Shown: positions 1 to 64,000 of the stretch, piece by piece
Layout: each line of letters starts with the position of its first letter
Numbering within the stretch: the first letter of the stretch is position 1
Assembly (NCBI RefSeq): GCF_002153655.1
Contig: NZ_JOPJ01000014.1
Location: forward strand, 1-64,000
Source of the DNA: Acetobacter okinawensis
GTDB taxonomy: Bacteria; Pseudomonadota; Alphaproteobacteria; Acetobacterales; Acetobacteraceae
DNA length: 64,000 nt
Reading direction: 5' to 3'
Notes under the pieces: model-generated
Told to the model about the DNA's origin: nothing
The model's database searches: none
Seen by the model: the letters and a program-made list of their open reading frames with translations, nothing else
Position numbers and translations under genes: made by a program

Positions 1-383
<383 letters not shown>

Positions 384-459
384 TACGGTGCAGACTAGCC
401 CAGAAGGTGGCAGGGATAAAACGGGGTATGCTGGCATAGCGCGGCAAAAATGCGCGCAC

Positions 460-1272
460 TCATGCAGAAAACTGCTCTTCGGCAATACGTTCGGAGAGTG
501 TCTGCCCCGGATCAAACAGCAAGGTTACGGTCAGGTTGCGGTCTTCGCGCACCTGTACGGAGGTAACGTCGCGCACTTCTACCGAATCGGCCACGGCGGC
601 TACGGGTCGTTTTTCCGATTCCATAACCGTAAAGCCGACATGCGCGGTTGAGGGCAGCAGGGCACCCCGCCAGCGGCGCGGACGAAAAGCGCATATGGGG
701 GTCAGTGGCAGCAGATTGCCCGAGAGTGGCACAATCGGCCCGTGGGCTGAAAGATTGTACGCGGTGGAGCCTGCCGGGGTTGCCAGTAGCGCGCCATCGC
801 AGATCAGCTCGGGTACGCGGACCAGCCCATCCACATCAATGCGCAGCTTGGCCGCCTGACGGGTCTGGCGGAACAGATACACGTCATTGAGTGCAAGGGC
901 CTCGTGCGTTTCGTTGTCACGGGTGGTGGCGGTCATGCGCAGTGGGTGCAATGTGGCGGCCTGCGCATGGAAAAGCCGTTCTGGCAGGTCTTCCTCGTTC
1001 ATCGGGTTCATCAAAAACCCGACGGAGCCGCAGTTCATGCCATAAACCGGGGCGGTCAGCTGTGTTTCCAGCACCACGCGCAGGGTTTCGAGCATAAAGC
1101 CGTCCCCGCCCAGACAGACAATAATTTCCGCATCCCCCGGATGGCAGTTGCCATAATGCGCAACCAGCCGGTCCAGCTCGGCCCGCGCCTCATGCGTGGG
1201 GGCGGCCATGAAGGCGAGCCTGCGCGGTGTCTGGGCAAAAAGGGGCTGCGTGGAGGGGGGTGCGGCACTCAT
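460..1272 (-). CDS. nadK: NAD kinase
   Basis: This cytoplasmic enzyme phosphorylates NAD to NADP using ATP or polyphosphate. The 270-residue protein carries the family hallmarks: GGDG at residues 55-58 (phosphate-donor site), an Asn-Asp pair at 129-130, and the Gly/Thr-rich [16 protein letters not shown] segment at about 165-179. It is compact, as is usual for alphaproteobacterial NadK. It lies 36 bases downstream of a glycosyltransferase on the same strand, so the two may be co-transcribed. The start shown gives a normal N-terminus for the family. Confidence 0.93.
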
Positions 1273-1308
1273 GCTCTGCCCTGTGGGTGGGGGAAGGGAG
1301 GAAGTGTC

Positions 1309-2538
1309 TTACCCCGCAAGGTCGTGGTCCTGAAAGGGGGCAGGCGCATTTTTGGTGAGGAGAAAGTCCGGGGCAAGCTGTGTGCCCAGCACCTCGTCAT
1401 ACACAGCCAGTGTGGCATGTTGCATGGCCTGTGTCGTGTATTGTGCCAGTACGGCCTGCCGGGCGGCCTCGCCCATGCTGGCAAGGGTTGCGGCTGGGGC
1501 GTTCAGCACCGCGAACATGGCATCCGCCAGTTCTTCCACATGATTGGGGGGGACGGACAGGCCCGTTACGCCGTGCTCCACTGTCTCGACCGCAGCACCG
1601 TGGTGCGAGACAATAACAGGGCGGCACATGGCCTGAGCCTCCACCACAACACGGCCAAAGGGCTCGGGGCGCAGGGAGGGAACAAGCACCATGGTGGCCA
1701 GCGCCATGGCGGCGGGCATGTCCTCGCAATGTCCGGCAAAGCGGATTCTGTCGTCCAGTCCAAGGCTGCTGGCCAGTTGCGTCAATGCGCCCACGTAGCG
1801 CCCGTCTTCCCTGTCGGACCCGGCAAAGACGCAGTGCCATGGCTGCTCTGGCAGGCCCGCCTCCAGTTGGGCCAGAGCCTGTAGAACAAGGGACTGACCC
1901 TTCCATGCGCTCAGTCTGCCGGGCATGAGAATAATGGCCGAGCCTGCGGGAATGTTCCATTGTTCGGCAAGGTGGTGCATGCGCTGGCCGCTGACCGCAT
2001 GGGGGCTGAACTGCTCTATATCCGCCCCGCGTGGAATAACCCGCAGCCGCTCGGGCGGGACATGGTACTCCTGCCTGAGCATCCGCCCGATATGAGCGCT
2101 TATGGCAATGACCCTGTCTCCGCTGGCCAGTACGGAGTTGTAGAGTTTTTTACCCGGTATGGTGTTGGCATGCACCCCATGCCATGTGGTGACAAACGGT
2201 GTGTGGGTGCGCCGGCATGCCAGTCTGGCCGTCCATGCGGGAATACGCGAGCGGGCATGCACCAGAGCAACATTGTGCTCGCCCAGCAGGCGCGCCAGCA
2301 TGCGGGCATTGCGCAGGACGTGTGCTGGGTTACGACTGCCACAGTCGGGGAGGGTGATATGCTCCGCCCCAAGACTCCGCAGTAACGGCACAAGGCGTCC
2401 ACCGCTGCTGGCGACCAGCGCCCTGCCTCCGGCCTGTGTAATGGCCTGTGCCATTTCCAGCGTGCCACGCTCCACACCGCCCTGCTGTAAAGCGGGCAGA
2501 ATTTGCAGAATAACAGGAGGATTTAAAAAACTGGCCAT
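1309..2538 (-). CDS. Glycosyltransferase family 4 (GT-B)
   Basis: A 409-residue retaining sugar transferase that probably acts on lipopolysaccharide or another envelope glycan at the cytoplasmic membrane. The N-terminal acceptor domain has the Gly-rich GGVERGTLE segment (residues 20-28) typical of group 1 transferases. The C-terminal donor domain has the E-x7-E motif EPFGRVVVE at 292-300. The frame is open far upstream, but the ATG at 2538 is chosen because AAGAGGAG lies just before it and the protein begins directly with the first Rossmann strand. It precedes nadK on the same strand and diverges from the TPR gene and GT9 gene, which suggests a small envelope-sugar neighbourhood. The sugar and acceptor cannot be told from sequence. 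Confidence 0.85.
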   Translation of the reverse strand: MASFLNPPVILQILPALQQGGVERGTLEMAQAITQAGGRALVASSGGRLVPLLRSLGAEHITLPDCGSRNPAHVLRNARMLARLLGEHNVALVHARSRIPAWTARLACRRTHTPFVTTWHGVHANTIPGKKLYNSVLASGDRVIAISAHIGRMLRQEYHVPPERLRVIPRGADIEQFSPHAVSGQRMHHLAEQWNIPAGSAIILMPGRLSAWKGQSLVLQALAQLEAGLPEQPWHCVFAGSDREDGRYVGALTQLASSLGLDDRIRFAGHCEDMPAAMALATMVLVPSLRPEPFGRVVVEAQAMCRPVIVSHHGAAVETVEHGVTGLSVPPNHVEELADAMFAVLNAPAATLASMGEAARQAVLAQYTTQAMQHATLAVYDEVLGTQLAPDFLLTKNAPAPFQDHDLAG

Positions 2539-2637
2539 GCTGCTCCTCTTACCATGCAACAACGCAAAAGTGCCATATTCTGAACACGCTAGGTCCGCGC
2601 TTGACCAATACGGACCAGAGTTTGCTATGGATGATGT

Positions 2638-3465
2638 ATGAAAGCAGCTTTTTCCACGCGTCGGTCCCTGCCTTGCATGCTGGCTGGCGCTGTTGTTCTG
2701 GCGGGAACATCTTCCATGGAAGGTGTTGCGCAGGCCCGCACGCAACAGGCGTCGGGGGAGGGAAAGCAGGTCTGGTCCGTGACCACCTGCATGGCCATGA
2801 TCGGGGATGACCCGTACGGCGCGCGTGATTACGCATTGGACTGGCAGCACCATGGCGGCGGGCGCGATGCCCGGCACTGCCACGCACTGGCCCTGCTGGA
2901 GGCGGGGGATGAGGACACAGCCGCGCGGGAGCTGGATGATCTGGCCCACCAGACGGCCCAAAAGGGGGACAACATGCCCCCGGCCCTGCGCGCCATCGTG
3001 GAGGAGGAGGCCGCAGAGGCCTGGCTTGCTGCCGGGGTGCCCGCCAAGGCACAGGCCAGTGCGGATTTTGGTCTTTCGGTCCAGCCGGGCAATCAGGGGT
3101 TGCAGGTTGCGCGGGCGCGCAGCCTGCTGGCCCAGAACCGGGCGGACCTTGCCGAGCAGGAGCTGACAACCCTTGTGACCCGCCAGCCCGGCACGGCGCT
3201 GGAGGCCTACATCATGCTGGCCGAGGCCGAGCGTAAAATGGGGCGGCTGGAACAGGCCATGCAGCATGTCACCCACGCGCTTGGTGTTGCCCCCGACAAT
3301 GCCGCCGCCCTGCTGGAGCGCGGTATTATCCGCGAACGCAAGGGGGATGCGGCAGGGGCGCGGCAGGACTGGCAGAAAGTGCTCGACCTGTCCCCCGACA
3401 GCCACGAGGCGGACATGGCCCGGCAGGACCTTGCCGTCATGGCGGCGGACCCCGATTCCCCATGA
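2638..3465 (+). CDS. Exported tetratricopeptide-repeat protein
   Basis: A 275-residue protein with an N-terminal signal sequence (charged MKAAFSTRR then a hydrophobic Leu/Ala stretch, cleavage probably near AQA at about 33). The remainder is helical TPR-like repeats, clearest in the C-terminal half with the recurring spacing of Ala, Leu, Gly and Pro around residues 170-265. It probably serves as a periplasmic scaffold. Its stop overlaps the start of the GT9 gene in an ATGA, so the two are translationally coupled. No specific function can be assigned. Confidence 0.75.
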   Translation: MKAAFSTRRSLPCMLAGAVVLAGTSSMEGVAQARTQQASGEGKQVWSVTTCMAMIGDDPYGARDYALDWQHHGGGRDARHCHALALLEAGDEDTAARELDDLAHQTAQKGDNMPPALRAIVEEEAAEAWLAAGVPAKAQASADFGLSVQPGNQGLQVARARSLLAQNRADLAEQELTTLVTRQPGTALEAYIMLAEAERKMGRLEQAMQHVTHALGVAPDNAAALLERGIIRERKGDAAGARQDWQKVLDLSPDSHEADMARQDLAVMAADPDSP

Positions 3466-4388
3466 CCCGCGGACAAGGGGAGGAACCACAGCGCATTCTG
3501 GTAATCCGGCTGAGTGCGCTGGGGGATTTTGTGCAGAGCTTTGGCCCGTTTGCAGCCATAAGGCGCGCGCACCCCAACGCCCGGATTACCCTGCTGACAA
3601 CCCGCCCCTTTGTGGAGCTGGCCCGCCTTGCCCCGTGGTTTGACCATGTGGAGGTGGACCACCGCCCCCGCTGGACCGACCTTGCTGGCGTGCTGGCCCT
3701 GCGCTGCCAGTTGCGGGGGTATGACCGGGTTTACGATTTGCAGACATCGGGGCGCACGGCACGGTATTTCTGGCTGGCGGGCAGGCCCGTCTGGTCGGGT
3801 CATGTGGCGGGGGCGGCCTTCCCCCATGCCAACCCGTGGCGCAACATCATGCACACAAGGCCCCGCCAGCGCGACCAGTTGCGCATGGCCGGAGTTGCCC
3901 CGGTGGACCGGCCAGACCTGTCTTGGCTTGTGGAGGGTGGGCCACACCTGCCTGCGCCCTATGCACTCCTTGTACCCGGCGCGGCCCCGCACCGCCCGCA
4001 AAAACGCTGGCCTGTAGAGCATTATGGCCAGTTGGCGGCCCTGCTGGCGGAGCGCGGTATTACGCCTGTTATTGTGGGGAGTGCCGCAGAGCAGCCGCTG
4101 GCTGCGGCAATTATGCAGCACTGCCCGCAGGCCCGCGACCTGACAGGCCAGACCAGCCTGCCAGAGCTGGCAGGGCTGGCCGCACGCGCATGGGGCGCTG
4201 TGGGGAATGATACTGGCCCCATGCATCTGGCGGCGGAGGTTGGTTGCCGCTGCCTTGTGCTGTTCTCACGCGCCAGCACACCCGCACGCACAGCACCTTT
4301 GGGCTACAGGCCGGGGCAGGTGGAGGTGCTGTGGGCGCGTGATCTTGCATTCCTTTCGCTCCAGAGGGTTGCAGCCGCGCTCTGGTAG
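3462..4388 (+). CDS. Glycosyltransferase family 9 (heptosyltransferase-like)
   Basis: A 308-residue GT-B enzyme of the ADP-heptose:LPS heptosyltransferase family, expected to act on the LPS core or a related glycan on the cytoplasmic face. Visible features are the N-terminal ILVIRLSALGDF strand-loop (about residues 12-23), a PGAAPHRPQKRWP segment near 172-184, and GNDTGPMHLAAE at 248-259, which matches the sugar-nucleotide-binding region of the family. It is translationally coupled to the upstream TPR gene. Whether it transfers heptose is not determined; acetic acid bacteria have divergent LPS cores. Confidence 0.87.
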   Translation: MTRGQGEEPQRILVIRLSALGDFVQSFGPFAAIRRAHPNARITLLTTRPFVELARLAPWFDHVEVDHRPRWTDLAGVLALRCQLRGYDRVYDLQTSGRTARYFWLAGRPVWSGHVAGAAFPHANPWRNIMHTRPRQRDQLRMAGVAPVDRPDLSWLVEGGPHLPAPYALLVPGAAPHRPQKRWPVEHYGQLAALLAERGITPVIVGSAAEQPLAAAIMQHCPQARDLTGQTSLPELAGLAARAWGAVGNDTGPMHLAAEVGCRCLVLFSRASTPARTAPLGYRPGQVEVLWARDLAFLSLQRVAAALW

Positions 4389-4442
4389 CGCCATTAAACA
4401 TCCTTCGTTTTTATTTTCTGCACCCTTCTGGAGCTTGCACCC

Positions 4443-6374
4443 ATGCCCGCTATCACCCTGCCTGACGGTTCTGTTCGTAGTTTTGACGGGCCAGTCACGG
4501 GCACTACGGTGGCGGAATCCATCGGTGCAGGGCTTGCCAAAGCCGCACTCGCCATGGAGGTGGATGGGCAGCTGAGCGACATCCGCCAGTCCATCAAGGC
4601 TGATGCCAAGGTCCGCTTTATTACTAAAAAAGACCCGGAATCGCTCGAACTGATCCGCCACGATGCGGCTCATGTGCTGGCCGAGGCCGTGCAGGAACTG
4701 TTCCCCGGCACGCAGGTCACCATTGGCCCGTCCATTGAACACGGGTTCTATTACGATTTTTTCCGTGCCGAGCCTTTTACACCCGAAGACTTTGCCGCGA
4801 TCGAAGCCAAGATGAAGGAGATCGTGGCAAGGGCGGAGCCGTTTGAGCGCGAAGTCTGGCCACGGGATGCCGCTATTGCGTTTTTTGAGGAGCGTGGCGA
4901 GTCGTTCAAGGCCGAACTGATCCGTGACCTGCCCGAGAGCGAAGATATTTCCATCTACCGTCAGGGCCAGTGGCTGGACCTGTGCCGTGGCCCGCACCTG
5001 CGCACCACAAAGGATGTGGGCACGGCGTTCAAACTCATGAAGGTGGCCGGGGCTTACTGGCGGGGTGACCACCGCAACCCCATGCTGACCCGCGTGTACG
5101 GCACCGCCTGGCGTGACCAGAAGGAACTGGACGCATACCTGCTCCAGCTTGAGGAAGCCGAAAAGCGCGACCACCGTCGCATCGGGCGGGAAATGGGGCT
5201 GTTCCATTTTCAGGAAGAAGCCGTCGGGCAGGTGTTCTGGCACGCCAAGGGCTGGCGTGTGTACTCCGTATTGCAGGATTACATGCGCCGCGCACAGACC
5301 CGCCACGGGTATCAGGAGGTCCGCACCCCCCAACTGGTCGACCGTGGCCTGTGGGAGGCATCGGGCCACTGGGACAAGTACCGCCACCACATGTTTGTGG
5401 CCACGGTGGAGGATGAGGACAAGACCCTTGCCCTCAAACCCATGAACTGCCCGTGCCATGTGCAGATCTTCCGCCACGGCCTGCGCTCCTACCGTGAGCT
5501 GCCGCTGCGTATGGCGGAATTTGGTGCCTGCCACCGTTACGAGCCATCGGGCGCTCTGCACGGGCTGATGCGTGTGCGCGGCTTTACGCAGGATGATGCG
5601 CATATCTTCTGCACCGAAGACCAGATTGCGGCCGAGACCGTGCAGTTCGTGCAGATGTTGCATGAAGTGTATCAGGACCTCGGGTTCGAGCATGTGCGCG
5701 TCAAGTTTGCCGACCGCCCCGAGCAGCGCGCCGGGAGCGAGGCCGTGTGGGACAAGGCCGAGGCAGCCCTGAAGGAAGCCTGCTCCGTGGCGGGGGTTGA
5801 GTACGAGTACAATCCGGGTGAGGGCGCGTTTTACGGCCCCAAGCTTGAATTTGTGCTGCGTGACGCCATCGGGCGGGACTGGCAGTGTGGTACCTTGCAG
5901 GTGGACCTTGTGCTGCCCGAACGGCTGGATGCCAGCTACGTGGGCGAGGACTCGGCCAAACACCGTCCGGTTATGCTGCACCGTGCCATTCTGGGCTCGT
6001 TCGAGCGGTTCCTTGGTATTCTTATCGAGCAGCACGCCGGGCGCTTCCCGCTGTGGCTGGCGCCTGTGCAGGTGGTTGTGGCCTCCATTGTCAGTGATGC
6101 AGCACCCTATGCGCAGGAGGTGGCCGCAGCCCTGCGCAACGCCGGTCTGGTGGCCGAGGCCGATACACGGAACGACAAGATCAACGCCAAGGTGCGCGAG
6201 CACAGTGTGGGCCGCGTGCCGGTTATTCTGGTTGTCGGGCGGCGCGAGGCGGAGGAAGGCACAGTGGCCATGCGCCGCCTTGGTTCGCAGGCGCAGGAGG
6301 TACTCCCCCTTGCGCAGGCCATTGCAACACTGGGACTGGAGGCAACACCCCCCGATTTACGCAAAAAAGCGTGA
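4443..6374 (+). CDS. thrS: Threonine--tRNA ligase
   Basis: Class II aminoacyl-tRNA synthetase that charges tRNA-Thr and edits mischarged Ser-tRNA-Thr. It is 643 residues, the usual full length. The order is an N-terminal TGS domain (about 1-60), an editing domain with HxxxH at residues 73-77, and a catalytic core with the zinc-ligand Cys336 in the MNCPCH motif. The C-terminal anticodon-binding domain begins near 540. The following gene is infC, the classical bacterial arrangement, here separated by about 155 bases that contain a possible terminator/attenuator hairpin. Confidence 0.98.
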
Positions 6375-6472
6375 AGCAGGCCGGGTTTTTGTGGCAATGC
6401 TGCAATGCCCCTGATTTATTGCATGGACCGCTTGATAAAGAGCGGAGAATTGCGCACATACTACACGCAGGC

Positions 6473-6508
6473 GGGCGCACCGGATGACGGTGCCCCTGTT
6501 TGTTTTTG
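6473..6508 (+). terminator. Possible terminator/attenuator between thrS and infC
   Basis: GGGCGCACC and GGTGCCCC can pair with one bulged base around a short loop, followed by TGTTTGTTTTTG. It could end thrS transcripts or attenuate readthrough into infC. The stem is short and bulged. Confidence 0.4.
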
Positions 6509-6519
6509 AAATGAATTAC

Positions 6520-6533
6520 AGGAGCCGACCATA
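6520..6533 (+). promoter_or_regulatory. infC ribosome binding site and probable ATA start codon
   Basis: AGGAG at 6520-6524 sits six bases before ATA at 6531-6533. From this ATA the frame reads through an N-terminal extension of the kind conserved in alphaproteobacterial IF-3 (Arg, Pro, Tyr then Lys-Glu-Gly-Pro-Arg) without a stop. The GTG at 6579 has no comparable Shine-Dalgarno and would delete that conserved region. Confidence 0.75.
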
Positions 6534-7067
6534 GTCAGATCCCCTTACCCCGCGGCGCCCAGCAAAGAAGGGCCGCGTGTGAATGAAGAAATTCGTGTGC
6601 CGCAGGTTCGCCTGATTGATGAAACAGGCGAAATGGCGGGCGTTATGTCCGTGCGTGATGCGCTGGCCCGTGCCTATGGCGTCGGGCTTGATCTGCTGGA
6701 AATCAGCCCGAATGCTGAGCCGCCGGTTGTAAAGATTCTGGACTACGGCAAGTTCAAATACGAGCAGCAGAAAAAGCGCAACGAAGCCAAAAAGAAGCAG
6801 AAAGTCATTGAGATCAAGGAAGTCAAGGTTCGTCCGAATATCGACGAAAATGACTATCAGGTCAAAATGCGTGCTGTAAAAAGCTTTATTGGCGACGGCG
6901 ACAAGGTCAAGGTCACACTGCGGTTTCGTGGGCGCGAAATGGCGCATCAGGAACTGGGGATCAAGGTTCTGGAGCGGATTCGGACCGAAATTGACGAGTT
7001 GGCCAAGGTGGAGCAGATGCCCCGTCTGGAAAACCGTCAGATGATTATGGTGCTTGCACCACGCTAA
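6531..7067 (+). CDS. infC: Translation initiation factor IF-3
   Basis: IF-3 binds the 30S subunit, prevents 50S joining and proofreads the start codon and initiator tRNA. With the ATA start the protein is 178 residues: a short basic N-terminal tail, an N-domain starting at [14 protein letters not shown], a lysine-rich linker ([16 protein letters not shown]), and a C-domain with [12 protein letters not shown]. Bacterial infC genes commonly use rare start codons (AUU in Escherichia coli) so that IF-3 represses its own translation. The ATA here fits that scheme. The usual downstream partners rpmI-rplT are absent; a strong terminator follows directly. Confidence 0.95.
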
Positions 7068-7092
7068 GCGTCATTCCAATTGGACTGGCTAT

Positions 7093-7130
7093 AAAAAACC
7101 GCCCGGGGGTCTCCCTCGGGCGGTTTTTTT
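7093..7130 (+). terminator. Rho-independent terminator of infC
   Basis: AACCGCCCG pairs with CGGGCGGTT around an 11-base loop and is followed by a run of T. An A-run precedes it, so it could also work on the opposite strand. Confidence 0.92.
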
Positions 7131-7170
7131 GTGCCGTATCTGCCGGGTTGGGGTTTAGGGCAGCAAGCGT

Positions 7171-7902
7171 TCAGGGGCCTAAAAGAACCGTGGCGCGCAG
7201 GTCTGCCCGCACGGTCTGTTCTTCTGCCGTGCTGGAGGGGCTGTAACTGGCGGAATCAGCCACACCTGCGGCCGCACGGAGCATAACGGGCATAGGGTGA
7301 GGGTAGCCTTGGTCAGAAACACTGACCTGCATAAACCGCGCCACATGCAGCCCGAGCGAGGCTGCCAGTGTGTCGGCCTGTTTTTTAAGTTCCTCTACGG
7401 CTTTTTTCTCTGCTTCGAGGAACAGGGCCTGCCGCTTTTCATCCGAGAGGGACCATTCCAGACCTTCCAGAATAAAGCCCTGTGCCTGTAACTGGCCGGC
7501 TAGCGGCAGCAGGTTGGTGCCGTTTGTGGCCGAGAATGTCAGGGTCTGGCTGGCGGTCCAGTATGGGCGGGCTTTTTCTGGCCGGGTCTCGTACACCGAG
7601 TACTGGAGCACTGCGGCTTTGATATCCGTATTTTTGGCGGCCTCATCCGTGGCTTTTTTAACCATGGCGTTGACGCCGGTCTGGGCGGAGGCTGCGCTGC
7701 GGTTCTGGCTTTCGGCGCGGAAATGCGCGCTCAGCTTGTCTGGTGTGGCCTGTGTTGTGCCTGTTGCGTGGATTTCCAGCCGGGTAAAGGGTTCCGTGCT
7801 GCTCTGGGCATGGGCAAGGGGGGCAAAGGTCAGGCCGAGCACGCCCGAGGTCAGGGCCAGCGCCAGCCGGGCTGTGGAGTAAACACGGGTTGGGTGTGTC
7901 AA
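7171..7902 (-). CDS. SIMPL-domain (DUF541) periplasmic protein
   Basis: A 243-residue secreted protein. A TTG at 7902 is chosen as the start because GAAGGAG lies eight bases before it and the reading then begins directly with a signal peptide ending in AHA (about residue 33). The mature part matches the SIMPL/DUF541 family: an opening strand with the THATGT-like turn, a long helix with VKKATDEAAKN, and a late helix rich in Glu, Lys and Ala before LGLHVARFMQVSV. Family members lie in the periplasm or outer membrane and some have been linked to oxidative stress; no enzyme activity is known. The upstream secreted gene overlaps its start by four bases. Confidence 0.8.
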   Translation of the reverse strand: MTHPTRVYSTARLALALTSGVLGLTFAPLAHAQSSTEPFTRLEIHATGTTQATPDKLSAHFRAESQNRSAASAQTGVNAMVKKATDEAAKNTDIKAAVLQYSVYETRPEKARPYWTASQTLTFSATNGTNLLPLAGQLQAQGFILEGLEWSLSDEKRQALFLEAEKKAVEELKKQADTLAASLGLHVARFMQVSVSDQGYPHPMPVMLRAAAGVADSASYSPSSTAEEQTVRADLRATVLLGP

Positions 7903-8243
7903 GACGGTGCTCCTTCGGCATTCATTAAGGCGCGGCGCAGGCGGACCAGCCCCAGGCGGACATGCCCTGTTTCGCACAGGTTCATGCCTTCTTTTTTCAG
8001 GCTGGTGATGGCGGCGGAAGGGGAGGTGTCCGGGTATGTCTCAACCAGATGGGCCAGCTCAAGACAGAACGAGAGACTGTCGGATGTGACAATCACAGGG
8101 GTGGAGAGCCTGTCGGATGGAAAAAAATGCCAGCCAAAGGGCAGGCCGGTAGGCACATGCAGGTTACTGGCAAGGGTAACGGACCCTCCCGTAACAACGC
8201 AGGCCATAGCTAGGGCCAGAACCAAAGGTAAGCGGAGCTTCAT
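7899..8243 (-). CDS. Small secreted hypothetical protein
   Basis: A 114-residue protein from an ATG at 8243 (a second in-frame ATG at 8261 would add six residues; neither has a clear Shine-Dalgarno). Residues 1-26 look like a signal peptide (Lys-Leu-Arg then a Leu/Ala/Val core). The mature part has two Cys residues that could form a periplasmic disulfide and a short basic C-terminal helix (LGLVRLRRALMNAE). Its end overlaps the SIMPL gene start by four bases, so the two are translationally coupled and may act together. I recognise no family. Confidence 0.65.
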   Translation of the reverse strand: MKLRLPLVLALAMACVVTGGSVTLASNLHVPTGLPFGWHFFPSDRLSTPVIVTSDSLSFCLELAHLVETYPDTSPSAAITSLKKEGMNLCETGHVRLGLVRLRRALMNAEGAPS

Positions 8244-8350
8244 GGGATCACTAAGAAACATAAATCAATGTTATTTCAACTAAACTCTCTCTCGAAAACG
8301 ATCTATTGACGTTAATAGTTTCTGGTCATGATTGAAGAATGACGTAATTT

Positions 8351-9781
8351 TTAGATTTGGCCGGGCAGATCATACGTGGCTGGCACGTCAATGGTCACCG
8401 CAAGGCCGGGGTTGTTGTGGCTCAGCAGCAGGGTTCCGCCGTGCAGTTCCACAATGGCCTGCACCAGTGCCAGCCCAAGGCCCGAACCCGGTGTGTGGCG
8501 TGCCCGCTCGGCGCGAAAAAAGCGTTCGGGGGCGCGGGCAAGATCGGCCTCGTTCATGCCAATGCCGCAGTCCACGACCGTAATGCGTAGAGTACCTGCC
8601 TGCTCCCGGTCGGAGGGAATACTCCATGCACTCAGGCTGATGGCGCCGTGTGGAGGGGAGAACTTTATGGCGTTGTCCAGTATATTGGCCAATGCCTGCT
8701 GGAACATGGCCTGATCGCCCCAGAATGGCAGGTGGGCGGGCAGGTCGGTCCGCAGTTCAAGCCCATGCTCCTCGGCCACGGCTTCGTACAGCTCCGCCAT
8801 GTCGCGCAGGGTGGTGGCCAGATCGAATATGGCAAAGGCCGAGCGGCGGGTGCCTGCCTCAATCTGGGCAATGCGCAGCAGCGCCTCGCAAATGCCGGTG
8901 ACGTTGTCCAGATTGATCACAGCCTGATCAATGGCTGCGCGCAGGGCCTGCTCGTTTGTGGCGGAGCAGGCTGCATCCTCCAGCTCCGCACGGGCGCGGG
9001 CAATGGGGGTGCGCAGGTCGTGCGCAATGGAGTTGGAAACCTGTTTGACCCCGTCCATCAGCCGGGTAATGCGGTCGAGCATCTGGTTGATGGTCAGGGC
9101 CACGTCATCCAGCTCATCCCCCATGCCCGATACGGGAATGCGGCGTGACATATCGCCTTGGGTAATGGCCAGCGTGGTGCGGTTGATGGAATGGATGATC
9201 TGGCGGAACAGCGTACGCACGACCCAGCCGCCCCCAACTGCGAGCAGCCCGACCATAAGGCAGGTCCAGAGCATGGCGTCGGTGAGCATACGCTGGATCT
9301 GGGTACGTTCGCTTATGTCGCGGCCGATCAGCAGGTGGTAATTGCCCTGTAGGCTCCATACCCGGACCTGAGCAAGGTTGAGTTGGCCATCACGCAGGAC
9401 AGGCAGTGTCTGCCAGCTCAGGTTGGGGTCCAGCCGTGCGGGCCAGTGGGCCAGATTGCCAGCCAGCAGTTTATTGTCTGGTCCGCTCAGCAGGTAAATG
9501 GCGTTATCGTCTATATCCTGCGCCAGACGGTTGCTGATCAGGTTTTCCAGCCCCAGAACGCCCTCATGCGTCCATTCGGTGAGCATGGCGTGGGCGTCCA
9601 GAGCAATGGAGTGGCGGACGCGCTGGTCCAGCAGTCCAATGGTGCCCCACCATACAAAAGACAGGAACATGACTGCGGAGATGATAAAAAGGGCGCTGTA
9701 AACAACGCCAAAGCGCAGGCTGACCGATTGTATGCGGACCTTGCTGAAATTGGCCTGCATAAATCGCTGGAGAGCCCTCAT
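8351..9781 (-). CDS. Two-component sensor histidine kinase
   Basis: An inner-membrane kinase of 476 residues. It has TM1 at about 22-45, a periplasmic sensor of about 120 residues, TM2 at about 168-190, a HAMP linker, and an H-box with phosphoacceptor His254 in SIAHDLRTP. An N-box (NILDNAIKFS) and Gly-rich ATP-lid motifs (DCGIGM, GSGLGLALV) follow. Its start overlaps the stop of the response regulator by four bases, so the pair is an operon and cognate. The periplasmic domain has no recognisable ligand family. The stimulus is unknown. Confidence 0.93.
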   Translation of the reverse strand: MRALQRFMQANFSKVRIQSVSLRFGVVYSALFIISAVMFLSFVWWGTIGLLDQRVRHSIALDAHAMLTEWTHEGVLGLENLISNRLAQDIDDNAIYLLSGPDNKLLAGNLAHWPARLDPNLSWQTLPVLRDGQLNLAQVRVWSLQGNYHLLIGRDISERTQIQRMLTDAMLWTCLMVGLLAVGGGWVVRTLFRQIIHSINRTTLAITQGDMSRRIPVSGMGDELDDVALTINQMLDRITRLMDGVKQVSNSIAHDLRTPIARARAELEDAACSATNEQALRAAIDQAVINLDNVTGICEALLRIAQIEAGTRRSAFAIFDLATTLRDMAELYEAVAEEHGLELRTDLPAHLPFWGDQAMFQQALANILDNAIKFSPPHGAISLSAWSIPSDREQAGTLRITVVDCGIGMNEADLARAPERFFRAERARHTPGSGLGLALVQAIVELHGGTLLLSHNNPGLAVTIDVPATYDLPGQI

Positions 9782-10455
9782 TCCTGCAGCATGTATCCGG
9801 CGTTACGGATGGTATGCACCAGAGCATGCTCGAACGGCTTGTCTATTTTTTGCCGCAGGCGGGAGATGTGGACGTCAATCACATTGGTCTGCGGGTCAAA
9901 GTGGTAGTCCCACACCCCTTCAAGCAGCATGGTGCGGGTAACCACCTGCCCGGTATGGCGCATTAAAAACTCCAGAAGCCGGAATTCGCGCGGCTGGAGG
10001 TCTATTTTCTGCCCGCCCCGGCGGACCGAGCGGGAGAGCAGGTCAATTTCCAGGTCGCTGACGGTCAGCTTGGTCAGGGGCTGGGCCTCGTTGCGGTTGC
10101 GGCGCACAAGGGCTTCCAGCCGGGCCTGTAGCTCGGAAAAAGAGAAAGGCTTGCTGACGTAGTCGTCCCCGCCTGCTTTAAGCCCGGCCACTTTTTCATC
10201 CACATCTGCCAGCGCGGACAGCAGGAGTACGGGGGTCATGTTGCCCTCGCGGCGCAGGGTTTCCAGAATATGGAGCCCCTCCACCCCACCGGGCAGCATG
10301 CGGTCGAGAATGATGACGTCAAACTTGTCCTGGCAGGCAAGGCTCAGCCCCTGTCTGCCGTCTGCTGCTTGTTCGACCAGATGACCCGCTTCCGCCAGGC
10401 CCTTGGCGACAAAGTTACGGACCGTTTGATCATCTTCTATTAGAAGAACACGCAT
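9778..10455 (-). CDS. OmpR-family response regulator
   Basis: A 225-residue regulator with a receiver domain (acidic EDD at 7-9, phosphoacceptor Asp51, conserved Lys102 in SKPF) and a C-terminal winged helix of OmpR/PhoB type (LQPREFRLLEFLMRH, then a DNA-recognition helix near VIDVHISRLRQKID). It precedes and overlaps the kinase gene. A perfect inverted repeat 41-61 bases upstream of its start is a candidate autoregulatory site. Targets are not predictable from sequence. Confidence 0.93.
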   Translation of the reverse strand: MRVLLIEDDQTVRNFVAKGLAEAGHLVEQAADGRQGLSLACQDKFDVIILDRMLPGGVEGLHILETLRREGNMTPVLLLSALADVDEKVAGLKAGGDDYVSKPFSFSELQARLEALVRRNRNEAQPLTKLTVSDLEIDLLSRSVRRGGQKIDLQPREFRLLEFLMRHTGQVVTRTMLLEGVWDYHFDPQTNVIDVHISRLRQKIDKPFEHALVHTIRNAGYMLQE

Positions 10456-10495
10456 AGACAGACCCCAGATTATCCAAACGGATTACGAAATTCTT

Positions 10496-10516
10496 ACAAG
10501 AAATATATGTTCTTGT
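10496..10516. promoter_or_regulatory. Inverted repeat ACAAGAA-N7-TTCTTGT upstream of the response regulator
   Basis: Perfect 7-base arms are separated by ATATATG, lying 41-61 bases upstream of the response-regulator ATG. The left arm overlaps a second small palindrome, TTCTT-AC-AAGAA (10491-10502). The AT-rich centre could contain a -10 hexamer. This layout suits a dimeric regulator, most simply the adjacent OmpR-family protein. Confidence 0.55.
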
Positions 10517-10538
10517 CACGGCTTAGTGCGGAAATGTT

Positions 10539-11639
10539 TCATATACGGTCTGTTTCGGCTAGGGGTTTTGTGAGGGAATCGAGTATTGCCAGCAAAACCG
10601 CCGTAAGGGGGGAGGCAAATATCAGCCCGGGGAAGCCCAGAATGGCACCAAACAGGGTCTGGGACAGAACAGTCAGGGCTGGTGGCATCTGCACCGCATG
10701 GCGCTGGATAACGGGGGCCAGCACGTTGCCTTCAAAAAACTGGATCACGCTGTAGAGCACGGCCACCATAATGGTCTCCCGCGTGCCAAGGGAGAGTGCG
10801 AGGAGCAGTGCGGGAACAGCGCCCATGATCGCGCCAATATAGGGTATGAAATTACACATCCCCGCCAGCACGCCCAGTGCGAGCGCTAAAGGCACGCCAA
10901 TAAACCACAGTCCTATGCCCGAGAGCGTGCCAACCACCAGCATGTCCAAAGACTGGCCCGCAACCCATGCCCACAGGGTCTGGCCCGCGCGCAGCAGCAA
11001 CTGGCGGATGATCGGCCGCCGCTCGGGGGGGACCAGCCGCAGCAGGCCGTTGGCGTAGGTGGCAGGGGACATGGCAAAATACAGCCCCGCAATCAGCACG
11101 ACCAGCAGTGTGCCAATGGCGCCAAAGGCAGAGCCGAGGATACCTGTCATGGAGCCTGCAATGCGCGAGCCAAGGGAGGCCAGCCCGCTATCCCCTCCCG
11201 TATGGTGCCCCCCGAGCGAGGCAGGCAGATAGTTCAGAATCATCTGTCCGGTCGGGGTGCCTTGCAGGGTGTCACGCAAGGCCATTTCCTGCTGGCGGAG
11301 GGCCTCTTGCAGGCGGATTGCCTCGCTCACAATGGACGGCCCGCTGTTCCATACCAGCAGACCCGCGCTGGACAGCAGGGCCAGCACCACAATGGACAGC
11401 GCCCAGCCGTGTGACAGCCCAAGGTGGCGGCGCAGGATGTTGGACAGGCCATAAAGCACCACCGCGCATAGTACGGAGGCAAACACCACCATCAGCACGT
11501 CACCCAAAAGCCAGATGAGCAGGCCCATGCACACAGCCCCCGCGCACAGGCGCAGAATGCGGGCAATGTGTTCGGGGCCAAAAGCGGGGGTGTCCGGTCG
11601 TGACGTGTGGGGGGGAGGAAAACCGCTATCGGATGACAT
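10539..11639 (-). CDS. AI-2E family (YdiK/PerM-type) membrane permease
   Basis: A 366-residue inner-membrane protein with about eight hydrophobic helices and a soluble region in the middle (roughly 115-165) between two membrane blocks, as in the AI-2 exporter-like/PerM superfamily. Conserved-looking Gly/Pro segments near the end (VPLALALGVLAGMCNFIPYIGAI; QFFEGNVLAPVIQ) fit the family. The ATG at 11639 is chosen: it gives the family-like N-terminus, with a weak AAAGAG upstream. Substrates of family members are mostly unproven, so transport of AI-2 should not be assumed. Confidence 0.82.
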   Translation of the reverse strand: MSSDSGFPPPHTSRPDTPAFGPEHIARILRLCAGAVCMGLLIWLLGDVLMVVFASVLCAVVLYGLSNILRRHLGLSHGWALSIVVLALLSSAGLLVWNSGPSIVSEAIRLQEALRQQEMALRDTLQGTPTGQMILNYLPASLGGHHTGGDSGLASLGSRIAGSMTGILGSAFGAIGTLLVVLIAGLYFAMSPATYANGLLRLVPPERRPIIRQLLLRAGQTLWAWVAGQSLDMLVVGTLSGIGLWFIGVPLALALGVLAGMCNFIPYIGAIMGAVPALLLALSLGTRETIMVAVLYSVIQFFEGNVLAPVIQRHAVQMPPALTVLSQTLFGAILGFPGLIFASPLTAVLLAILDSLTKPLAETDRI

Positions 11640-11796
11640 GCAAGAAAACTCTTTCAGGATCGGGGGAGGCTGTGTAACGGCTGTCCGCTCATTCTGTGTG
11701 TAAGCACACGACTTATTACTTTTTTGTGTAGTCTTATCCATTCTGGCGCGGATGTGAGAAGACATTTCTTTGATAGTTGCAGGAGCACGAACGGAC

Positions 11797-13008
11797 ATGT
11801 CTGGCGGGAACGATGGGGGACTGGCGGCTGCCTCCAAGGCCATTCTCGCTCTGGCGGTGGGCACTTTTGCCATCGGCACGGGGGAATTTGCGGCAATGGG
11901 GCTGCTGCCCCAGATGGCGGACAGCATGCACGCCAGTATTCCCCGCACAGGGGAGGCCATTTCGGCCTACGCTCTGGGTGTGGTGGTGGGCGCACCTGTT
12001 GTGTCGGTCATGGCGGCGCGGATGTCGCGCAGGCAGTTGCTGGTGCTGCTCATGGCATGGTTTGCCGTGACCAATGCGTTGGGCACCCTTGCTGGCACGT
12101 TGGGCATGCTTGATCTGGCGCGGTTTGTAACCGGGTTGCCACATGGCTCCTTTATGGGGGTTGCTGCCCTTGTGGCGGCCGGGCTGGTGGAGCGTGGTTA
12201 CCGTGGGCGGGCAGTGGGGCGTGTTTTTTCGGGCCTGACCATTGCCAATGTGGTGGGGGCTCCCTTTGCAACTTATGCCGGGTCCTATTTTGGCTGGCGG
12301 CTGTCCTACCTGTTTATCGGCCTTATTGGGGCGCTGTGCTGCCTTATGGTGCTGGCATGGGTACCTTATGACCCGCCAAACAGGGCGCGCTCGGCCCTGT
12401 CGGAGCTGGGAGCCTTTTCGCGCAAGCAGGTCTGGTACGTCATGGGTACGGTGGCTGTGGGCTGTGGTGGCATGTTTTGCGTGTACACCTATTTTTCCGT
12501 GACTTTGCAGGACGTAACCCATGTGCCGTTATGGGGGGTGCCGCTTTTTCAGGCGCTCTGGGGTGTGGGCATGTGTTCGGGCGCATGGGCTGGCGGGCAT
12601 CTGATGGACAAGAACCTTAAATGGGCGACCATTTCTGCCTTTTTGTGGAATGCAGCAGCACTGGGCCTGTTTGCGCTGGTTGCGCATTCGGTATGGCTGA
12701 CGGCTCTGGCCGTTTTCATGCTCGGGGGTGGCATTGCCATTGGCCCGGCCATGCAGGTGCGCCTGATGGATGTTGCAGCCGATGCGCAAACCCTTGCCGC
12801 TTCCATGAACCACGCTGCCTTCAACCTCGCCAATGCCATTGGGGCATGGCTGGGTGGGGTGGTGCTGGCCGTGGGTTTTGGGCTGGAAGCCACGGGCTGG
12901 GCAGGTATGGCGCTCTCGCTTGTGGGGCTGGTGCTCTTTTTGCTCTCGTTGCAGGTGGAAGCGCGTGACGCCAGCAAGGCCGCAGCCGTGGATGGGCAGG
13001 TCGGATAA
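11797..13008 (+). CDS. MFS efflux transporter, DHA1 / AraJ-like
   Basis: A 403-residue major facilitator with 12 predicted helices. The N-half opens with ALAVGTFAIGTGEFAAMGLLP, typical of the AraJ/PbuE/sugar-efflux group, and has the loop 2-3 basic motif (MAARMSRRQ). The ATG at 11797 follows AGGAG by 11 bases and places the first helix directly after a short polar tail; a TTG at 11770 in frame is an alternative. It probably exports small solutes such as sugars, purines or drugs, but no substrate is readable. It converges with the ABC-F gene over a 14-bp hairpin. Confidence 0.85.
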   Translation: MSGGNDGGLAAASKAILALAVGTFAIGTGEFAAMGLLPQMADSMHASIPRTGEAISAYALGVVVGAPVVSVMAARMSRRQLLVLLMAWFAVTNALGTLAGTLGMLDLARFVTGLPHGSFMGVAALVAAGLVERGYRGRAVGRVFSGLTIANVVGAPFATYAGSYFGWRLSYLFIGLIGALCCLMVLAWVPYDPPNRARSALSELGAFSRKQVWYVMGTVAVGCGGMFCVYTYFSVTLQDVTHVPLWGVPLFQALWGVGMCSGAWAGGHLMDKNLKWATISAFLWNAAALGLFALVAHSVWLTALAVFMLGGGIAIGPAMQVRLMDVAADAQTLAASMNHAAFNLANAIGAWLGGVVLAVGFGLEATGWAGMALSLVGLVLFLLSLQVEARDASKAAAVDGQVG

Positions 13009-13009
13009 G

Positions 13010-13045
13010 AACTTGGGCTGCAAGGAGTGCTTTGCAGCCCAAGTT
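13010..13045. terminator. Convergent intergenic hairpin without a T-run
   Basis: AACTTGGGCTGCAA and TTGCAGCCCAAGTT form a perfect 14-bp stem with an 8-base loop immediately after the MFS stop and before the stop of the convergent ABC-F gene. No T-tract follows on either side, so it may act as a bidirectional block or a 3'-end stabiliser. Confidence 0.6.
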
Positions 13046-13115
13046 GTGCGCTCACGCAGGTGAGGGCCGTTGTGCCGGAATGGTGCGGGCCTTTGTTGCG
13101 AGGGCAGCGCGCGGC

Positions 13116-15008
13116 TTAGGGCTCGCTGGTGGCGGCTTCTTCCATTTCCGCTTCCGCGGCCAGCCAGCGTTCCTCGGCTTCAGCTTCGTCCTTGGCAATG
13201 GCGGCCAGACGTGTGTTCAGGCGGGTCACTTCCGCCGCCTTGCCATCTGCATACAGGGCCGGGTCGGCCAGAGCGGCCTCTAGCTTTGCGCGCTCGCTTG
13301 CCAGCTTGGCCAGCTTGGCCTCTGCATCCTTGGCAATTTTGCGTAAGGGGGCCAGTGCTTTGCGCGCCTCTGCCCGGTCGCGCCGGTCATCCTTGCGGCT
13401 TTGCTGCCCGGTACTATCCTGCCGTGGGCGGTTGGCGGCGCGGGCGCGCTCAAGCAGCCATGTGCGGTATTCGCTCATATCCCCTTCAAATGGGGTCACG
13501 TGGCCATCTGCCACCAGCCAGAGCCTGTCTGCCACCAGTTCCACCAGATGGGGGTCATGGCTGATCAGCACCACAGCGCCTTCAAAATCGGCCAGAGCGC
13601 GGATCAGCGCATCGCGCGCGTCGAGGTCAAGGTGGTTGGTGGGTTCGTCCAGTATCAGCAGTTGCGGGGCATCACGCGTGGCAAGGGCGAGCAGCAGGCG
13701 GGCTTTTTCCCCCCCCGAGAGGTCTTTGACTGCGGTTTCCGCCCGGTCCGCGTCCAGCCCAAAGCGGGCGAGCTGGGCGCGTACAATGGGTGGGGTGGCC
13801 TTGGGCAGGGCGCGCGCCATATGGGCAATGGGGGTTTGGTCCAGATGCAGTTCCTCGGTCTGGTGCTGGGCAAAATAGCCCACCTTCAGCCGTGGGTTGC
13901 GCTCCACATCGCCCGACAGGGCGGCAAGCCGCCCCGCGATCAGCTTGGCCAGTGTGGATTTACCGTTGCCGTTGGCCCCCAGCAGGGCAATGCGGCTTTC
14001 CATGTCCAGCCGGAAGGAGAGGTTCCCCAGCACTGGCTTGCCGTCATACCCCACGCTGGCGCGATTGACGCTGAGGATGGGGGGCGGAAGCTGTTCTGGC
14101 TCGGGGAAGGCAAAATGCGCTGCGGTGTCTTCCACCACGGCGTCGATCACGGGCAGTTTTTCCAGCGCCTTGATCCGGGCCTGCGCCTGCTTGGCTTTGG
14201 TGGCCTTGGCACGGAAGCGGTCAACAAAGGACTGCATATGCGCACGGCGGGCGGCTATTTTTTCGGCCTGCCGGGTTTGCTGCAAGGCCTGCTCGGTGCG
14301 GATTCGCACAAAATTTTCATATCCGCCGGGGGTCAGGTTCAGCTTGCCACGCTCAAGGTGGGCAATGGCGTCCACGCAGGAGTCCAGCAGCCCCCGGTCA
14401 TGGCTGACAATCAGGGCCGCTCCTGCGAATCGGCGCAGCCAGTCTTCCAGCCAGAGTGTGGCCTCAAGGTCCAGATGGTTGGTTGGTTCGTCCAGCAGCA
14501 GCAGGTCGGGTTCCAAAAACAATGCCGTGGCAAGTGAGACGCGCATACGCCACCCACCAGAAAAATCGGACACGGGGCGCATCTGCGCTTCCGCGCTAAA
14601 GCCCAGCCCCGCCAGAACGGCCCCTGCGCGTGCAGGCGCACTGTCGGCTCCAATGGCGCGCAGGCGCTCGTGTATTTCGCCCAGACGCATGGGGTCCGTG
14701 GCCTGTTCGGCCTCTGCCAGCAGGGTTGTGCGCTCTACGTCCCCCGCCAGAACGGTTTCCAGCAGATTGGCCCCATCTGCCGGGGCTTCCTGCTTGACGC
14801 GGGCCATGCGCGCGCGTGAGGACAGGCGGATGTCCCCACCATCGGGGGTAATGTCCCCCGCAATGGCGGCCAGCAGGGTGGACTTGCCAGCACCATTGCG
14901 CCCGACCAGACCGACCTTGCGGCCGGGGTCGATGGAAAGGCTCGCCTGGTCCAGCAGAACGCGGCCAGCCATGCGCAGACTAAGGTTGGAGATGACAAGC
15001 AGGCTCAA
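13116..15008 (-). CDS. ABC-F family ATPase (YheS/Uup-type)
   Basis: A 630-residue soluble protein with two ABC ATPase domains and no membrane segments, so a ribosome-associated translation factor rather than a transporter. Walker A motifs are GRNGAGKST (36-44) and GANGNGKST; signature motifs are SGGWRMR and SGGEKAR; both Walker B motifs read LLLDEPTNHLD or LILDEPTNHLD. Between the domains lies a charged linker (the P-site tRNA interaction motif), and a basic C-terminal coiled coil rich in Lys/Ala/Glu ends the protein. Translation appears to start at a TTG (15008) preceded by GAGAG. It diverges from ndk. Confidence 0.92.
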   Translation of the reverse strand: MSLLVISNLSLRMAGRVLLDQASLSIDPGRKVGLVGRNGAGKSTLLAAIAGDITPDGGDIRLSSRARMARVKQEAPADGANLLETVLAGDVERTTLLAEAEQATDPMRLGEIHERLRAIGADSAPARAGAVLAGLGFSAEAQMRPVSDFSGGWRMRVSLATALFLEPDLLLLDEPTNHLDLEATLWLEDWLRRFAGAALIVSHDRGLLDSCVDAIAHLERGKLNLTPGGYENFVRIRTEQALQQTRQAEKIAARRAHMQSFVDRFRAKATKAKQAQARIKALEKLPVIDAVVEDTAAHFAFPEPEQLPPPILSVNRASVGYDGKPVLGNLSFRLDMESRIALLGANGNGKSTLAKLIAGRLAALSGDVERNPRLKVGYFAQHQTEELHLDQTPIAHMARALPKATPPIVRAQLARFGLDADRAETAVKDLSGGEKARLLLALATRDAPQLLILDEPTNHLDLDARDALIRALADFEGAVVLISHDPHLVELVADRLWLVADGHVTPFEGDMSEYRTWLLERARAANRPRQDSTGQQSRKDDRRDRAEARKALAPLRKIAKDAEAKLAKLASERAKLEAALADPALYADGKAAEVTRLNTRLAAIAKDEAEAEERWLAAEAEMEEAATSEP

Positions 15009-15148
15009 CGCAACTCTCGTTTCTTGTGGAATAATAGATTACATTCTGTGTGGTACCTACCAGCCAGCGCCGATATGCTCTAGATGGAAACGCTGAACAT
15101 CCGCCTGAACAGGGTGGATATCCGCGTTTACACCCGAAGGAGGGCCTT

Positions 15149-15571
15149 ATGGCTAAAGAACGTACCCTGTCCATTATCAAGCCGGACGCAACCCGTCGCA
15201 ACCTGACCGGCAAGATCAACGCCGTGTTTGAAGATGCAGGCCTGAGCATTGTCGCCCAGAAGCGCGTGCAGCTTTCCCCCGCTGTGGCTGGCGCTTTTTA
15301 CGCGGTTCATAAGGAACGCCCTTTTTATAACGACCTCGTGTCCTTCATGATCTCCGGCCCGGTTGTGGTGCAGGTGCTCGAAGGCGAAAACGCTGTTGCC
15401 AAGAACCGCGAAGTCATGGGTGCAACCGACCCCAAAAAAGCCGACCCCCAGACCATCCGCGCCCAGTTTGCTGAAAGCATTGAAGCAAACTCCGTGCATG
15501 GTTCCGACAGCGCGGAAAACGCTGCAAACGAAATCCGCTTCTTCTTTGCAGAAACGGAAATCCTGCCCTAA
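15149..15571 (+). CDS. ndk: Nucleoside diphosphate kinase
   Basis: Makes NTPs and dNTPs by phosphate transfer through a phospho-histidine. It is 140 residues, the family norm, and opens with the standard [11 protein letters not shown] strand. The active-site His lies in the NSVHGSDS segment near residue 117. The ATG at 15149 follows AAGGAGG by five bases; the frame is open further upstream but without another such site. It stands alone between divergent abc-F and the following hpnR, with about 220 bases of structured spacer downstream. Confidence 0.98.
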
Positions 15572-15627
15572 TTCTGGCAGAGCACACCCCGGCGTTGTGC
15601 CTTGTGCATACGTCGGGGCCGCCAGAA

Positions 15628-15643
15628 TGGCGGTTAACCGCCA
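15628..15643. promoter_or_regulatory. Perfect 16-bp palindrome between ndk and hpnR
   Basis: TGGCGGTTAACCGCCA equals its own reverse complement. It lies 57 bases after ndk and 150 bases before the hpnR ATG. It has no T-tract, so an operator is as likely as an RNA hairpin. Confidence 0.5.
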
Positions 15644-15736
15644 AGCCAGACGTCTTGCGCATGGGAGATACCCGGCGGCAAGGCAGGGCAAGCGGCGACC
15701 TTTCTTATATAAACATTTCTTATGCTCCCGCGTTAT

Positions 15737-15770
15737 GGGCAGGGTGGAACGACATGCGTGTTCCCCGCCC
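15737..15770 (+). promoter_or_regulatory. Imperfect hairpin in the hpnR leader
   Basis: GGGCAGGGTGGAAC can pair, with bulges, to GTTCCCCGCCC across about nine bases. It lies 23 bases before the hpnR ATG, just upstream of the GAAAGGAA ribosome binding site, where it could influence translation. Confidence 0.35.
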
Positions 15771-15792
15771 GCAGTAGGCAGAAAGGAATGTC

Positions 15793-17334
15793 ATGAAAGT
15801 TCTGGCGGTTCATCCCAGCGCCCTGATGTACACCAAGGTTTTCCTGCGGCTGGAGCCGCTGGGGCTGGAGCTGGTGGCCGGTGCTGCGCGGAATGCCGGA
15901 CATGACGTGCGCATTATCGACCTGCAGGCCGAAACGCACGAAGATTACTGGAAGCTGGTTGAGGAGTTCCAGCCGGACGCCATCTGCTACTCCGGCAGCT
16001 ACCTTGCCAATGTGCCCGAAATTCTCGATCTGTGCCGTGAAACCCGCTACCGCTTTCCGCTGGTGTTCCAGTTTATTGGCGGGCACTCCGTCTCGTTTAT
16101 CGCCAGAGACGTGCTTGAGCTGTCCGAAGGGTCGGTCAACTGCATTCTCAAGGGCGAGGGGGATGCAACCGTTGGCCTGCTGCTTGAGGCCGTGCAGAAT
16201 GGCACAAATATTCTGGATGTCCCCGGTACGGTGACGCTGGATGGGGAAGGCCCGCCCCCCATTTTTGTCAAATCCCTTGATGAGGTGCGGCCCGCGCGTG
16301 ACCTGCTGCGCCACCGCAACAAATACTTTATTGGCACGCTGGACCCCGCTGCCTCCATTGAATTTGCCCGTGGCTGCCCGTGGGACTGCACATTCTGCTC
16401 GGCATGGACCTTTTACGGGCGCTCCTACCGTACGGCCAGCCCGCAGGTGATTGCCGACGAGCTGGAGGAAATCAAGGAACCCGGCATCTTTATTGTGGAT
16501 GACGTGGCCTTTGTGCACGAAGAGCACGGCATGGCCATTGCCGATGAAATTAAGAAGCGGGGCATTAAAAAGGAATATTACCTTGAAACCCGCGCAGACG
16601 TTTTGCTGCGCAACAAGGAGGTGTTCAAGGTCTGGAGCGAGATCGGGCTGTCCTACATCTTCATCGGCATGGAAGCGGTGGATGAGGAAGGGCTTAAGCA
16701 GTTCCGCAAGCGCGTCTCGCTCGACAAGAACTTTGAGGCACTGGAATACGCCCGCTCGCTGGGGCTGATTGTGGCCATCAATATTATTGCCGATCCGTCA
16801 TGGGACCGTGCGCGGTTTGAGGCGGTGCGGCAATGGTGTCTGGAAATTCCTGATATTGTGAATATTTCCGTCACCACGCCGTATCCGGGGACGGAAATCT
16901 GGCACAAGGAGGCACGCCGCCTGACCACGCGTGACTACCGCCTGTTTGATATCCAGCACGCGGTTCTGCCCACCACGCTGCCTTTGCCTGAGTTTTATGA
17001 AGAACTGGTCAAAACCCAGCAGGTTCTCAACACCAAGCATATGGGCTGGCAGGCACTCAAGGACACGGCGGGCATTGCGGTCAATCTGCTCAAGAACGGG
17101 CAGACCAATTTTGTTAAAATGCTGTGGAAGTTCAACTCGGTGTTCAATCCCGAATTGCAGCTTGCCGACCACCAGCGCCCTGCGCGCTACCTTATGCCCG
17201 TGCAGCCCGATGCGGTGGACAAGATCGACCGCAATGACCTGTACGTGCACGGCCCCGGTGGGCGCAAAACCCGTGCGCTGGACGATGCGACCGAAACCTT
17301 TGTGGATAAAACCCGCATGGGGGAAGAGGCCTGA
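15793..17334 (+). CDS. hpnR: Hopanoid C-3 methylase (B12-binding radical SAM)
   Basis: Adds a methyl group at C-3 of hopanoids, giving 3-methylhopanoids in the membranes of acetic acid bacteria and some methanotrophs. The 513-residue protein has an N-terminal cobalamin-binding fold (about 1-140, opening with MKVLAVHPSA and continuing through GHDVRIIDLQAE). A radical SAM domain follows with the 4Fe-4S cluster motif Cys195-x3-Cys199-x2-Cys202 in RGCPWDCTFCS. The C-terminal part (about 400-513) is the methylase-specific tail. AAAGGAA precedes the ATG. The other hopanoid genes (shc, hpnA-O) are not in this window. Assignment is from sequence pattern; B12-radical SAM paralogues exist, but overall length and N-terminus fit HpnR best. 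Confidence 0.85.
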   Translation: MKVLAVHPSALMYTKVFLRLEPLGLELVAGAARNAGHDVRIIDLQAETHEDYWKLVEEFQPDAICYSGSYLANVPEILDLCRETRYRFPLVFQFIGGHSVSFIARDVLELSEGSVNCILKGEGDATVGLLLEAVQNGTNILDVPGTVTLDGEGPPPIFVKSLDEVRPARDLLRHRNKYFIGTLDPAASIEFARGCPWDCTFCSAWTFYGRSYRTASPQVIADELEEIKEPGIFIVDDVAFVHEEHGMAIADEIKKRGIKKEYYLETRADVLLRNKEVFKVWSEIGLSYIFIGMEAVDEEGLKQFRKRVSLDKNFEALEYARSLGLIVAINIIADPSWDRARFEAVRQWCLEIPDIVNISVTTPYPGTEIWHKEARRLTTRDYRLFDIQHAVLPTTLPLPEFYEELVKTQQVLNTKHMGWQALKDTAGIAVNLLKNGQTNFVKMLWKFNSVFNPELQLADHQRPARYLMPVQPDAVDKIDRNDLYVHGPGGRKTRALDDATETFVDKTRMGEEA

Positions 17335-17346
17335 GCAGCCTTTAAT

Positions 17347-18033
17347 TTACAACGCAGTCTGGTGGGGTGGCGGGCCAAAGGCAAATGCCTGCGGGGTATA
17401 GGTCTCCACCACCAGACTGAATGGCGTGCCCGCGTGGGTGCGTAAAAGGGCCACGTGCCGGAACAGGTGGGGGGGCAGGGCCAGTGGTTGGCTCTGCGGT
17501 GCGCCCGGTACCGTGCCGTGCAGGAGCTGCTCCTGCATTTCCCACAAATCCGGTAGGGGGGACCACAGCGTTTCGCGCCGGATAAGCTGGCGGGTAAAAC
17601 GCAGGGGGGAGACAACACGGCCAAAAGGTGTGTCGGTCTGCTCCAGTGCCTGAGTCATGGACTGGCTCAGGCGGTTTGTTACAAACCAGTTTTCCGCCTC
17701 CGAGTACGTGTGCGTGGTCCCCATCAGGCGAATTTTGCGGTAGCCGAGACCCTGCCCTGTGTGCGGGGTGGGCATGTCCAGCGTTGCCAGCAGGTCGGCT
17801 GGGCAGGGGCGTGGGGGGCTTGTTACGCGCTCGGCCCGCAGGGCTTCCTGCCCGCATAGCAGCTTATGCGCCCTTAGCCAGTGTTCGAGCGTTTGTGTGG
17901 CGCTGTTTTCGGCCAGCAGGCGGTTTTCCATCTGGTTGATCAGGCTTGCCAGCATCAGCCGGTGCAAAAAACTGTCCTGCCAGACGGAGGGCAGGGGGGC
18001 TGTTGTCGGGGCGGGGGGCTTAAAGTCGGGCAT
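17347..18033 (-). CDS. Chorismate-lyase-like protein (UbiC/DUF98-type fold)
   Basis: A 228-residue soluble protein. Its middle carries YRKIRLMGTTHTYSEAENWF followed by a TDTPFGRVVSP turn, which I associate with the chorismate pyruvate-lyase-like family: a strand, a conserved Ser-Glu-Ala-x-Asn-Trp helix start, then the DTPFG loop. If active, it would release pyruvate from chorismate to give 4-hydroxybenzoate for ubiquinone. The N- and C-terminal thirds are Pro-rich and unlike Escherichia coli UbiC. It converges with hpnR at a distance of only 12 bases. The assignment is by pattern only. Confidence 0.5.
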   Translation of the reverse strand: MPDFKPPAPTTAPLPSVWQDSFLHRLMLASLINQMENRLLAENSATQTLEHWLRAHKLLCGQEALRAERVTSPPRPCPADLLATLDMPTPHTGQGLGYRKIRLMGTTHTYSEAENWFVTNRLSQSMTQALEQTDTPFGRVVSPLRFTRQLIRRETLWSPLPDLWEMQEQLLHGTVPGAPQSQPLALPPHLFRHVALLRTHAGTPFSLVVETYTPQAFAFGPPPHQTAL

Positions 18034-18173
18034 GCGCTGCTTATATCATGCTTTGGGGCTGGGTGCGGCGGCACATCTTCTGTTTCGCATCAAGGGGGAG
18101 TTGCGTTATGGAAGAAACGGGATGACCGTGTAAAAGCGCCATTCAGGAATTTGACAAAAAGGATGTAAACGCA

Positions 18174-18386
18174 ATGAGCCAGACGACAGCAAGCTTCATG
18201 GTCGAAGGGATGACGTGTGATGGTTGCGTTTCTTCCGTAAAACGTGCGCTGGCAGCAATTGATGGCGTGGACGGCACGGATGTCAATCTGGCCAATGGTG
18301 AGGTCAAGGTCACATACGACCCTGCACGTGTTGGTGTTTCCTCCCTGCGTGACGCCATTCGTGGAGCGGGTTACGAGGTAAGCTGA
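18174..18386 (+). CDS. Heavy-metal-associated (HMA) domain protein, CopZ-like
   Basis: A 70-residue single HMA domain with the metal-binding motif MTCDGC (residues 13-18) at the end of the first strand and the typical beta-alpha-beta-beta-alpha-beta length. Such proteins bind Cu(I), or sometimes another soft metal, and hand it to a P-type ATPase or regulator in the cytoplasm. No ATPase lies next to it here, so its partner must be elsewhere. AAAGGA lies about eight bases before the ATG. Confidence 0.88.
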   Translation: MSQTTASFMVEGMTCDGCVSSVKRALAAIDGVDGTDVNLANGEVKVTYDPARVGVSSLRDAIRGAGYEVS

Positions 18387-18536
18387 ACAGGCCCATGCCT
18401 GCCATGCAGCCAGCGGAAAGGGGGCGTGAGTTGTGGCCTCTGGCTGTTGGCTGGTGGACATGGCACCATGGCCTGCACCGGAGCAACCGGTGGTAGCAAG
18501 ACCGCCCGATGGGCGGCAACAGAGGTAAGCTGGTCC

Positions 18537-18839
18537 GTGACGCTGAAAACAAACAAATTTGCTCTGGGTGTAATGGCGGCGGGGGGGCTCGTGCTGGCCG
18601 GATGCTCGTCCGAGATCGGGCGCGTACCCATGCTGGATACGGATATAACCTGCCTGCACAAGCAGATGGCAGGGCCTATGTTCCTGAGCTTTCCACTGGC
18701 GGCCAATACCTGCCAGCGCATGAGCAACGGCGGGTTTGTACTGGGCGAGTCCAAGGCCAAGCCGCTTCCGCTCAACCTCAAGGGCGCGCCTGATTTGCAA
18801 AAACTGGCGGATGAATACGGCTATACCTACACCCGCTAG
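18537..18839 (+). CDS. Small lipoprotein of unknown function
   Basis: From a GTG at 18537 the 100-residue product starts with a basic tail, a hydrophobic stretch and a lipobox LAGC at about residues 20-23, so it is a likely lipoprotein. The mature part has two further Cys and ends in an Asp-Leu-Gln-Lys helix with a Tyr-rich tail. AGAGG lies 11 bases upstream. The frame is open further 5', but no better start is seen. No family recognised. It follows the HMA gene by 150 bases. Confidence 0.6.
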   Translation: MTLKTNKFALGVMAAGGLVLAGCSSEIGRVPMLDTDITCLHKQMAGPMFLSFPLAANTCQRMSNGGFVLGESKAKPLPLNLKGAPDLQKLADEYGYTYTR

Positions 18840-18857
18840 AGCGGGCGGGGTATGGGC

Positions 18858-19442
18858 CTAACCTTCCAGTTCCGCATCCCAGTATAAATAGTCCCGCCAG
18901 CTTTTGTGCAGGTAATTGGGGGGGAATGCCCGCCCGTTTTCCTGCAACTCCCATGATGTGGGGCGTACGGGGGTGCGGCGGGGCAACATGCCAATATGGT
19001 GGGGCATGTGCGGGCCTTTGCGCAGGTTGCAGCAGCCACAGGCGGTTACCACGTTTTCCCAGCTTGTGCGCCCGCCCTTGCAGCGGGGAATAACATGGTC
19101 AAATGTCAATTCCTGCGTGGGGTGGCGCTCCCCACAATATTGGCAGGAAAAATTGTCCCGCAAAAAAACATTGAACCGTGTAAACGCCGGTTTGCGCGCT
19201 GCGGGCACATAGTCCTTGAGGGCAATCACACTGGGCAGGCGGAATGCCTGATTGGGGGAGTGGACTTCCATGTCATATTCACTCAGGACCGAAACCCGGT
19301 CGAGGCAGACAGCCTTTATGGCATCCTGCCACCCCCATAGTGAGAGGGGGAAATATGAAAGTGGTCGAAAGTCTGCGTTCAGAACAAGGGCTGGGTAGTT
19401 CAGAGTACTGCCATCGGCCAAGACGTGTCTCCCCGTTTGCAC
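18858..19442 (-). CDS. HNH endonuclease family protein
   Basis: A 194-residue protein whose central region (about 95-145) is an HNH module. Zinc-ligand Cys pairs (CQYCGE and CGCCNLRKG) flank the catalytic core FDHVIPRCKGGRTSWENVV, which supplies the His, Asn and His positions. The N-terminal 90 residues (LNADFRPLSYFPLSLWGW) are typical of a widespread stand-alone HNH group in alphaproteobacteria whose role is unsettled. The start is a GTG at 19442 with only a weak ribosome binding site. No modification methylase or toxin partner is next to it. Confidence 0.82.
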   Translation of the reverse strand: MQTGRHVLADGSTLNYPALVLNADFRPLSYFPLSLWGWQDAIKAVCLDRVSVLSEYDMEVHSPNQAFRLPSVIALKDYVPAARKPAFTRFNVFLRDNFSCQYCGERHPTQELTFDHVIPRCKGGRTSWENVVTACGCCNLRKGPHMPHHIGMLPRRTPVRPTSWELQENGRAFPPNYLHKSWRDYLYWDAELEG

Positions 19443-19610
19443 GAGAACACAGTTCCAAGGGGGTCAAAACAACTCAAGCCGACCGCCATCAGAAGTGCGT
19501 CGTCGAGATCATTACCGCAAGGAGTATTGCAGACGTCTTCCAGCGTGGCAAGAAAATGCGGGGCAATAGTAACGGATATTTGGTGACCTTATGCATTTGG
19601 TAAGATCAGT

Positions 19611-20609
19611 ATGACTATTCGATTACAGTACTGTGACCATTATAAAACAGAATGGGTTACACGTTTTGCCCCCAGCCCCACGGGGGCGTTGCATCTGGGC
19701 CATGTGGCGTCCGCCCTGTTCGGGTGGACTCTCGCACGTCCAGCAGGGCAATGGCTGGTGCGGATGGAGGATATAGACCCCCAGCGTTGCAAACCTGCCT
19801 TTGCTACCGCCATTTTGGATGATCTGGCATGGCTGGGTCTGCTGCCCGATGGGCCGGTGCTTTACCAGTCTGCCCGCATGGCGGTCTATGGCCATGTGCT
19901 GGACAGGCTGGAGCGCATGGGGGTGCTATACCCCTGCTTTTGCACCAGATCGGACATCGCGCGTGAGAGTGCGGCCATGTTCTCCGCCCCGCATACCGCG
20001 CCTGATGGCTCGGTGCTCTACCCCGGCCGGTGCCGCACGCTTGGAACTGCGGAGCGGTTGCGGCGGATGGAGGCAGGGCAGCCCTATGTGCTGCGGCTGG
20101 ATATGGCGCGTGCCATGGCCCGTGCCAGAGAATATGCAATGTCCCCCGTGGGCAGGCCGGGGGCGGATGGTACGGGGGTTACAGGGCAGGGGAGCGCTTG
20201 CGGGGGTGTGGCAGATGCCGCATGGCCGCTGACTTACCATGACCTGAATACTGGCCTGGTCCCCTGTCAGCCCGAACTGTTTGGAGATGTGGTGCTCGCC
20301 CGGCGCGACGTACCCGCATCCTACCACCTGTGCGTCACATGCGATGATGCTGCTCAGGGCGTCACGCTGGTGACAAGGGGGGAGGACCTGCGCCCCGCAA
20401 CCAGCCTGCACCGGCTGTTGCAGACCCTTATGGGCTGGCCTGCGCCGCATTATGCGTTCCATCCCCTGTTGTGCAATGCACAGGGGCGTCGCCTTGCCAA
20501 GCGTGATGGTGCTCTTGCCGTCAGCGCCATGCGTGAGAGCGGGATGAGTGCGGAGCAGGTGCGCAACAAGGCCATGTTTGCGGCCCTGCCACAGGCTGGC
20601 GCACCATAG
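19611..20609 (+). CDS. gluQ: Glutamyl-Q tRNA(Asp) synthetase
   Basis: A truncated class I GluRS paralogue that attaches glutamate to queuosine at position 34 of tRNA-Asp. The 332-residue protein keeps the catalytic Rossmann core: the HIGH-equivalent FAPSPTGALHLGHV near residues 19-32 and the KMSKS-equivalent LAKRDGA near 299-305. It lacks an anticodon-binding domain. Cys residues in YPCFCT and YPGRC form the family's zinc site. The region around residues 175-200 carries a longer Gly-rich insertion than usual. Confidence 0.9.
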   Translation: MTIRLQYCDHYKTEWVTRFAPSPTGALHLGHVASALFGWTLARPAGQWLVRMEDIDPQRCKPAFATAILDDLAWLGLLPDGPVLYQSARMAVYGHVLDRLERMGVLYPCFCTRSDIARESAAMFSAPHTAPDGSVLYPGRCRTLGTAERLRRMEAGQPYVLRLDMARAMARAREYAMSPVGRPGADGTGVTGQGSACGGVADAAWPLTYHDLNTGLVPCQPELFGDVVLARRDVPASYHLCVTCDDAAQGVTLVTRGEDLRPATSLHRLLQTLMGWPAPHYAFHPLLCNAQGRRLAKRDGALAVSAMRESGMSAEQVRNKAMFAALPQAGAP

Positions 20610-20821
20610 GCAACCCCCGCCCCACAGCCCATGACCCGCGTTTTTGCATGACAGGGAATGGACCCGCGCAGAACAAAAAAGACAGAGCAGGTGGAATCTC
20701 CGGTTCCGCCCTGACCGGAAGAGGATTACTGTGCGCGCCGTAGCAGTGTATCCGCGCCGCAAGATGGGCTTTTTGGCCCGCCCGGACGGCGGGGGTGCTT
20801 GAATATTGAGTCGGAAAGTAA

Positions 20822-22030
<1,209 letters not shown>

Positions 22031-22033
22031 GCC

Positions 22034-23239
22034 ATGCCACGGAGTTTTGCACGCCGTCTGGACGGTCTGCCCGCCCCCGCAACCATAGAGATGGCGCGGC
22101 GCGCCCGTGCTCTTCGGGCGGAAGGCAGGCCGGTTATCTCCCTCGCACTGGGGGAGCCGGATTTTGCTACGCCCCCCGCTGTGGTGGAGGCCGCTTACAA
22201 GGCCGCACGGGATGGGCAGACCAAATACCCGCCCGTGGATGGCACGCCCGCGCTCAAAGCTGCCATTGCCCGCAAGTTTGTGCGCGAGAGCGGGCTGGAC
22301 TACACGCCTGAGCAGATCATGGTCTCCAACGGCGGCAAGCAGGTCATCTTCAACGCCTTTATGGCGACGCTGAATCCGGGGGATGAGGTGGTAGTGCCAA
22401 CACCCTACTGGGTCAGCTACCCCCTTATTGCCCGTATGTTCGGGGCAACGCCGGTCTTTGCTCCATGCCAGGAGGAGGACGGGTTCCGGCTCCGGGCGGA
22501 CGTGCTGGCGCAGGCGCTAACACCGCGCACACGCTGGGTTGTGCTGAATTTTCCCAATAACCCGACTGGGGCGATCTGCCCGGCTGGGGATATGGCGGAG
22601 ATAGCCGAGGTTCTGCGCGCATACCCCGATGTCTGGATATTGTCGGACGAGATCTATGAGCATCTGGTGTTTGACGGGGTGCGCTCGGCCTCCATTGCGG
22701 CTGTGGCGCCAGACCTCAAGGAGCGCACCATTACACTCAATGGTGTGTCCAAGGCCTATGCCATGACCGGCTGGCGTGTGGGGTTTGCCGGTGGTCCGGC
22801 AGACCTGATTGGCGCCATGCGGGGTGTGCAGGGGAATGCAACATCAGGTGTGTGCACCATTGCGCAGGCGGCGGCTGCTGCTGCGCTGGATGGCCCGCCA
22901 GACCTTGTGGCCACAATGGTGGAGACATACAGCCGCAGGCGGAGTGCTGTGGTGGAAGCCCTGCGCGCGGTGCCGGGCCTGACCTGCGCCATGCCAGAGG
23001 GCGCGTTTTATGCCTATCCCGGTGTGGCGGCCTGTCTGGGCCGTACATCCGCAGGTGGACAACGGATAGAAACCGACCACGACTTTGCTACCGCCCTGCT
23101 GGAGGAAGAGTTCGTGGCGACTGTGCCCGGCTCGGCCTTTGGGCAGTCCCCCTACCTGCGTCTGTCCTGCGCAACATCGGATGATGTGCTGGCCGAGGCC
23201 TGCACGCGTATGGCGCGCTTTGTAAGCGGGTTAAAATAA
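22034..23239 (+). CDS. Class I/II aminotransferase, aspartate-aminotransferase-like (copy 2)
   Basis: A 401-residue PLP enzyme, paralogous to the preceding gene along its whole length, with identical key motifs: ALGEPDF at 38-44, NFPNNPTG near 172, SDEIY with the cofactor Asp, and Lys240 in [13 protein letters not shown]. Substrate-facing segments differ (for example PPVDGT against TDVAGT; IDL-type differences near FAGGPAD). That suggests divergence in specificity rather than pure redundancy. It starts three bases after copy 1, and an EamA-type exporter follows 61 bases later. Confidence 0.9.
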   Translation: MPRSFARRLDGLPAPATIEMARRARALRAEGRPVISLALGEPDFATPPAVVEAAYKAARDGQTKYPPVDGTPALKAAIARKFVRESGLDYTPEQIMVSNGGKQVIFNAFMATLNPGDEVVVPTPYWVSYPLIARMFGATPVFAPCQEEDGFRLRADVLAQALTPRTRWVVLNFPNNPTGAICPAGDMAEIAEVLRAYPDVWILSDEIYEHLVFDGVRSASIAAVAPDLKERTITLNGVSKAYAMTGWRVGFAGGPADLIGAMRGVQGNATSGVCTIAQAAAAAALDGPPDLVATMVETYSRRRSAVVEALRAVPGLTCAMPEGAFYAYPGVAACLGRTSAGGQRIETDHDFATALLEEEFVATVPGSAFGQSPYLRLSCATSDDVLAEACTRMARFVSGLK

Positions 23240-23300
23240 GACCTGACCCGAATAAAACAGGCCCGCAACCGCCAGCCGGTTCGGGCCGGGAGCACCTGAC

Positions 23301-24215
23301 TTGCCCGACCAGTCCCTGCCTGTGCGGGAAAAAATAGCGTTCCGTGCCTTCTCGCGCGAGGAGGGGGCGCTGGTCTGTATTACTGTCCTGTGGGGCGTTA
23401 CGTTTTTGGTCGTGCATACGGCCATGCGCTACACGGGGGCCATGTTTTTTGTAGGGCTTCGCTTTACCACGGCGGCCCTGCTTTGCATGCTGCTGTTCCG
23501 CCGGCTGCTGCTGGACCTGACCTTGCGTGAGGTCCGTGCGGGGGCATGTGTGGGGGTGGCCATTTTTTTTGGCTATGCGCTGCAAACTGTGGGGCTGGGG
23601 AGTATTGCCAGCAGCCAGTCCGCTTTTATTACAGCCATGTATGTGCCTGTGGTGCCATTTTTGCAGTGGTTCTTCTTCCGAAAGCCCCCGCACCTTATGG
23701 TCTGGCTTGGGGTGCTATTTGCTTTTTGTGGTCTGGTGCTACTAACTGGGCCACAGGCCATAACCCACCTGCGCCTCCAGTTTGGTGAGGTCATTACCCT
23801 TGTCAGCACCATAGCCATTGCCATGGAGGTCGTGCTGATCAGCCGCTTTGCCTCTCCTGCCATCAATAGTTTTCGGGTCGCTATTGTGCAGTTGGTTGTT
23901 GCTGGTTTTCTGGCTTTTGCCGCCATGCCCGTTATGGGGGAGCATGTGCCAGCCTTTGCATGGTGGTGGGCTGTGCCCGCGCTGTGCCTTGGGGTTATGA
24001 GTGCCGTGATCCAGCTGGTTATGAACTGGGCGCAAAAAACGGTCTCGCCCACGCGGGCCACACTCATTTACGCGGGCGAGCCTGTGTGGGCGGGGCTTGT
24101 GGGGCATCTGGCGGGGGATGCCCTGCCTTTGCGCGCACTGCTTGGCGGAGGCATGGTTATTCTGGGCGTGTTAACCAGCGAGATACGCCTGCCACGCAAA
24201 CGCACGCGGGAGTGA
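23301..24215 (+). CDS. EamA/DMT-superfamily transporter
   Basis: A 304-residue inner-membrane protein with about ten helices arranged as two EamA repeats (about 20-150 and 165-295). The DMT family exports amino acids and other metabolites. The start is a TTG at 23301 after GGGAG. It follows the two aminotransferases on the same strand, which is consistent with export of an amino acid, but substrates in this family cannot be predicted from sequence. Confidence 0.85.
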   Translation: MPDQSLPVREKIAFRAFSREEGALVCITVLWGVTFLVVHTAMRYTGAMFFVGLRFTTAALLCMLLFRRLLLDLTLREVRAGACVGVAIFFGYALQTVGLGSIASSQSAFITAMYVPVVPFLQWFFFRKPPHLMVWLGVLFAFCGLVLLTGPQAITHLRLQFGEVITLVSTIAIAMEVVLISRFASPAINSFRVAIVQLVVAGFLAFAAMPVMGEHVPAFAWWWAVPALCLGVMSAVIQLVMNWAQKTVSPTRATLIYAGEPVWAGLVGHLAGDALPLRALLGGGMVILGVLTSEIRLPRKRTRE

Positions 24216-24298
24216 GGGCTTGCATGGTCCGCCATGTTTTGGTGGGTATGTGGGGAAGGGCTGTTTGCAGGGTGGCTCTGGGCCAGAGCGTGGTAAGG

Positions 24299-25336
24299 TT
24301 ATTCGTGCAGGACGTTGAGCGTATAATGCCGGGCAAGGGCTGCTGAATCCTCCCCATCGGCCAGCATGCCCACAAGTTGGAGTTCATCGCAGTACTGGGC
24401 AATCTGCTCACGCAGGCCGTGCCCCAGCAGGGGGCGGATAACTGGCTCGTTACGCAACATGTTGCGTGCGCTCGCAGCAGGCAGGTCTGCTGCATTATCG
24501 GCTATCAGGGTGGCGGCATCATCGCGGTGGGTGTTGACCCACAGGGCCGCATCGCGCAGGGCCAGCACCAGAGCGGTGGCTGCGGTGGGGTCTGCCTCGT
24601 GCGCTGTGTCAGCAACACCCAGAATAAGGCTGGTGCGCGCGGCATAATGCCCCGTATCGCTCCCCACCAGTTCGTACAAAAGGTCGGGGTTGTTCTGCAG
24701 CAGGGTCCATGCATCGGGGTCGTGGGTTACAACGGCGTCTATTTTCTGGTCATGGAGGGCCTGCTCAATCTGCTGGATGGGCAGGTCAATCCAGTTGATG
24801 TGGTTGAGCGCGTCCATGCCTTTACGGCGCATCATGATACAGAAGAACAGCTTGTCGGCGGCATTCTGGTCGGGGACGGCAACATTGCGGCCCATGAGCT
24901 GGTCCAGCCGGGTAATGCCGCTGCTACGCCGGACCAGTAGGCGGCGGCTGCCCGACTGCACACCCATGACCAGATGTGCGGGCAGGCCAGCATGCAGGCG
25001 TTGCAGCCATGTCAGGGCCGGAGCCAGAGCATAGGCGGTTTTTTGCCGGGTTAGCGCCTCCAGCGCATCCTGCCCGTTATGGATGTCGGGCAGGGGGTCC
25101 ACGTCCAGATTGTACTGGGCAAAAAAACTCTTCTCCAGCGCCGCTGCGAGCACGGGGGACATGGCGGCTTCCGGCCATGCGATTTTGAGTTTGCGGTACA
25201 CACCATCGGGCTGTTTGCGGGGCGCGCGGGGGCGGGAGTGGTACGCAAGCACGGCCACACCACCCACGGCGGCGCAACCTCCGGCCCCCCACAACAGGGT
25301 ACGGCGGGAGATGGGAGAGGGGGCAGGTGCGCTCAT
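24299..25336 (-). CDS. ABC-type substrate-binding protein, NMT1/SsuA-like
   Basis: A 345-residue exported protein. The N-terminus has SRRTLLWG followed by a hydrophobic Gly/Ala stretch, similar to a twin-arginine signal. The body is a two-lobe periplasmic binding fold of the nitrate/sulfonate/thiamine-precursor type (KIAWPEAAMSPVLAAALEKSFFAQYNL at the start; ALHDQKIDAVVTHDPD in the hinge region). Its permease and ATPase are not adjacent, so it is an orphan and must work with a distant transporter. The ligand is unknown. The Lrp-type regulator gene lies just upstream on the same strand. Confidence 0.75.
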   Translation of the reverse strand: MSAPAPSPISRRTLLWGAGGCAAVGGVAVLAYHSRPRAPRKQPDGVYRKLKIAWPEAAMSPVLAAALEKSFFAQYNLDVDPLPDIHNGQDALEALTRQKTAYALAPALTWLQRLHAGLPAHLVMGVQSGSRRLLVRRSSGITRLDQLMGRNVAVPDQNAADKLFFCIMMRRKGMDALNHINWIDLPIQQIEQALHDQKIDAVVTHDPDAWTLLQNNPDLLYELVGSDTGHYAARTSLILGVADTAHEADPTAATALVLALRDAALWVNTHRDDAATLIADNAADLPAASARNMLRNEPVIRPLLGHGLREQIAQYCDELQLVGMLADGEDSAALARHYTLNVLHE

Positions 25337-25411
25337 GCCTCTTACTTACACTGTGTTGGCCGGGGTGTCCCTGTTATGTGGGGAGAAAATGAAAAAATCC
25401 CAACCACCGGA

Positions 25412-25876
25412 TCAGGGTGCAAAAGGGGGACGTTCCGTGTGGCCCGTGTCCTGCCTGATGCGCGTGGACAGGATGATGGATGATTGTGTGCGCTGCACGC
25501 CATCCAATGCGCCAATGTTGTCTATGATCGTGTTGAGCATTTCCATATTAGGGGCGGCGATCATGGCGATCATGTCCATTTTTCCGCTTACGGCATAAAG
25601 TTCGAGCACGCCGCGTTGCTGCCTGAGCTGGTTTTCCACCCCAGCGTATGCGTGTGGGCTGGCCGCGATCATGACATGCGCACGGATGGAGAGGTCGGCA
25701 TCGGGGGCGAGTGTTACGGTGTAGCCCTGAATAATACCCCTGCGCTCCAGCCGTTCAATACGGCTTTGCACAGTGGTACGGGACAGGCCCAGTTTTTTGG
25801 ACAGGGCAACAGTGCTCATGCGTGCGTTGGCGCTTAAAAGTGCCAAAAGGGCACTGTCTGTTTCATCCAGTTTCAT
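25412..25876 (-). CDS. Lrp/AsnC-family transcriptional regulator
   Basis: A 154-residue regulator with an N-terminal helix-turn-helix (LDETDSALLALLSANARMS, then LSKKLGLSRTTVQSRIERLE) and a C-terminal RAM/AsnC effector domain (about 65-145) that usually senses amino acids. The ATG at 25876 is chosen because the protein then begins with the family-typical MKLDETD; an ATG at 25891 is possible. It diverges from the aminotransferase that heads the catabolic island, across a gap carrying four evenly spaced CGGCA half-sites. It is the likely regulator of that island. Confidence 0.92.
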   Translation of the reverse strand: MKLDETDSALLALLSANARMSTVALSKKLGLSRTTVQSRIERLERRGIIQGYTVTLAPDADLSIRAHVMIAASPHAYAGVENQLRQQRGVLELYAVSGKMDMIAMIAAPNMEMLNTIIDNIGALDGVQRTQSSIILSTRIRQDTGHTERPPFAP

Positions 25877-25878
25877 AA

Positions 25879-25947
25879 TGCCGACCAACATTGCAATCTG
25901 CCGAAATTAAAGTGCCTTGAGCGGCATTCTGTCAATTGATTCCGGCA
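25879..25947. promoter_or_regulatory. Symmetric array of four CGGCA half-sites
   Basis: TGCCG occurs at 25879-25883 and 25899-25903, and its inverse CGGCA at 25922-25926 and 25943-25947. The spacings are 20, 23 and 21 bases, so the array is symmetric around about 25913 and the sites lie on one helix face. The two right-hand sites extend to CGGCATTC. Lrp/AsnC proteins wrap DNA as octamers around such phased sites, so this is a likely operator for the adjacent regulator. Confidence 0.55.
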
Positions 25948-26319
25948 TTCAATTCATTTCTAATAAATAACAAAATACCATTTTACGTGTGTGCATGAAT
26001 GTTTGTAGTATTTTTACATATATACAAAAATATTTTCTTGGTTTTTTAGGTATTTCTGTGTCGTGCAGATGCGTTGTTCAGGCGTGTTTGGCCGTTTTCG
26101 CCTTGCCGTTGTTGCTCATGGCAGGGATGGGCATGTGATAAAAATTCATGAAAGCAGAGAGGATTTGCGCCATTTTTATGCACGCGGTGCTGTTTTTTAC
26201 ATTTCGGTCAAAGAATGGAATAGTTTCATCTCCAAATTTACAAAAATGACTAAAGACGGAAGCCTCTTGTTGTATGTTAACGTTTCGGAACGAAATCCGG
26301 GAGCAAGGGTGTTTAAGAC
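25948..26319. other. AT-rich spacer between the Lrp-type gene and the catabolic island
   Basis: About 370 bases markedly richer in A/T than the surrounding genes, with repeated T- and A-runs (for example around 25990-26050) suggestive of curved DNA. A loose -35/-10 pair (TTTACG then TAGTAT, 18-base gap) can be drawn near 25982-26011 for rightward transcription. Short open frames on both strands here have no ribosome binding sites or recognisable content. I see no gene. Confidence 0.5.
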
Positions 26320-27549
26320 ATGATGCAATGGTCTGAGTTCTCACGTTCAGAAAAACTCGATGGAATTAATGTTTCGGAAATCATTCGCATTGGTATCGAG
26401 GCGAATAAACTGGTTGCCAGCGGGCAGGACATTATTTTCCTCAATGCCGGGGAACCAGACTTTCCAACGCCCGATAATGTAAAAATGGCTGGTATAAAGG
26501 CCATTATTGATAACCAGACGCGCTACACGGCACTCGATGGTATTCCTGCGTTAAAAGAAGCCATACGGCAGAAATTCCTGCGCGAAAATAATCTGGACTA
26601 CAAAGTATCTGAAATAAGCGTTGGGCCGGGTGCCAAGCAGTTGCTGTTCAATGTGTTCATGGCAACGCTGAACCATGGAGATGAGGTTGTCGTGCCCATG
26701 CCATGCTGGACCAGCTATTTTGATATTATACGCATTGCCGGTGGTGTGCCGGTAGCCGTGCAGTGCAGTGATGACGAGGGGTTCCGCATGACGGCGGAGC
26801 AGCTGCGTGCCGCCATAACCCCTAAAACCCGCTGGTTGCTCCTGAACTCCCCCTCCAACCCCACGGGCACGGTGTACGGCAAGGAACATCTGGAAGCGTT
26901 GGGGGATGTTCTGCGACAGAACCCGCATGTCGGTATCGTGTCTGACGATATTTATGAACATATTACGTATGGTGGCACACCTTTTGTCAGCATGGCGCAT
27001 GCCTGCCCGGACCTGAAGCCGCGCGTGGTTACGGTCAATGGTGTTTCCAAGGCATATTCCATGACCGGCTGGCGCATTGGCTATGCCGGGGCCTCGGCCG
27101 AGATTGTGGCCGCCATGGCGGTTGTGCAAAGCCAGAGCTCCTCCAACCCCTGCTCAATCAGCCAGGTGGCGGCGGTGGAGGCACTCAACGGCACACAGGA
27201 CAATATTGCCGTAAGGCGGGATGTGTTCCAGCGCAGGCGTGACCTGAGTGTAGCCGCGCTGAATGATATTCCGGGTATCTCCTGCCGTGCACCAGAAGGG
27301 GCATTTTATGCCTTTGCCGATATTCGTGAGCTGGTTGCCCACCCGGAGGTTATTAAAAAACAGGTCCGGAATGACAAGGAACTTTGCCATTACTTCCTGC
27401 ACGAGTGTGGGGTGGCGGTTGTGCCGGGCTCCTGCTTTGGGGGGGAGGGGTTCATCCGGCTCTCCTATGCAACATCGGACAAAGCCCTGAGCGCTGCATT
27501 TGAGCGCATGAAAAACGGCGTACTGCGCCTTCTGGGTCATCAGGAATAG
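26320..27549 (+). CDS. Class I/II aminotransferase heading the catabolic island
   Basis: A 409-residue fold type I PLP enzyme related to, but clearly distinct from, the tandem pair at 20.8-23.2 kb. Motifs are NAGEPDF (42-48), NSPSNPTG near 176-183, the cofactor Asp in SDDIY, Schiff-base Lys244 in NGVSKAYSMTGWR and a C-terminal Arg in FIRLSYAT. The first 20 residues (SEFSRSEKLDGINVSE) differ from the housekeeping copies. It is the first gene of the run that includes a racemase-family protein ten bases downstream, so it probably handles the same amino acid substrate. Confidence 0.9.
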   Translation: MMQWSEFSRSEKLDGINVSEIIRIGIEANKLVASGQDIIFLNAGEPDFPTPDNVKMAGIKAIIDNQTRYTALDGIPALKEAIRQKFLRENNLDYKVSEISVGPGAKQLLFNVFMATLNHGDEVVVPMPCWTSYFDIIRIAGGVPVAVQCSDDEGFRMTAEQLRAAITPKTRWLLLNSPSNPTGTVYGKEHLEALGDVLRQNPHVGIVSDDIYEHITYGGTPFVSMAHACPDLKPRVVTVNGVSKAYSMTGWRIGYAGASAEIVAAMAVVQSQSSSNPCSISQVAAVEALNGTQDNIAVRRDVFQRRRDLSVAALNDIPGISCRAPEGAFYAFADIRELVAHPEVIKKQVRNDKELCHYFLHECGVAVVPGSCFGGEGFIRLSYATSDKALSAAFERMKNGVLRLLGHQE

Positions 27550-27559
27550 GATAAAAGTC

Positions 27560-28294
27560 ATGTATGGTACTGCAAAAGGCGGATATTCCCTGTACGGTGT
27601 GCCCTTGGGTGTGCTGATGCTTGAAGCCAAATTCCCCCGTATTGAAGGGGATATGGGCAATGCAACAACATGGCCGTTCCCGGTCCAGCTCTGTATTGTG
27701 GATGGGGTAACCCCCGAACATATTGTTATGGGTAACCCGCTGGATTATCTGGACCAGTTCATCCGCGAAGGCCAGCGGCTGATCCGGCTTGGGGTTTCCG
27801 CCATTACCACCAACTGTGGTTTTCTGGCCCTGTTGCAGCCCCAGTTGGCGGCAGCGCTCAAGGTGCCTGTTCTGGCCTCCTCCCTTGTTCAGATCCCGCT
27901 TGTGCAGACAACCCTGCCACCGGGCAAGCGCGTGGGTATTGTTACCGTGTGCGCCAGCAGCCTTACGGCGGCACATTTGAGCGCCGTTGGCGCACCAGTC
28001 GATACGCCCATTGCCGGAACCGAGAATGGTGAAGAGTTTTTCCGTATTCTTATCCGTGCGGAAAGTGATTCAATGGACGTGGACAAGGCCGAGCAGGACG
28101 TGGTGAATGCCGCGCTGCAACTGGTCAAGGACAACCCCGATGTGGGCGCCATTGTGCTTGAATGCACCAATATGCCCCCCTACGCCGCAGCCGTGGCGCA
28201 GGCAACCGGGCTGCCTGTTTACGATATTTACACGGCAGTAAGCTGGTTTATGTCGGGCCTGCGGCCACGCCGCTTTCTGGCACAGCACGGCTGA
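27560..28294 (+). CDS. Asp/Glu racemase-superfamily protein
   Basis: A 244-residue protein of the aspartate/glutamate/hydantoin racemase fold. The two catalytic Cys expected on opposite faces of the substrate are present: Cys86 in TTNCGF and Cys202 in LECTNMPP. The superfamily also includes maleate isomerases and arylmalonate decarboxylases, so racemisation is likely but not certain. It lies ten bases after the aminotransferase and 23 before the SDR-like gene. With a downstream D-amino-acid dehydrogenase, a role in converting an L-amino acid to its D-form, or the reverse, is plausible. Confidence 0.78.
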   Translation: MYGTAKGGYSLYGVPLGVLMLEAKFPRIEGDMGNATTWPFPVQLCIVDGVTPEHIVMGNPLDYLDQFIREGQRLIRLGVSAITTNCGFLALLQPQLAAALKVPVLASSLVQIPLVQTTLPPGKRVGIVTVCASSLTAAHLSAVGAPVDTPIAGTENGEEFFRILIRAESDSMDVDKAEQDVVNAALQLVKDNPDVGAIVLECTNMPPYAAAVAQATGLPVYDIYTAVSWFMSGLRPRRFLAQHG

Positions 28295-28317
28295 TCAAAA
28301 GTCTGGGGGAGACCACA

Positions 28318-29097
28318 ATGGAACTGGGACTTTCTGGCCGTCACGCACTGGTCTGTGGTGCAAGCCGTGGCATGGGGCGCGCCATTGCGCTGCTTTTGGC
28401 AAAGGAAGATGTTGACCTGACCCTCGTGGCGCGTGACGCGACCAAGCTGGAGGAAACGGTCCACCTGATCGGCAACAGGCCGGGGCGGACGGTAAACTGT
28501 GTTGCGGCGGACATTACATCCGAACAAGGTAGGCAACATATTTTTGAAGCCTGCCCTGAGCCTGACATCCTCATCAACAACGGCGCAGGCATGCCGCCGG
28601 GCGATTTTCGCGAATGGAGGCGGGAGGACTGGATCAGGGGGATCGATACCATGATGCTCGCCCCCATAGAGATGATCCGTCTGGCCATAGATGGCATGAT
28701 TGCCCGCAGGTTTGGCCGCATTGTCAATCTGGCATCCCGGAGTGTGAAAAGCCCGCAGGCGGAAATGGGGCTTTCCAATGCATCGCGCTCGGGGCTGGTT
28801 GCGTTCTCGTCCGGGCTGTCGCGGCAGGTGATTGCGCATAATGTGACAATCAACAATGTCCTGCCCGGTATCATCGATTCCGAGGCCCAGTACGCGCATG
28901 TGCAGGATTTGGCAAAGCGCACAGGCCGTAGTTATGCAGATATCTGGAACGAGCGGGCTGCCCGCACGCCTGCGGCACGGTATGGCCTGCCTGTTGAGGT
29001 AGCAACGGCTGTTGGTTTTTTCTGTTCACAGGCAAGTGGCTTTGTCACCGGGCAGAGCCTGCTGGTGGATGGTGGGGACTACAGCGGAATTTTTTAG
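28318..29097 (+). CDS. SDR-family protein lacking the catalytic Tyr/Lys
   Basis: A 259-residue Rossmann protein with the cofactor motif GASRGMG (14-20), Asp-containing AADIT, and the NNGAG strand (87-91). The catalytic-loop Ser140 is present in NLAS. The positions that should be Tyr and Lys (YxxxK, 13 and 17 residues after that Ser) are Ser153 and Arg157 in GLSNASRSG. This pattern occurs in an SDR subgroup of uncertain chemistry, so ordinary ketoreductase action is doubtful. The start is ATG 28318 after GGGGGAGA. It ends the first sub-block of the island; 164 bases follow. Confidence 0.85.
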   Translation: MELGLSGRHALVCGASRGMGRAIALLLAKEDVDLTLVARDATKLEETVHLIGNRPGRTVNCVAADITSEQGRQHIFEACPEPDILINNGAGMPPGDFREWRREDWIRGIDTMMLAPIEMIRLAIDGMIARRFGRIVNLASRSVKSPQAEMGLSNASRSGLVAFSSGLSRQVIAHNVTINNVLPGIIDSEAQYAHVQDLAKRTGRSYADIWNERAARTPAARYGLPVEVATAVGFFCSQASGFVTGQSLLVDGGDYSGIF

Positions 29098-29113
29098 GGG
29101 CTAAAACCGGCGG

Positions 29114-29172
29114 TATTCCAAAAAGTAATGGCCAAGAGATTTTTTTTCGTGTTTCATTACGAAAACGGAATA
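29114..29172. promoter_or_regulatory. Nested inverted repeat upstream of the 2-hydroxyacid dehydrogenase
   Basis: TATTCC-N5-GTAATG is mirrored by CATTAC-N6-GGAATA across 24 bases, both arm pairs centred at about 29143. A -10-like TAGAAT overlaps the right end (29171-29176). It could be a two-site operator or an RNA stem-loop and marks a probable internal regulatory point of the island. Confidence 0.5.
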
Positions 29173-29261
29173 GAATAACCCGCCCGTGTATGCTCCTATG
29201 AGACGAATTGAGATGGAACCACAGGGTTCATCATTCTATCAAATAGTAAGGGAAGTAAGTC

Positions 29262-30233
29262 ATGACAAAACCCTGGCGCGGAGACAAACCCCAGATTTGT
29301 GTAGCCCATGCACATTATGACCTGAAAGGCGAGCTGGCCCGGCGGGGGTCCCCCTACCCCTGCACGCAGGTGACCTCGCTTGATGCTCTGGAAAAAGTTG
29401 CGCACGATGCGGAAGTGCTGGTTGTTTCCATGCTTTGGAAAGATCGCATTCTGGATTGGACTCCCAACCTCAAACTGGTGCAGTCCGTCAGTGCGGGTGT
29501 GGACCACTATGGGCAGGACCTGTTCCGTGAGCGGGGCATTCATCTGTGCAGTGCACAGGGTGTGAACGCCAATGCGGTTTCGGACCATGCCATGGGCCTG
29601 CTCCTTAACCTGTCCCGCCGGTTGTATGAGGCGCGTGACGACCAGAAAAAATCCTACTGGCGGCCGACAAGCACCAAGGCGGACGAACGCCTGCATGAGC
29701 TGAGCAGCAAGACCGTCCTGATCGTGGGTTTTGGTGGCATTGGTGCGCGTGTTGCATCCCTATGCCGTGCATTTGGCATGAATGTTATTGCGATGCGTCG
29801 TTCCGTTCCCGAAACATCACCCGAAGGTGTGCGGATTATTGGCCAGAAGGATTTTCTGTCCACCCTGCCGCTGGCTGATGTGGTGATCCTGACCTGCCCG
29901 CTGACGCCAGAAACATTCGGGCTTATGGGTGTGGATGCGTTTGCGGCCATGCGCCCCGATGCAGTTCTGATTAACGTGGCGCGCGGTAAGGTGGTGGATG
30001 AGGCCGCCATGATTGATGTGTTGCAGTCTGGCAAGCTTGCAGCCGCAGCACTGGATACATTTGTGGAAGAGCCACTCCCCGCATCCTCCCCGCTGTGGGG
30101 GATGGAAAACGTGGTGGTCACGCCGCATGCGGCTGGTGAAACGCAGTTTTACGAGCGCAATGTTGTGGACATTCTGCTGCACAACATTCAGGCCATGGAA
30201 ACAGGTGGCGCTTTGAAAAACCAGATAGTCTAA
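29262..30233 (+). CDS. D-isomer-specific 2-hydroxyacid dehydrogenase
   Basis: A 323-residue NAD(P)H-dependent enzyme that interconverts 2-oxoacids and D-2-hydroxyacids. The nucleotide-binding loop is GFGGIG (156-161), and the catalytic triad is visible as Arg241 in NVARG, Glu270 in VEEPLP and His289 in TPHAAG. The loop after the second strand has Arg-Arg (MRRS, 178-181), which favours NADPH. In this setting it could reduce the 2-oxoacid made by the aminotransferase or by the DadA-like enzyme. It starts after GGGAAG and is separated from the ABC transporter genes by a GC-rich hairpin. Confidence 0.9.
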   Translation: MTKPWRGDKPQICVAHAHYDLKGELARRGSPYPCTQVTSLDALEKVAHDAEVLVVSMLWKDRILDWTPNLKLVQSVSAGVDHYGQDLFRERGIHLCSAQGVNANAVSDHAMGLLLNLSRRLYEARDDQKKSYWRPTSTKADERLHELSSKTVLIVGFGGIGARVASLCRAFGMNVIAMRRSVPETSPEGVRIIGQKDFLSTLPLADVVILTCPLTPETFGLMGVDAFAAMRPDAVLINVARGKVVDEAAMIDVLQSGKLAAAALDTFVEEPLPASSPLWGMENVVVTPHAAGETQFYERNVVDILLHNIQAMETGGALKNQIV

Positions 30234-30263
30234 AACCGGATATACGAACCGGATTGTTCTCTG

Positions 30264-30297
30264 GCCGGGGTGTCAAGGCTGTATCCGACACCCCGGC
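30264..30297 (+). other. GC-rich intercistronic hairpin
   Basis: GCCGGGGTGTC and GACACCCCGGC form a perfect 11-bp stem with a 12-base loop, 31 bases after the dehydrogenase and 34 before the binding-protein start. No T-run follows. Such stems often protect mRNA ends next to highly expressed binding-protein genes. Confidence 0.65.
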
Positions 30298-30330
30298 AAA
30301 TATGATCTAGTTGCTGAAAGAGAGGTTGCC

Positions 30331-31182
30331 GTGACAACTCGTCGAGCCTTTGCATCTGTTTTTTCGATGGCGGGAGTGGCGGCTGTTGCTGCTGCTGTTC
30401 CAGGTTTGAACACGACACAAGCAGCAGCAGCGGAAGGCGGCACGCTGGAGCGTATCAGAGCTTCGGGCAAGCTGCGCACAGCGGCTGTTCCGGGGGCTGA
30501 GCCTTTCTTTCATAAGGATATTATGACCGGAGGCTGGAGTGGCGCCTGCCTGGAGATGGCCGCAAACATGGCCGAAACCCTACAGGTCAAGCTTGAGGTC
30601 ATAGAGGCGGAGTGGGGTGCTTCCGTCATGGATTTGCAGACAGGCAAAATCGACATCATGTTTGCCCTCAGCCCCACACCCGCGCGCGCTTTGCAGATTG
30701 CCTTTAGCGACATTGCAATTAACAACTCCTTTACTGCGATCGTCAAAAAAGGACTGGTTGCCAAAACATGGGACGATATCAATAAGCCTGAAGTGCGCGT
30801 GGCGTTTGATACCGGCTCTTCCCACGATATTTTCGTGCGCAGGCGTCTGCCGCACTGCACGCCCGTTGCGGTTCAGTCCCCAACAGATGCCATTATGGCC
30901 CTGCAAACAGGCCGGGCAGACTGCGTGGTGCAGGTGGTGGTGATTGCATCGGTCATGCATGCACGGAACCCGAATATTGGGGACCTTGTTATGCCCACCC
31001 CCATTGCGCACCAGCCTACGTGCATTGGGGTGCCTGCAACAGCGGATTCACGTTTCCTGACATTTGTAAACAACTGGCTGCTTTACTCACGCTCCGAAAG
31101 CATTGTGCAGGAGTGGATGTACAAAGCATTGCAGGAAAACCATGTGGATATTGCCAGCCTGCCCGCAGGTCTCGAGTTTTAA
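30331..31182 (+). CDS. Amino-acid ABC transporter, periplasmic binding protein
   Basis: A 283-residue exported protein of the polar amino-acid binding (SBP family 3) type. A signal sequence (RRAF then an Ala/Val core, cleavage near TQAAAA, about 31-36) precedes GTLERIRASGKLRTA, the usual first strand. ASVMDLQTGKIDIMFA and SPTDAIMALQTGRADCV are the family's two hinge-region segments. The start is a GTG at 30331 after AGAGAGG. It is followed by its permease (14 bases) and ATPase. The ligand is unknown but likely amino-acid-like. Confidence 0.88.
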   Translation: MTTRRAFASVFSMAGVAAVAAAVPGLNTTQAAAAEGGTLERIRASGKLRTAAVPGAEPFFHKDIMTGGWSGACLEMAANMAETLQVKLEVIEAEWGASVMDLQTGKIDIMFALSPTPARALQIAFSDIAINNSFTAIVKKGLVAKTWDDINKPEVRVAFDTGSSHDIFVRRRLPHCTPVAVQSPTDAIMALQTGRADCVVQVVVIASVMHARNPNIGDLVMPTPIAHQPTCIGVPATADSRFLTFVNNWLLYSRSESIVQEWMYKALQENHVDIASLPAGLEF

Positions 31183-31196
31183 AAAGGGGCATATCC

Positions 31197-31856
31197 ATGA
31201 ACTATCATTGGGATTTTGGGGACGTTCTGCACTACTGGCCCCTGTTTGAAACCGGTCTGGGTTATACGCTGGGGTTTACGCTTATCAGCGCCCTTATTGG
31301 CATGGTCACAGGGGCTTTGCTGACGCTGTTGCGCCGGAGCGGGTGGAAAATACTGTCCGTGCCTGCTGTGGCATTTGTTGAGGTCTTCCGGTGTACCCCA
31401 GCACTTGTCCAGCTTGTCTGGTGCTACTACGCGTTGCCTGTGGTGCTGGGTATTACGCTCTCCCCCATGATGGCGGCCCTGCTTGCCCTGTCGTGTTATG
31501 GCGCGGCATTTTACAGCGAAATTTTTCGGGCCGGGCTGGATACAGTGGAGATAGGGCAGTGGGATGCAGCCTATGCGCTGGGTATGCGCCCGTTTACCGC
31601 CCTACGCCGTGTTATTGGCCCACAGGCCTTTAAAATCATGATTGCACCACTGGTCAGCCAGTTTGTGCTCCAGCTTAAAAATACCTCGCTTGTTTCCGTC
31701 GTGACGGTGCCAGACCTGGTCTATCAGGGGCAGATGGTGGCATCCGCCACGTATAAGCCTTTGGAAGTCTATACAACAATTGCCATCATCTATTTTGCGA
31801 TCCTGTTCCCGATCACGCAGGTGGCCCGTATTCTGGAGCGCCGTTATCATGTCTAA
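31197..31856 (+). CDS. Amino-acid ABC transporter, permease
   Basis: A 219-residue inner-membrane permease of the His/Glu/Gln type with five hydrophobic segments and the EAA loop around AYALGMRPFTALRRVIGPQA (about 124-143), which docks to the ATPase. FRCTPALVQLVW is the typical conserved region after the second helix. Only one permease gene is present, so the channel is probably a homodimer. The ATG at 31197 follows AAAGGGGC, and the last eight bases overlap the ATPase gene. Confidence 0.92.
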   Translation: MNYHWDFGDVLHYWPLFETGLGYTLGFTLISALIGMVTGALLTLLRRSGWKILSVPAVAFVEVFRCTPALVQLVWCYYALPVVLGITLSPMMAALLALSCYGAAFYSEIFRAGLDTVEIGQWDAAYALGMRPFTALRRVIGPQAFKIMIAPLVSQFVLQLKNTSLVSVVTVPDLVYQGQMVASATYKPLEVYTTIAIIYFAILFPITQVARILERRYHV

Positions 31857-32619
31857 AGAAGTGATGATTGACGTTGTTAATCTGGAAAAATCATTTGGAA
31901 AACACAAGGTTCTGGAGGACATCTCCTTTTCTGTCCCCAAAGGGAAGGTCATTGCGTTGATCGGGCCGAGTGGTTCGGGCAAATCGACCCTGCTGCGCTG
32001 TATCAACCTGCTGGAAATGCCAGATGCCGGGGCCATTACAATCAATGGCAAAACAATGGACTTTGGCATTCTCTCGCTGCGTTACCGCACCACGGAACTG
32101 GCGGCGTTCCGGGCTGAGACAGGCATGGTGTTCCAGTCGTTCAATCTGTTCCCGAACATGACTGTTCTGGAAAATGTTATGGCTGGGCAGCGGTTTGTAA
32201 AAGGTATTTCCAAAGATCAGGCAGAACTTATAGCCCGCCCGCTTCTAGCACAGGTTGGTATGGAGGGCTTTGCCGCCAGCATGCCGCAGCGCCTCTCCGG
32301 TGGGCAGAAGCAGCGCGTTGCCATTGCCCGTGCTTTGGCCATGAACCCCAAGGTCATGCTGTTTGATGAGGCGACATCCGCCCTTGATCCGCAACGTGTG
32401 GCCGAAATTCTGACGATTATGCGGGAGCTGGCGCAGGCTGGCATGACGCAGGTTGTTGTTACCCATGAGATGTCCTACGCGCGGGACGTGGCGGACATTG
32501 TCATGTTCATGGCCGATGGGCGTGTGGTTGAGTCAGGTCCGGCCCGGCAGGTCATAGAAGACCCGCAGGAAGAGCGTACCAAAGATTTTCTAAAACACTT
32601 TCACGCAGGGTGTTCGTGA
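31849..32619 (+). CDS. Amino-acid ABC transporter, ATP-binding protein
   Basis: A 256-residue ABC ATPase of the GlnQ/HisP type. Walker A GPSGSGKST at 39-47, Q-loop in FQSFNLFPNM, signature LSGGQKQRVAIARAL, Walker B MLFDEATSALDP and the switch His in VTHEMSYARD are all intact. An insertion of about ten residues (KTMDFGILSLRYRT) sits between Walker A and the Q-loop. The start overlaps the permease by eight bases, and the DadA-like gene begins one base after its stop, tying import to oxidation of the imported compound. Confidence 0.93.
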   Translation: MSKEVMIDVVNLEKSFGKHKVLEDISFSVPKGKVIALIGPSGSGKSTLLRCINLLEMPDAGAITINGKTMDFGILSLRYRTTELAAFRAETGMVFQSFNLFPNMTVLENVMAGQRFVKGISKDQAELIARPLLAQVGMEGFAASMPQRLSGGQKQRVAIARALAMNPKVMLFDEATSALDPQRVAEILTIMRELAQAGMTQVVVTHEMSYARDVADIVMFMADGRVVESGPARQVIEDPQEERTKDFLKHFHAGCS

Positions 32620-32620
32620 C

Positions 32621-33916
32621 ATGGATAAACCAAATACAGAGTGCGCCGCCACACATGTTGTTGTGGTCGGGGGAGGGATTGTTGGTGTTACAACCGCGCT
32701 TGAGCTGCGTTTGCGTGGGCATGAGGTAACACTGCTGTCCATGGACAAGCCCGGTTCGCAGGAAGCGGCAAGTTATGGCAACGCGGGCTGGCTGAACCCC
32801 GGCTCGGTTGTTCCGCTGTCCATGCCCGGGATGTGGAAAAAAATTCCCGGGTACCTGCTTGCCTCTAACGGGCCGCTCAAACTCCGTCCTTCTGCGTTGT
32901 TGCAGTCATGGCAGTGGCTTTTGGGGTTTGTGGCCTGTGGCGCTACGCAAAAGCGTGTCCGGCGTATAGCGCGTGCGCTGCGCCCGTTTTTGGCAGATTC
33001 CGCCGCACGGCACAGCGCGCTGGCCGAAGCCGCAGGTGTGCCAGAACTGATTGAGAAAAAGGGCCTGCTGGTCGTTTATCCCAATAAAGCTGCGTACGAG
33101 GCCGATGCACTGGCATGGAGCCTCAGGCGCGAGAACAATGTTGTCTGGAAAACAATGGAGCGCGCGGAACTGGTGGCGCTATGCCCTGAACTGGGCGAGC
33201 GTTACCAGTATGGGGCCTTTATTGTTGATGGCGCGCATTGTCGCAGCCCGGGGGGGTATGTGGCCGCGCTGGCTCAGTACGCAGAAAAAAAGGGCGTGCG
33301 CTATATTTCCGGCTGTGCGGAAAAATTCCTGATTGATGGCGGAAAAATCTCCGGTGTTGTCTATAATGGCAACAAGCTTGCATGTGACCATCTGGTTATT
33401 GCGGGGGGTATGGGCTCGGTGGAGCTTGCATCCCAGATCGGGGATAAGCTGCCATTGGTCAGCGAGCGGGGCTACCACGTGGAAGTGCCCGGTGCTGAAG
33501 GTGGGTTGCCAATCCCGGTTATGATGTCCGACCTCAAATTCGGGATTACTCCCATGACTGGCGGGTTGCGGGCAGCCGGGCAGGTGGAGTTTGCCCTCAA
33601 GGGCGCTGCACCGGACTGGCGGCGCGCGCGCATTTTGCTGGATTGCCTGCGTGAGGGCCTGCCACGCCTGAAAATTGGTGGTTTTTCCACAACCAACCAC
33701 TGGATGGGCAACCGCCCATCCACGCCAGACTGCCTGCCAGTTATTGGGCCGTCCTCCAAAGTTGGTGGGGTTTATTACGCCACCGGGCATGGGCACCTTG
33801 GGCTGGTAAGTGCGCCACTTACGGCTGAATTTATTGCGCGTCTGATCGCTGGGGATGCGGTGCCCGAGGTGGCTCCCTATACGGTGGAGCGTTTTTGTCG
33901 TGGCGGCAAAGAATAG
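32621..33916 (+). CDS. D-amino-acid dehydrogenase-like FAD oxidoreductase (DadA-like)
   Basis: A 431-residue DAO-family flavoprotein, close in size to DadA. The FAD-binding GGGIVGVTTALEL motif is at 17-29, SQEAASYGNAGWLNPG (about 45-60) is the DadA-like segment near the flavin, and a C-terminal ATGHGHLGLVSAP closes the FAD site. DadA enzymes oxidise D-amino acids to imino acids, which hydrolyse to 2-oxoacid and ammonia, and pass electrons to the respiratory chain. No membrane helix is seen, as in DadA. It is tightly packed between the ABC ATPase (one base) and the MFS gene (eight bases). Confidence 0.87.
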   Translation: MDKPNTECAATHVVVVGGGIVGVTTALELRLRGHEVTLLSMDKPGSQEAASYGNAGWLNPGSVVPLSMPGMWKKIPGYLLASNGPLKLRPSALLQSWQWLLGFVACGATQKRVRRIARALRPFLADSAARHSALAEAAGVPELIEKKGLLVVYPNKAAYEADALAWSLRRENNVVWKTMERAELVALCPELGERYQYGAFIVDGAHCRSPGGYVAALAQYAEKKGVRYISGCAEKFLIDGGKISGVVYNGNKLACDHLVIAGGMGSVELASQIGDKLPLVSERGYHVEVPGAEGGLPIPVMMSDLKFGITPMTGGLRAAGQVEFALKGAAPDWRRARILLDCLREGLPRLKIGGFSTTNHWMGNRPSTPDCLPVIGPSSKVGGVYYATGHGHLGLVSAPLTAEFIARLIAGDAVPEVAPYTVERFCRGGKE

Positions 33917-33924
33917 GCAGTTCC

Positions 33925-35286
33925 ATGACCACACAGTTGGCGGCCCCGGTTCAGTCGGTTCAAAAGGGTGCATTGAGCGCGATTTTTCTTGCAGTGTTTC
34001 TCGCTGTGCTGGATTACGCGGTCGCCAATATTGCGTTGCCGACAATTGGTCAGGACCTCCATACGTCTGCATCTGTTTCCATCTGGGTGGTCAATGCTTA
34101 CCAGTTGGTCAACTGCATGCTGCTGTTGCCGCTGGCTACTTTTGCTGAGCGGGTTGGGGCCAAGTCTGTCTGTATTGGCGGGCTGCTTGTTCTGGTTGTG
34201 GGTTCGGTCATCTGTAGTCTTGCAAACCAGTTGTGGGTTCTGGCTCTGGCCCGCGGCATACAGGGGGCGGGTGGGGCTGCCATTATGGCGGTCAACACAG
34301 CACTGGTGCGCATGGTGTGCCCCCCCGCCAGGCTGGGGCACAGTCTGGCGCTGAACGCGCTGATTACGTCTTTGGCGGTGGCGGTTGGTCCATCTGTTGC
34401 GGGGGGTATTCTTTACCTCACCGGTTCATGGCGCTGGCTGTTTTTGTTTAACCTGCCTGTGGGGCTTCTGGCGGCATTTGTCAGCTTTGTTTATCTGCCC
34501 CGTACTCCCGGGACTGAACGCAGGATTGATAAATCCTCTGTCATACTCAACATGTTAACATTCAGCCTGACGTTGGTTGGGTGTGACTTTCTGGCCCGTG
34601 GTGAATGGGTTTTTGGCGGCAGCCTTGTGCTGGGTTTGGGTATTGTCTGCGGTCTGCTCCTGTTTTTGCGCCAGAAAGGTCAGGCAGCCCCCCTGCTGCC
34701 GTTGGACCTGCTTGCCAGGCGGGACTTTTCCATTGGTATCACGGCCTGTTTTTTAGGCTACACGGCTGCAAATTTCTTTATGATTTCCATGCCATTTTCC
34801 TTAACGGAACTCTTTGGTCGCTCCCCAGTCATGACCGGCATGCTGCTGACGCCCTGGCCCGGTTCCATGGTTATGGTGGGGCCGTTGGTGGCTTATCTGG
34901 CCAACAAAATTCCAGCGCAGGTTCTCTCTGCCATAGGGCTTGTTATTGCAGGTTGTGGCTTTCTGCTGGTGCGCCTGACACCGTTTGATGCCAGTAATCT
35001 TGATATTATGTGGCGCTTTGCGGTGGCTGGGGTGGGGTTTGCTTTTTTTGTTTCGCCCAACAACCGCCTTACTCTTGTTGCCACTCCCCATGAGCGGAGC
35101 AGTAGTGCAAGTGGCATGATCTCCCTTGCCAGAATTATGGGGCAAACGTGTGGTGCAACCTGTGTCGCCCTGATTTTGGCGCATGTTATGCAGTTTCCGG
35201 TTCTGCTTTGTCTGGACTGCGCGGTTGCGGTTGCATGGGGGGGCGCACTGCTCTGCTCAAGCCGTATTCTCTACAGGAGGTTCTGA
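33925..35286 (+). CDS. MFS transporter, DHA2 (14-TMS) family
   Basis: A 453-residue inner-membrane antiporter related to EmrB/QacA/SmvA. Conserved elements are LDYAVANIALPTIGQDL (TMS1, about 28-44), the basic loop FAERVGAKSV, ARGIQGAGGAAIM in TMS4 and the antiporter-like GPSVAGGIL in TMS5. DHA2 proteins usually export drugs or metabolites. Within the island it may expel the hydroxyacid/oxoacid product or a toxic analogue. The ATG at 33925 follows the DadA-like stop by eight bases. Its TGA overlaps the ATG of the LysR gene. Confidence 0.88.
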   Translation: MTTQLAAPVQSVQKGALSAIFLAVFLAVLDYAVANIALPTIGQDLHTSASVSIWVVNAYQLVNCMLLLPLATFAERVGAKSVCIGGLLVLVVGSVICSLANQLWVLALARGIQGAGGAAIMAVNTALVRMVCPPARLGHSLALNALITSLAVAVGPSVAGGILYLTGSWRWLFLFNLPVGLLAAFVSFVYLPRTPGTERRIDKSSVILNMLTFSLTLVGCDFLARGEWVFGGSLVLGLGIVCGLLLFLRQKGQAAPLLPLDLLARRDFSIGITACFLGYTAANFFMISMPFSLTELFGRSPVMTGMLLTPWPGSMVMVGPLVAYLANKIPAQVLSAIGLVIAGCGFLLVRLTPFDASNLDIMWRFAVAGVGFAFFVSPNNRLTLVATPHERSSSASGMISLARIMGQTCGATCVALILAHVMQFPVLLCLDCAVAVAWGGALLCSSRILYRRF

Positions 35287-36248
35287 TGCTTATACCGCGT
35301 CGTCTGATTCCTTCCATTCCTGAACTTCTGGCGTTCGAGGCTGTGGCCCGGCACCAGAACTTCAGCGCCGCTGCGGAAGAACTCTGCCTGACGCAGGGGG
35401 CCATTAGCAAACAGATCCGGAATATGGAGCTTACACTCGGGGTTTCGCTTTTTGATCGCAGGCGTAAAAGACTGGTCATGACCCGGCAGGCCAAGTCCAT
35501 ACTGCCTTCTATTGTGTCCATTCTGGAGCAGATTGCAGGTGCGGCGTACCGCATTATTTCTTCCGGTAATGGCGAAAATACACTCAGCCTGCATATATTT
35601 TCCACGTTTTCTTCCCGCTGGCTTATTCCGCGCCTGCCACGGTTTATTGAAAAAAACCCGGATGTACGGATCAGCCTGACGACGGTTTTTCAACCTTTCA
35701 GTTTTGAAAATTCGGATTGTGACATTGCCATACACTACGGGGCGGCGGTTTGGCCTGATGGCCAGCTTTTCCATATTTTTGACGAAACAATAGTCCCTGT
35801 TTGCAGCCCCGCTTACCGTGAGCGCATGCAGCTTAAAGCGGCTAAGGATGTGGCGCGCGCCAACCTTATCCAGCTTACAACGCGCCCCGCCTTGTGGGAG
35901 TTCTGGTTTGCCGAGGTGGGGGTGGATGTGGAGTCTCCTTTCCATGGCAATGTGTTTGACCAGTTCAATGCAACAATAGAAGCGGCTGTTGCCGGGCTGG
36001 GGGTGGCACTTGTTCCCAGTATTTTTGTGGAGCGGGAACTGGCGGAAGGGGAGTTGTGTATTGTTACGGAAGAAAAAATCCGCTCGCGGGGGGCATACTA
36101 TGTGGTCACGCCAACAGAAAAGGCACACGACCCACTGATTACCCGCTTCATACGTTGGATCTGTGCGGAGAGCGCATCTTACAATGAGGCGGATATGGCC
36201 GAAGGTAACGCAGTCAAATTTAACGGATATGAAGGACTTGGAAATTGA
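35286..36248 (+). CDS. LysR-family transcriptional regulator (GcvA-like)
   Basis: A 320-residue regulator with an N-terminal winged helix (PELLAFEAVARHQNFSAAAEEL, then LTQGAISKQIRNME, about 11-50) and a C-terminal co-inducer domain (about 95-295) including the GAAVWPDGQLF and EAAVAGLGVALVPS segments of the GcvA/AmpR branch. It is co-oriented with and overlaps the MFS gene (TGATG), preceded by AGGAGG, which is unusual since LysR genes are mostly divergent from their targets. Its end overlaps the RidA-like gene. It may control the island together with the Lrp-type protein. Confidence 0.92.
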   Translation: MLIPRRLIPSIPELLAFEAVARHQNFSAAAEELCLTQGAISKQIRNMELTLGVSLFDRRRKRLVMTRQAKSILPSIVSILEQIAGAAYRIISSGNGENTLSLHIFSTFSSRWLIPRLPRFIEKNPDVRISLTTVFQPFSFENSDCDIAIHYGAAVWPDGQLFHIFDETIVPVCSPAYRERMQLKAAKDVARANLIQLTTRPALWEFWFAEVGVDVESPFHGNVFDQFNATIEAAVAGLGVALVPSIFVERELAEGELCIVTEEKIRSRGAYYVVTPTEKAHDPLITRFIRWICAESASYNEADMAEGNAVKFNGYEGLGN

Positions 36249-36598
36249 GTGATATAACCTACATTGATACAAACCACCGTCGTTCACGCGCTGTGGTGGC
36301 TGGGGGCACGGTCTATATTGCCGGGCATACGGGCCAAGACCGCACCAAGGATGCGGCAGGGCAGGCAAAAGATATTCTTGCTGCCATAGAAGCGTTGCTG
36401 GAGCAGGCAGGCAGCGGCAAGGACCGACTGCTGAACGTGACAATCATGCTTGCATGCATGGATGATTTTAATGCGGTGAATGAAGTGTATGATCAATGGA
36501 TTGTTGCAGGAAAAGCACCAGCGCGCTGCTGTAGCGAAGTAAAGCTGGCTTTTCCCGATATATTGGTTGAAGTGACGGCCATTGCGCAACTAAGATAG
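36245..36598 (+). CDS. RidA-family protein without the deaminase Arg
   Basis: A 117-residue protein of the YjgF/YER057c/UK114 (Rid) family, normally a trimer with ligand sites between subunits. RidA proper hydrolyses reactive enamines/imines using an Arg equivalent to Escherichia coli Arg105. In the aligned segment PARCCSEVKLAFPD that position is Leu101, so imine deaminase activity is not expected from the motif. The start is a TTG at 36245 inside the LysR stop region. Position after a DadA-like enzyme still suggests a link to imino-acid chemistry. A strong terminator follows. Confidence 0.88.
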   Translation: MSDITYIDTNHRRSRAVVAGGTVYIAGHTGQDRTKDAAGQAKDILAAIEALLEQAGSGKDRLLNVTIMLACMDDFNAVNEVYDQWIVAGKAPARCCSEVKLAFPDILVEVTAIAQLR

Positions 36599-36615
36599 CT
36601 GCCACGTTACCTGAG

Positions 36616-36648
36616 AAGCCCATAAGCACCCGCTTATGGGCTTTTTTT
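36616..36648 (+). terminator. Rho-independent terminator of the catabolic island
   Basis: AAGCCCATAAGC pairs perfectly with GCTTATGGGCTT (12 bp, loop ACCC) and is followed by a run of T. It lies 17 bases after the RidA-like stop. Confidence 0.95.
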
Positions 36649-36886
36649 GTAGCTAAATGCTCTGAAAAAGAATGGTTGGATGAATTTATTTTCGGATTTT
36701 TTCATGGAATGTCTCGGGCCGAACAAGATATAACGATATCGAAACGATGTGTACGAATAGAGCTTCCAACGGGCCGTTAGTGTCACTCAGCACCATTTAG
36801 CTATCTGATCGATGAGAGACCGTCGTCACTGTTGATCGCCAGACCGTATTCATCCTGTGCAAATTTGTCGGGAGGCAGGAAAACTT

Positions 36887-39367
36887 ATGGCCCAGCATTG
36901 GATCAGGACAGTACGGATTTTCTCTGCAACTACAATGCTCCTTGGCAGTAGTTCCGTAGTATCCGGCCGCATTGCAAACGCTGAGGAACTGCATAAGCAG
37001 ATGGGTGCGGCAAAAGAAAGCCGCGCAGCGACCAAGGCAGTAAAAAAGAAAACCTCACATGCCTCCTTGCAAGGTGGAGCGGAGGAGGTTTCGGTGCAGG
37101 CGGTGCACAGGGTCAACTCCGCACTGTCGGAAAGAACCCAGGTTCACAGCACCACGTCCGTGCAGGTTGTCTCGTCCGAGCAGCTCAAGCAGACCGGGCA
37201 GAGCAACGTCATGGCGGCCCTTGAGCAGCTTAGCCCCTCGCTCAGCTCGCCATCCTTTAGTGGGTTGGGCACCAACGGTTTTGTGCGGACCATGCAGCTG
37301 CGCAACCTCTCAGCGGATGAAACCCTTATTCTGGTAAACGGCAAGCGCCGCCACCTGAGTGCCAACTTTAACTCAAACGACGGACCAAACGCAGGCACGG
37401 AACCGTCCGATATTGCTCTTATCCCCATTAGCGCCATTGACCATGTGGAAGTCATTACCGATGGCGCCAGCGCACTGTACGGGCAGGAAGCCATTGCCGG
37501 TGCGGTTAACATTGTGCTCAAGCGCAATAGCCATGGTGGTGAATTCAATATTCAGAACATGGGTTATTACGCGGGAGATGGGCAGGGCGTGGATGGCTCG
37601 GCTGACTATGGTCTGGCGCTGGGCAAGCGCGGTGGGTTTATGAACCTTGCTGGCCAGATTACCCACACCCAGCCAACCAACCGTTCTGGTATTTACGAAA
37701 AAGCGGGAGACCCCCAGTCCGGTCAGGACCTGAACCGCATGATGGGGGCTGGCAGCCAGCTTGTTGCCACAATGTCCGCTAACGCAGAAATGCCGGTGAC
37801 GGATACGATCAAGGCTTATCTGCTGGCAACTTATGCGCACCGTAACAACGTAACGCCGCAGTCTGTCCGCACGGCTGCGAACGTGAACAATATTTTGCAA
37901 TACTACCCCAACGGTTTTCAGCCCCAGATGGGCTTGCAGGAAGATGACTTCCAGATCAACGGCGGCTTCCGTGGCACGGCGTTCAAGGACTGGATGTGGG
38001 ACACATACGTGACCTATGGGCGGGACGAGCAGGAATACTCCACGCTTGATTCGGTCAACGCAACATATGGGATGAACAGCCAGACAAAGTTTTATGATGG
38101 CACAAACATTTCCACCCAGTTTGTGGCGGGTGGCAAAATGTCCCATAACTTCAATGTCGGGTTCCTGCCCAAGCCGGTTAACCTGATGTTCGGCGGGGAA
38201 TACCGCCACGATACATTCCAGCTTATGGCGGGTGACCTCCAGTCCTGGTCAGATGGTGGGATGAAGGCTGGCGCCACGCCGGGTGCCTCTGGCCATCCCG
38301 GTGCGCAGCCTGCGGCTGCAAGCGATACATCGCGTGATATTTTCGATGGTTTTGTCAATACCGAGTTCTATGTCACCCCCAAGTGGGAGTGGACGCTGGG
38401 TGGCCATGCGGTCAATTACTCCGATATGGGTAAAACGGCAGCAACAGGCACAATTGGCACACGCTATAACTTTAACAAGCGTTGGGCGATCCGCGCTAAC
38501 GTGGGCACAGGCTACCGTGCGCCAACCCTTGGGCAGGAAAACTATTACATCATCACCACCTTCCCCGGGTATTCCACGGCACAGCTCCCCGCCAATGGCG
38601 AGGCCGCAAAGGCTCTGGGTGCTACAGGGCTTAAAGGGGAAACAACAAAGAACTACAGCATAGGGTTTGACGCCAAACCACTTGACCACTGGAATGTTAA
38701 CGCCAACCTGTACTGCATCCAGATCAATAACAGAATGGCCAACTCCACCCAGTTTACAGAATACAACGGATCACCCATTGCCAGTATTCTGAGCCAGTAC
38801 AATATGTCAAACGTGACCTATGCCCATTATTACGGCAACCCGGTCAATACCGTGACATATGGTGGGGACATTACAACGGACTATACGCTGGATGTGGGGC
38901 GTATGGGGCAGCTGAAGTTCAACCTTGGGATCAATTTCTCGGATACGGAAATTTCCAAGATGAAAGTCAGCACAACAATGTTTAACGCGTATGCGCAGAA
39001 CCTTCTGCTGCATTCCGCACCCAAAAACCGTGAGATGGTGGGTGTGCGCTGGAGCTGGAAAAAGCTGTCCATCTTTGTGCAAGAAGAGCGTTATGGTTCG
39101 GTGACCTACATTGCAACGCCCAGCTTGGGCGGGAATGACTGGCTGAACGTGAAGCCGGGTTACATCACGGACCTGGAAGTGGGGTATCAGGTTCTCGACC
39201 GTCTGCATCTGGCTGTCGGGGCGAACAACCTGTTCAACTACTACCCCAACCAGTTGCGGCGCTCTCTGTCTGTCTCGACCTCCAGCGGTGCATATAAATA
39301 CCCGACCAACTCACCTTACGGGTTTATGGGTGGCTACTACTACGTCAAGGCGTCCATGACCTTCTGA
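36887..39367 (+). CDS. TonB-dependent outer-membrane receptor
   Basis: An 826-residue outer-membrane transporter. A signal sequence (to about residue 34) is followed by a Lys/Ala-rich linker and a plug domain with TSVQVVSSEQLKQTGQSNVM, LILVNGKRRHL and the IDHVEVITDGASALYGQEA segment (about 80-210). The rest is a 22-strand barrel ending in the aromatic VKASMTF, a proper C-terminal Phe. The ATG at 36887 follows GGAGGCAGGA. It has its own promoter region (about 240 bases upstream) and terminator. No siderophore genes are nearby; adjacency suggests import of the compound used by the preceding island, but this is inference. Confidence 0.93.
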   Translation: MAQHWIRTVRIFSATTMLLGSSSVVSGRIANAEELHKQMGAAKESRAATKAVKKKTSHASLQGGAEEVSVQAVHRVNSALSERTQVHSTTSVQVVSSEQLKQTGQSNVMAALEQLSPSLSSPSFSGLGTNGFVRTMQLRNLSADETLILVNGKRRHLSANFNSNDGPNAGTEPSDIALIPISAIDHVEVITDGASALYGQEAIAGAVNIVLKRNSHGGEFNIQNMGYYAGDGQGVDGSADYGLALGKRGGFMNLAGQITHTQPTNRSGIYEKAGDPQSGQDLNRMMGAGSQLVATMSANAEMPVTDTIKAYLLATYAHRNNVTPQSVRTAANVNNILQYYPNGFQPQMGLQEDDFQINGGFRGTAFKDWMWDTYVTYGRDEQEYSTLDSVNATYGMNSQTKFYDGTNISTQFVAGGKMSHNFNVGFLPKPVNLMFGGEYRHDTFQLMAGDLQSWSDGGMKAGATPGASGHPGAQPAAASDTSRDIFDGFVNTEFYVTPKWEWTLGGHAVNYSDMGKTAATGTIGTRYNFNKRWAIRANVGTGYRAPTLGQENYYIITTFPGYSTAQLPANGEAAKALGATGLKGETTKNYSIGFDAKPLDHWNVNANLYCIQINNRMANSTQFTEYNGSPIASILSQYNMSNVTYAHYYGNPVNTVTYGGDITTDYTLDVGRMGQLKFNLGINFSDTEISKMKVSTTMFNAYAQNLLLHSAPKNREMVGVRWSWKKLSIFVQEERYGSVTYIATPSLGGNDWLNVKPGYITDLEVGYQVLDRLHLAVGANNLFNYYPNQLRRSLSVSTSSGAYKYPTNSPYGFMGGYYYVKASMTF

Positions 39368-39415
39368 GTGGCATAAAGTCAGGCAGAACAGAAACTTAGG
39401 AAATAAATAGCGATG

Positions 39416-39454
39416 CTGGCCCACTGTTATGCGACAGTGGGCCAGTTTTTTTTG
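39416..39454 (+). terminator. Rho-independent terminator of the TonB-dependent receptor
   Basis: CTGGCCCACTGT and ACAGTGGGCCAG form a perfect 12-bp stem with loop TATGCG, followed by eight T residues. Confidence 0.95.
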
Positions 39455-39612
39455 CGCTGTTTGCATAGGTGATAAAGATTACTATTTTGTAATATAAAAA
39501 GGGTCTTGCACCCCCAAAGGGTTCCCGTTATACACCCACACAGCAGCACGGTGTTGCGTTTTCTCCTTGAGGGAACGGGCAATAAAGTGCAGCAGAGTGG
39601 TAAAATTGCTGT

Positions 39613-39688
39613 TCCCGAATAGCTCAGTTGGTAGAGCAAGCGACTGTTAATCGCTGGGTCGTAGGTTCGAGTCCTACTTCGGGAGCCA
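39613..39688 (+). tRNA. tRNA-Asn (anticodon GUU)
   Basis: A 76-base cloverleaf. The acceptor arm TCCCGAA pairs with TTCGGGA, the D-loop contains AGCTCAGTTGGTAGAGC, the anticodon loop CTGTTAA carries GTT, the T-arm contains GGTTCGAGTCC, and the CCA end is encoded. Confidence 0.98.
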
Positions 39689-39977
39689 CCACCTTTCCCC
39701 AAAAAAATCTCTTAAATTGCGTTGAAAAGCCTGTCCACTTTGTGCCGTTTTCAATGTGCGGGCGAATAGTTGTGTGCCGCTCGTGGTGTGTTTCCTATCG
39801 CGTGCTACCAACCTGTAATCTTACGTTTGTCTTATGGCTTGCTGCGTGGCGCTTGCGATCCCCTTTGGGCGCTCTGGTCAGTGTGTAGGGGAATGCATGT
39901 TTATGTCAGGCATTTTCCAGAGAACGCTCCCCGCTGCGCAATAAGGCAACGGGGGTGTTTCGGCCCGGATTCAGGTC
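39689..39977. other. Non-coding stretch after tRNA-Asn
   Basis: About 290 bases between the tRNA and the end of the convergent RidA-like gene. Short frames lack ribosome binding sites and recognisable content. No integrase, direct repeat of the tRNA 3' end or att-like sequence is visible, so I see no integrated element at this tRNA. Confidence 0.5.
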
Positions 39978-40328
39978 TTAGGGCAGGGCTGCAATACCGG
40001 TTAATTCCACTTTCCACGATGGGTCTGCCAGTTTGGCTTCCACCGTTGCACGGGCCGGTTTGTTGTTGCGGTCTAGCCATGCATCCCATGCCCGGTTCAT
40101 GGCGGCCATGTCATTCATATCTGCTAAAAAAATCTGCACGGAAATCAGGCGGCTCTTGTCTGTCCCGGCTTTGGCCAGCAGGGCATCGACCTGTTGCAAA
40201 ATATCGGCCATCTGCCCTTGGGCGTCCAGGCTGGCGTCATCGGCAATCTGACCTGCCAGATACACCAGTCCGTTGTGAATAACGGCTCCGGTCAGCCGTT
40301 CTTCGGGTTCAAGGCGCGTGATGCTCAT
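39978..40328 (-). CDS. RidA-family protein without the deaminase Arg (second copy)
   Basis: A 116-residue Rid-family protein, homologous to the RidA-like protein at 36.2 kb. The segment PARATVEAKLADPSWKVEL places Leu100 where RidA's catalytic Arg105 would be, so it belongs to an Arg-lacking subgroup. It starts 39 bases after panC ends on the same strand, so the pair is probably an operon. The link to pantothenate synthesis, if any, is unclear. Confidence 0.88.
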   Translation of the reverse strand: MSITRLEPEERLTGAVIHNGLVYLAGQIADDASLDAQGQMADILQQVDALLAKAGTDKSRLISVQIFLADMNDMAAMNRAWDAWLDRNNKPARATVEAKLADPSWKVELTGIAALP

Positions 40329-40367
40329 GGTTGTCTCCGTTGTGGAAAAAAGATTGGGGGCGTTGGG

Positions 40368-41213
40368 TTAGGCTTGGTGGAGAGGCATGTTGTCAATCAG
40401 GCGGATGTCACCAAGGCTTGCAGCAACAAACAGGCGTGCATCTGGCTGGGGGGTGGCTGTCTGCTCCAGTGTGTCCCCAGTGCGCAGTTCAAGGTAATGC
40501 ACGTTAAACCCTGACCCAGTCAGGCGGTCGCGGCAGGTTTGCAGGCTGTCAGCAACGGGTCTGCCTGCTTTAATGTCTGCAATGCAGGCGCGCAGTGCGG
40601 CGGGCAGGTGGGTGGCCTGTTGGCGCTGTGCGGCATTCAGCCGCCGGTTGCGGGAGGAGAGTGCAAGGCCATCTGCCTCGCGCACGGTGGGGACGGGAAC
40701 AATGCTTACGGGCAGGTCAAGGTCACATACCAGACGGCGGATCAGGCAGAGCTGCTGGTAGTCTTTTTCACCAAAGGCTGCGACATCGGCACCCGTCTGG
40801 AGCAGGAGCTTGCTGACAACTGTTGCAACGCCATCAAAATGGCCGGGGCGTTCTGCCCCGCATAGCATCGCATCTGGGCCGGCAACCGTAATGCGTGTTG
40901 CAAAACCCGGCGGGTACATCTCTGTCTCATCTGGGGCGTAGAGCACGTCAACCTTGCCGGTGCCTTCCAGCACGGCGGCATCGGCCTCCAGCCCGCGTGG
41001 ATAGTGCTCAAAATCAGCCAGATTGTTGAACTGGATGGGATTGACAAATACGCTCACAATCCGCCGCGTGGCTTTGCCATCCAGCGCGTCGACAAGGGCC
41101 AGATGGCCGCTGTGGAGCGAACCCATGGTGGGCACAACGCCAATACGTTGGCCCTCTGTGCGCCACTGGGCGCGCTGTGTGGCCAGCTCTGATCTGGATC
41201 TGATAATCCGCAT
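40368..41213 (-). CDS. panC: Pantothenate synthetase (pantoate--beta-alanine ligase)
   Basis: Condenses pantoate and beta-alanine with ATP to make pantothenate, the precursor of coenzyme A. It is 281 residues, full length. The adenylate-forming signature is seen in VPTMGSLHSGHLALV (HIGH-equivalent), with pantoate-site FVNPIQFN, GEKDYQQL and the KMSKS-like LALSSRNRRL. The ATG at 41213 is chosen because CAGGAT lies just upstream and the protein starts with the usual IIRSRSEL strand. panB and panD are not in the window. Confidence 0.96.
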   Translation of the reverse strand: MRIIRSRSELATQRAQWRTEGQRIGVVPTMGSLHSGHLALVDALDGKATRRIVSVFVNPIQFNNLADFEHYPRGLEADAAVLEGTGKVDVLYAPDETEMYPPGFATRITVAGPDAMLCGAERPGHFDGVATVVSKLLLQTGADVAAFGEKDYQQLCLIRRLVCDLDLPVSIVPVPTVREADGLALSSRNRRLNAAQRQQATHLPAALRACIADIKAGRPVADSLQTCRDRLTGSGFNVHYLELRTGDTLEQTATPQPDARLFVAASLGDIRLIDNMPLHQA

Positions 41214-41417
41214 GAAATATCCTGAATAACAAATGAAACATCGGGGCGATAAAACCCCCGAACAGGGTAGGTCCCCCACTTTAGTGCCGATTGGTGTGCG
41301 GTTCCAGCCGCAGGGCGGGTGTGGCTGCCCCACCACATGCATGGGGCATGCCGCACCCTGATGGTTAAAGTGCGTACAGGGCGGTGAAGAGAGGACATGC
41401 CTGTGCTATGGAGGTGC

Positions 41418-44400
41418 ATGTCCTACGCTGATTTTGTTCATCTTCGTGTGCACTCCGCCTACTCGCTGAGCCAAGGGGCAATCCGGGTGCCGGAAATTGC
41501 GTCTCTGGCGCAGGAAATGCGGATGCCTGCTGTGGCCATAGCCGATTCGGGTAATCTGTTCGGGGCCTTGGAGTTCTCGCAGTACTGCACAAAAAGTGGC
41601 ATTCAGCCCATTATTGGCGGCCAGATCGGTCTGCCTGCCCGTAACGACAAACCCGGGGCTCCTTCCGAGCCGGTTGTGCTGCTGGCGCAGAATGCGGCGG
41701 GGCTGGCCAACCTCCAGTTCCTCTCCTCCAAGGGGTTCAAGACATCCGATCCATCAGACCCGTTTGTCAGTCTGGATGTGTTGTGTGAGCGGGCGGAAGG
41801 GCTGATCCTGCTGACCGGGGGCACGCGCGGTCCGCTGTTCCAGATGCTGGCGGAAGGGCAGAAGGATGAGGCCACGCGCTGGCTCGCCCGCCTGCACGAG
41901 GCATTTGATGACAGGCTGGTGGTGGAACTGCACCGCCACGGACTGGCGGTGGAAAAAGCGGTGGAGCCGGGTGTGCTGGGCCTTGCCAGCCAGTTTGGCC
42001 TGCCCCTTGTTGCAACCAACGAATGTTTTTTCCCCAAGCCGGAAATGTACGAGGCGCATGACGCGCTGGTGTGCATTGCGCAGGGCCGCACGATGGCGGA
42101 GAAGGATCGCTTTCGCGTAACGCCCGAGCACTGGTTCAAACCCCCGCAGATGATGCGTACGCTGTTCGCGGACCTGCCGGATGCGTGTGACAATACGCTC
42201 GAAATTGCCCGCCGCTGCGCCATAAAGGTGGAAACGCGCAAACCCCTGCTCCCCGTCTGCCCCAAGGTGCGAGAAGGGGCCACGGAGGACGAGACCCTGC
42301 GCGCCATGGCGTGGGAGGGGCTGGAGCAGCGCATGACCACCATGACGCTGGATGAAGACCTGCAAACCCGCTACCGCGAGCGGCTGACGTTTGAGCTGGA
42401 TATTATCTCCAAAATGGGGTTCCCCGGTTACTTCATGATCGTGGCGGACTTTATCCAGTGGGCCAAGGCGCATGGTATTCCCGTAGGGCCGGGGCGTGGG
42501 TCGGGGGCCGGGTCGCTGGCCGCATGGGCGCTGACCATTACCGATATTGACCCCATTCCCTTCAACCTGCTGTTCGAACGCTTCCTCAACCCCGAACGCG
42601 TGTCCATGCCTGACTTTGATATCGACTTCTGTCAGGACCGACGGGACGAGGTCATTGCCTATGTGCGGCGCGAATACGGGGCTGACCGCGTAGCCCAGAT
42701 CATTACCTTTGGTAAGTTGCAGGCGCGTGCGGCGGTGCGTGATGTCGGGCGTGTGCTGGGGCTGCCCTATGGCATGGTCAACCGCGTGGCGGAGCTTATT
42801 CCCAACAACCCCGCCAAGCCGGTGACCCTGAAGGAGGCCATAGCGGGCGAGCCCAAATTACAGGAAATGCGCGATAACGACGAGGCATTGCGCAGATTGC
42901 TGGAAATTGCCCAGCAGCTTGAAGGGCTTTTCCGCCACGCCAGTACCCACGCCGCAGGTGTGGTGATCGGGGACCGCCCGCTGGTGGAGCTGGTGCCGCT
43001 CTACCGAGACCCCAAGAGCGATACGCTGGTCACGCAGTACAACATGAAGTTTGTTGAGCAGGCGGGGCTGGTCAAGTTCGACTTTCTGGGGCTGACAACC
43101 CTGACCATTCTCAAACGCGGTGTGGATTTTATTCACAAAATGGGCAAGGAGGTGGACTTGGCCTCCATCCCCCTGAACGATACCGCCACATACGACATGC
43201 TCAGCCGGGGGGATACGGCAGGCGTGTTCCAGTTTGAAGGCGCTGGCATGCGTGACGTGCTCAAGCAGATGCGCCCCACCCGGCTGGAGGACCTGATCGC
43301 CGCCGTGGCCCTGTACCGCCCCGGTCCCATGGCCAATATTCCCGACTACTGCCGCCGCAAACACGGAGAGGCATGGGAACCCCCGCATGAGGAAATCCGC
43401 GATATTCTTGAAGAGACCTACGGCATTATGGTCTATCAGGAACAGGTCATGCAGATCGCCCAGAAGATGGCAGGGTACAGTCTGGGCGGGGCCGACCTGC
43501 TGCGCCGCGCCATGGGTAAAAAAATCCGCGCGGAAATGGACCACCAGCGCGAGATTTTTACCAAAGGGGCAACCGGGCGCGGCATAGACCACGACAAGGC
43601 GGTGGAGGTGTTCGACCTCATGGCCAAGTTTGCGGACTATGGTTTTAACAAATCTCACGCAGCAGCCTACGCTTTTGTCTCCTACCAGACCGCGTGGATG
43701 AAGGCTAATCACCCTGTGGCCTTCCTTGCGGCCTGTATGTCGCTTGCACGGGAACGGACGGAAAAACTGGCAGCCCTGCGGCAGGAGGCCGAGCGCATGG
43801 GCATTGCCGTGCTGCCGCCAGATATTAACCGCTCGGAAGCCGATTTTGCGGTGGAGGTTATGCCAGACGGGCAACACGCGATCCGCTACGCGTTAGCCGC
43901 AGTTAAAAAAGTTGGTTTTGGCGCCATGGAGGTGCTGGTCGCAACCCGTGGTGACAAACCTTTTACCGATCTGGCCGACTTTGCCACACGCATTGACCCC
44001 AAACACATCAACCGCATGCAGATGGAAAATCTGGCCAAGGCGGGTGCGTTTGAATGTCTGGATAAAAACCGGGCGCGTGTCTTTCATTCTGCCGATGCCA
44101 TTCTGCGCCGTGCCCACAGTCAGGCGCAGGAGGCGGCCTCTGGCCAGATTGGCCTGTTTGGCGGTGGGGGGGAGAAGGAACCACTGCGTCTGGCCGATGG
44201 TCCTGACTGGCCAGAGTTTGAAAAACTGGCGATGGAGGCAGATGCTATCGGTTTCCACATGACGGCACACCCGCTGGATGCTTATGGCTCCGTCCTGCGC
44301 AGGCTGGGGGTTGTCAAATCCTCCCAGTTGCTGGCAGCGGCGGAGGCCGGGGTCGGGCGGGTTAAAATTGCGGGATGCGTTGTGGACCGCAAGGAGCGGC

Positions 44401-44837
44401 CGACCCGCACAGGCAACAAAATGGCATGGGTGCGCCTGTCCGATGCGACCGGCGGGTGTGAGGTGACCGTGTTTTCTGAAGTGCTGGGCCGTGTGCGGGA
44501 GAGTCTGGTGGCGGGGAATGCCGTGCTGGTTACCGCCGAACTCAAGCTGGAGGGCGAGGCCATGCGCATAACCGCGTCCGACATTGTGGAACTGGAGCAG
44601 GCAGCGGCACAGGGCCAGAGCGAGATGCGGATATGGCTGGAAAAAGAGGAAGCTCTGCCTGCCCTGCAAATGGTTCTGGGTGAGCAAAGGGGTGGTGCTG
44701 GCCGTATTGTGCTGGTCCCCGGTGTGGCGGAAAGCTGCGATGTGGAAATCCGCCTGCGTGGGGGCTACAAGGTTACTCCGCTGCTAGGACAAAAACTGCG
44801 TACGCTGGAAGGCATTTCCCGCGTGGAGCAGGTGTAA
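41418..44837 (+). CDS. dnaE: DNA polymerase III alpha subunit
   Basis: Replicative polymerase catalytic subunit, 1139 residues, the dnaE1 size. An N-terminal PHP domain opens with FVHLRVHSAYSLSQGAI. The palm has the metal-binding PDFDIDF at about 398-404, and GRGSGAGSLAAW lies just before it. A helix-hairpin-helix and then an OB-fold domain (KIAGCVVDRKERPTRTGNKM) are near the end. The ATG at 41418 follows ATGGAGGTGC. It is followed three bases later by pabB, so replication and folate genes share a transcript. Confidence 0.98.
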   Translation: MSYADFVHLRVHSAYSLSQGAIRVPEIASLAQEMRMPAVAIADSGNLFGALEFSQYCTKSGIQPIIGGQIGLPARNDKPGAPSEPVVLLAQNAAGLANLQFLSSKGFKTSDPSDPFVSLDVLCERAEGLILLTGGTRGPLFQMLAEGQKDEATRWLARLHEAFDDRLVVELHRHGLAVEKAVEPGVLGLASQFGLPLVATNECFFPKPEMYEAHDALVCIAQGRTMAEKDRFRVTPEHWFKPPQMMRTLFADLPDACDNTLEIARRCAIKVETRKPLLPVCPKVREGATEDETLRAMAWEGLEQRMTTMTLDEDLQTRYRERLTFELDIISKMGFPGYFMIVADFIQWAKAHGIPVGPGRGSGAGSLAAWALTITDIDPIPFNLLFERFLNPERVSMPDFDIDFCQDRRDEVIAYVRREYGADRVAQIITFGKLQARAAVRDVGRVLGLPYGMVNRVAELIPNNPAKPVTLKEAIAGEPKLQEMRDNDEALRRLLEIAQQLEGLFRHASTHAAGVVIGDRPLVELVPLYRDPKSDTLVTQYNMKFVEQAGLVKFDFLGLTTLTILKRGVDFIHKMGKEVDLASIPLNDTATYDMLSRGDTAGVFQFEGAGMRDVLKQMRPTRLEDLIAAVALYRPGPMANIPDYCRRKHGEAWEPPHEEIRDILEETYGIMVYQEQVMQIAQKMAGYSLGGADLLRRAMGKKIRAEMDHQREIFTKGATGRGIDHDKAVEVFDLMAKFADYGFNKSHAAAYAFVSYQTAWMKANHPVAFLAACMSLARERTEKLAALRQEAERMGIAVLPPDINRSEADFAVEVMPDGQHAIRYALAAVKKVGFGAMEVLVATRGDKPFTDLADFATRIDPKHINRMQMENLAKAGAFECLDKNRARVFHSADAILRRAHSQAQEAASGQIGLFGGGGEKEPLRLADGPDWPEFEKLAMEADAIGFHMTAHPLDAYGSVLRRLGVVKSSQLLAAAEAGVGRVKIAGCVVDRKERPTRTGNKMAWVRLSDATGGCEVTVFSEVLGRVRESLVAGNAVLVTAELKLEGEAMRITASDIVELEQAAAQGQSEMRIWLEKEEALPALQMVLGEQRGGAGRIVLVPGVAESCDVEIRLRGGYKVTPLLGQKLRTLEGISRVEQV

Positions 44838-44840
44838 CCC

Positions 44841-46217
44841 GTGGCATGGGTGCGCGCATTGGCGTGGCGGACGCCAGATGTGGTTCTGGCTCAGTGGGGG
44901 CATGCGCCATGGTGCGCTTTTCTGGATAGTGCGGGGGCGCTGGAGGCACGCGCACGCTGGCGCATATTCTGCCATAACCCAAGGCATACTCTGCGGGTTT
45001 TTGCCGATAGGGTAGAGTTTGACGGGGCCGTTATGGCCTTTTCCAGCCCGGAGCATATTCTTGCACTCCTGCGCAAAACAGCGCGGAACTACCCCCAGCA
45101 ACTTCCGCAGTCTGATGTGCCGTTTTGCGGGGGGTGGGTTGGTTTTGCCAGCTATGCATTCGGCATGGCCCAGCAGGGGATCACTTCCCGCCATGGCAGT
45201 GGGGACGAGCCCCTGTTTGCCGCTGCTTTTTATGACCATGCCTATGTGTGGGACCGTCAGAACCAGCGTGTGTTTGTCGCCGGTTTTACGCAGGACGGGC
45301 AGCCCGCGCAGGGGCAGAGGCAGGCACTGGCCGCGTGGGCTGCTCTGCCCGAGCAGGTCGCCCCCGCTGCTGTGGTGCCATTGGGGCCGTTGCAGGCCAG
45401 CTTGTCCGAGGCCGCATATTGTCAGGCCGTGCGGGTGGCTCAGGAGTATATTGCGCAAGGCGATATTTTTCAGGCCAATATGACCTGCCAGCATACCACG
45501 TCCCTGCCAGACGGGGTCTGTGCCGCAGAGTTATACCGCAGGGTGCGGCAGGTCGCGCCTGCACCGTTTGGGGCTTATATGTCCTGCGGAGGGGATTTTT
45601 CCCTTCTGTCATGCTCGCCTGAGCGGTTTTTGCAGGTGGACCCGGCGGGGCAGATTGCCACACGCCCCATAAAAGGCACTGCCCCGCGTGGCCGCACGGA
45701 GGCAGAGGACCAGCATCTGGCGCACAACCTCGCCCGGGATGACAAGGAACGGGCCGAAAACCTGATGATCGTGGACCTGATGCGCCATGATATAGGCCGC
45801 GTTGCCCGCATTGGCAGTGTGCATGTGCCCGAACTCTGGGGGGTGGAGCGGTTTGCGCATGTGCACCACCTTGTCTCGGAGGTCAGGGGGCAATTACGGC
45901 ATGGGTGCGATGTGTTTGACCTGCTGGAGGTCACCCTGCCGCCCGGTTCGGTAACAGGTGCGCCCAAACACAGGGCCATGGAAATTATTGACGAACTGGA
46001 GACCACCCCCCGTGGGGCGTATTGTGGCACTGTTTTTTATCTGGGTCTGGATGGGCGGATGGATAGCTCGGTGATTATCCGCAGTTTTGTGGCCCATGCG
46101 GGGCAACTGCGCATTGGCACGGGGGGCGGCATTACCATTTTATCCGACCCACACAGGGAATATGCGGAAATGCAGCTAAAACTTGCACCCTTTGCCGCAT
46201 TTGTGGAGGGAGCATGA
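44841..46217 (+). CDS. pabB: Aminodeoxychorismate synthase component I
   Basis: Converts chorismate plus ammonia to 4-amino-4-deoxychorismate for p-aminobenzoate and folate. The 458-residue protein shows the chorismate-binding domain: EYIAQGDIFQANMT (about 202-215), SCSPERFL, and Lys278 in RPIKGT, the lysine that distinguishes PabB from anthranilate synthase (which has Ala there). Later come DLMRHDIGRV and GSVTGAPKHRAMEII. It begins with GTG three bases after dnaE and overlaps pabC by four bases. Its amidotransferase partner pabA is not in the window. Confidence 0.93.
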   Translation: MAWVRALAWRTPDVVLAQWGHAPWCAFLDSAGALEARARWRIFCHNPRHTLRVFADRVEFDGAVMAFSSPEHILALLRKTARNYPQQLPQSDVPFCGGWVGFASYAFGMAQQGITSRHGSGDEPLFAAAFYDHAYVWDRQNQRVFVAGFTQDGQPAQGQRQALAAWAALPEQVAPAAVVPLGPLQASLSEAAYCQAVRVAQEYIAQGDIFQANMTCQHTTSLPDGVCAAELYRRVRQVAPAPFGAYMSCGGDFSLLSCSPERFLQVDPAGQIATRPIKGTAPRGRTEAEDQHLAHNLARDDKERAENLMIVDLMRHDIGRVARIGSVHVPELWGVERFAHVHHLVSEVRGQLRHGCDVFDLLEVTLPPGSVTGAPKHRAMEIIDELETTPRGAYCGTVFYLGLDGRMDSSVIIRSFVAHAGQLRIGTGGGITILSDPHREYAEMQLKLAPFAAFVEGA

Positions 46218-47020
46218 GCTTTGTCTGGCTCAATGGTGTGCTGTGCGCGCCGGATGTGGCGCGCATAAGCCCGGCGGACCGGGGTTTTACTCTGGGTGAT
46301 GGCCTGTTCGAGACCATGCGTGCAGTGGGTGGGCAGGTGCTGCACCTACCCCGGCACATGGCGCGGCTGGCAGCCGGAGGGGAGGTGCTGGGTCTTGGTG
46401 TGCCTGAGCAGGCGGTGGTGCAGCATGCCGCAACCGAACTGCTGGCCGCCTGCGGGCTGGATAATGCGGTGCTACGGCTGAGTGTGGCACGGGGGGAGGG
46501 ACCACGGGGGTTGCTGCCCCCGGCCCATGCAACACCTACGGTCCTGCTGACGGCCACAGCCGGTGTGTTTTCGCTCGGTCATGTCCGTGTCGTGACCAGC
46601 CGGCTGATCCGGCGGGATGAGGCATCGCCTTTGTCCACCCTCAAAAGCCTGAATTATCTGCCCGGTATTCTGGCCCGGCAGGAGGCCGAGCGGCAGAGTG
46701 CGCAGGATGCTCTTTTGCTCAACACGCATGGGCGGGTGGCGGAAAGTACAATCAGCAATCTGCTGGTGGCAACCGATGCAGGCGTGCTCACCCCCCCGGT
46801 GAGCGAGGGCGCACTGGCGGGTATTGCCCGCCAGATTCTGCTGGAACACCACCTTGTGCGCGAGGCCCCGCTCAGCCCGGTCGACCTGCCTGGCGCGCGC
46901 GGCGTATGGCTGGTCAATTCCCTTTCCCTGCGCGTTGTGCGCGCCTTGGACGGGCAGGATCTGCGGGAGGATGGTGCATGGACAACCCGGCTGGAGCACG
47001 CCCTGCTCCACGCCACATAG
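46214..47020 (+). CDS. pabC: Class IV aminotransferase, probable aminodeoxychorismate lyase
   Basis: A 268-residue fold type IV PLP protein with the Schiff-base Lys144 in STLKSLNYLPGILA, Arg-rich LRLSVARGEG and the glycine loop ESTISNLL. Members are either branched-chain/D-amino-acid aminotransferases or 4-amino-4-deoxychorismate lyase. Translational coupling to pabB (ATGA overlap) makes the lyase, which releases pyruvate to give p-aminobenzoate, the best call. Confidence 0.88.
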   Translation: MSFVWLNGVLCAPDVARISPADRGFTLGDGLFETMRAVGGQVLHLPRHMARLAAGGEVLGLGVPEQAVVQHAATELLAACGLDNAVLRLSVARGEGPRGLLPPAHATPTVLLTATAGVFSLGHVRVVTSRLIRRDEASPLSTLKSLNYLPGILARQEAERQSAQDALLLNTHGRVAESTISNLLVATDAGVLTPPVSEGALAGIARQILLEHHLVREAPLSPVDLPGARGVWLVNSLSLRVVRALDGQDLREDGAWTTRLEHALLHAT

Positions 47021-47179
47021 CCCGTGCCAGTTTTAAGCCCTGTTCGTCCGGTGGGCAGGCATGCGACGATAAGGGCTTGTGCTGACCGGCTGGAATGCTC
47101 AATCGTGCGGCGGTCCTTTTCAGGCCGGAATAATATGCATCGGAACAGCCGGTCTGTGGTATTCTGATGAGGTGACACC

Positions 47180-48286
47180 ATGCAACAGGCAACAACAGCC
47201 ACGGAGCAACCAGCGGACCGGGCCAATGCCCCCCGCTATGATCTGCGACAGATCGATGTTGATCCCAATTTCTGGTACCCTGTGGCGTGGTCCAGCAAAG
47301 TGCGGCCGGGCAAGGCGTTTGCCGCCCGGTTTGCAGGCCACCCCATTGCGCTGATTCGCCCCGAATACGGCCCGGTTTACGCGCTGGAGGACCGTTGCGC
47401 CCACCGTCAGGTGCCCCTGAGCAAAGGCGTTGTGGACGATAAGGGGTGCATAAAGTGCTGCTACCACGGTTGGGCGTTTGACCAGCAGGGCAAATGCGTA
47501 ACCGTACCCTACCTGAACAAGGAGGGCGTTGGCCGCCCGGTTAAGGCATATCCCTGCCGCGAAAAAAGCGGGCTGATCTTTATCTTCCCCGGTGACCCCG
47601 ATCTGGCCGACAAGGTGCCGGTGCCTGATATTGCACAGGTGGGTAACCCTGAGTTCAAGACCCGCCAGTTCAGCCCACGCCTGAAGTGTCATTACACTTT
47701 CATGCATGAAAACCTGATGGACATGAACCACCAGTTCCTGCACCGCCGCCAGATGGGCTCCATTACCGCCCGCTTTCTGGGTCAGGACAAGGGCGACAAT
47801 TTTATGGAGGCCCGCTACAGCTTTGCCCGCAAGGGTGGCAACCAGCCGCTGGCCGAAGCCCTGATTTTTGGCAAACACCATGATGATGGCCGCGAACAGC
47901 CGGTGGAGGAGGTTGTCTCCATCCGCACCACATATCCGTACCAGACCCTCCAGATCCACGATAAGGACGGGGACCTGATCATGGACCTGTGGGCGTGCTA
48001 CCTGCCGCTGGGGGAAACCCAGCAGGTTACTCAGGCGTTTGGTCTGCTCTCGGTCAAAAAGCCCAAATGGACTTTTCTGCTCGATCTTGCATGGCCGGTG
48101 CTGGGCCTGTTTACGCATCGCATCTTTGAAGAAGACCGCGAAGTCGTGGAAATGGAACAGAACGCATGGCGCGAGTTGGGGGGGGACCACAACATAGAGG
48201 TGTTCCCCGTGGTCAAAAGCCTGCGTGACCTGTTGGCCCGCAGCGGCGTGCCCAACCGCCACGCCCAACCGCTCGAACAGGGCTGA
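47180..48286 (+). CDS. Rieske [2Fe-2S] mononuclear-iron oxygenase
   Basis: A 368-residue Rieske-type oxygenase alpha subunit. The cluster ligands are Cys73-x-His75 and Cys93-x2-His96 (RCAHR and CCYHGW). The mononuclear iron site reads NLMDMNHQFLH with Asp181, His184 and His188; the two His are three apart rather than the more usual four. It has an N-terminal FWYPVAWSS segment typical of demethylase/desaturase-like members. No reductase, ferredoxin or beta subunit is nearby, so it stands alone and borrows electrons from elsewhere. The substrate is unknown; lipid-modifying Rieske enzymes are one possibility. The last 60 residues include a hydrophobic stretch (LLDLAWPVLGLF). Confidence 0.85.
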   Translation: MQQATTATEQPADRANAPRYDLRQIDVDPNFWYPVAWSSKVRPGKAFAARFAGHPIALIRPEYGPVYALEDRCAHRQVPLSKGVVDDKGCIKCCYHGWAFDQQGKCVTVPYLNKEGVGRPVKAYPCREKSGLIFIFPGDPDLADKVPVPDIAQVGNPEFKTRQFSPRLKCHYTFMHENLMDMNHQFLHRRQMGSITARFLGQDKGDNFMEARYSFARKGGNQPLAEALIFGKHHDDGREQPVEEVVSIRTTYPYQTLQIHDKDGDLIMDLWACYLPLGETQQVTQAFGLLSVKKPKWTFLLDLAWPVLGLFTHRIFEEDREVVEMEQNAWRELGGDHNIEVFPVVKSLRDLLARSGVPNRHAQPLEQG

Positions 48287-48301
48287 GTACGTTTTTTGGC
48301 C

Positions 48302-48330
48302 TTGCCCGTTTGGTCAAAAAACGCCATATA
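48302..48330 (+). promoter_or_regulatory. Candidate sigma-70-type promoter for rpsB
   Basis: TTGCCC (48302-48307) and CATATA (48325-48330) are separated by 17 bases, upstream of a structured leader of about 110 bases that runs to rpsB. Position and spacing fit a strong housekeeping promoter. Confidence 0.5.
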
Positions 48331-48363
48331 GAGCCGCCCCGGCGCAGGTCGGGGTATAACACA

Positions 48364-48416
48364 CGCGAGGCCATACACCTCTGGTGCCCGGTCCCAAGGC
48401 CGGGTGGTGTCTCGCG
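48364..48416 (+). promoter_or_regulatory. Structured leader RNA upstream of rpsB
   Basis: Three nested stems can form: CGCGAG/CTCGCG outside, ACACC/GGTGT in the middle and CCCGG/CCGGG inside, closing about 33 bases before the rpsB ATG. Ribosomal protein leaders often bind their own product, here S2; this one is a candidate autoregulatory element. Confidence 0.5.
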
Positions 48417-48449
48417 GAGGTCTTAACCAGTTAGGTAGGAATACGCCCC

Positions 48450-49238
48450 ATGGCGATGCCCGATTTCACACTGCGCCAGCTGCTTGAAGCTGGTGTTCAC
48501 TTTGGTCACCACACCCGCCGCTGGAACCCGCGCATGGCGCCGTTCCTGTTCGGTGTGCGCAACCAGGTTCACATCATCGACCTTCAGCAGACCGTTGGCC
48601 TGCTCGACCGCGCGCTCAAAGCGATTCGCGATGTTGTGGCCGGTGGTGGCCGCGTTCTGTTCGTTGGCACCAAGCGTGCAGCGCAGGACCCGATTGCTGA
48701 AGCAGCACGTCGTTGCGGTCAGTACTACGTCAACCATCGCTGGCTGGGCGGTATGCTCACCAACTGGAAGACCATTCAGGGCTCCATCAAGCGCCTGCGC
48801 CAGATTGAAGAAACACTCGAAGGTGCAACCTCCGGCCTGACCAAAAAGGAAGTGCTGGAACTGACCCGCCAGCGCGACAAGCTTGAACGCTCCCTCGGCG
48901 GGATCAAGGAAATGGGTGGCCTGCCCGACGTGCTGTTCGTGATCGACACGAACAAGGAAAAGCTGGCCATTGAAGAAGCCAACAAGCTGGGTATCCCGGT
49001 TGTGGCCATTCTGGACAGCAACTCCGACCCGCGCGGCGTGACCTACCCGGTCCCCGGCAACGATGACGCCATCCGCGCCATTGGCCTGTATTGCGACCTC
49101 GTGTCCGCTTCCGTGCTCGACGGTATTTCTGCCGAGCTGGGCGCTGCGGGCCACGACGTGGGCGCTGCTGAAGAACTGCCGGTTGAACCCGCTCTGGAAG
49201 CGGCTCCGGTGGCTGAAGAAGCTCCGGCGGCAGGCTGA
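48450..49238 (+). CDS. rpsB: 30S ribosomal protein S2
   Basis: A 262-residue ribosomal protein of the small subunit body. It begins with [22 protein letters not shown] and contains [20 protein letters not shown] and the [14 protein letters not shown] segment. The C-terminal tail is Ala/Glu/Pro-rich, as in many alphaproteobacteria. The gene is followed by a strong terminator before tsf, and is preceded by a candidate promoter and a folded leader. Confidence 0.98.
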
Positions 49239-49245
49239 AGCCTTT

Positions 49246-49282
49246 AAAAAACAGCCCGGTCTTCTGATCGGGCTGTTTTTTT
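49246..49282 (+). terminator. Intercistronic terminator between rpsB and tsf
   Basis: ACAGCCCG and CGGGCTGT, extended by A-run/T-run pairing, form a strong hairpin followed by seven T. It sits between rpsB and tsf, where partial termination would set the S2 to EF-Ts ratio. Confidence 0.92.
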
Positions 49283-49370
49283 ACATGAGATGCCTGTTTT
49301 TTGCGGGCAACGGAATGTTCTGTCGCGCGCCCTGCCAGGGGCGCGTTGCGGTTTTCTAAGGAGTAGGAAT

Positions 49371-50276
49371 ATGGCGGAAATTACCGCAGCACTGGTCAAG
49401 GAACTGCGCGAAAAAACCGGCGCAGGCATGATGGATTGCAAAAAGGCGCTGAACGAAGCGCAGGGCGATATTGAAGCTGCCATTGACTGGCTGCGCACCA
49501 AGGGCCTTGCCGCCGCCGCCAAAAAATCTGGCCGCGTGGCAGCAGAAGGTCTGGTTGCTGTGGCCTCTGCCGACAAAACCGCCGCCATGGTGGAAGTCAA
49601 CGCCGAAACCGACTTTGTCGCCCGTAACGAAGCGTTCCAGAACTTTGTGGAATCCGTTGCCAAGGTTGCTCTCAAGGTTGGTGATGATCTGGAAGCCATC
49701 AAGGCTGCCACACTGGACACGGGCCGCACCGTGGCTGACGAGCTGACGCACCTGATCGCCACCATTGGCGAAAACATGACCCTGCGCCGCGCTCGCGTGT
49801 TTACCGTGCCGTCTGGCGTTGTTGCCACTTACGTGCATGGCGCACTGCGCCCCGGTCTGGGTAAAATTGGCGTTCTGGCAGCAATTGAAGCCCCGACGGC
49901 TGATGAAGCCATTGAGCAGCTTGGCCGCCAGATTGGTATGCACGTTGCCGCCACCCGTCCTTCCGCGCTGGATGTGAACAGCCTGAATCAGGAAGAAGTC
50001 GAGCGTGAACGCGCTGTTCTCATTGAACAGTCCCGCGCATCGGGCAAGCCTGAAGCCATTATTGAAAAAATGGTCGAAGGCCGTATCCGCAAGTTCTACG
50101 AAGAAGTGGTTCTTCTGGAACAGGTGTGGGTGCATGATGGCGAAACCCGCGTGAAGGACGTTGTCAAGAAAGCTGGCGTCACGCTGGCTGGCTTCGACCG
50201 CTTCCACCTGGGCGAAGGCATTGAAAAGACTGTGGACGACTTTGCTGCGGAAGTGGCCAAGGTGTCTGGCGTCTAA
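49371..50276 (+). CDS. tsf: Elongation factor Ts
   Basis: Guanine-nucleotide exchange factor for EF-Tu, 301 residues. The N-terminal UBA-like domain reads [20 protein letters not shown], the core has the conserved [11 protein letters not shown], and the C-terminal part holds the dimerisation module. The ATG at 49371 follows AAGGAG. A GC-rich terminator lies just after the stop and overlaps the start of recO. Confidence 0.98.
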
Positions 50277-50295
50277 GACCTCAGGTTCTGGTCTG

Positions 50296-51075
50296 TTGAG
50301 CAAGGGCGGGACTTCTCTGCAAAGGGAGGCTCCCGCCCTTGTTGTTTTTGTGGCCCCACAAGGCGAGAGCGGGGCGCGGGTCCATATGTTGACCGAGGCA
50401 GACGGGCTGGTGCGCGCGCTGGCCTATGGGGGTGCCAGCCGCGCAGGCCGCGCCTTGTGGCAACCGGGTAATGTGGTCAAGGCCCGTCTGACACAGCGTG
50501 GCGAGGGCGCGCCCATACGTGTATCGGGCGAGCTGCTTTACGGATGTGCCGCGCGTATTCTGGACATGCCGTTGGCATTGGCCATGATGCAGTCTGTGTG
50601 TGTGCTGGCCGATGCCACCTTGCCCGAAGGCGAGCCATGCCCGGCATTTTTTGGCGCGACTCTCAAACTCCTGTCCTTTATTGGCTATAGCCCGGATGTG
50701 GCGGAACAGACTGGCTTGCCCAATTATATTGAATGGGAGCTGGCGCTGCTGGATGTGCTGGGCTTTGGGCTGGATTTAAGTGCCTGTGCGGTCACCGGGC
50801 AAACGCAGGACCTTGCCTATGTCTCCCCCCGCACGGGGCGGGCCGTGAGTGTGGCAGGTGCAGGGGAGTGGAAGGACCGGCTCCTGCCGTTGCCCGCTTT
50901 TTTGCGTGATCCTGCGCAGGAGGGGAGTTGGGCGGAGTGGCACGCGGGCCTGCAACTGAGTGGGCATTTTCTGGCGCGGGATGCCTTTGGGCAGCGGCAT
51001 CTGCCCCTTCCTGCTGCCCGGCAAAGGCTGCTTGCGCGGCTTGAAAAGCTGCAGGCACACACCAACCAGCCCTGA
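50296..51075 (+). CDS. recO: DNA repair protein RecO
   Basis: Helps RecR load RecA onto gapped DNA. The protein has an N-terminal OB-fold (EAPALVVFVAPQGESGARVHMLT) and a helical C-terminal domain with ELALLDVLGFGLDLSACAVTG. It carries only one Cys in that region, so no complete zinc cluster is seen. The start is uncertain: the earliest plausible in-frame codon is TTG 50296 (259 residues), which lies within the tsf terminator hairpin; a GTG at 50350 would remove the first OB strand. Confidence 0.85.
   Translation: MSKGGTSLQREAPALVVFVAPQGESGARVHMLTEADGLVRALAYGGASRAGRALWQPGNVVKARLTQRGEGAPIRVSGELLYGCAARILDMPLALAMMQSVCVLADATLPEGEPCPAFFGATLKLLSFIGYSPDVAEQTGLPNYIEWELALLDVLGFGLDLSACAVTGQTQDLAYVSPRTGRAVSVAGAGEWKDRLLPLPAFLRDPAQEGSWAEWHAGLQLSGHFLARDAFGQRHLPLPAARQRLLARLEKLQAHTNQP
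50302..50349 (+). terminator. Probable tsf terminator overlapping the recO 5' end
   Basis: AAGGGCGGGA pairs with TCCCGCCCTT (10 bp, 19-base loop), followed by GTTGTTTTTG. The T-tract is interrupted. The hairpin lies inside the likely recO reading frame. Confidence 0.7.
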
Positions 51076-51158
51076 ACTGCGCAGCAAGGCTGGCACAACC
51101 GGGCCTGTGGCGGTATGTCTGTGCCGACCACATCGCACCGTTTTTTCTGGGGCAGAGC

Positions 51159-53369
51159 ATGAACGAGACATTTGAAGGCCATATTGAGGAGACAAAACTG
51201 GCAGATGCGCTGAGCGAGCGCTATCTGGCCTATGCTTTGTCCACCATCATGTCGCGTTCGCTGCCGGATGTGCGCGACGGGCTCAAGCCTGTGCACAGGC
51301 GGCTGGTTTACGCCATGCATCAGCTCAAGCTGGACCCTGCCTCGGGGTTTAAAAAATGCGCGCGCGTTGTGGGCGATGTGATTGGTAAGTTCCACCCGCA
51401 CGGGGATGCTTCTGTTTACGAAGCCCTTGTCCGTTTGGCGCAGGATTTTGCCGCCCGTTATCCGCTGGTGGAAGGGCAGGGCAATTTTGGTTCGATCGAT
51501 GGCGATAACGCAGCCGCCATGCGGTACACGGAAGCCCGCCTGACGGAAGTGGCCGTAGCCCTGCTGGACGGGATAGAGAGCGACGCCGTGGATTTTCGGC
51601 CCACCTATGATGGTGAGGAGCACGAGCCTATTGTGTTGCCAGCGGCATTCCCCAACCTGCTGGCCAATGGTGCTGCGGGTATTGCCGTGGGTATGGCCAC
51701 CAGCATACCCCCCCATAATGCGGCGGAAGTGTGTGCAGCCGCAGCCCTGCTGGTCCGCAGGCCGACAGCCACAACGCAGGACCTGCTGGAGCTTATGCCG
51801 GGGCCGGATTTTCCCACCGGTGGGCTGATTGTGGAGGATGCCTCCGCTATTTTGCAGGCGTATGAGACTGGGCGGGGCGGTTTTCGTATGCGGGCGCGCT
51901 GGGCTGTGGAGCAGGGGCGCTTTGGCACATGGCACATTGTGGTGTCGGAAATTCCCTATCAGGTGCAAAAATCCCGTCTGATCGAGCAGGTGGCCGATCT
52001 GCTCGATCAGAAAAAACTCCCCCTGCTGGGGGACATCCGCGATGAAAGTACGGATGAAATCCGCCTGATCCTTGAGCCCAAAACTCGCGGTATTGAACCC
52101 GAAGTGCTGATGGAGACCCTGTTCCGGGCCACAGCGCTGGAAAGCCGCTTCCCCCTGAACATGAACGTGCTGGGGGCCGATCGTGCGCCCGGTGTGCTGG
52201 GCCTTAAGCAGGTGTTGCAGGCATGGCTCAACCACCGGCACGAGGTGCTGGAGCGGCGCAGCCGCCACCGCCTTGCAGCAGTGGAACGGCGGCTGGAAAT
52301 TCTGGCAGGCTTTTTGGTGGTGTACCTCAACCTTGATGAGGTCATCCGTATTATCCGCGAGGAGGATGACGCCAAGGCCAGCCTTATGGCGACGTTTAGC
52401 CTGACCGACATGCAGGCCGAATCCGTGCTGAACATGCGCCTGCGCAGCCTGCGCCGGTTGGAGGAAATGGAAATCCGCAGGGAGCATGATGCTCTGTCGG
52501 CGGAAAAAGCCGAATTGCTTGCCCTGCTGGGTGACGAAAAACAGCGCTGGAAGCAGATCGGGCAGGAATTGGACAAAATGGTCAAGCTGTTTGCCAAAGG
52601 CCGTGTTGGCCCAAGGCGCAGCACCATTCTGTCCGCTCCTAAGCCGGTTGATATCTCGGTAGTGGAAACAGTGGAGCGTGAGCCCCTGACCATGATCCTC
52701 TCCCAAAAAGGCTGGGTCCGGGCGGTCAAGGGTCATGCTGTTGATCTGGATAGCCAGAAGTTCAAGGAAGGGGATGGTCTCAAACTCGCCATTCCCTGCC
52801 AGAGTACGGACCGGCTGTGCTTTTTTGCCACCGACGGCCGTGCCTTTACGGTCAAGGGCACAGACCTGCCGCGTGGACGTGGCGATGGCCAACCCGTGCG
52901 TCTGCTGGTGGACCTGTCCAATGATGAGGAACTTCTGGCCGTCTTTGTGCTGGAGGACGGGGGCAGGCGTCTTGTGGCCTCCAGTGCCGGGCGTGGCATG
53001 GTGGTGGAGGATGATGCCCTCGTGTCCGAAAAACGTTCGGGGCGGCAGGTGCTCAACCTCAAGGATGATGACTCGGCCCTGCTGTGCATTCCTGCTCTGG
53101 GCGACCACGTGGCCGTTCTGGGCGATAACCGCCGCTTCCTGATTTTCCCGCTCGATCAGTTGCCCGTTATGGGGCGCGGTCTTGGTGTTGCCTTGCAAAA
53201 ATATGCCGATGGCGCGCACCTGCGTCAGGCCGTTGTGTTTACCGCATCCGAAGGGCTGGTCTGGCCGGGTGCGGTGCGGTGCCGCGGCATGGCCGATTTG
53301 CAGGACTGGCTGGGCAAGCGCGCAGGTGTTGGCAAGCTGGCCCCGACATGGACCAACAAAAAGGGCTGA
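51159..53369 (+). CDS. parC: DNA topoisomerase IV subunit A
   Basis: Decatenates daughter chromosomes with ParE. The 736-residue protein has the winged-helix breakage domain with active-site Tyr123 in AAMRYTEARL, the HPHGD loop at 79-83, a coiled-coil tower, and a shortened C-terminal beta-pinwheel typical of ParC rather than GyrA. The residue equivalent to Escherichia coli ParC Ser80 is Ala84. The gene begins about 80 bases after recO. Its stop lies 13 bases from the convergent transferase gene. Confidence 0.95.
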   Translation: MNETFEGHIEETKLADALSERYLAYALSTIMSRSLPDVRDGLKPVHRRLVYAMHQLKLDPASGFKKCARVVGDVIGKFHPHGDASVYEALVRLAQDFAARYPLVEGQGNFGSIDGDNAAAMRYTEARLTEVAVALLDGIESDAVDFRPTYDGEEHEPIVLPAAFPNLLANGAAGIAVGMATSIPPHNAAEVCAAAALLVRRPTATTQDLLELMPGPDFPTGGLIVEDASAILQAYETGRGGFRMRARWAVEQGRFGTWHIVVSEIPYQVQKSRLIEQVADLLDQKKLPLLGDIRDESTDEIRLILEPKTRGIEPEVLMETLFRATALESRFPLNMNVLGADRAPGVLGLKQVLQAWLNHRHEVLERRSRHRLAAVERRLEILAGFLVVYLNLDEVIRIIREEDDAKASLMATFSLTDMQAESVLNMRLRSLRRLEEMEIRREHDALSAEKAELLALLGDEKQRWKQIGQELDKMVKLFAKGRVGPRRSTILSAPKPVDISVVETVEREPLTMILSQKGWVRAVKGHAVDLDSQKFKEGDGLKLAIPCQSTDRLCFFATDGRAFTVKGTDLPRGRGDGQPVRLLVDLSNDEELLAVFVLEDGGRRLVASSAGRGMVVEDDALVSEKRSGRQVLNLKDDDSALLCIPALGDHVAVLGDNRRFLIFPLDQLPVMGRGLGVALQKYADGAHLRQAVVFTASEGLVWPGAVRCRGMADLQDWLGKRAGVGKLAPTWTNKKG

Positions 53370-53370
53370 G

Positions 53371-53382
53371 CCCCCCGGGGGG
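53371..53382. other. C6G6 palindrome between convergent parC and the transferase gene
   Basis: Six C followed by six G fill almost the whole 13-base gap between the two stops. It could form a small hairpin or extruded structure but has no loop for a normal terminator. Confidence 0.5.
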
Positions 53383-54156
53383 TTAAAAAAGCGGTGCGTC
53401 AGGGAACAGGGCGTTGCGCCCTGTGCAGACGGGCTGGTCTGGCTCCAGTGTCTGCCAGACATCCTGACGCAGGATTTCTGCCGGGCGGAAGCGGCTTTTA
53501 TAGGCCATCTTGGGGCTGCCCGGAATCCAGTAGCCAAGATACAGATACGGTCGTCCAAGCAGCAGCGTCTGGCGGATTAGAAACAGCACAACGTACACAC
53601 CCAGCGAGCGGGTTGTCTGCTGGGGGTCGTAAAAGCTGTACACAGCCGACAACCCATCATCGAGCGTATCGGTCAGGCTGACGGCCACCAGCTTTTGGTC
53701 TGGTGTGCGGAATTCTATGATCTGCGTATCAACCGTGGTTTCTTCCACCATAATCCGGTAGTCGCGCGGGCTCATGTTCGCCATTTCGCCTTCTGCGTGG
53801 CGGGTGTTCAGGTAATCGCGGAACAGTGTGTACTGCTCGCCTGTGGCCACTGGTGGCAGCAGATGGGCCGTTAGGTCCGCATTGCGGTTCCATGCGCGTT
53901 TTTGTGTACGGTTGGGAGTAAAGGCCGCTACGGGCAGGCGGATGGGAATACAGGCCGAGCAGCCCTCGCACAAAGGGGCGTAAGCCAGCGTGTGGCTGCG
54001 CCGGAACCCTCTGGCGGACAGGCGGCTGTGCAGGGTGTCGGCATCGGGGACGGCCAGATCAGCCAGTATCTTGCGCTCCATGCGCGCAGGCAGGTACGGG
54101 CATGGCAGAGCGGTAGTGGTGTAAAAAAACTGCGGATTGCGCAGCGGAGACGTCAT
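53383..54156 (-). CDS. bpt: Aspartate/glutamate leucyltransferase (Bpt/Ate family)
   Basis: Transfers an amino acid from aminoacyl-tRNA to protein N-termini starting with acidic residues, marking them for ClpS/ClpAP degradation. The 257-residue protein shows the conserved CPYLPARMERKI N-terminus, GFRRSHTLAYAPLCEGCSACIPIR with the clustered Cys, and the GNAT-like C-terminal part with YSFYDP and LYLGYWIPGSPKMAYK. Bacterial members of this length transfer Leu (Bpt) rather than Arg. The ATG at 54156 matches the family N-terminus. Confidence 0.88.
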   Translation of the reverse strand: MTSPLRNPQFFYTTTALPCPYLPARMERKILADLAVPDADTLHSRLSARGFRRSHTLAYAPLCEGCSACIPIRLPVAAFTPNRTQKRAWNRNADLTAHLLPPVATGEQYTLFRDYLNTRHAEGEMANMSPRDYRIMVEETTVDTQIIEFRTPDQKLVAVSLTDTLDDGLSAVYSFYDPQQTTRSLGVYVVLFLIRQTLLLGRPYLYLGYWIPGSPKMAYKSRFRPAEILRQDVWQTLEPDQPVCTGRNALFPDAPLF

Positions 54157-54231
54157 GGTTGGCAATCCCGGATGCATGGCGGGCCAGCCTGTGCTGACCC
54201 GCTTATGCCCGGCGCGGGCCAGGCGAGGTGG

Positions 54232-55236
54232 TTACAGGCCCGATCTTTCCCGAATATGCTGTGCGGCTTCAATGGCAAAATACGTGAGTACACCATTGGC
54301 ACCCGCACGACGGAAAGCCATCAGACTTTCCATGATGGCGCGGTCACGGTCGAGCCAGCCATTGTTGATGGCTGCCATGAGCATCGCATATTCTCCCGAG
54401 ACCTGATACGCAAAAGTCGGCACGCTGAAGGTGTCTTTTACGCGGCGGATAATGTCCAGATAAGGCATGCCGGGTTTGACCATGACCATGTCAGCCCCTT
54501 CTGCAATGTCCATTTCCACTTCCCGCAGGGCCTCGTCACTGTTGGCGGGGTCCATCTGGTAGGTCTTTTTGTCCCCCTTGAGCAGGCCGCCAGAACCCAG
54601 CGCATCACGGAACGGACCGTAGAAGGCGGAGGCATATTTGGCGGAATAGGACATGATGCGGGTATTGATCAGGTCATTGGCATCCAGGTCCTGACGGATC
54701 ACGCCAATACGGCCATCCATCATGTCCGATGGGGCAATAATATCCACCCCTGCCATAGCCTGATTAACGGCCTGCTGGGACAGAATCTGGACAGACGCCT
54801 CATTGACCACGTAGCCGCCTTCTATCAGCCCGTCATGGCCGTGGCTGGTGTAGGGGTCGAGTGCGACATCGCCGATCAGCGCCATGTCGGGGAATTCTTT
54901 TTTCAGCAGTCTGGCCGCCCGACACATCAGGTTATCGGGGTTCAGGGCTTCGGTCCCCCGCTCGTCCCGCGCTTCAGCCGGGGTGATGGGGAACAGGGCA
55001 AGGGCTGGAATGCCCAGCTTGGCCGCGGGCTCCACATGTTTGGCCAGCCGGTCGAGTGTTACGCGGTGTGCGCCGGGCATGGAGGAGACTTCGGTTGTGA
55101 CACCCGACCCCTCCATGAAAAAAATCGGCCAGATCAGGTTGCTGATACCCAGTGAATTTTCGGCAACCAGGCGGCGTGTCGCATCGTCAAACCGGTTGCG
55201 GCGCGGGCGGGTCAAAGGGAAACGACCAGCCATCAT
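54232..55236 (-). CDS. hemB: Porphobilinogen synthase (delta-aminolevulinate dehydratase)
   Basis: Condenses two 5-aminolevulinate molecules to porphobilinogen in heme synthesis. The 334-residue protein has both substrate lysines (SYSAKYASAF and MVKPG). In the metal-binding region (DVALDPYTSHGHDG) the three positions that are Cys in zinc enzymes are Ala125, Asp127 and Asp135, so it is the Mg-dependent, zinc-free class. Heme supply matters for the cytochromes and quinohaemoprotein dehydrogenases of acetic acid bacteria. It diverges from glyA over nearly 390 bases. Confidence 0.97.
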   Translation of the reverse strand: MMAGRFPLTRPRRNRFDDATRRLVAENSLGISNLIWPIFFMEGSGVTTEVSSMPGAHRVTLDRLAKHVEPAAKLGIPALALFPITPAEARDERGTEALNPDNLMCRAARLLKKEFPDMALIGDVALDPYTSHGHDGLIEGGYVVNEASVQILSQQAVNQAMAGVDIIAPSDMMDGRIGVIRQDLDANDLINTRIMSYSAKYASAFYGPFRDALGSGGLLKGDKKTYQMDPANSDEALREVEMDIAEGADMVMVKPGMPYLDIIRRVKDTFSVPTFAYQVSGEYAMLMAAINNGWLDRDRAIMESLMAFRRAGANGVLTYFAIEAAQHIRERSGL

Positions 55237-55622
55237 GGGCGGGATCTCCTTGCACGGTGCCTGCCATGGGGCCAGACCTGCGGCCCGGCACCCAGGCAGA
55301 ACAAACGGGGGTGAATAAGACGGGCGGAGTATGCGCTCATGCTCATGTTATGCAACCCCGGTGCGGCAAGGATCAGCCCCGCTGGGGGCGGGGGTACGGG
55401 CATGGGGGCAGTATGCGTTTTGCGCGTGGGCATGATTTACGGTTTATCCCGGCGCGGGCTGCGTGTAAAAGCAGGGAACCACAAGGGGTGGGGGCCTGCT
55501 TTTTTGACTTTTTTCTCCTGTCAGGGGCGGGCGGAACGGGGTAAGAGAGCTTCCTGTGCTTTTGTCTGTTATGGAAGCGGGCCTGCTGCCAGACGACAGT
55601 TTGATTTTGAGGAAACACCCGA
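55237..55622. other. Divergent spacer between hemB and glyA
   Basis: Nearly 390 bases carrying the promoters of both genes. It is GC-rich with G-runs (about 55380-55410). GAGGAAA directly precedes the glyA ATG. I looked for a riboswitch fold or strong inverted repeat and saw none that is convincing. Short open frames here have no supporting evidence. Confidence 0.5.
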
Positions 55623-56912
<1,290 letters not shown>

Positions 56913-56940
56913 GTCTTCGCTTTTAGCGGTAAGGTTATTA

Positions 56941-56974
56941 AAAAGGCGCGAGAGGCTTCTCCCGCGCCTTTTTG
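56941..56974 (+). terminator. Rho-independent terminator of glyA
   Basis: AAAAGGCGCG and CGCGCCTTTTT pair around a 12-base loop and are followed by T residues, 29 bases after the glyA stop. Confidence 0.85.
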
Positions 56975-57226
56975 GTGACTGGAGAAGTCCTGGAGTTTGT
57001 ATCGGCCATAGCAGGTCGTTTGTAAGCATGCCTTCCCTGTGAGTGGTAACAGTCCTGCCTGATAGGCTCAGGGATTATCTTTTGGCTGGTATGCTGTTTT
57101 AAAGCATGAGCGTAATCCCGAATGCCGTGGTTCAGATCGATTTTTTGAAAAACTGTTGCAGGCTTTAAAAGATATGTCGCTCATTACCGGCAACATTTTT
57201 TGCGCAAGTATTCCAGAGTGGTTGAA

Positions 57227-58837
57227 ATGAATAATTATTTTCTTAAAAACAATAAAAAAATAAAAAATCTGATTCTGCTTGTATCTTGGTCTCTTGTTGC
57301 GGTGTTTCTGATTTTTCATCATGCCATGTGGCGTGATGAAGTGCGTAATTTCATGCTTGCTATCGGGACAACATCAAGGATTCACCTTTTGGGGAATCCT
57401 CATCCATTTTTGATGTATAAAATAGAACAATTTTTTTATTGGATTACGGACTCTTATCGGGTTTTGCCAATTTCTTCATTTTTCATTTCATTTTTAACAT
57501 TATTTATAGTTATTTTTCTTTCACCATTTAATTTCAAAATTAAAATGATGATGGCATTTGGCTATCCATTACTGTACGAATATACTGTTATGTGCAGAAA
57601 TTATGGAGTGAGCGCTCTGCTTATGCTTACTCTTCCATTGGTTATGAATAACAAAAAGTATAAATATATACTGAGTGGACCAATACTATTTTTTCTGGCT
57701 AACACCAATGTTCATTCATCTCTTATTGTTCTGGCGTTCTCATGCCTTTGGCCATTAAGCGCTTGGTATCAGAATGGGAAAAAATGGACTGACGATACAC
57801 GCAAAACGGTCATGAATAGCATGGTGGGTATTCTTGGTTTTTGTGTGTGTTTTGGAACAATTTATCCAACGCGCTATGATCTGGCTGCAGTGCGTCCAAT
57901 AAAAATTGCATTCAATCATGATTTTTATTTTTTTCAGCACTTAACGTTCTATGATTTTAAAGATTATATTTTTTCGTATTTAGGTCATGGCCCATTATCA
58001 AAGTCTGTATATAAAATTCTAAGTATAATATCATATCTTTCTATTGCGCTTTCTACCTTAATGCTTTGGGGTGATGTTTTTTTGTTTTCCGTTGCCATTT
58101 TGGTAATGGTGGGACTCTCTGTTTTCTTTTACGTCGTATATCCGGGGGAATACAGGCATCAGGCTCTGTGGATCATGCTTGTTTTTGCATTGGCATGGAT
58201 GAAAAAAAATAATGTTCAGGCAGTTCATAAAAAAACGATCAATAATATCGGGGTTGCATCTTTTTATACAATGCTCGGTATCCAGTGTCTGTTGTCTTTT
58301 CTCTTGAGTTTTCATGAGTTGATCGAACCCAATAGTAGGTCAAAAGAGTTCTATGCGTTTATGAAAATGCATGATGATATTAAAGAGTCACCAATGCTGT
58401 CGTCTCTGGATTACACATTGGAGGCAATGCCATATTACACAAAAAAACCAGTCTTTATGATGTCTTTGAATGATTTTGACTATGTTGTTCCATATCGCGG
58501 CGTCTTTAATTACAGTTTGGATGATCTGCTGACTGCCGCGCAAAAACTGGCGGCCTGCTCTGAATATCCTCCGTTAATTTTAATTGTGAATGATTCAAAT
58601 AAAACAAAAGAATTCACCTCAAAAATAACCAATATAATGGATGAGGATCAGGAGGAGTCTGTGCGACATTATATGTATAACCAATGGACGTTTACAATTA
58701 CATCTGAACAGAAAAAGAGATTTTTAATGAATGCTCACGAGATTGCGCGTTACCCCAATGGATATCTGGAAGATGGATTTGTCGTGTATAAACTGAACGT
58801 GCAAAATGTACCGAAGACTACATGTGAGAAAAAATGA
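57227..58837 (+). CDS. AT-rich polytopic membrane protein, GT-C glycosyltransferase-like
   Basis: A 536-residue protein with about ten hydrophobic helices in the first 370 residues and a hydrophilic C-terminal domain. After the first helix it has HHAMWRDEVRNF; an Asp-Glu pair in this first outer loop is typical of GT-C enzymes that use polyprenyl-phosphate sugars on the periplasmic face. Base composition is sharply different from the surroundings (57481-57540 is only 9 of 60 G+C), which suggests recent acquisition. ATG 57227 is chosen; a TTG at 57200 is an alternative. A GT2 gene follows 128 bases later. The family assignment is tentative. Confidence 0.65.
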   Translation: MNNYFLKNNKKIKNLILLVSWSLVAVFLIFHHAMWRDEVRNFMLAIGTTSRIHLLGNPHPFLMYKIEQFFYWITDSYRVLPISSFFISFLTLFIVIFLSPFNFKIKMMMAFGYPLLYEYTVMCRNYGVSALLMLTLPLVMNNKKYKYILSGPILFFLANTNVHSSLIVLAFSCLWPLSAWYQNGKKWTDDTRKTVMNSMVGILGFCVCFGTIYPTRYDLAAVRPIKIAFNHDFYFFQHLTFYDFKDYIFSYLGHGPLSKSVYKILSIISYLSIALSTLMLWGDVFLFSVAILVMVGLSVFFYVVYPGEYRHQALWIMLVFALAWMKKNNVQAVHKKTINNIGVASFYTMLGIQCLLSFLLSFHELIEPNSRSKEFYAFMKMHDDIKESPMLSSLDYTLEAMPYYTKKPVFMMSLNDFDYVVPYRGVFNYSLDDLLTAAQKLAACSEYPPLILIVNDSNKTKEFTSKITNIMDEDQEESVRHYMYNQWTFTITSEQKKRFLMNAHEIARYPNGYLEDGFVVYKLNVQNVPKTTCEKK

Positions 58838-58965
58838 ATTTTATGAAACAGCATATACAAAACGGAGGAAATCAAATAAATATCTGCCAAAGGATTGGGC
58901 TGCGTGGGCGGTGTAAAACAGGAATATGTTGTTTTTATATCATATAATAGAGTGCAAATAGTTCC

Positions 58966-59961
58966 ATGGGTATTTTGAATTTATTTCCATCTGATATCAA
59001 AGTCGTTGTTTTAATTCCGTGCTATAATGAGGAGGTAACTATTGCCTCTGTTGTTAACGGTTTCCGGGCGGCTCTGCCAAATGCGTCCATTTATGTTTAC
59101 GATAATAACTCTACGGATCAGACAGTAAAATTGGCCCGCGCAGCAGGTGCAATTGTAAGATCGGAACCTCTTCAGGGCAAAGGTTTTGTGATCCGGAGGA
59201 TGTTCTCCGATATTGATGCCGACTTCTATGTTCTGGTGGATGGGGATGCAACCTATGACCCGGGCTCTGCGCCAGAGATGCTTGGTATGGCTTACGGTCA
59301 TGGGTTGGATATGGTGAACGGCGCGCGGGTAACTGACCGTGTGGAGGCTTACAGGCGCGGCCATGTTCTTGGTAACAGGGTTTTAACCGGGCTTGTCACA
59401 AGTGTATTCGGGCGCAGACTGTCAGATATGCTTTCTGGCTACCGGGTTTTTTCCCGTAGATTTGTAAAATCTTTTCCCGCACTTTCTTCGGGGTTTGAGA
59501 CGGAAACAGAATTTACAGTGCATGCGCTTGAACTGGCGATGCCTATTGGTGAACTGCCTACCCGCTACGTGGAACGTCCGCCGGGTTCTGCGTCCAAACT
59601 CAATACGTATCGCGATGGTTTTCGTATTCTGGGGATGATTATTAACCTGGTTAAACAGGAACGGCCTTTGATGTTTTTTAGCATCCTATGCGTCATTATG
59701 CTGGTGTGTGGCATGGGGCTGGGTATTCCTGTCGTCTTGGATTTTTTCCACACCGGGTTAGTGCAGCGTTTGCCTACGGCATTGTTGGCAACGGGTTTGG
59801 TTATATTGGCCGCTTTGTCCATAGGGTGTGGACTTGTGCTGGATAGTGTTGCATTGGGCCGCCGGGAAGCAAAGCGTCTTGCTTATCTGGCCCTGCCTGC
59901 TCCTCCACGTATGCCCGATGAGCCGGTCATTGCAATGTCTTCTGCGGTTTCTGAGCCTTAA
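58966..59961 (+). CDS. GT2 glycosyltransferase, polyprenyl-phosphate type (GtrB/DPM1-like)
   Basis: A 331-residue GT-A enzyme. The N-terminal 230 residues carry VVVLIPCYNEE, the YDNNSTDQT turn and the metal-binding DGDATYDP of dolichyl-phosphate mannose synthase-like proteins. Two C-terminal helices (about 238-260 and 270-295) anchor it in the inner membrane, as in GtrB. Such enzymes load a sugar on undecaprenyl phosphate for a GT-C partner, which the preceding AT-rich membrane protein could be. Its own composition is closer to the host. No GtrA-type flippase is adjacent. Confidence 0.85.
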   Translation: MGILNLFPSDIKVVVLIPCYNEEVTIASVVNGFRAALPNASIYVYDNNSTDQTVKLARAAGAIVRSEPLQGKGFVIRRMFSDIDADFYVLVDGDATYDPGSAPEMLGMAYGHGLDMVNGARVTDRVEAYRRGHVLGNRVLTGLVTSVFGRRLSDMLSGYRVFSRRFVKSFPALSSGFETETEFTVHALELAMPIGELPTRYVERPPGSASKLNTYRDGFRILGMIINLVKQERPLMFFSILCVIMLVCGMGLGIPVVLDFFHTGLVQRLPTALLATGLVILAALSIGCGLVLDSVALGRREAKRLAYLALPAPPRMPDEPVIAMSSAVSEP

Positions 59962-60095
59962 GATTAAGGGTCACGTTGTGTATGACAGTTCGTCGCTTCC
60001 GCGTTGACGCGGAGGCTCACCCCCCGTAAATCTCTGCTTCCCCGAACCCAGCGAAGCCCGAAACGGCGCAGCCTGATTAGCGCCGGAGGCGCTGC

Positions 60096-61397
60096 GTGAC
60101 CATGTCCATGACTTTTGCCGACCTTGCCCTGACCCAGCCTTTGCTGGATGCTCTGGCAGAGGAGGGATATACAAACCCCACTCCCATTCAGGCCCAGTCT
60201 ATTCCTTTGCTGTTGCAAGGGCGCGACCTGCTGGGCATGGCACAGACCGGCACGGGCAAAACCGCAGCTTTTGCGCTGCCACTGCTGCATCGTCTGGCGC
60301 AAACACCCCGGCCAGCCCCCAAAAATGGGGCGCGTGTGCTGGTGCTGGCCCCCACGCGCGAGCTTGTCTCCCAGATTGCAGATGGGTTTGAGAGTTTTGG
60401 TCGCCACATTAAACCGCGTGTCACCACCATTTTTGGTGGCGTTGCACAAATGCATCAGGTCAATGCGCTCAAGGACGGGGTGGATATTATTGTTGCAGCC
60501 CCCGGCCGCCTGCTGGACCTGGTGGAGCAGGGGCTGTGCGACCTGTCCCAACTGGAAGCCTTGGTGCTGGATGAGGCTGACCAGATGCTGGACATGGGTT
60601 TTGCCAAACCGATCGAGCGTATTGTAGCCACCCTGCCGCAGGAGCGGCATACGGTGCTGCTGTCTGCAACAATGCCCAAATCCATTGCCGCATTAGCCGA
60701 GAGCCTGCTGCGTGACCCTGCAAAGGTGGAGATTGCTCCCCCCTCCACCACGGTGGACCGGATTGAGCAGTCGGTCATGTTCATGGACGCGGCCAACAAA
60801 AAGGAAGCTCTTTTATCCCTGCTGCAAACGCCGGACATGGGGCAGGCGGTGGTCTTTACCTTGCAAAAGAACATTGCCAACGAAGTGTGCGCTTTTATTA
60901 CTGACGCGGGCATTACGGCCGAAGCCCTGCATGGCAACAAGTCGCAGGGCCAGCGCGAGCGTGCTCTGGAGGCTTTTCGCACGGGGGCCGCGCAGGTGCT
61001 GGTGGCGACCGACATTGCCGCCCGCGGCATTGATGTGGACACGGTCACGCATGTGTTCAACCACGACCTGCCAAGCCTGCCAGAAAGCTACGTCCACCGC
61101 ATTGGCCGCACGGGCCGTGCCGGGCGCAGTGGTTTTGCCATTACCCTGTGTGATGCGGAACAGCGCGCATGGCTGCACGATGTGGAACGCGAAATTGGTC
61201 GCAAGCTGGATGTGCAGGCCGACCACCCCTGGCATTCGGATGCCGCGCAGAACTCCACCATGCGTGCTCCCGTGCTGGGTGGCGGGCCAGTCAAGCAGGT
61301 CAAGCCGCCGCAGCAAAAGCGTGAGCGCAAAGTATGGACCGAGGAAGAAAAAGCAGCAGCCCGCGCTGCGGCACAGCAGGCAAAAGCGGGGAGCTGA
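60096..61397 (+). CDS. DEAD-box RNA helicase (RhlE-like)
   Basis: A 433-residue ATP-dependent RNA helicase acting in ribosome assembly or mRNA decay. Motifs in order: Q motif (GYTNPTPIQAQSIP), I AQTGTGKT, Ia PTRELVSQ, II DEAD, III SAT, IV-V (VFTLQKN; ATDIAARGID) and VI HRIGRTGRAGR. The C-terminal tail is basic and Ala/Lys-rich. GTG 60096 is taken as the start because GGAGG lies six bases before it; ATG 60102 is close by. A second DEAD-box gene runs off the right edge. Confidence 0.93.
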   Translation: MTMSMTFADLALTQPLLDALAEEGYTNPTPIQAQSIPLLLQGRDLLGMAQTGTGKTAAFALPLLHRLAQTPRPAPKNGARVLVLAPTRELVSQIADGFESFGRHIKPRVTTIFGGVAQMHQVNALKDGVDIIVAAPGRLLDLVEQGLCDLSQLEALVLDEADQMLDMGFAKPIERIVATLPQERHTVLLSATMPKSIAALAESLLRDPAKVEIAPPSTTVDRIEQSVMFMDAANKKEALLSLLQTPDMGQAVVFTLQKNIANEVCAFITDAGITAEALHGNKSQGQRERALEAFRTGAAQVLVATDIAARGIDVDTVTHVFNHDLPSLPESYVHRIGRTGRAGRSGFAITLCDAEQRAWLHDVEREIGRKLDVQADHPWHSDAAQNSTMRAPVLGGGPVKQVKPPQQKRERKVWTEEEKAAARAAAQQAKAGS

Positions 61398-61408
61398 ACA
61401 CCGTCTTT

Positions 61409-61451
61409 GCCGGATGGGCGTCAGGCGTGTCTGTTACGCCTGACGTCCGGC
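61409..61451. terminator. Convergent intergenic hairpin without a T-run
   Basis: GCCGGA...CGTCAGGCGT pairs with ACGCCTGACG...TCCGGC: a 10-bp stem with a 7-base loop, then a 4-base bulge and a 6-bp lower stem. It fills the gap between the convergent helicase and MgtC-family genes. No T-tract follows on either strand. Confidence 0.6.
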
Positions 61452-61460
61452 AGGGGGCGC

Positions 61461-62177
61461 CTAGTTTTCGCGCTCCGTCAGCCATGTTGCGTGGGTCACG
61501 CCCTGCTCGTCCTCCAGACGATTAACCACTTTTTCCAGTTCGTCCGTGTCCAGCACGTTGCTGCTCAGGGTCGCTGAAATTTCTATACTCCCCTGCGCAT
61601 GGTCGGAAAGTTCGACTTCCGCTACGGGAAAGCGGGCCTCTTCCAGCCTGTCTACAATAAGGTCACGCAACTGGCCCGCATGGGCGTGGTCGGTGAGCAC
61701 GCTGACAGAGTAAGTGGCCTCCTCCGACTGGCTGGCAACGGGAATACGGTCAATTGCCCGCACAAGTGGGCGCAGCAGGGTGTTGCCCGCGATAATAAAG
61801 AGCGTGAGCATACCGGCTTCTGCCACCATGTCGGTGCCGGAGCAGGCCCCTACGGCAGCAGAGCACCACAATGTGGCCGCCGTGTTGAGGCCGCGCACAT
61901 TGGCGCCGTCCTTCATAATCACCCCGGCCCCCAGAAAACCCACGCCAGAGACAACATAGGCAATAACCCGCACCGCATCTGCGCTGCCTGCCAGATGCTG
62001 GGCCAGATCCACAAAGGCTGCGGCCCCAAGGGCGACCAGCGCATTGGTGCGCAGGCCCGCCGTACGCTGCCGGTACTGCCGCTCTGCACCAATGAGCGTG
62101 CCAAAAACAAAGGCGGACATGTAGCTGATAAACGTATCGCGAAAAGAATGTGGATCGAACGTGGTGATAAAATGCAT
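61461..62177 (-). CDS. MgtC/SapB-family membrane protein
   Basis: A 238-residue inner-membrane protein. The first 130 residues form about four or five helices with the family signatures FGTLIGAERQYRQRTAGLRT and GVGFLGAGVIMKDG, followed by RGLNTAATLW. The C-terminal 90 residues form a soluble ACT-like domain. MgtC proteins influence Mg homeostasis and membrane ATP synthase activity and are common outside pathogens; the exact role is unknown here. No Mg-responsive leader is apparent in the 120 bases upstream. Confidence 0.88.
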   Translation of the reverse strand: MHFITTFDPHSFRDTFISYMSAFVFGTLIGAERQYRQRTAGLRTNALVALGAAAFVDLAQHLAGSADAVRVIAYVVSGVGFLGAGVIMKDGANVRGLNTAATLWCSAAVGACSGTDMVAEAGMLTLFIIAGNTLLRPLVRAIDRIPVASQSEEATYSVSVLTDHAHAGQLRDLIVDRLEEARFPVAEVELSDHAQGSIEISATLSSNVLDTDELEKVVNRLEDEQGVTHATWLTEREN

Positions 62178-62298
62178 CGGGTGGCATTCCCATTAAAATA
62201 CGGTGCTGGAGCATGCGTTATGCGCTTGTCGCAGGGCAGGGTGCTCAGGGATGCTGCAGGTGTCAAGCTGTGGTGGCAGGTCTGTTTTGTGCGGCGGA

Positions 62299-63357
62299 TT
62301 AAAGAATGCGCGCAAGCCGTACAGCGGTGTGCCCACGGCGGGGGCGCAGGTTGGGTATGACCAGCATACAATTGTCGTAAGGCGTGCGAATTTCGTCCAT
62401 GCCGTCCACGGCAATAAGCGTGCCTGCATGTTGGATAACCTCGCCCCCCGTAAAGGGGCGGAGGAAGGCAAACCCCGCCGTGTGTGCCTCCACGCAGTCG
62501 GTGACCATGGCGCAGATGTTGGAGGCAGAGGTGCTGTGTTGCGAAGGTATGGTGGTGCCAGAACTGACGCAGTCTTTGGGGAGCATGCCGTTCTGGGCCA
62601 GAAAAACGCGGGCCGTGGTCTCGCTTTGCACAACAGCACTCCGGGCCCAGTGTTGCCCGGCTTCCAGCAGGCAGGCGCGCGCGGTGCCTACAGGGTCGGA
62701 AAAGCGCGTGTAATCAATCAGCCGCGTGCCTGTGGGGTGCCCCTGATCAAGCACAACCTGCAAGGGGGTGGGCTGGGCATGCGCCAAGGCATTGGCCATA
62801 AGCAGGTTCCGCTCGGCCATGCTGGTGAGCAGCAGGGTTGCGGAGGGCCACGTCATGGAGTGCAGGTCAAGCAGGACATCCACAGTGTCGATTACGGGTA
62901 CAAGCTCGCGCACCCGGCGCATTTCCAGCGATGTATGCTCAGACCGAATGAGTTCAGGCATCCACAGCCTGTTCATGTCCTCCTCAATATAGCGGCATTG
63001 GGAGGGGCGGCGCAGGTCGAACGCCGCATAAGCATCCAGATTAAGAAAAATCAGGCTCAGCCGCCCATATGGGGGGCTGGGCGGGTTGGCCAGCAGGCTG
63101 ACCAGAGCCTGTGCTCCAGCATACTCGTTACCATGCATGAGTGCCGTAATGGCAACATGGGGGCCGGGCTTATGGCTTTCAAAATGATGCACACCTTTTA
63201 TGCCGCAGTTGCCCTGCACCCATGGTGTCAGGTCTGGCAACGGCCTCTCGGGGGCGGCATGGGGGAGTGGTGGCAGGGAAGGGGGCAGGGTCTCGGGCAG
63301 GGTGCGAAAACGGTAGGTGTTTTGGCCACTACGGAGGCGTTTGGAAGCGCAGCTCAT
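62299..63357 (-). CDS. Succinylglutamate desuccinylase/aspartoacylase-family hydrolase
   Basis: A 352-residue zinc-dependent carboxypeptidase-like enzyme. Zinc ligands are visible as His75 and Glu78 in MHGNEYAG and His166 in LLDLHSM; an Arg-rich loop near NLDAYAAFDLRRPS and EEDMNRLW fits substrate binding. Members cleave N-acyl amino acids or related amides; the substrate is unknown here. ATG 63357 is preferred; a GTG at 63435 in frame would add a 26-residue low-complexity tail. Confidence 0.82.
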   Translation of the reverse strand: MSCASKRLRSGQNTYRFRTLPETLPPSLPPLPHAAPERPLPDLTPWVQGNCGIKGVHHFESHKPGPHVAITALMHGNEYAGAQALVSLLANPPSPPYGRLSLIFLNLDAYAAFDLRRPSQCRYIEEDMNRLWMPELIRSEHTSLEMRRVRELVPVIDTVDVLLDLHSMTWPSATLLLTSMAERNLLMANALAHAQPTPLQVVLDQGHPTGTRLIDYTRFSDPVGTARACLLEAGQHWARSAVVQSETTARVFLAQNGMLPKDCVSSGTTIPSQHSTSASNICAMVTDCVEAHTAGFAFLRPFTGGEVIQHAGTLIAVDGMDEIRTPYDNCMLVIPNLRPRRGHTAVRLARIL

Positions 63358-63508
63358 GCTGCTTCGGGTACGCCGTAACGCACCGATGCCCCAAGAGCGC
63401 GGTAGAATGGGTGAGGGAGGAAGGAACTGCACCACATAAACCCGAGTATGGTTCGGGTTGCGCGTGGCTGCAATCCCTCCCGCGTCGGGTTAGGGGTGCT
63501 AGCGTGTT

Positions 63509-64000
63509 TTACGTGCGTGCCGGGCGGGGTTTGCCCTGTCGTGCGGTCTGGGCGGCTACGGGGGGGAGGGCCTGCTCCGTGCTGAGCACCCGTAGTTTAA
63601 CATGGGCACCTACCTCCACCTGCCGCAAAAGTTTGCGCTCGGCCCCCGAGCACAGGGTCAGGGCGGAGCCTTTCTGCCCGGCACGGCCTGTGCGGCCAAT
63701 GCGGTGCAGATAGGTTTCGGGCAGTTCGGGCACATCGTAATTGATAACCTGCGCAACCGAGGCAATATCCAGCCCGCGTGCCGCAACGTCTGTTGCAACG
63801 AGAACAAACAGGCGGCCCGAGCCAAAGCTGGCTACCGTGCTGGTGCGTTTGTCCTGCGTCAGGTCGCCATGCAGGGGGGCTACGGCCAGCCGTGCTTTTT
63901 TAAGCGTTGCAGCCAGCACATCCGCCTCGGCCTTGGTGCGGACAAAAACAATGCTGCGTGTCTTGGGGCTGCGGCCAAAAAAGGTCTTGAGGAAAGCGGT
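63509..64000 (-). CDS. DEAD-box RNA helicase, C-terminal part (cut by window edge)
   Basis: The reverse strand is open from the window edge to a stop at 63509. The visible 163 residues are the C-terminal RecA-like domain of a DEAD-box helicase: SIVFVRTKAEAD (motif IV region), HGDLTQDKRT, VATDVAARGLDI (motif V) and HRIGRTGRAGQKG (motif VI), then a short basic tail. The ATPase domain lies beyond the edge. It is a different gene from the helicase at 60.1 kb, with which it shares only family motifs. Confidence 0.93.
   Translation of the reverse strand, partial: TAFLKTFFGRSPKTRSIVFVRTKAEADVLAATLKKARLAVAPLHGDLTQDKRTSTVASFGSGRLFVLVATDVAARGLDIASVAQVINYDVPELPETYLHRIGRTGRAGQKGSALTLCSGAERKLLRQVEVGAHVKLRVLSTEQALPPVAAQTARQGKPRPART

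Follow-up and report, generated by a model that had tools for sequence, protein, structure and literature searches.

The dguRABC cluster of P. aeruginosa, which serves D-glutamate and D-glutamine utilisation, combines a LysR regulator, a Rid protein, an FAD-dependent D-amino-acid enzyme and a binding protein. A second described system, the dad operon of Pseudomonas (dadRAYX), consists of the AsnC-type regulator DadR, DadA, the Rid protein DadY and the alanine racemase DadX (PMC9714295). DadA releases imino-alanine, DadY deaminates imino-alanine in vitro, and DadY mattered when strains competed but not in monoculture (PMC9714295).

Here we describe an accessory gene island in a 64,000-nt stretch of Acetobacter okinawensis DNA, hereafter the window, to which all coordinates refer. 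Its core holds the parts that act in one pathway in the dad operon: an Lrp/AsnC regulator, an FAD-dependent D-amino-acid dehydrogenase, a Rid protein and a racemase (PMC9714295). In contrast to dad, however, the racemase belongs to an unrelated, cofactor-independent superfamily and the PLP-dependent DadX is not in the operon; the DadA-like protein falls under the DadA cut-off of NF001933; genes are added for an ABC importer, a TonB receptor, an exporter, an aminotransferase, a D-2-hydroxyacid dehydrogenase, an SDR protein and a LysR regulator; and elsewhere in the host genome a separate dadA neighbours an alanine racemase gene. The operon appears to resemble the known alanine-use operon but to be built from different parts. 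By gene types, with roles as generally understood, the island also matches the dguRABC grouping of LysR, Rid, FAD enzyme and solute-binding protein, from which it differs by the extra racemase, full ABC transporter, aminotransferase, hydroxyacid dehydrogenase, SDR, exporter and receptor. The sequence-only reading recognised no named pathway with exactly this gene set. As far as the literature was searched, with nothing or only unrelated papers returned, that statement is literally correct, but the core follows dad logic (PMC9714295).

Gene organization and borders of the island

Open reading frame calls and domain searches place eleven same-strand genes at 26320-36598, with the gene for an Lrp/AsnC-type regulator (Lrp; 25412-25891, minus strand; PF01037/PF13404) adjoining and divergent from this putative operon, which confirms the frames, domains and strands first described. 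The plus-strand genes code for a class I aminotransferase near aspartate aminotransferase B (AT; 26320-27549; PF00155), a member of the Asp/Glu-racemase superfamily (RAC; 27560-28294; PF01177, subfamily NF005679, PRK07475), an SDR of a subfamily without the YxxxK motif (28318-29097; PF13561), a D-2-hydroxyacid dehydrogenase (HDH; 29262-30233; PF02826/PF00389), a family 3 solute-binding protein (SBP; 30331-31182; PF00497), an amino-acid ABC permease (31197-31856; TIGR01726, 91.3 bits versus a cut-off of 42.2), an amino-acid ABC ATPase (31849-32619; best NCBIfam models TcyN and GlnQ, both below cut-off), a DadA-like FAD-dependent D-amino-acid dehydrogenase (32621-33916; PF01266), a DHA2-family MFS exporter (33925-35286; TIGR00711, 188.6 bits, under the cut-off of 230.2), a LysR-type regulator (35286-36248; PF00126/PF03466), and an imine/enamine deaminase of the Rid family (36245-36598; PF01042). 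The tight packing claimed from the sequence holds for most of these genes, which overlap or are separated by at most 23 bp, but not for the gaps between SDR and HDH (164 bp) and between HDH and SBP (97 bp).

A terminator-like stem-loop with a T run lies 3′ of Rid (36608-36652, plus strand; -24.7 kcal/mol, z -8.0), and none of 200 shuffles was equally stable. It was absent from the output of a simple consensus terminator scan, and the consensus scan overall was uninformative (9 promoter-like sites versus 7.5 expected; 26 terminator-like sites versus 15.7). The eleven genes and Lrp do not delimit the whole unit, because a TonB-dependent receptor gene (TBDR; 36857-39367, plus strand; PF00593/PF07715) lies in the same inserted segment. 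Neither a TonB receptor nor an exporter is a usual part of simple amino-acid use.

Homology to five island-less relatives (L142-L146) ends at 25397-25401 and restarts at 39476-39485, and these relatives carry 66-332 bp at the site where the window has 14.1 kb. Judging from these homology breaks, the segment at about 25401-39476, which lies between an NMT1-like gene and the tRNA-Asn/panC side and holds Lrp, the eleven genes and TBDR, was inserted as one unit. GC content is lower, at 52-58%, across 26-40 kb of the window. Spacings of the flanking marker genes, counted by eye from match coordinates in 41 same-genus genomes, were below 2 kb in 21, 3.6 and 4.3 kb in G010 and G023, respectively, and 15.0 kb in the window and G005; in the other 16, the markers were on different contigs (10), far apart (3), or represented by one marker with the other missing (3). 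RAC is present in 2 of 37 same-genus genomes, and the island is accessory. Several reading frames of the G005 copy are broken and its flanking NMT1-like gene is split too, so decay and sequencing error are indistinguishable there. Integration targeted to the tRNA-Asn gene (39613-39688) was rejected because the insertion stops upstream of the 5′ end of that gene. A search for direct repeats found just two families, neither at the segment borders, and the genes identified between these borders include no integrase.

Conservation across genera and selection

The same gene order is kept in seven genomes of three genera, namely the window, G005, four g66 genomes and g72 (L129). Two of the g66 genomes match named species, L007/L127 Gluconacetobacter sacchari and L008/L126 G. 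liquefaciens; Rid was not called beside LysR in L124 and L127. A rotated version of the block, receptor included, occurs in Komagataeibacter (K. xylinus, L011) and in a g84 genome (L128 with L199), and an Lrp homologue (44%) lies divergent beside the rotated copy L128. Relatives that carry this gene set keep it together rather than dispersed.

The receptor is 75-76% identical to receptors within the rotated copies L011, L128 and L199, and at most 58% identical, among the matches listed, to same-genus receptors other than that of G005. No close homologue was found in the stretches of six g66 copies and g72; this search returned only homologues of 30-31%, beside L124 and L125.

Against G005, all ten operon genes downstream of AT have dN/dS values of 0.00-0.06, with 0 nonsynonymous and 16 synonymous changes in RAC and 1 nonsynonymous and 47 synonymous changes in SDR. 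Constraint is weaker on Lrp (0.144) and TBDR (0.044 over 1438 of 2511 bases). The value for AT (0.141) is probably inflated because the aligned bases exceed the gene's own length. Purifying selection on the block is strong, and the order kept across genera together with the low dN/dS sets the block beyond chance.

Residues and relatives of the encoded proteins

RAC scored 312.9 bits against NF005679 (cut-off 231). It carries the two cysteines of Asp/Glu-superfamily two-base racemases: of 112 aligned rows, a few of which are redundant, 108 keep both C86 and C202 and the other 4 are gapped. Arylmalonate decarboxylase keeps only one of the two cysteines, and the presence of two is the racemase pattern. 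No PDB sequence match was found for RAC at 1e-5. An AF2 model (pLDDT 88) gave Foldseek matches with TM of about 0.5-0.6, of which arylmalonate decarboxylase 2vlb had the best E-value, followed by hydantoin racemase 2eq5; glutamate racemase was matched also. Alignments in this section are partly redundant (L007/L127 and L008/L126 are pairs, L001 is the window, and L004-L006 overlap).

The DadA-like protein reached 185.6 bits against NF001933, below the curated cut-off of 383. Two other loci in the genome are over this cut-off (639 and 669), and in each case the match is reported to contain one stop codon. An alanine racemase gene adjoins one of these two canonical DadA genes. PLP-dependent racemases (PF01168) gave four matches, all on other contigs and none in the operon. 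Because the genome already has a canonical DadA and an alanine racemase, the substrate of the island is probably not alanine.

The YxxxK motif of classical SDRs is absent from the island SDR, where S153 and R157 replace the Tyr and Lys in all 12 aligned rows, which come from 10 genomes, and in 30 of 30 loci, window included. Relatives in the PDB (5va8, 5vps, 5idx) are listed there merely as SDR. A bacilysin-like function was considered from a match to YwfH (3u49, 114 bits) and set aside after a literature search found no support.

In amino-acid SBPs, an Arg typically binds the carboxylate and an Asp the amino group. The island SBP lacks this Arg-plus-Asp pair of canonical ArgT/GlnH-type proteins: R119 is kept, V202 stands where aligned solved SBPs carry Asp, and this column is V, A or L in 29 of 29 aligned rows, with Arg kept. 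The ligand may therefore be something other than a plain alpha-amino acid. The nearest solved sequences are cyclohexadienyl-dehydratase-like (AncCDT-1, 5t0w, 9.6e-29), and a structure model with pLDDT 58 was too poor for use.

The other enzymes are more conventional in their motifs. The best PDB match of AT is 6f35 (1e-134), and the Lys of the S/A-K motif is kept in 10 of 11 aligned rows, the remaining row being truncated. HDH, whose nearest PDB entry is 5mh5, carries the Arg/Glu/His triad of D-2-hydroxyacid dehydrogenases as R241, E270 and H289, which we take to be catalytic; 10 of 11 rows retain these motifs, and the eleventh is a G005 fragment that stops short of them. The nearest PDB entries for Rid are PSPTO_0102 and PA5083, the latter presumably DguB, and the Arg of its PAR motif, which we take to be the essential deaminase Arg, is kept in 8 of 8 rows.

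Recurrence of the core

Among the matches listed, 95 Acetobacteraceae genomes have both RAC and DadA; the two lie at most 10 kb apart in 55 of them and are not close in 40. A rough uniform-placement estimate is less than 1 genome, with the genomes being related and not independent. RAC is near SBP in 13 of 51 genomes and SBP near DadA in 17 of 58, again among the matches listed (150, 150 and 83 places, within 10 kb). The genes appear as SBP-RAC-permease-DadA in L130, L133 and L134, as the same set minus DadA in L131, and as DadA-SBP-permease-RAC in L139. In Bradyrhizobium (L036), the order is HDH-Rid-AT-TPP-DadA-RAC, adjoining a divergent ABC operon. SBP and DadA occur with no RAC called in the stretch in L122, L123, L186 and L194, and RAC relatives occur in further gene contexts too. 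Genes in unannotated loci were called with our own codon script, whose stop positions match those of all 18 complete annotated genes in L090; in L180, a DadA gene found by another search escaped it.

The g134 operon (L181, L182 and L184, one genus) shares SBP, permease, ATPase, DadA-like enzyme and LysR with the island, but an enolase-superfamily protein, located between the ABC genes and DadA, replaces RAC, and a TPP enzyme replaces AT and HDH. A saccharopine-dehydrogenase-like gene leads the L128 copy and has a 37% homologue in a Chelatococcus SBP-ABC-RAC cluster. Also in this cluster are a DapA-family gene, an aldehyde dehydrogenase gene and a 2Fe-2S protein with an FAD protein on either side. 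It hinted at a hydroxyproline route, for which no hydroxyproline-specific model was above cut-off there.

Proposed function and alternative explanations

With moderate confidence, we judge the island to be a probable dad/dgu-type catabolic operon, through which an amino acid, probably other than alanine, would be imported, racemised and oxidised by an FAD enzyme. Several features weigh against this reading: the SBP pocket without its usual Asp, the SDR with neither a canonical catalytic dyad nor an assigned step, the presence of a receptor and an exporter, and the incomplete linkage of RAC, SBP and DadA. Gene content, synteny, island borders, conserved active-site residues and selection are observed here, whereas the reactions, their directions and the substrate that follow are inferred. 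The TonB receptor would admit an amino acid or close derivative across the outer membrane, and SBP, permease and ATPase would carry it across the inner one. The two-cysteine, cofactor-independent RAC would interconvert its L and D forms, the DadA-like flavoenzyme would oxidise the D form to an imine, and Rid would hydrolyse the imine to a 2-oxo acid. AT could convert this acid to the L-amino acid, giving net stereo-inversion, or pass the nitrogen on, and HDH could interconvert the 2-oxo acid and a D-2-hydroxyacid. Surplus product may leave through the DHA2 exporter, and Lrp and LysR are probably sensors of substrate or product. Import, inversion and oxidation had been proposed from the sequence, and their genes do form one conserved unit. 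The further proposal of reduction to a D-2-hydroxyacid stays conjectural: HDH is assigned by family, its reaction could go in the opposite direction, the reduced copies L122 and L123 lack its gene, and a TPP enzyme is added to it or replaces it in other lineages.

The superfamily name of RAC invites a special case of this proposal, in which the operon is a dguRABC counterpart for D-Glu, D-Gln or D-Asp and RAC is a true aspartate/glutamate racemase. LysR, Rid, FAD enzyme and SBP do stand in one operon, and both the nearest solved Rid proteins and the aspartate aminotransferases nearest to AT fit; yet the RAC fold is equally near hydantoin racemase and arylmalonate decarboxylase, the superfamily name fixes no substrate, and SBP has no strong match to glutamate-type models, which leaves acidic substrates unlikely. 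The SBP pocket, with its carboxylate Arg and no amino-binding Asp, and the saccharopine-dehydrogenase-like genes of L128 and Chelatococcus instead suit an imported 2-hydroxy or N-substituted (opine-like or cyclic imino) acid, opened by HDH, the L128 enzyme or the FAD enzyme, with AT making the amino acid. D-amino acids could, however, adopt another pose than the general residue rule implies, and racemase and DadA stay recurrent partners; we hold this reading to be doubtful. RAC might also be an isomerase or decarboxylase of the same superfamily, as the leading Foldseek hits and the lack of a PDB sequence match would allow, but its paired cysteines and frequent association with DadA make this quite improbable.

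Exporter, receptor, racemase and ABC importer are the kinds of parts with which a small metallophore or signal derived from a D-amino or hydroxy acid could be made and recovered. No ligase, NRPS or opine dehydrogenase is among the identified island genes, however, and the g66 and g72 copies keep ABC and DadA genes although the receptor search found no close homologue in their stretches, so we give this idea very little credence. A cysteate/sulfolactate route, hinted at by a weak match to CuyB (25.1 bits versus 190) and by a sub-cut-off sulfopyruvate-decarboxylase-like protein near Bradyrhizobium L042, was dropped because the Acetobacteraceae copies yielded no gene of this kind; the literature gave one paper mentioning CuyB in passing and otherwise unrelated ones. 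The catabolic reading of the dad/dgu type remains our preferred one. A bolder version, which we offer as speculation with low expectation, is that the phylum-wide SDR subfamily without Tyr and Lys, under near-absolute constraint here, performs an undescribed SDR chemistry coupled to the PLP-free racemase and DadA-like enzyme, on an undescribed path that takes an unusual amino acid (N-substituted, cyclic or hydroxylated) from the outer membrane to the cytoplasm; in either version, what the SDR does is conjectural.

Biological implications

D-amino acids occur in fermented foods and insect guts, where acetic acid bacteria live. If the proposed function is true, some acetic acid bacteria would have acquired a route to use D-amino acids, and the catabolism of these compounds would gain a new substrate class and a second racemase type. 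For the Tyr/Lys-less SDR family, the island supplies a genomic setting in which its chemistry can be tested.

An eleven-gene cluster with a divergent regulator

The window lies on contig C43 of the 2.72-Mb assembly (G000) and carries a run of eleven genes on the forward strand, from 26320 to 36598. ORFs and domain matches confirmed, with minor corrections, the arrangement proposed in the sequence-only reading, in which all eleven genes are co-oriented and an Lrp/AsnC regulator gene, located upstream of 26320, is divergent from them. The tight packing described there held for most neighbors, which overlap or are spaced by no more than 23 bp, but the D-2-hydroxyacid dehydrogenase gene is set off by 164 bp from the SDR gene before it and by 97 bp from the binding-protein gene after it. 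Folding analysis placed a strong stem-loop, accompanied by a T run, after the final gene, which encodes a Rid protein; this stem-loop was not among the sites returned by a simple consensus scan. A second aminotransferase gene (22034-23239), homologous to that of the island (AT), lies outside it, 3 kb upstream, and adjoins an EamA transporter gene.

Extent of the inserted segment

The island is flanked by an NMT1-like gene (24299-25336) and by panC (40368-41342, its identity read from the sequence). Distances between these flanks were counted by eye in 41 genomes of the genus: they are below 2 kb in 21, 3.6-4.3 kb in two, and 15.0 kb in the window genome and in G005, with the remaining 16 genomes being uninformative. 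Alignment against five island-less relatives set the borders of the insert at about 25401 and 39476. The 14.1-kb insert therefore comprises the whole eleven-gene cluster, its divergent Lrp gene, and a gene for a TonB receptor. This receptor is 75-76% identical to those within the rotated copies of the island described below, versus 58% for the best same-genus receptor listed when that of G005 is left out, and thus travels with the island. The racemase-family protein (RAC) was found in two of 37 same-genus genomes, G000 and G005.

Reading-frame breaks affect several genes of the sister island copy in G005 (locus L137, about 6200-19900) and also its NMT1-like flank, and may reflect either draft error or decay. 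In the comparison of the window with G005, the ten operon genes after AT have dN/dS values of 0.00-0.06; the Lrp gene has 0.144 and the receptor, over its aligned part, 0.044.

Elsewhere in the window, positions 56001-60000 have a low GC content (43-47%) and include a gene for a family 2 glycosyltransferase and a 545-aa ORF lacking any Pfam match; neither matched PADLOC. A 486-aa ORF on the reverse strand (55569-57029), also with no Pfam match, may not be a gene because the opposite strand carries a long overlapping ORF.

Conserved synteny among relatives

The conserved synteny across Acetobacteraceae that the earlier reading had proposed to look for was recovered using tblastn together with a codon-based gene caller, after a racemase scan whose 568 confirmed loci were cut to the best 80. 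Among the matches listed, the order AT, RAC, SDR, D-2-hydroxyacid dehydrogenase (HDH), solute-binding protein (SBP), permease, ATPase, DadA-like dehydrogenase, DHA2 exporter, and LysR regulator is shared by the window, G005, four genomes of genus g66 (Gluconacetobacter G427, L007/L127, and G376, L008/L126, plus L124 and L125), and one of g72 (L129). The Rid gene follows LysR in every such copy except L124 and L127. A rotated order, with the receptor gene between Rid and AT, occurs in K. xylinus (L011) and in a g84 genome (L128 and L199). L128 has a saccharopine-dehydrogenase-like gene ahead of HDH, together with a divergently oriented Lrp gene; L199 has a gene of the enolase superfamily after SDR. 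Reduced copies (L122 and L123) retain only SDR, SBP, permease, ATPase, and DadA.

A recurring core of RAC, DadA, and SBP

At the cut-offs used, RAC is present in 151, the DadA-like protein in 205, and SBP in 78 of 397 family genomes. Among the places listed, 95 genomes list both RAC and DadA, and in 55 of them the two are no more than 10 kb apart; the corresponding counts are 17 of 58 for SBP near DadA and 13 of 51 for SBP near RAC. Three loci of one genus (L181, L182, and L184) carry an enolase-superfamily protein (nearest PDB entry 3my9) between the ABC genes and DadA, followed by a TPP enzyme, and in Bradyrhizobium (L036) a PRK08199 TPP enzyme adjoins DadA and RAC. SBP, permease, and DadA are present in L186 and L194, and no RAC was called in either stretch. 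On balance, the core pattern fits import, racemization, and oxidation, after which varying enzymes use up the 2-oxo acid; the racemase would be the part more readily replaced.

RAC and DadA also occur in another arrangement (L188, L190, L192, and L193), alongside genes that by eye resemble subunits of the xanthine dehydrogenase type, a small SnoaL-like protein, and a binding protein of the Bug type; this may be a separate RAC/DadA pathway. A Chelatococcus plasmid cluster (L090) contains RAC, SBP, permease, ATPase, and a saccharopine-dehydrogenase-like gene, along with genes for an aldehyde dehydrogenase, a DapA-family protein, and an FAD/2Fe-2S/FAD set.

Active-site residues

Of 112 aligned RAC rows, 108 retain both C86 and C202; the predicted RAC structure (pLDDT 88) matches the Asp/Glu racemase superfamily fold, with no single member picked out. 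Alignments show that HDH, AT, and Rid keep the residues expected for their families. Compared with canonical amino-acid binding proteins, SBP keeps the Arg and lacks the Asp (29 of 29 rows). In SDR, Ser and Arg replace the catalytic Tyr and Lys in all 12 rows, from 10 genomes. Of 319 genomes in the phylum, 63 contain an SDR match, and Ser/Arg is present in all 30 loci opened from these 63 (window 28318-29097 and L212-L240). In seven longer stretches around SDR genes outside this operon, no island-type DadA, RAC, or SBP was called; one (L241) has a DapA-family gene and what looks by eye like an Lrp gene. These SDR and SBP features are two biochemical oddities of the island, and they speak against its being a mere duplicate of a known pathway.

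Known systems and the host's own DadA loci

The Pseudomonas dad operon brings together DadA, a racemase, a Rid protein, and a regulator of the AsnC type; the Rid protein deaminates imino-alanine from DadA in vitro and affects fitness under competition and not in monoculture (PMC9714295). The island probably works in a similar way to the dad operon, but its DadA falls short of the DadA cut-off and it has no PLP racemase. It also seems close in parts to dguRABC, the P. aeruginosa D-glutamate/D-glutamine utilization locus (cited in PMC6034422); growth on D-glutamate has been tied to dadA expression (PMC6131576). A literature search, with subscription journals largely outside its scope, found no description of this gene set, in line with the initial impression that no named pathway has exactly these members.

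Elsewhere in the host genome, two DadA loci score above the curated cut-off, and one of them adjoins an alanine racemase gene. Because the island DadA is a third and divergent one, alanine is unlikely to be the main substrate. The island is a conserved, laterally acquired accessory putative operon with a predicted amino-acid substrate.
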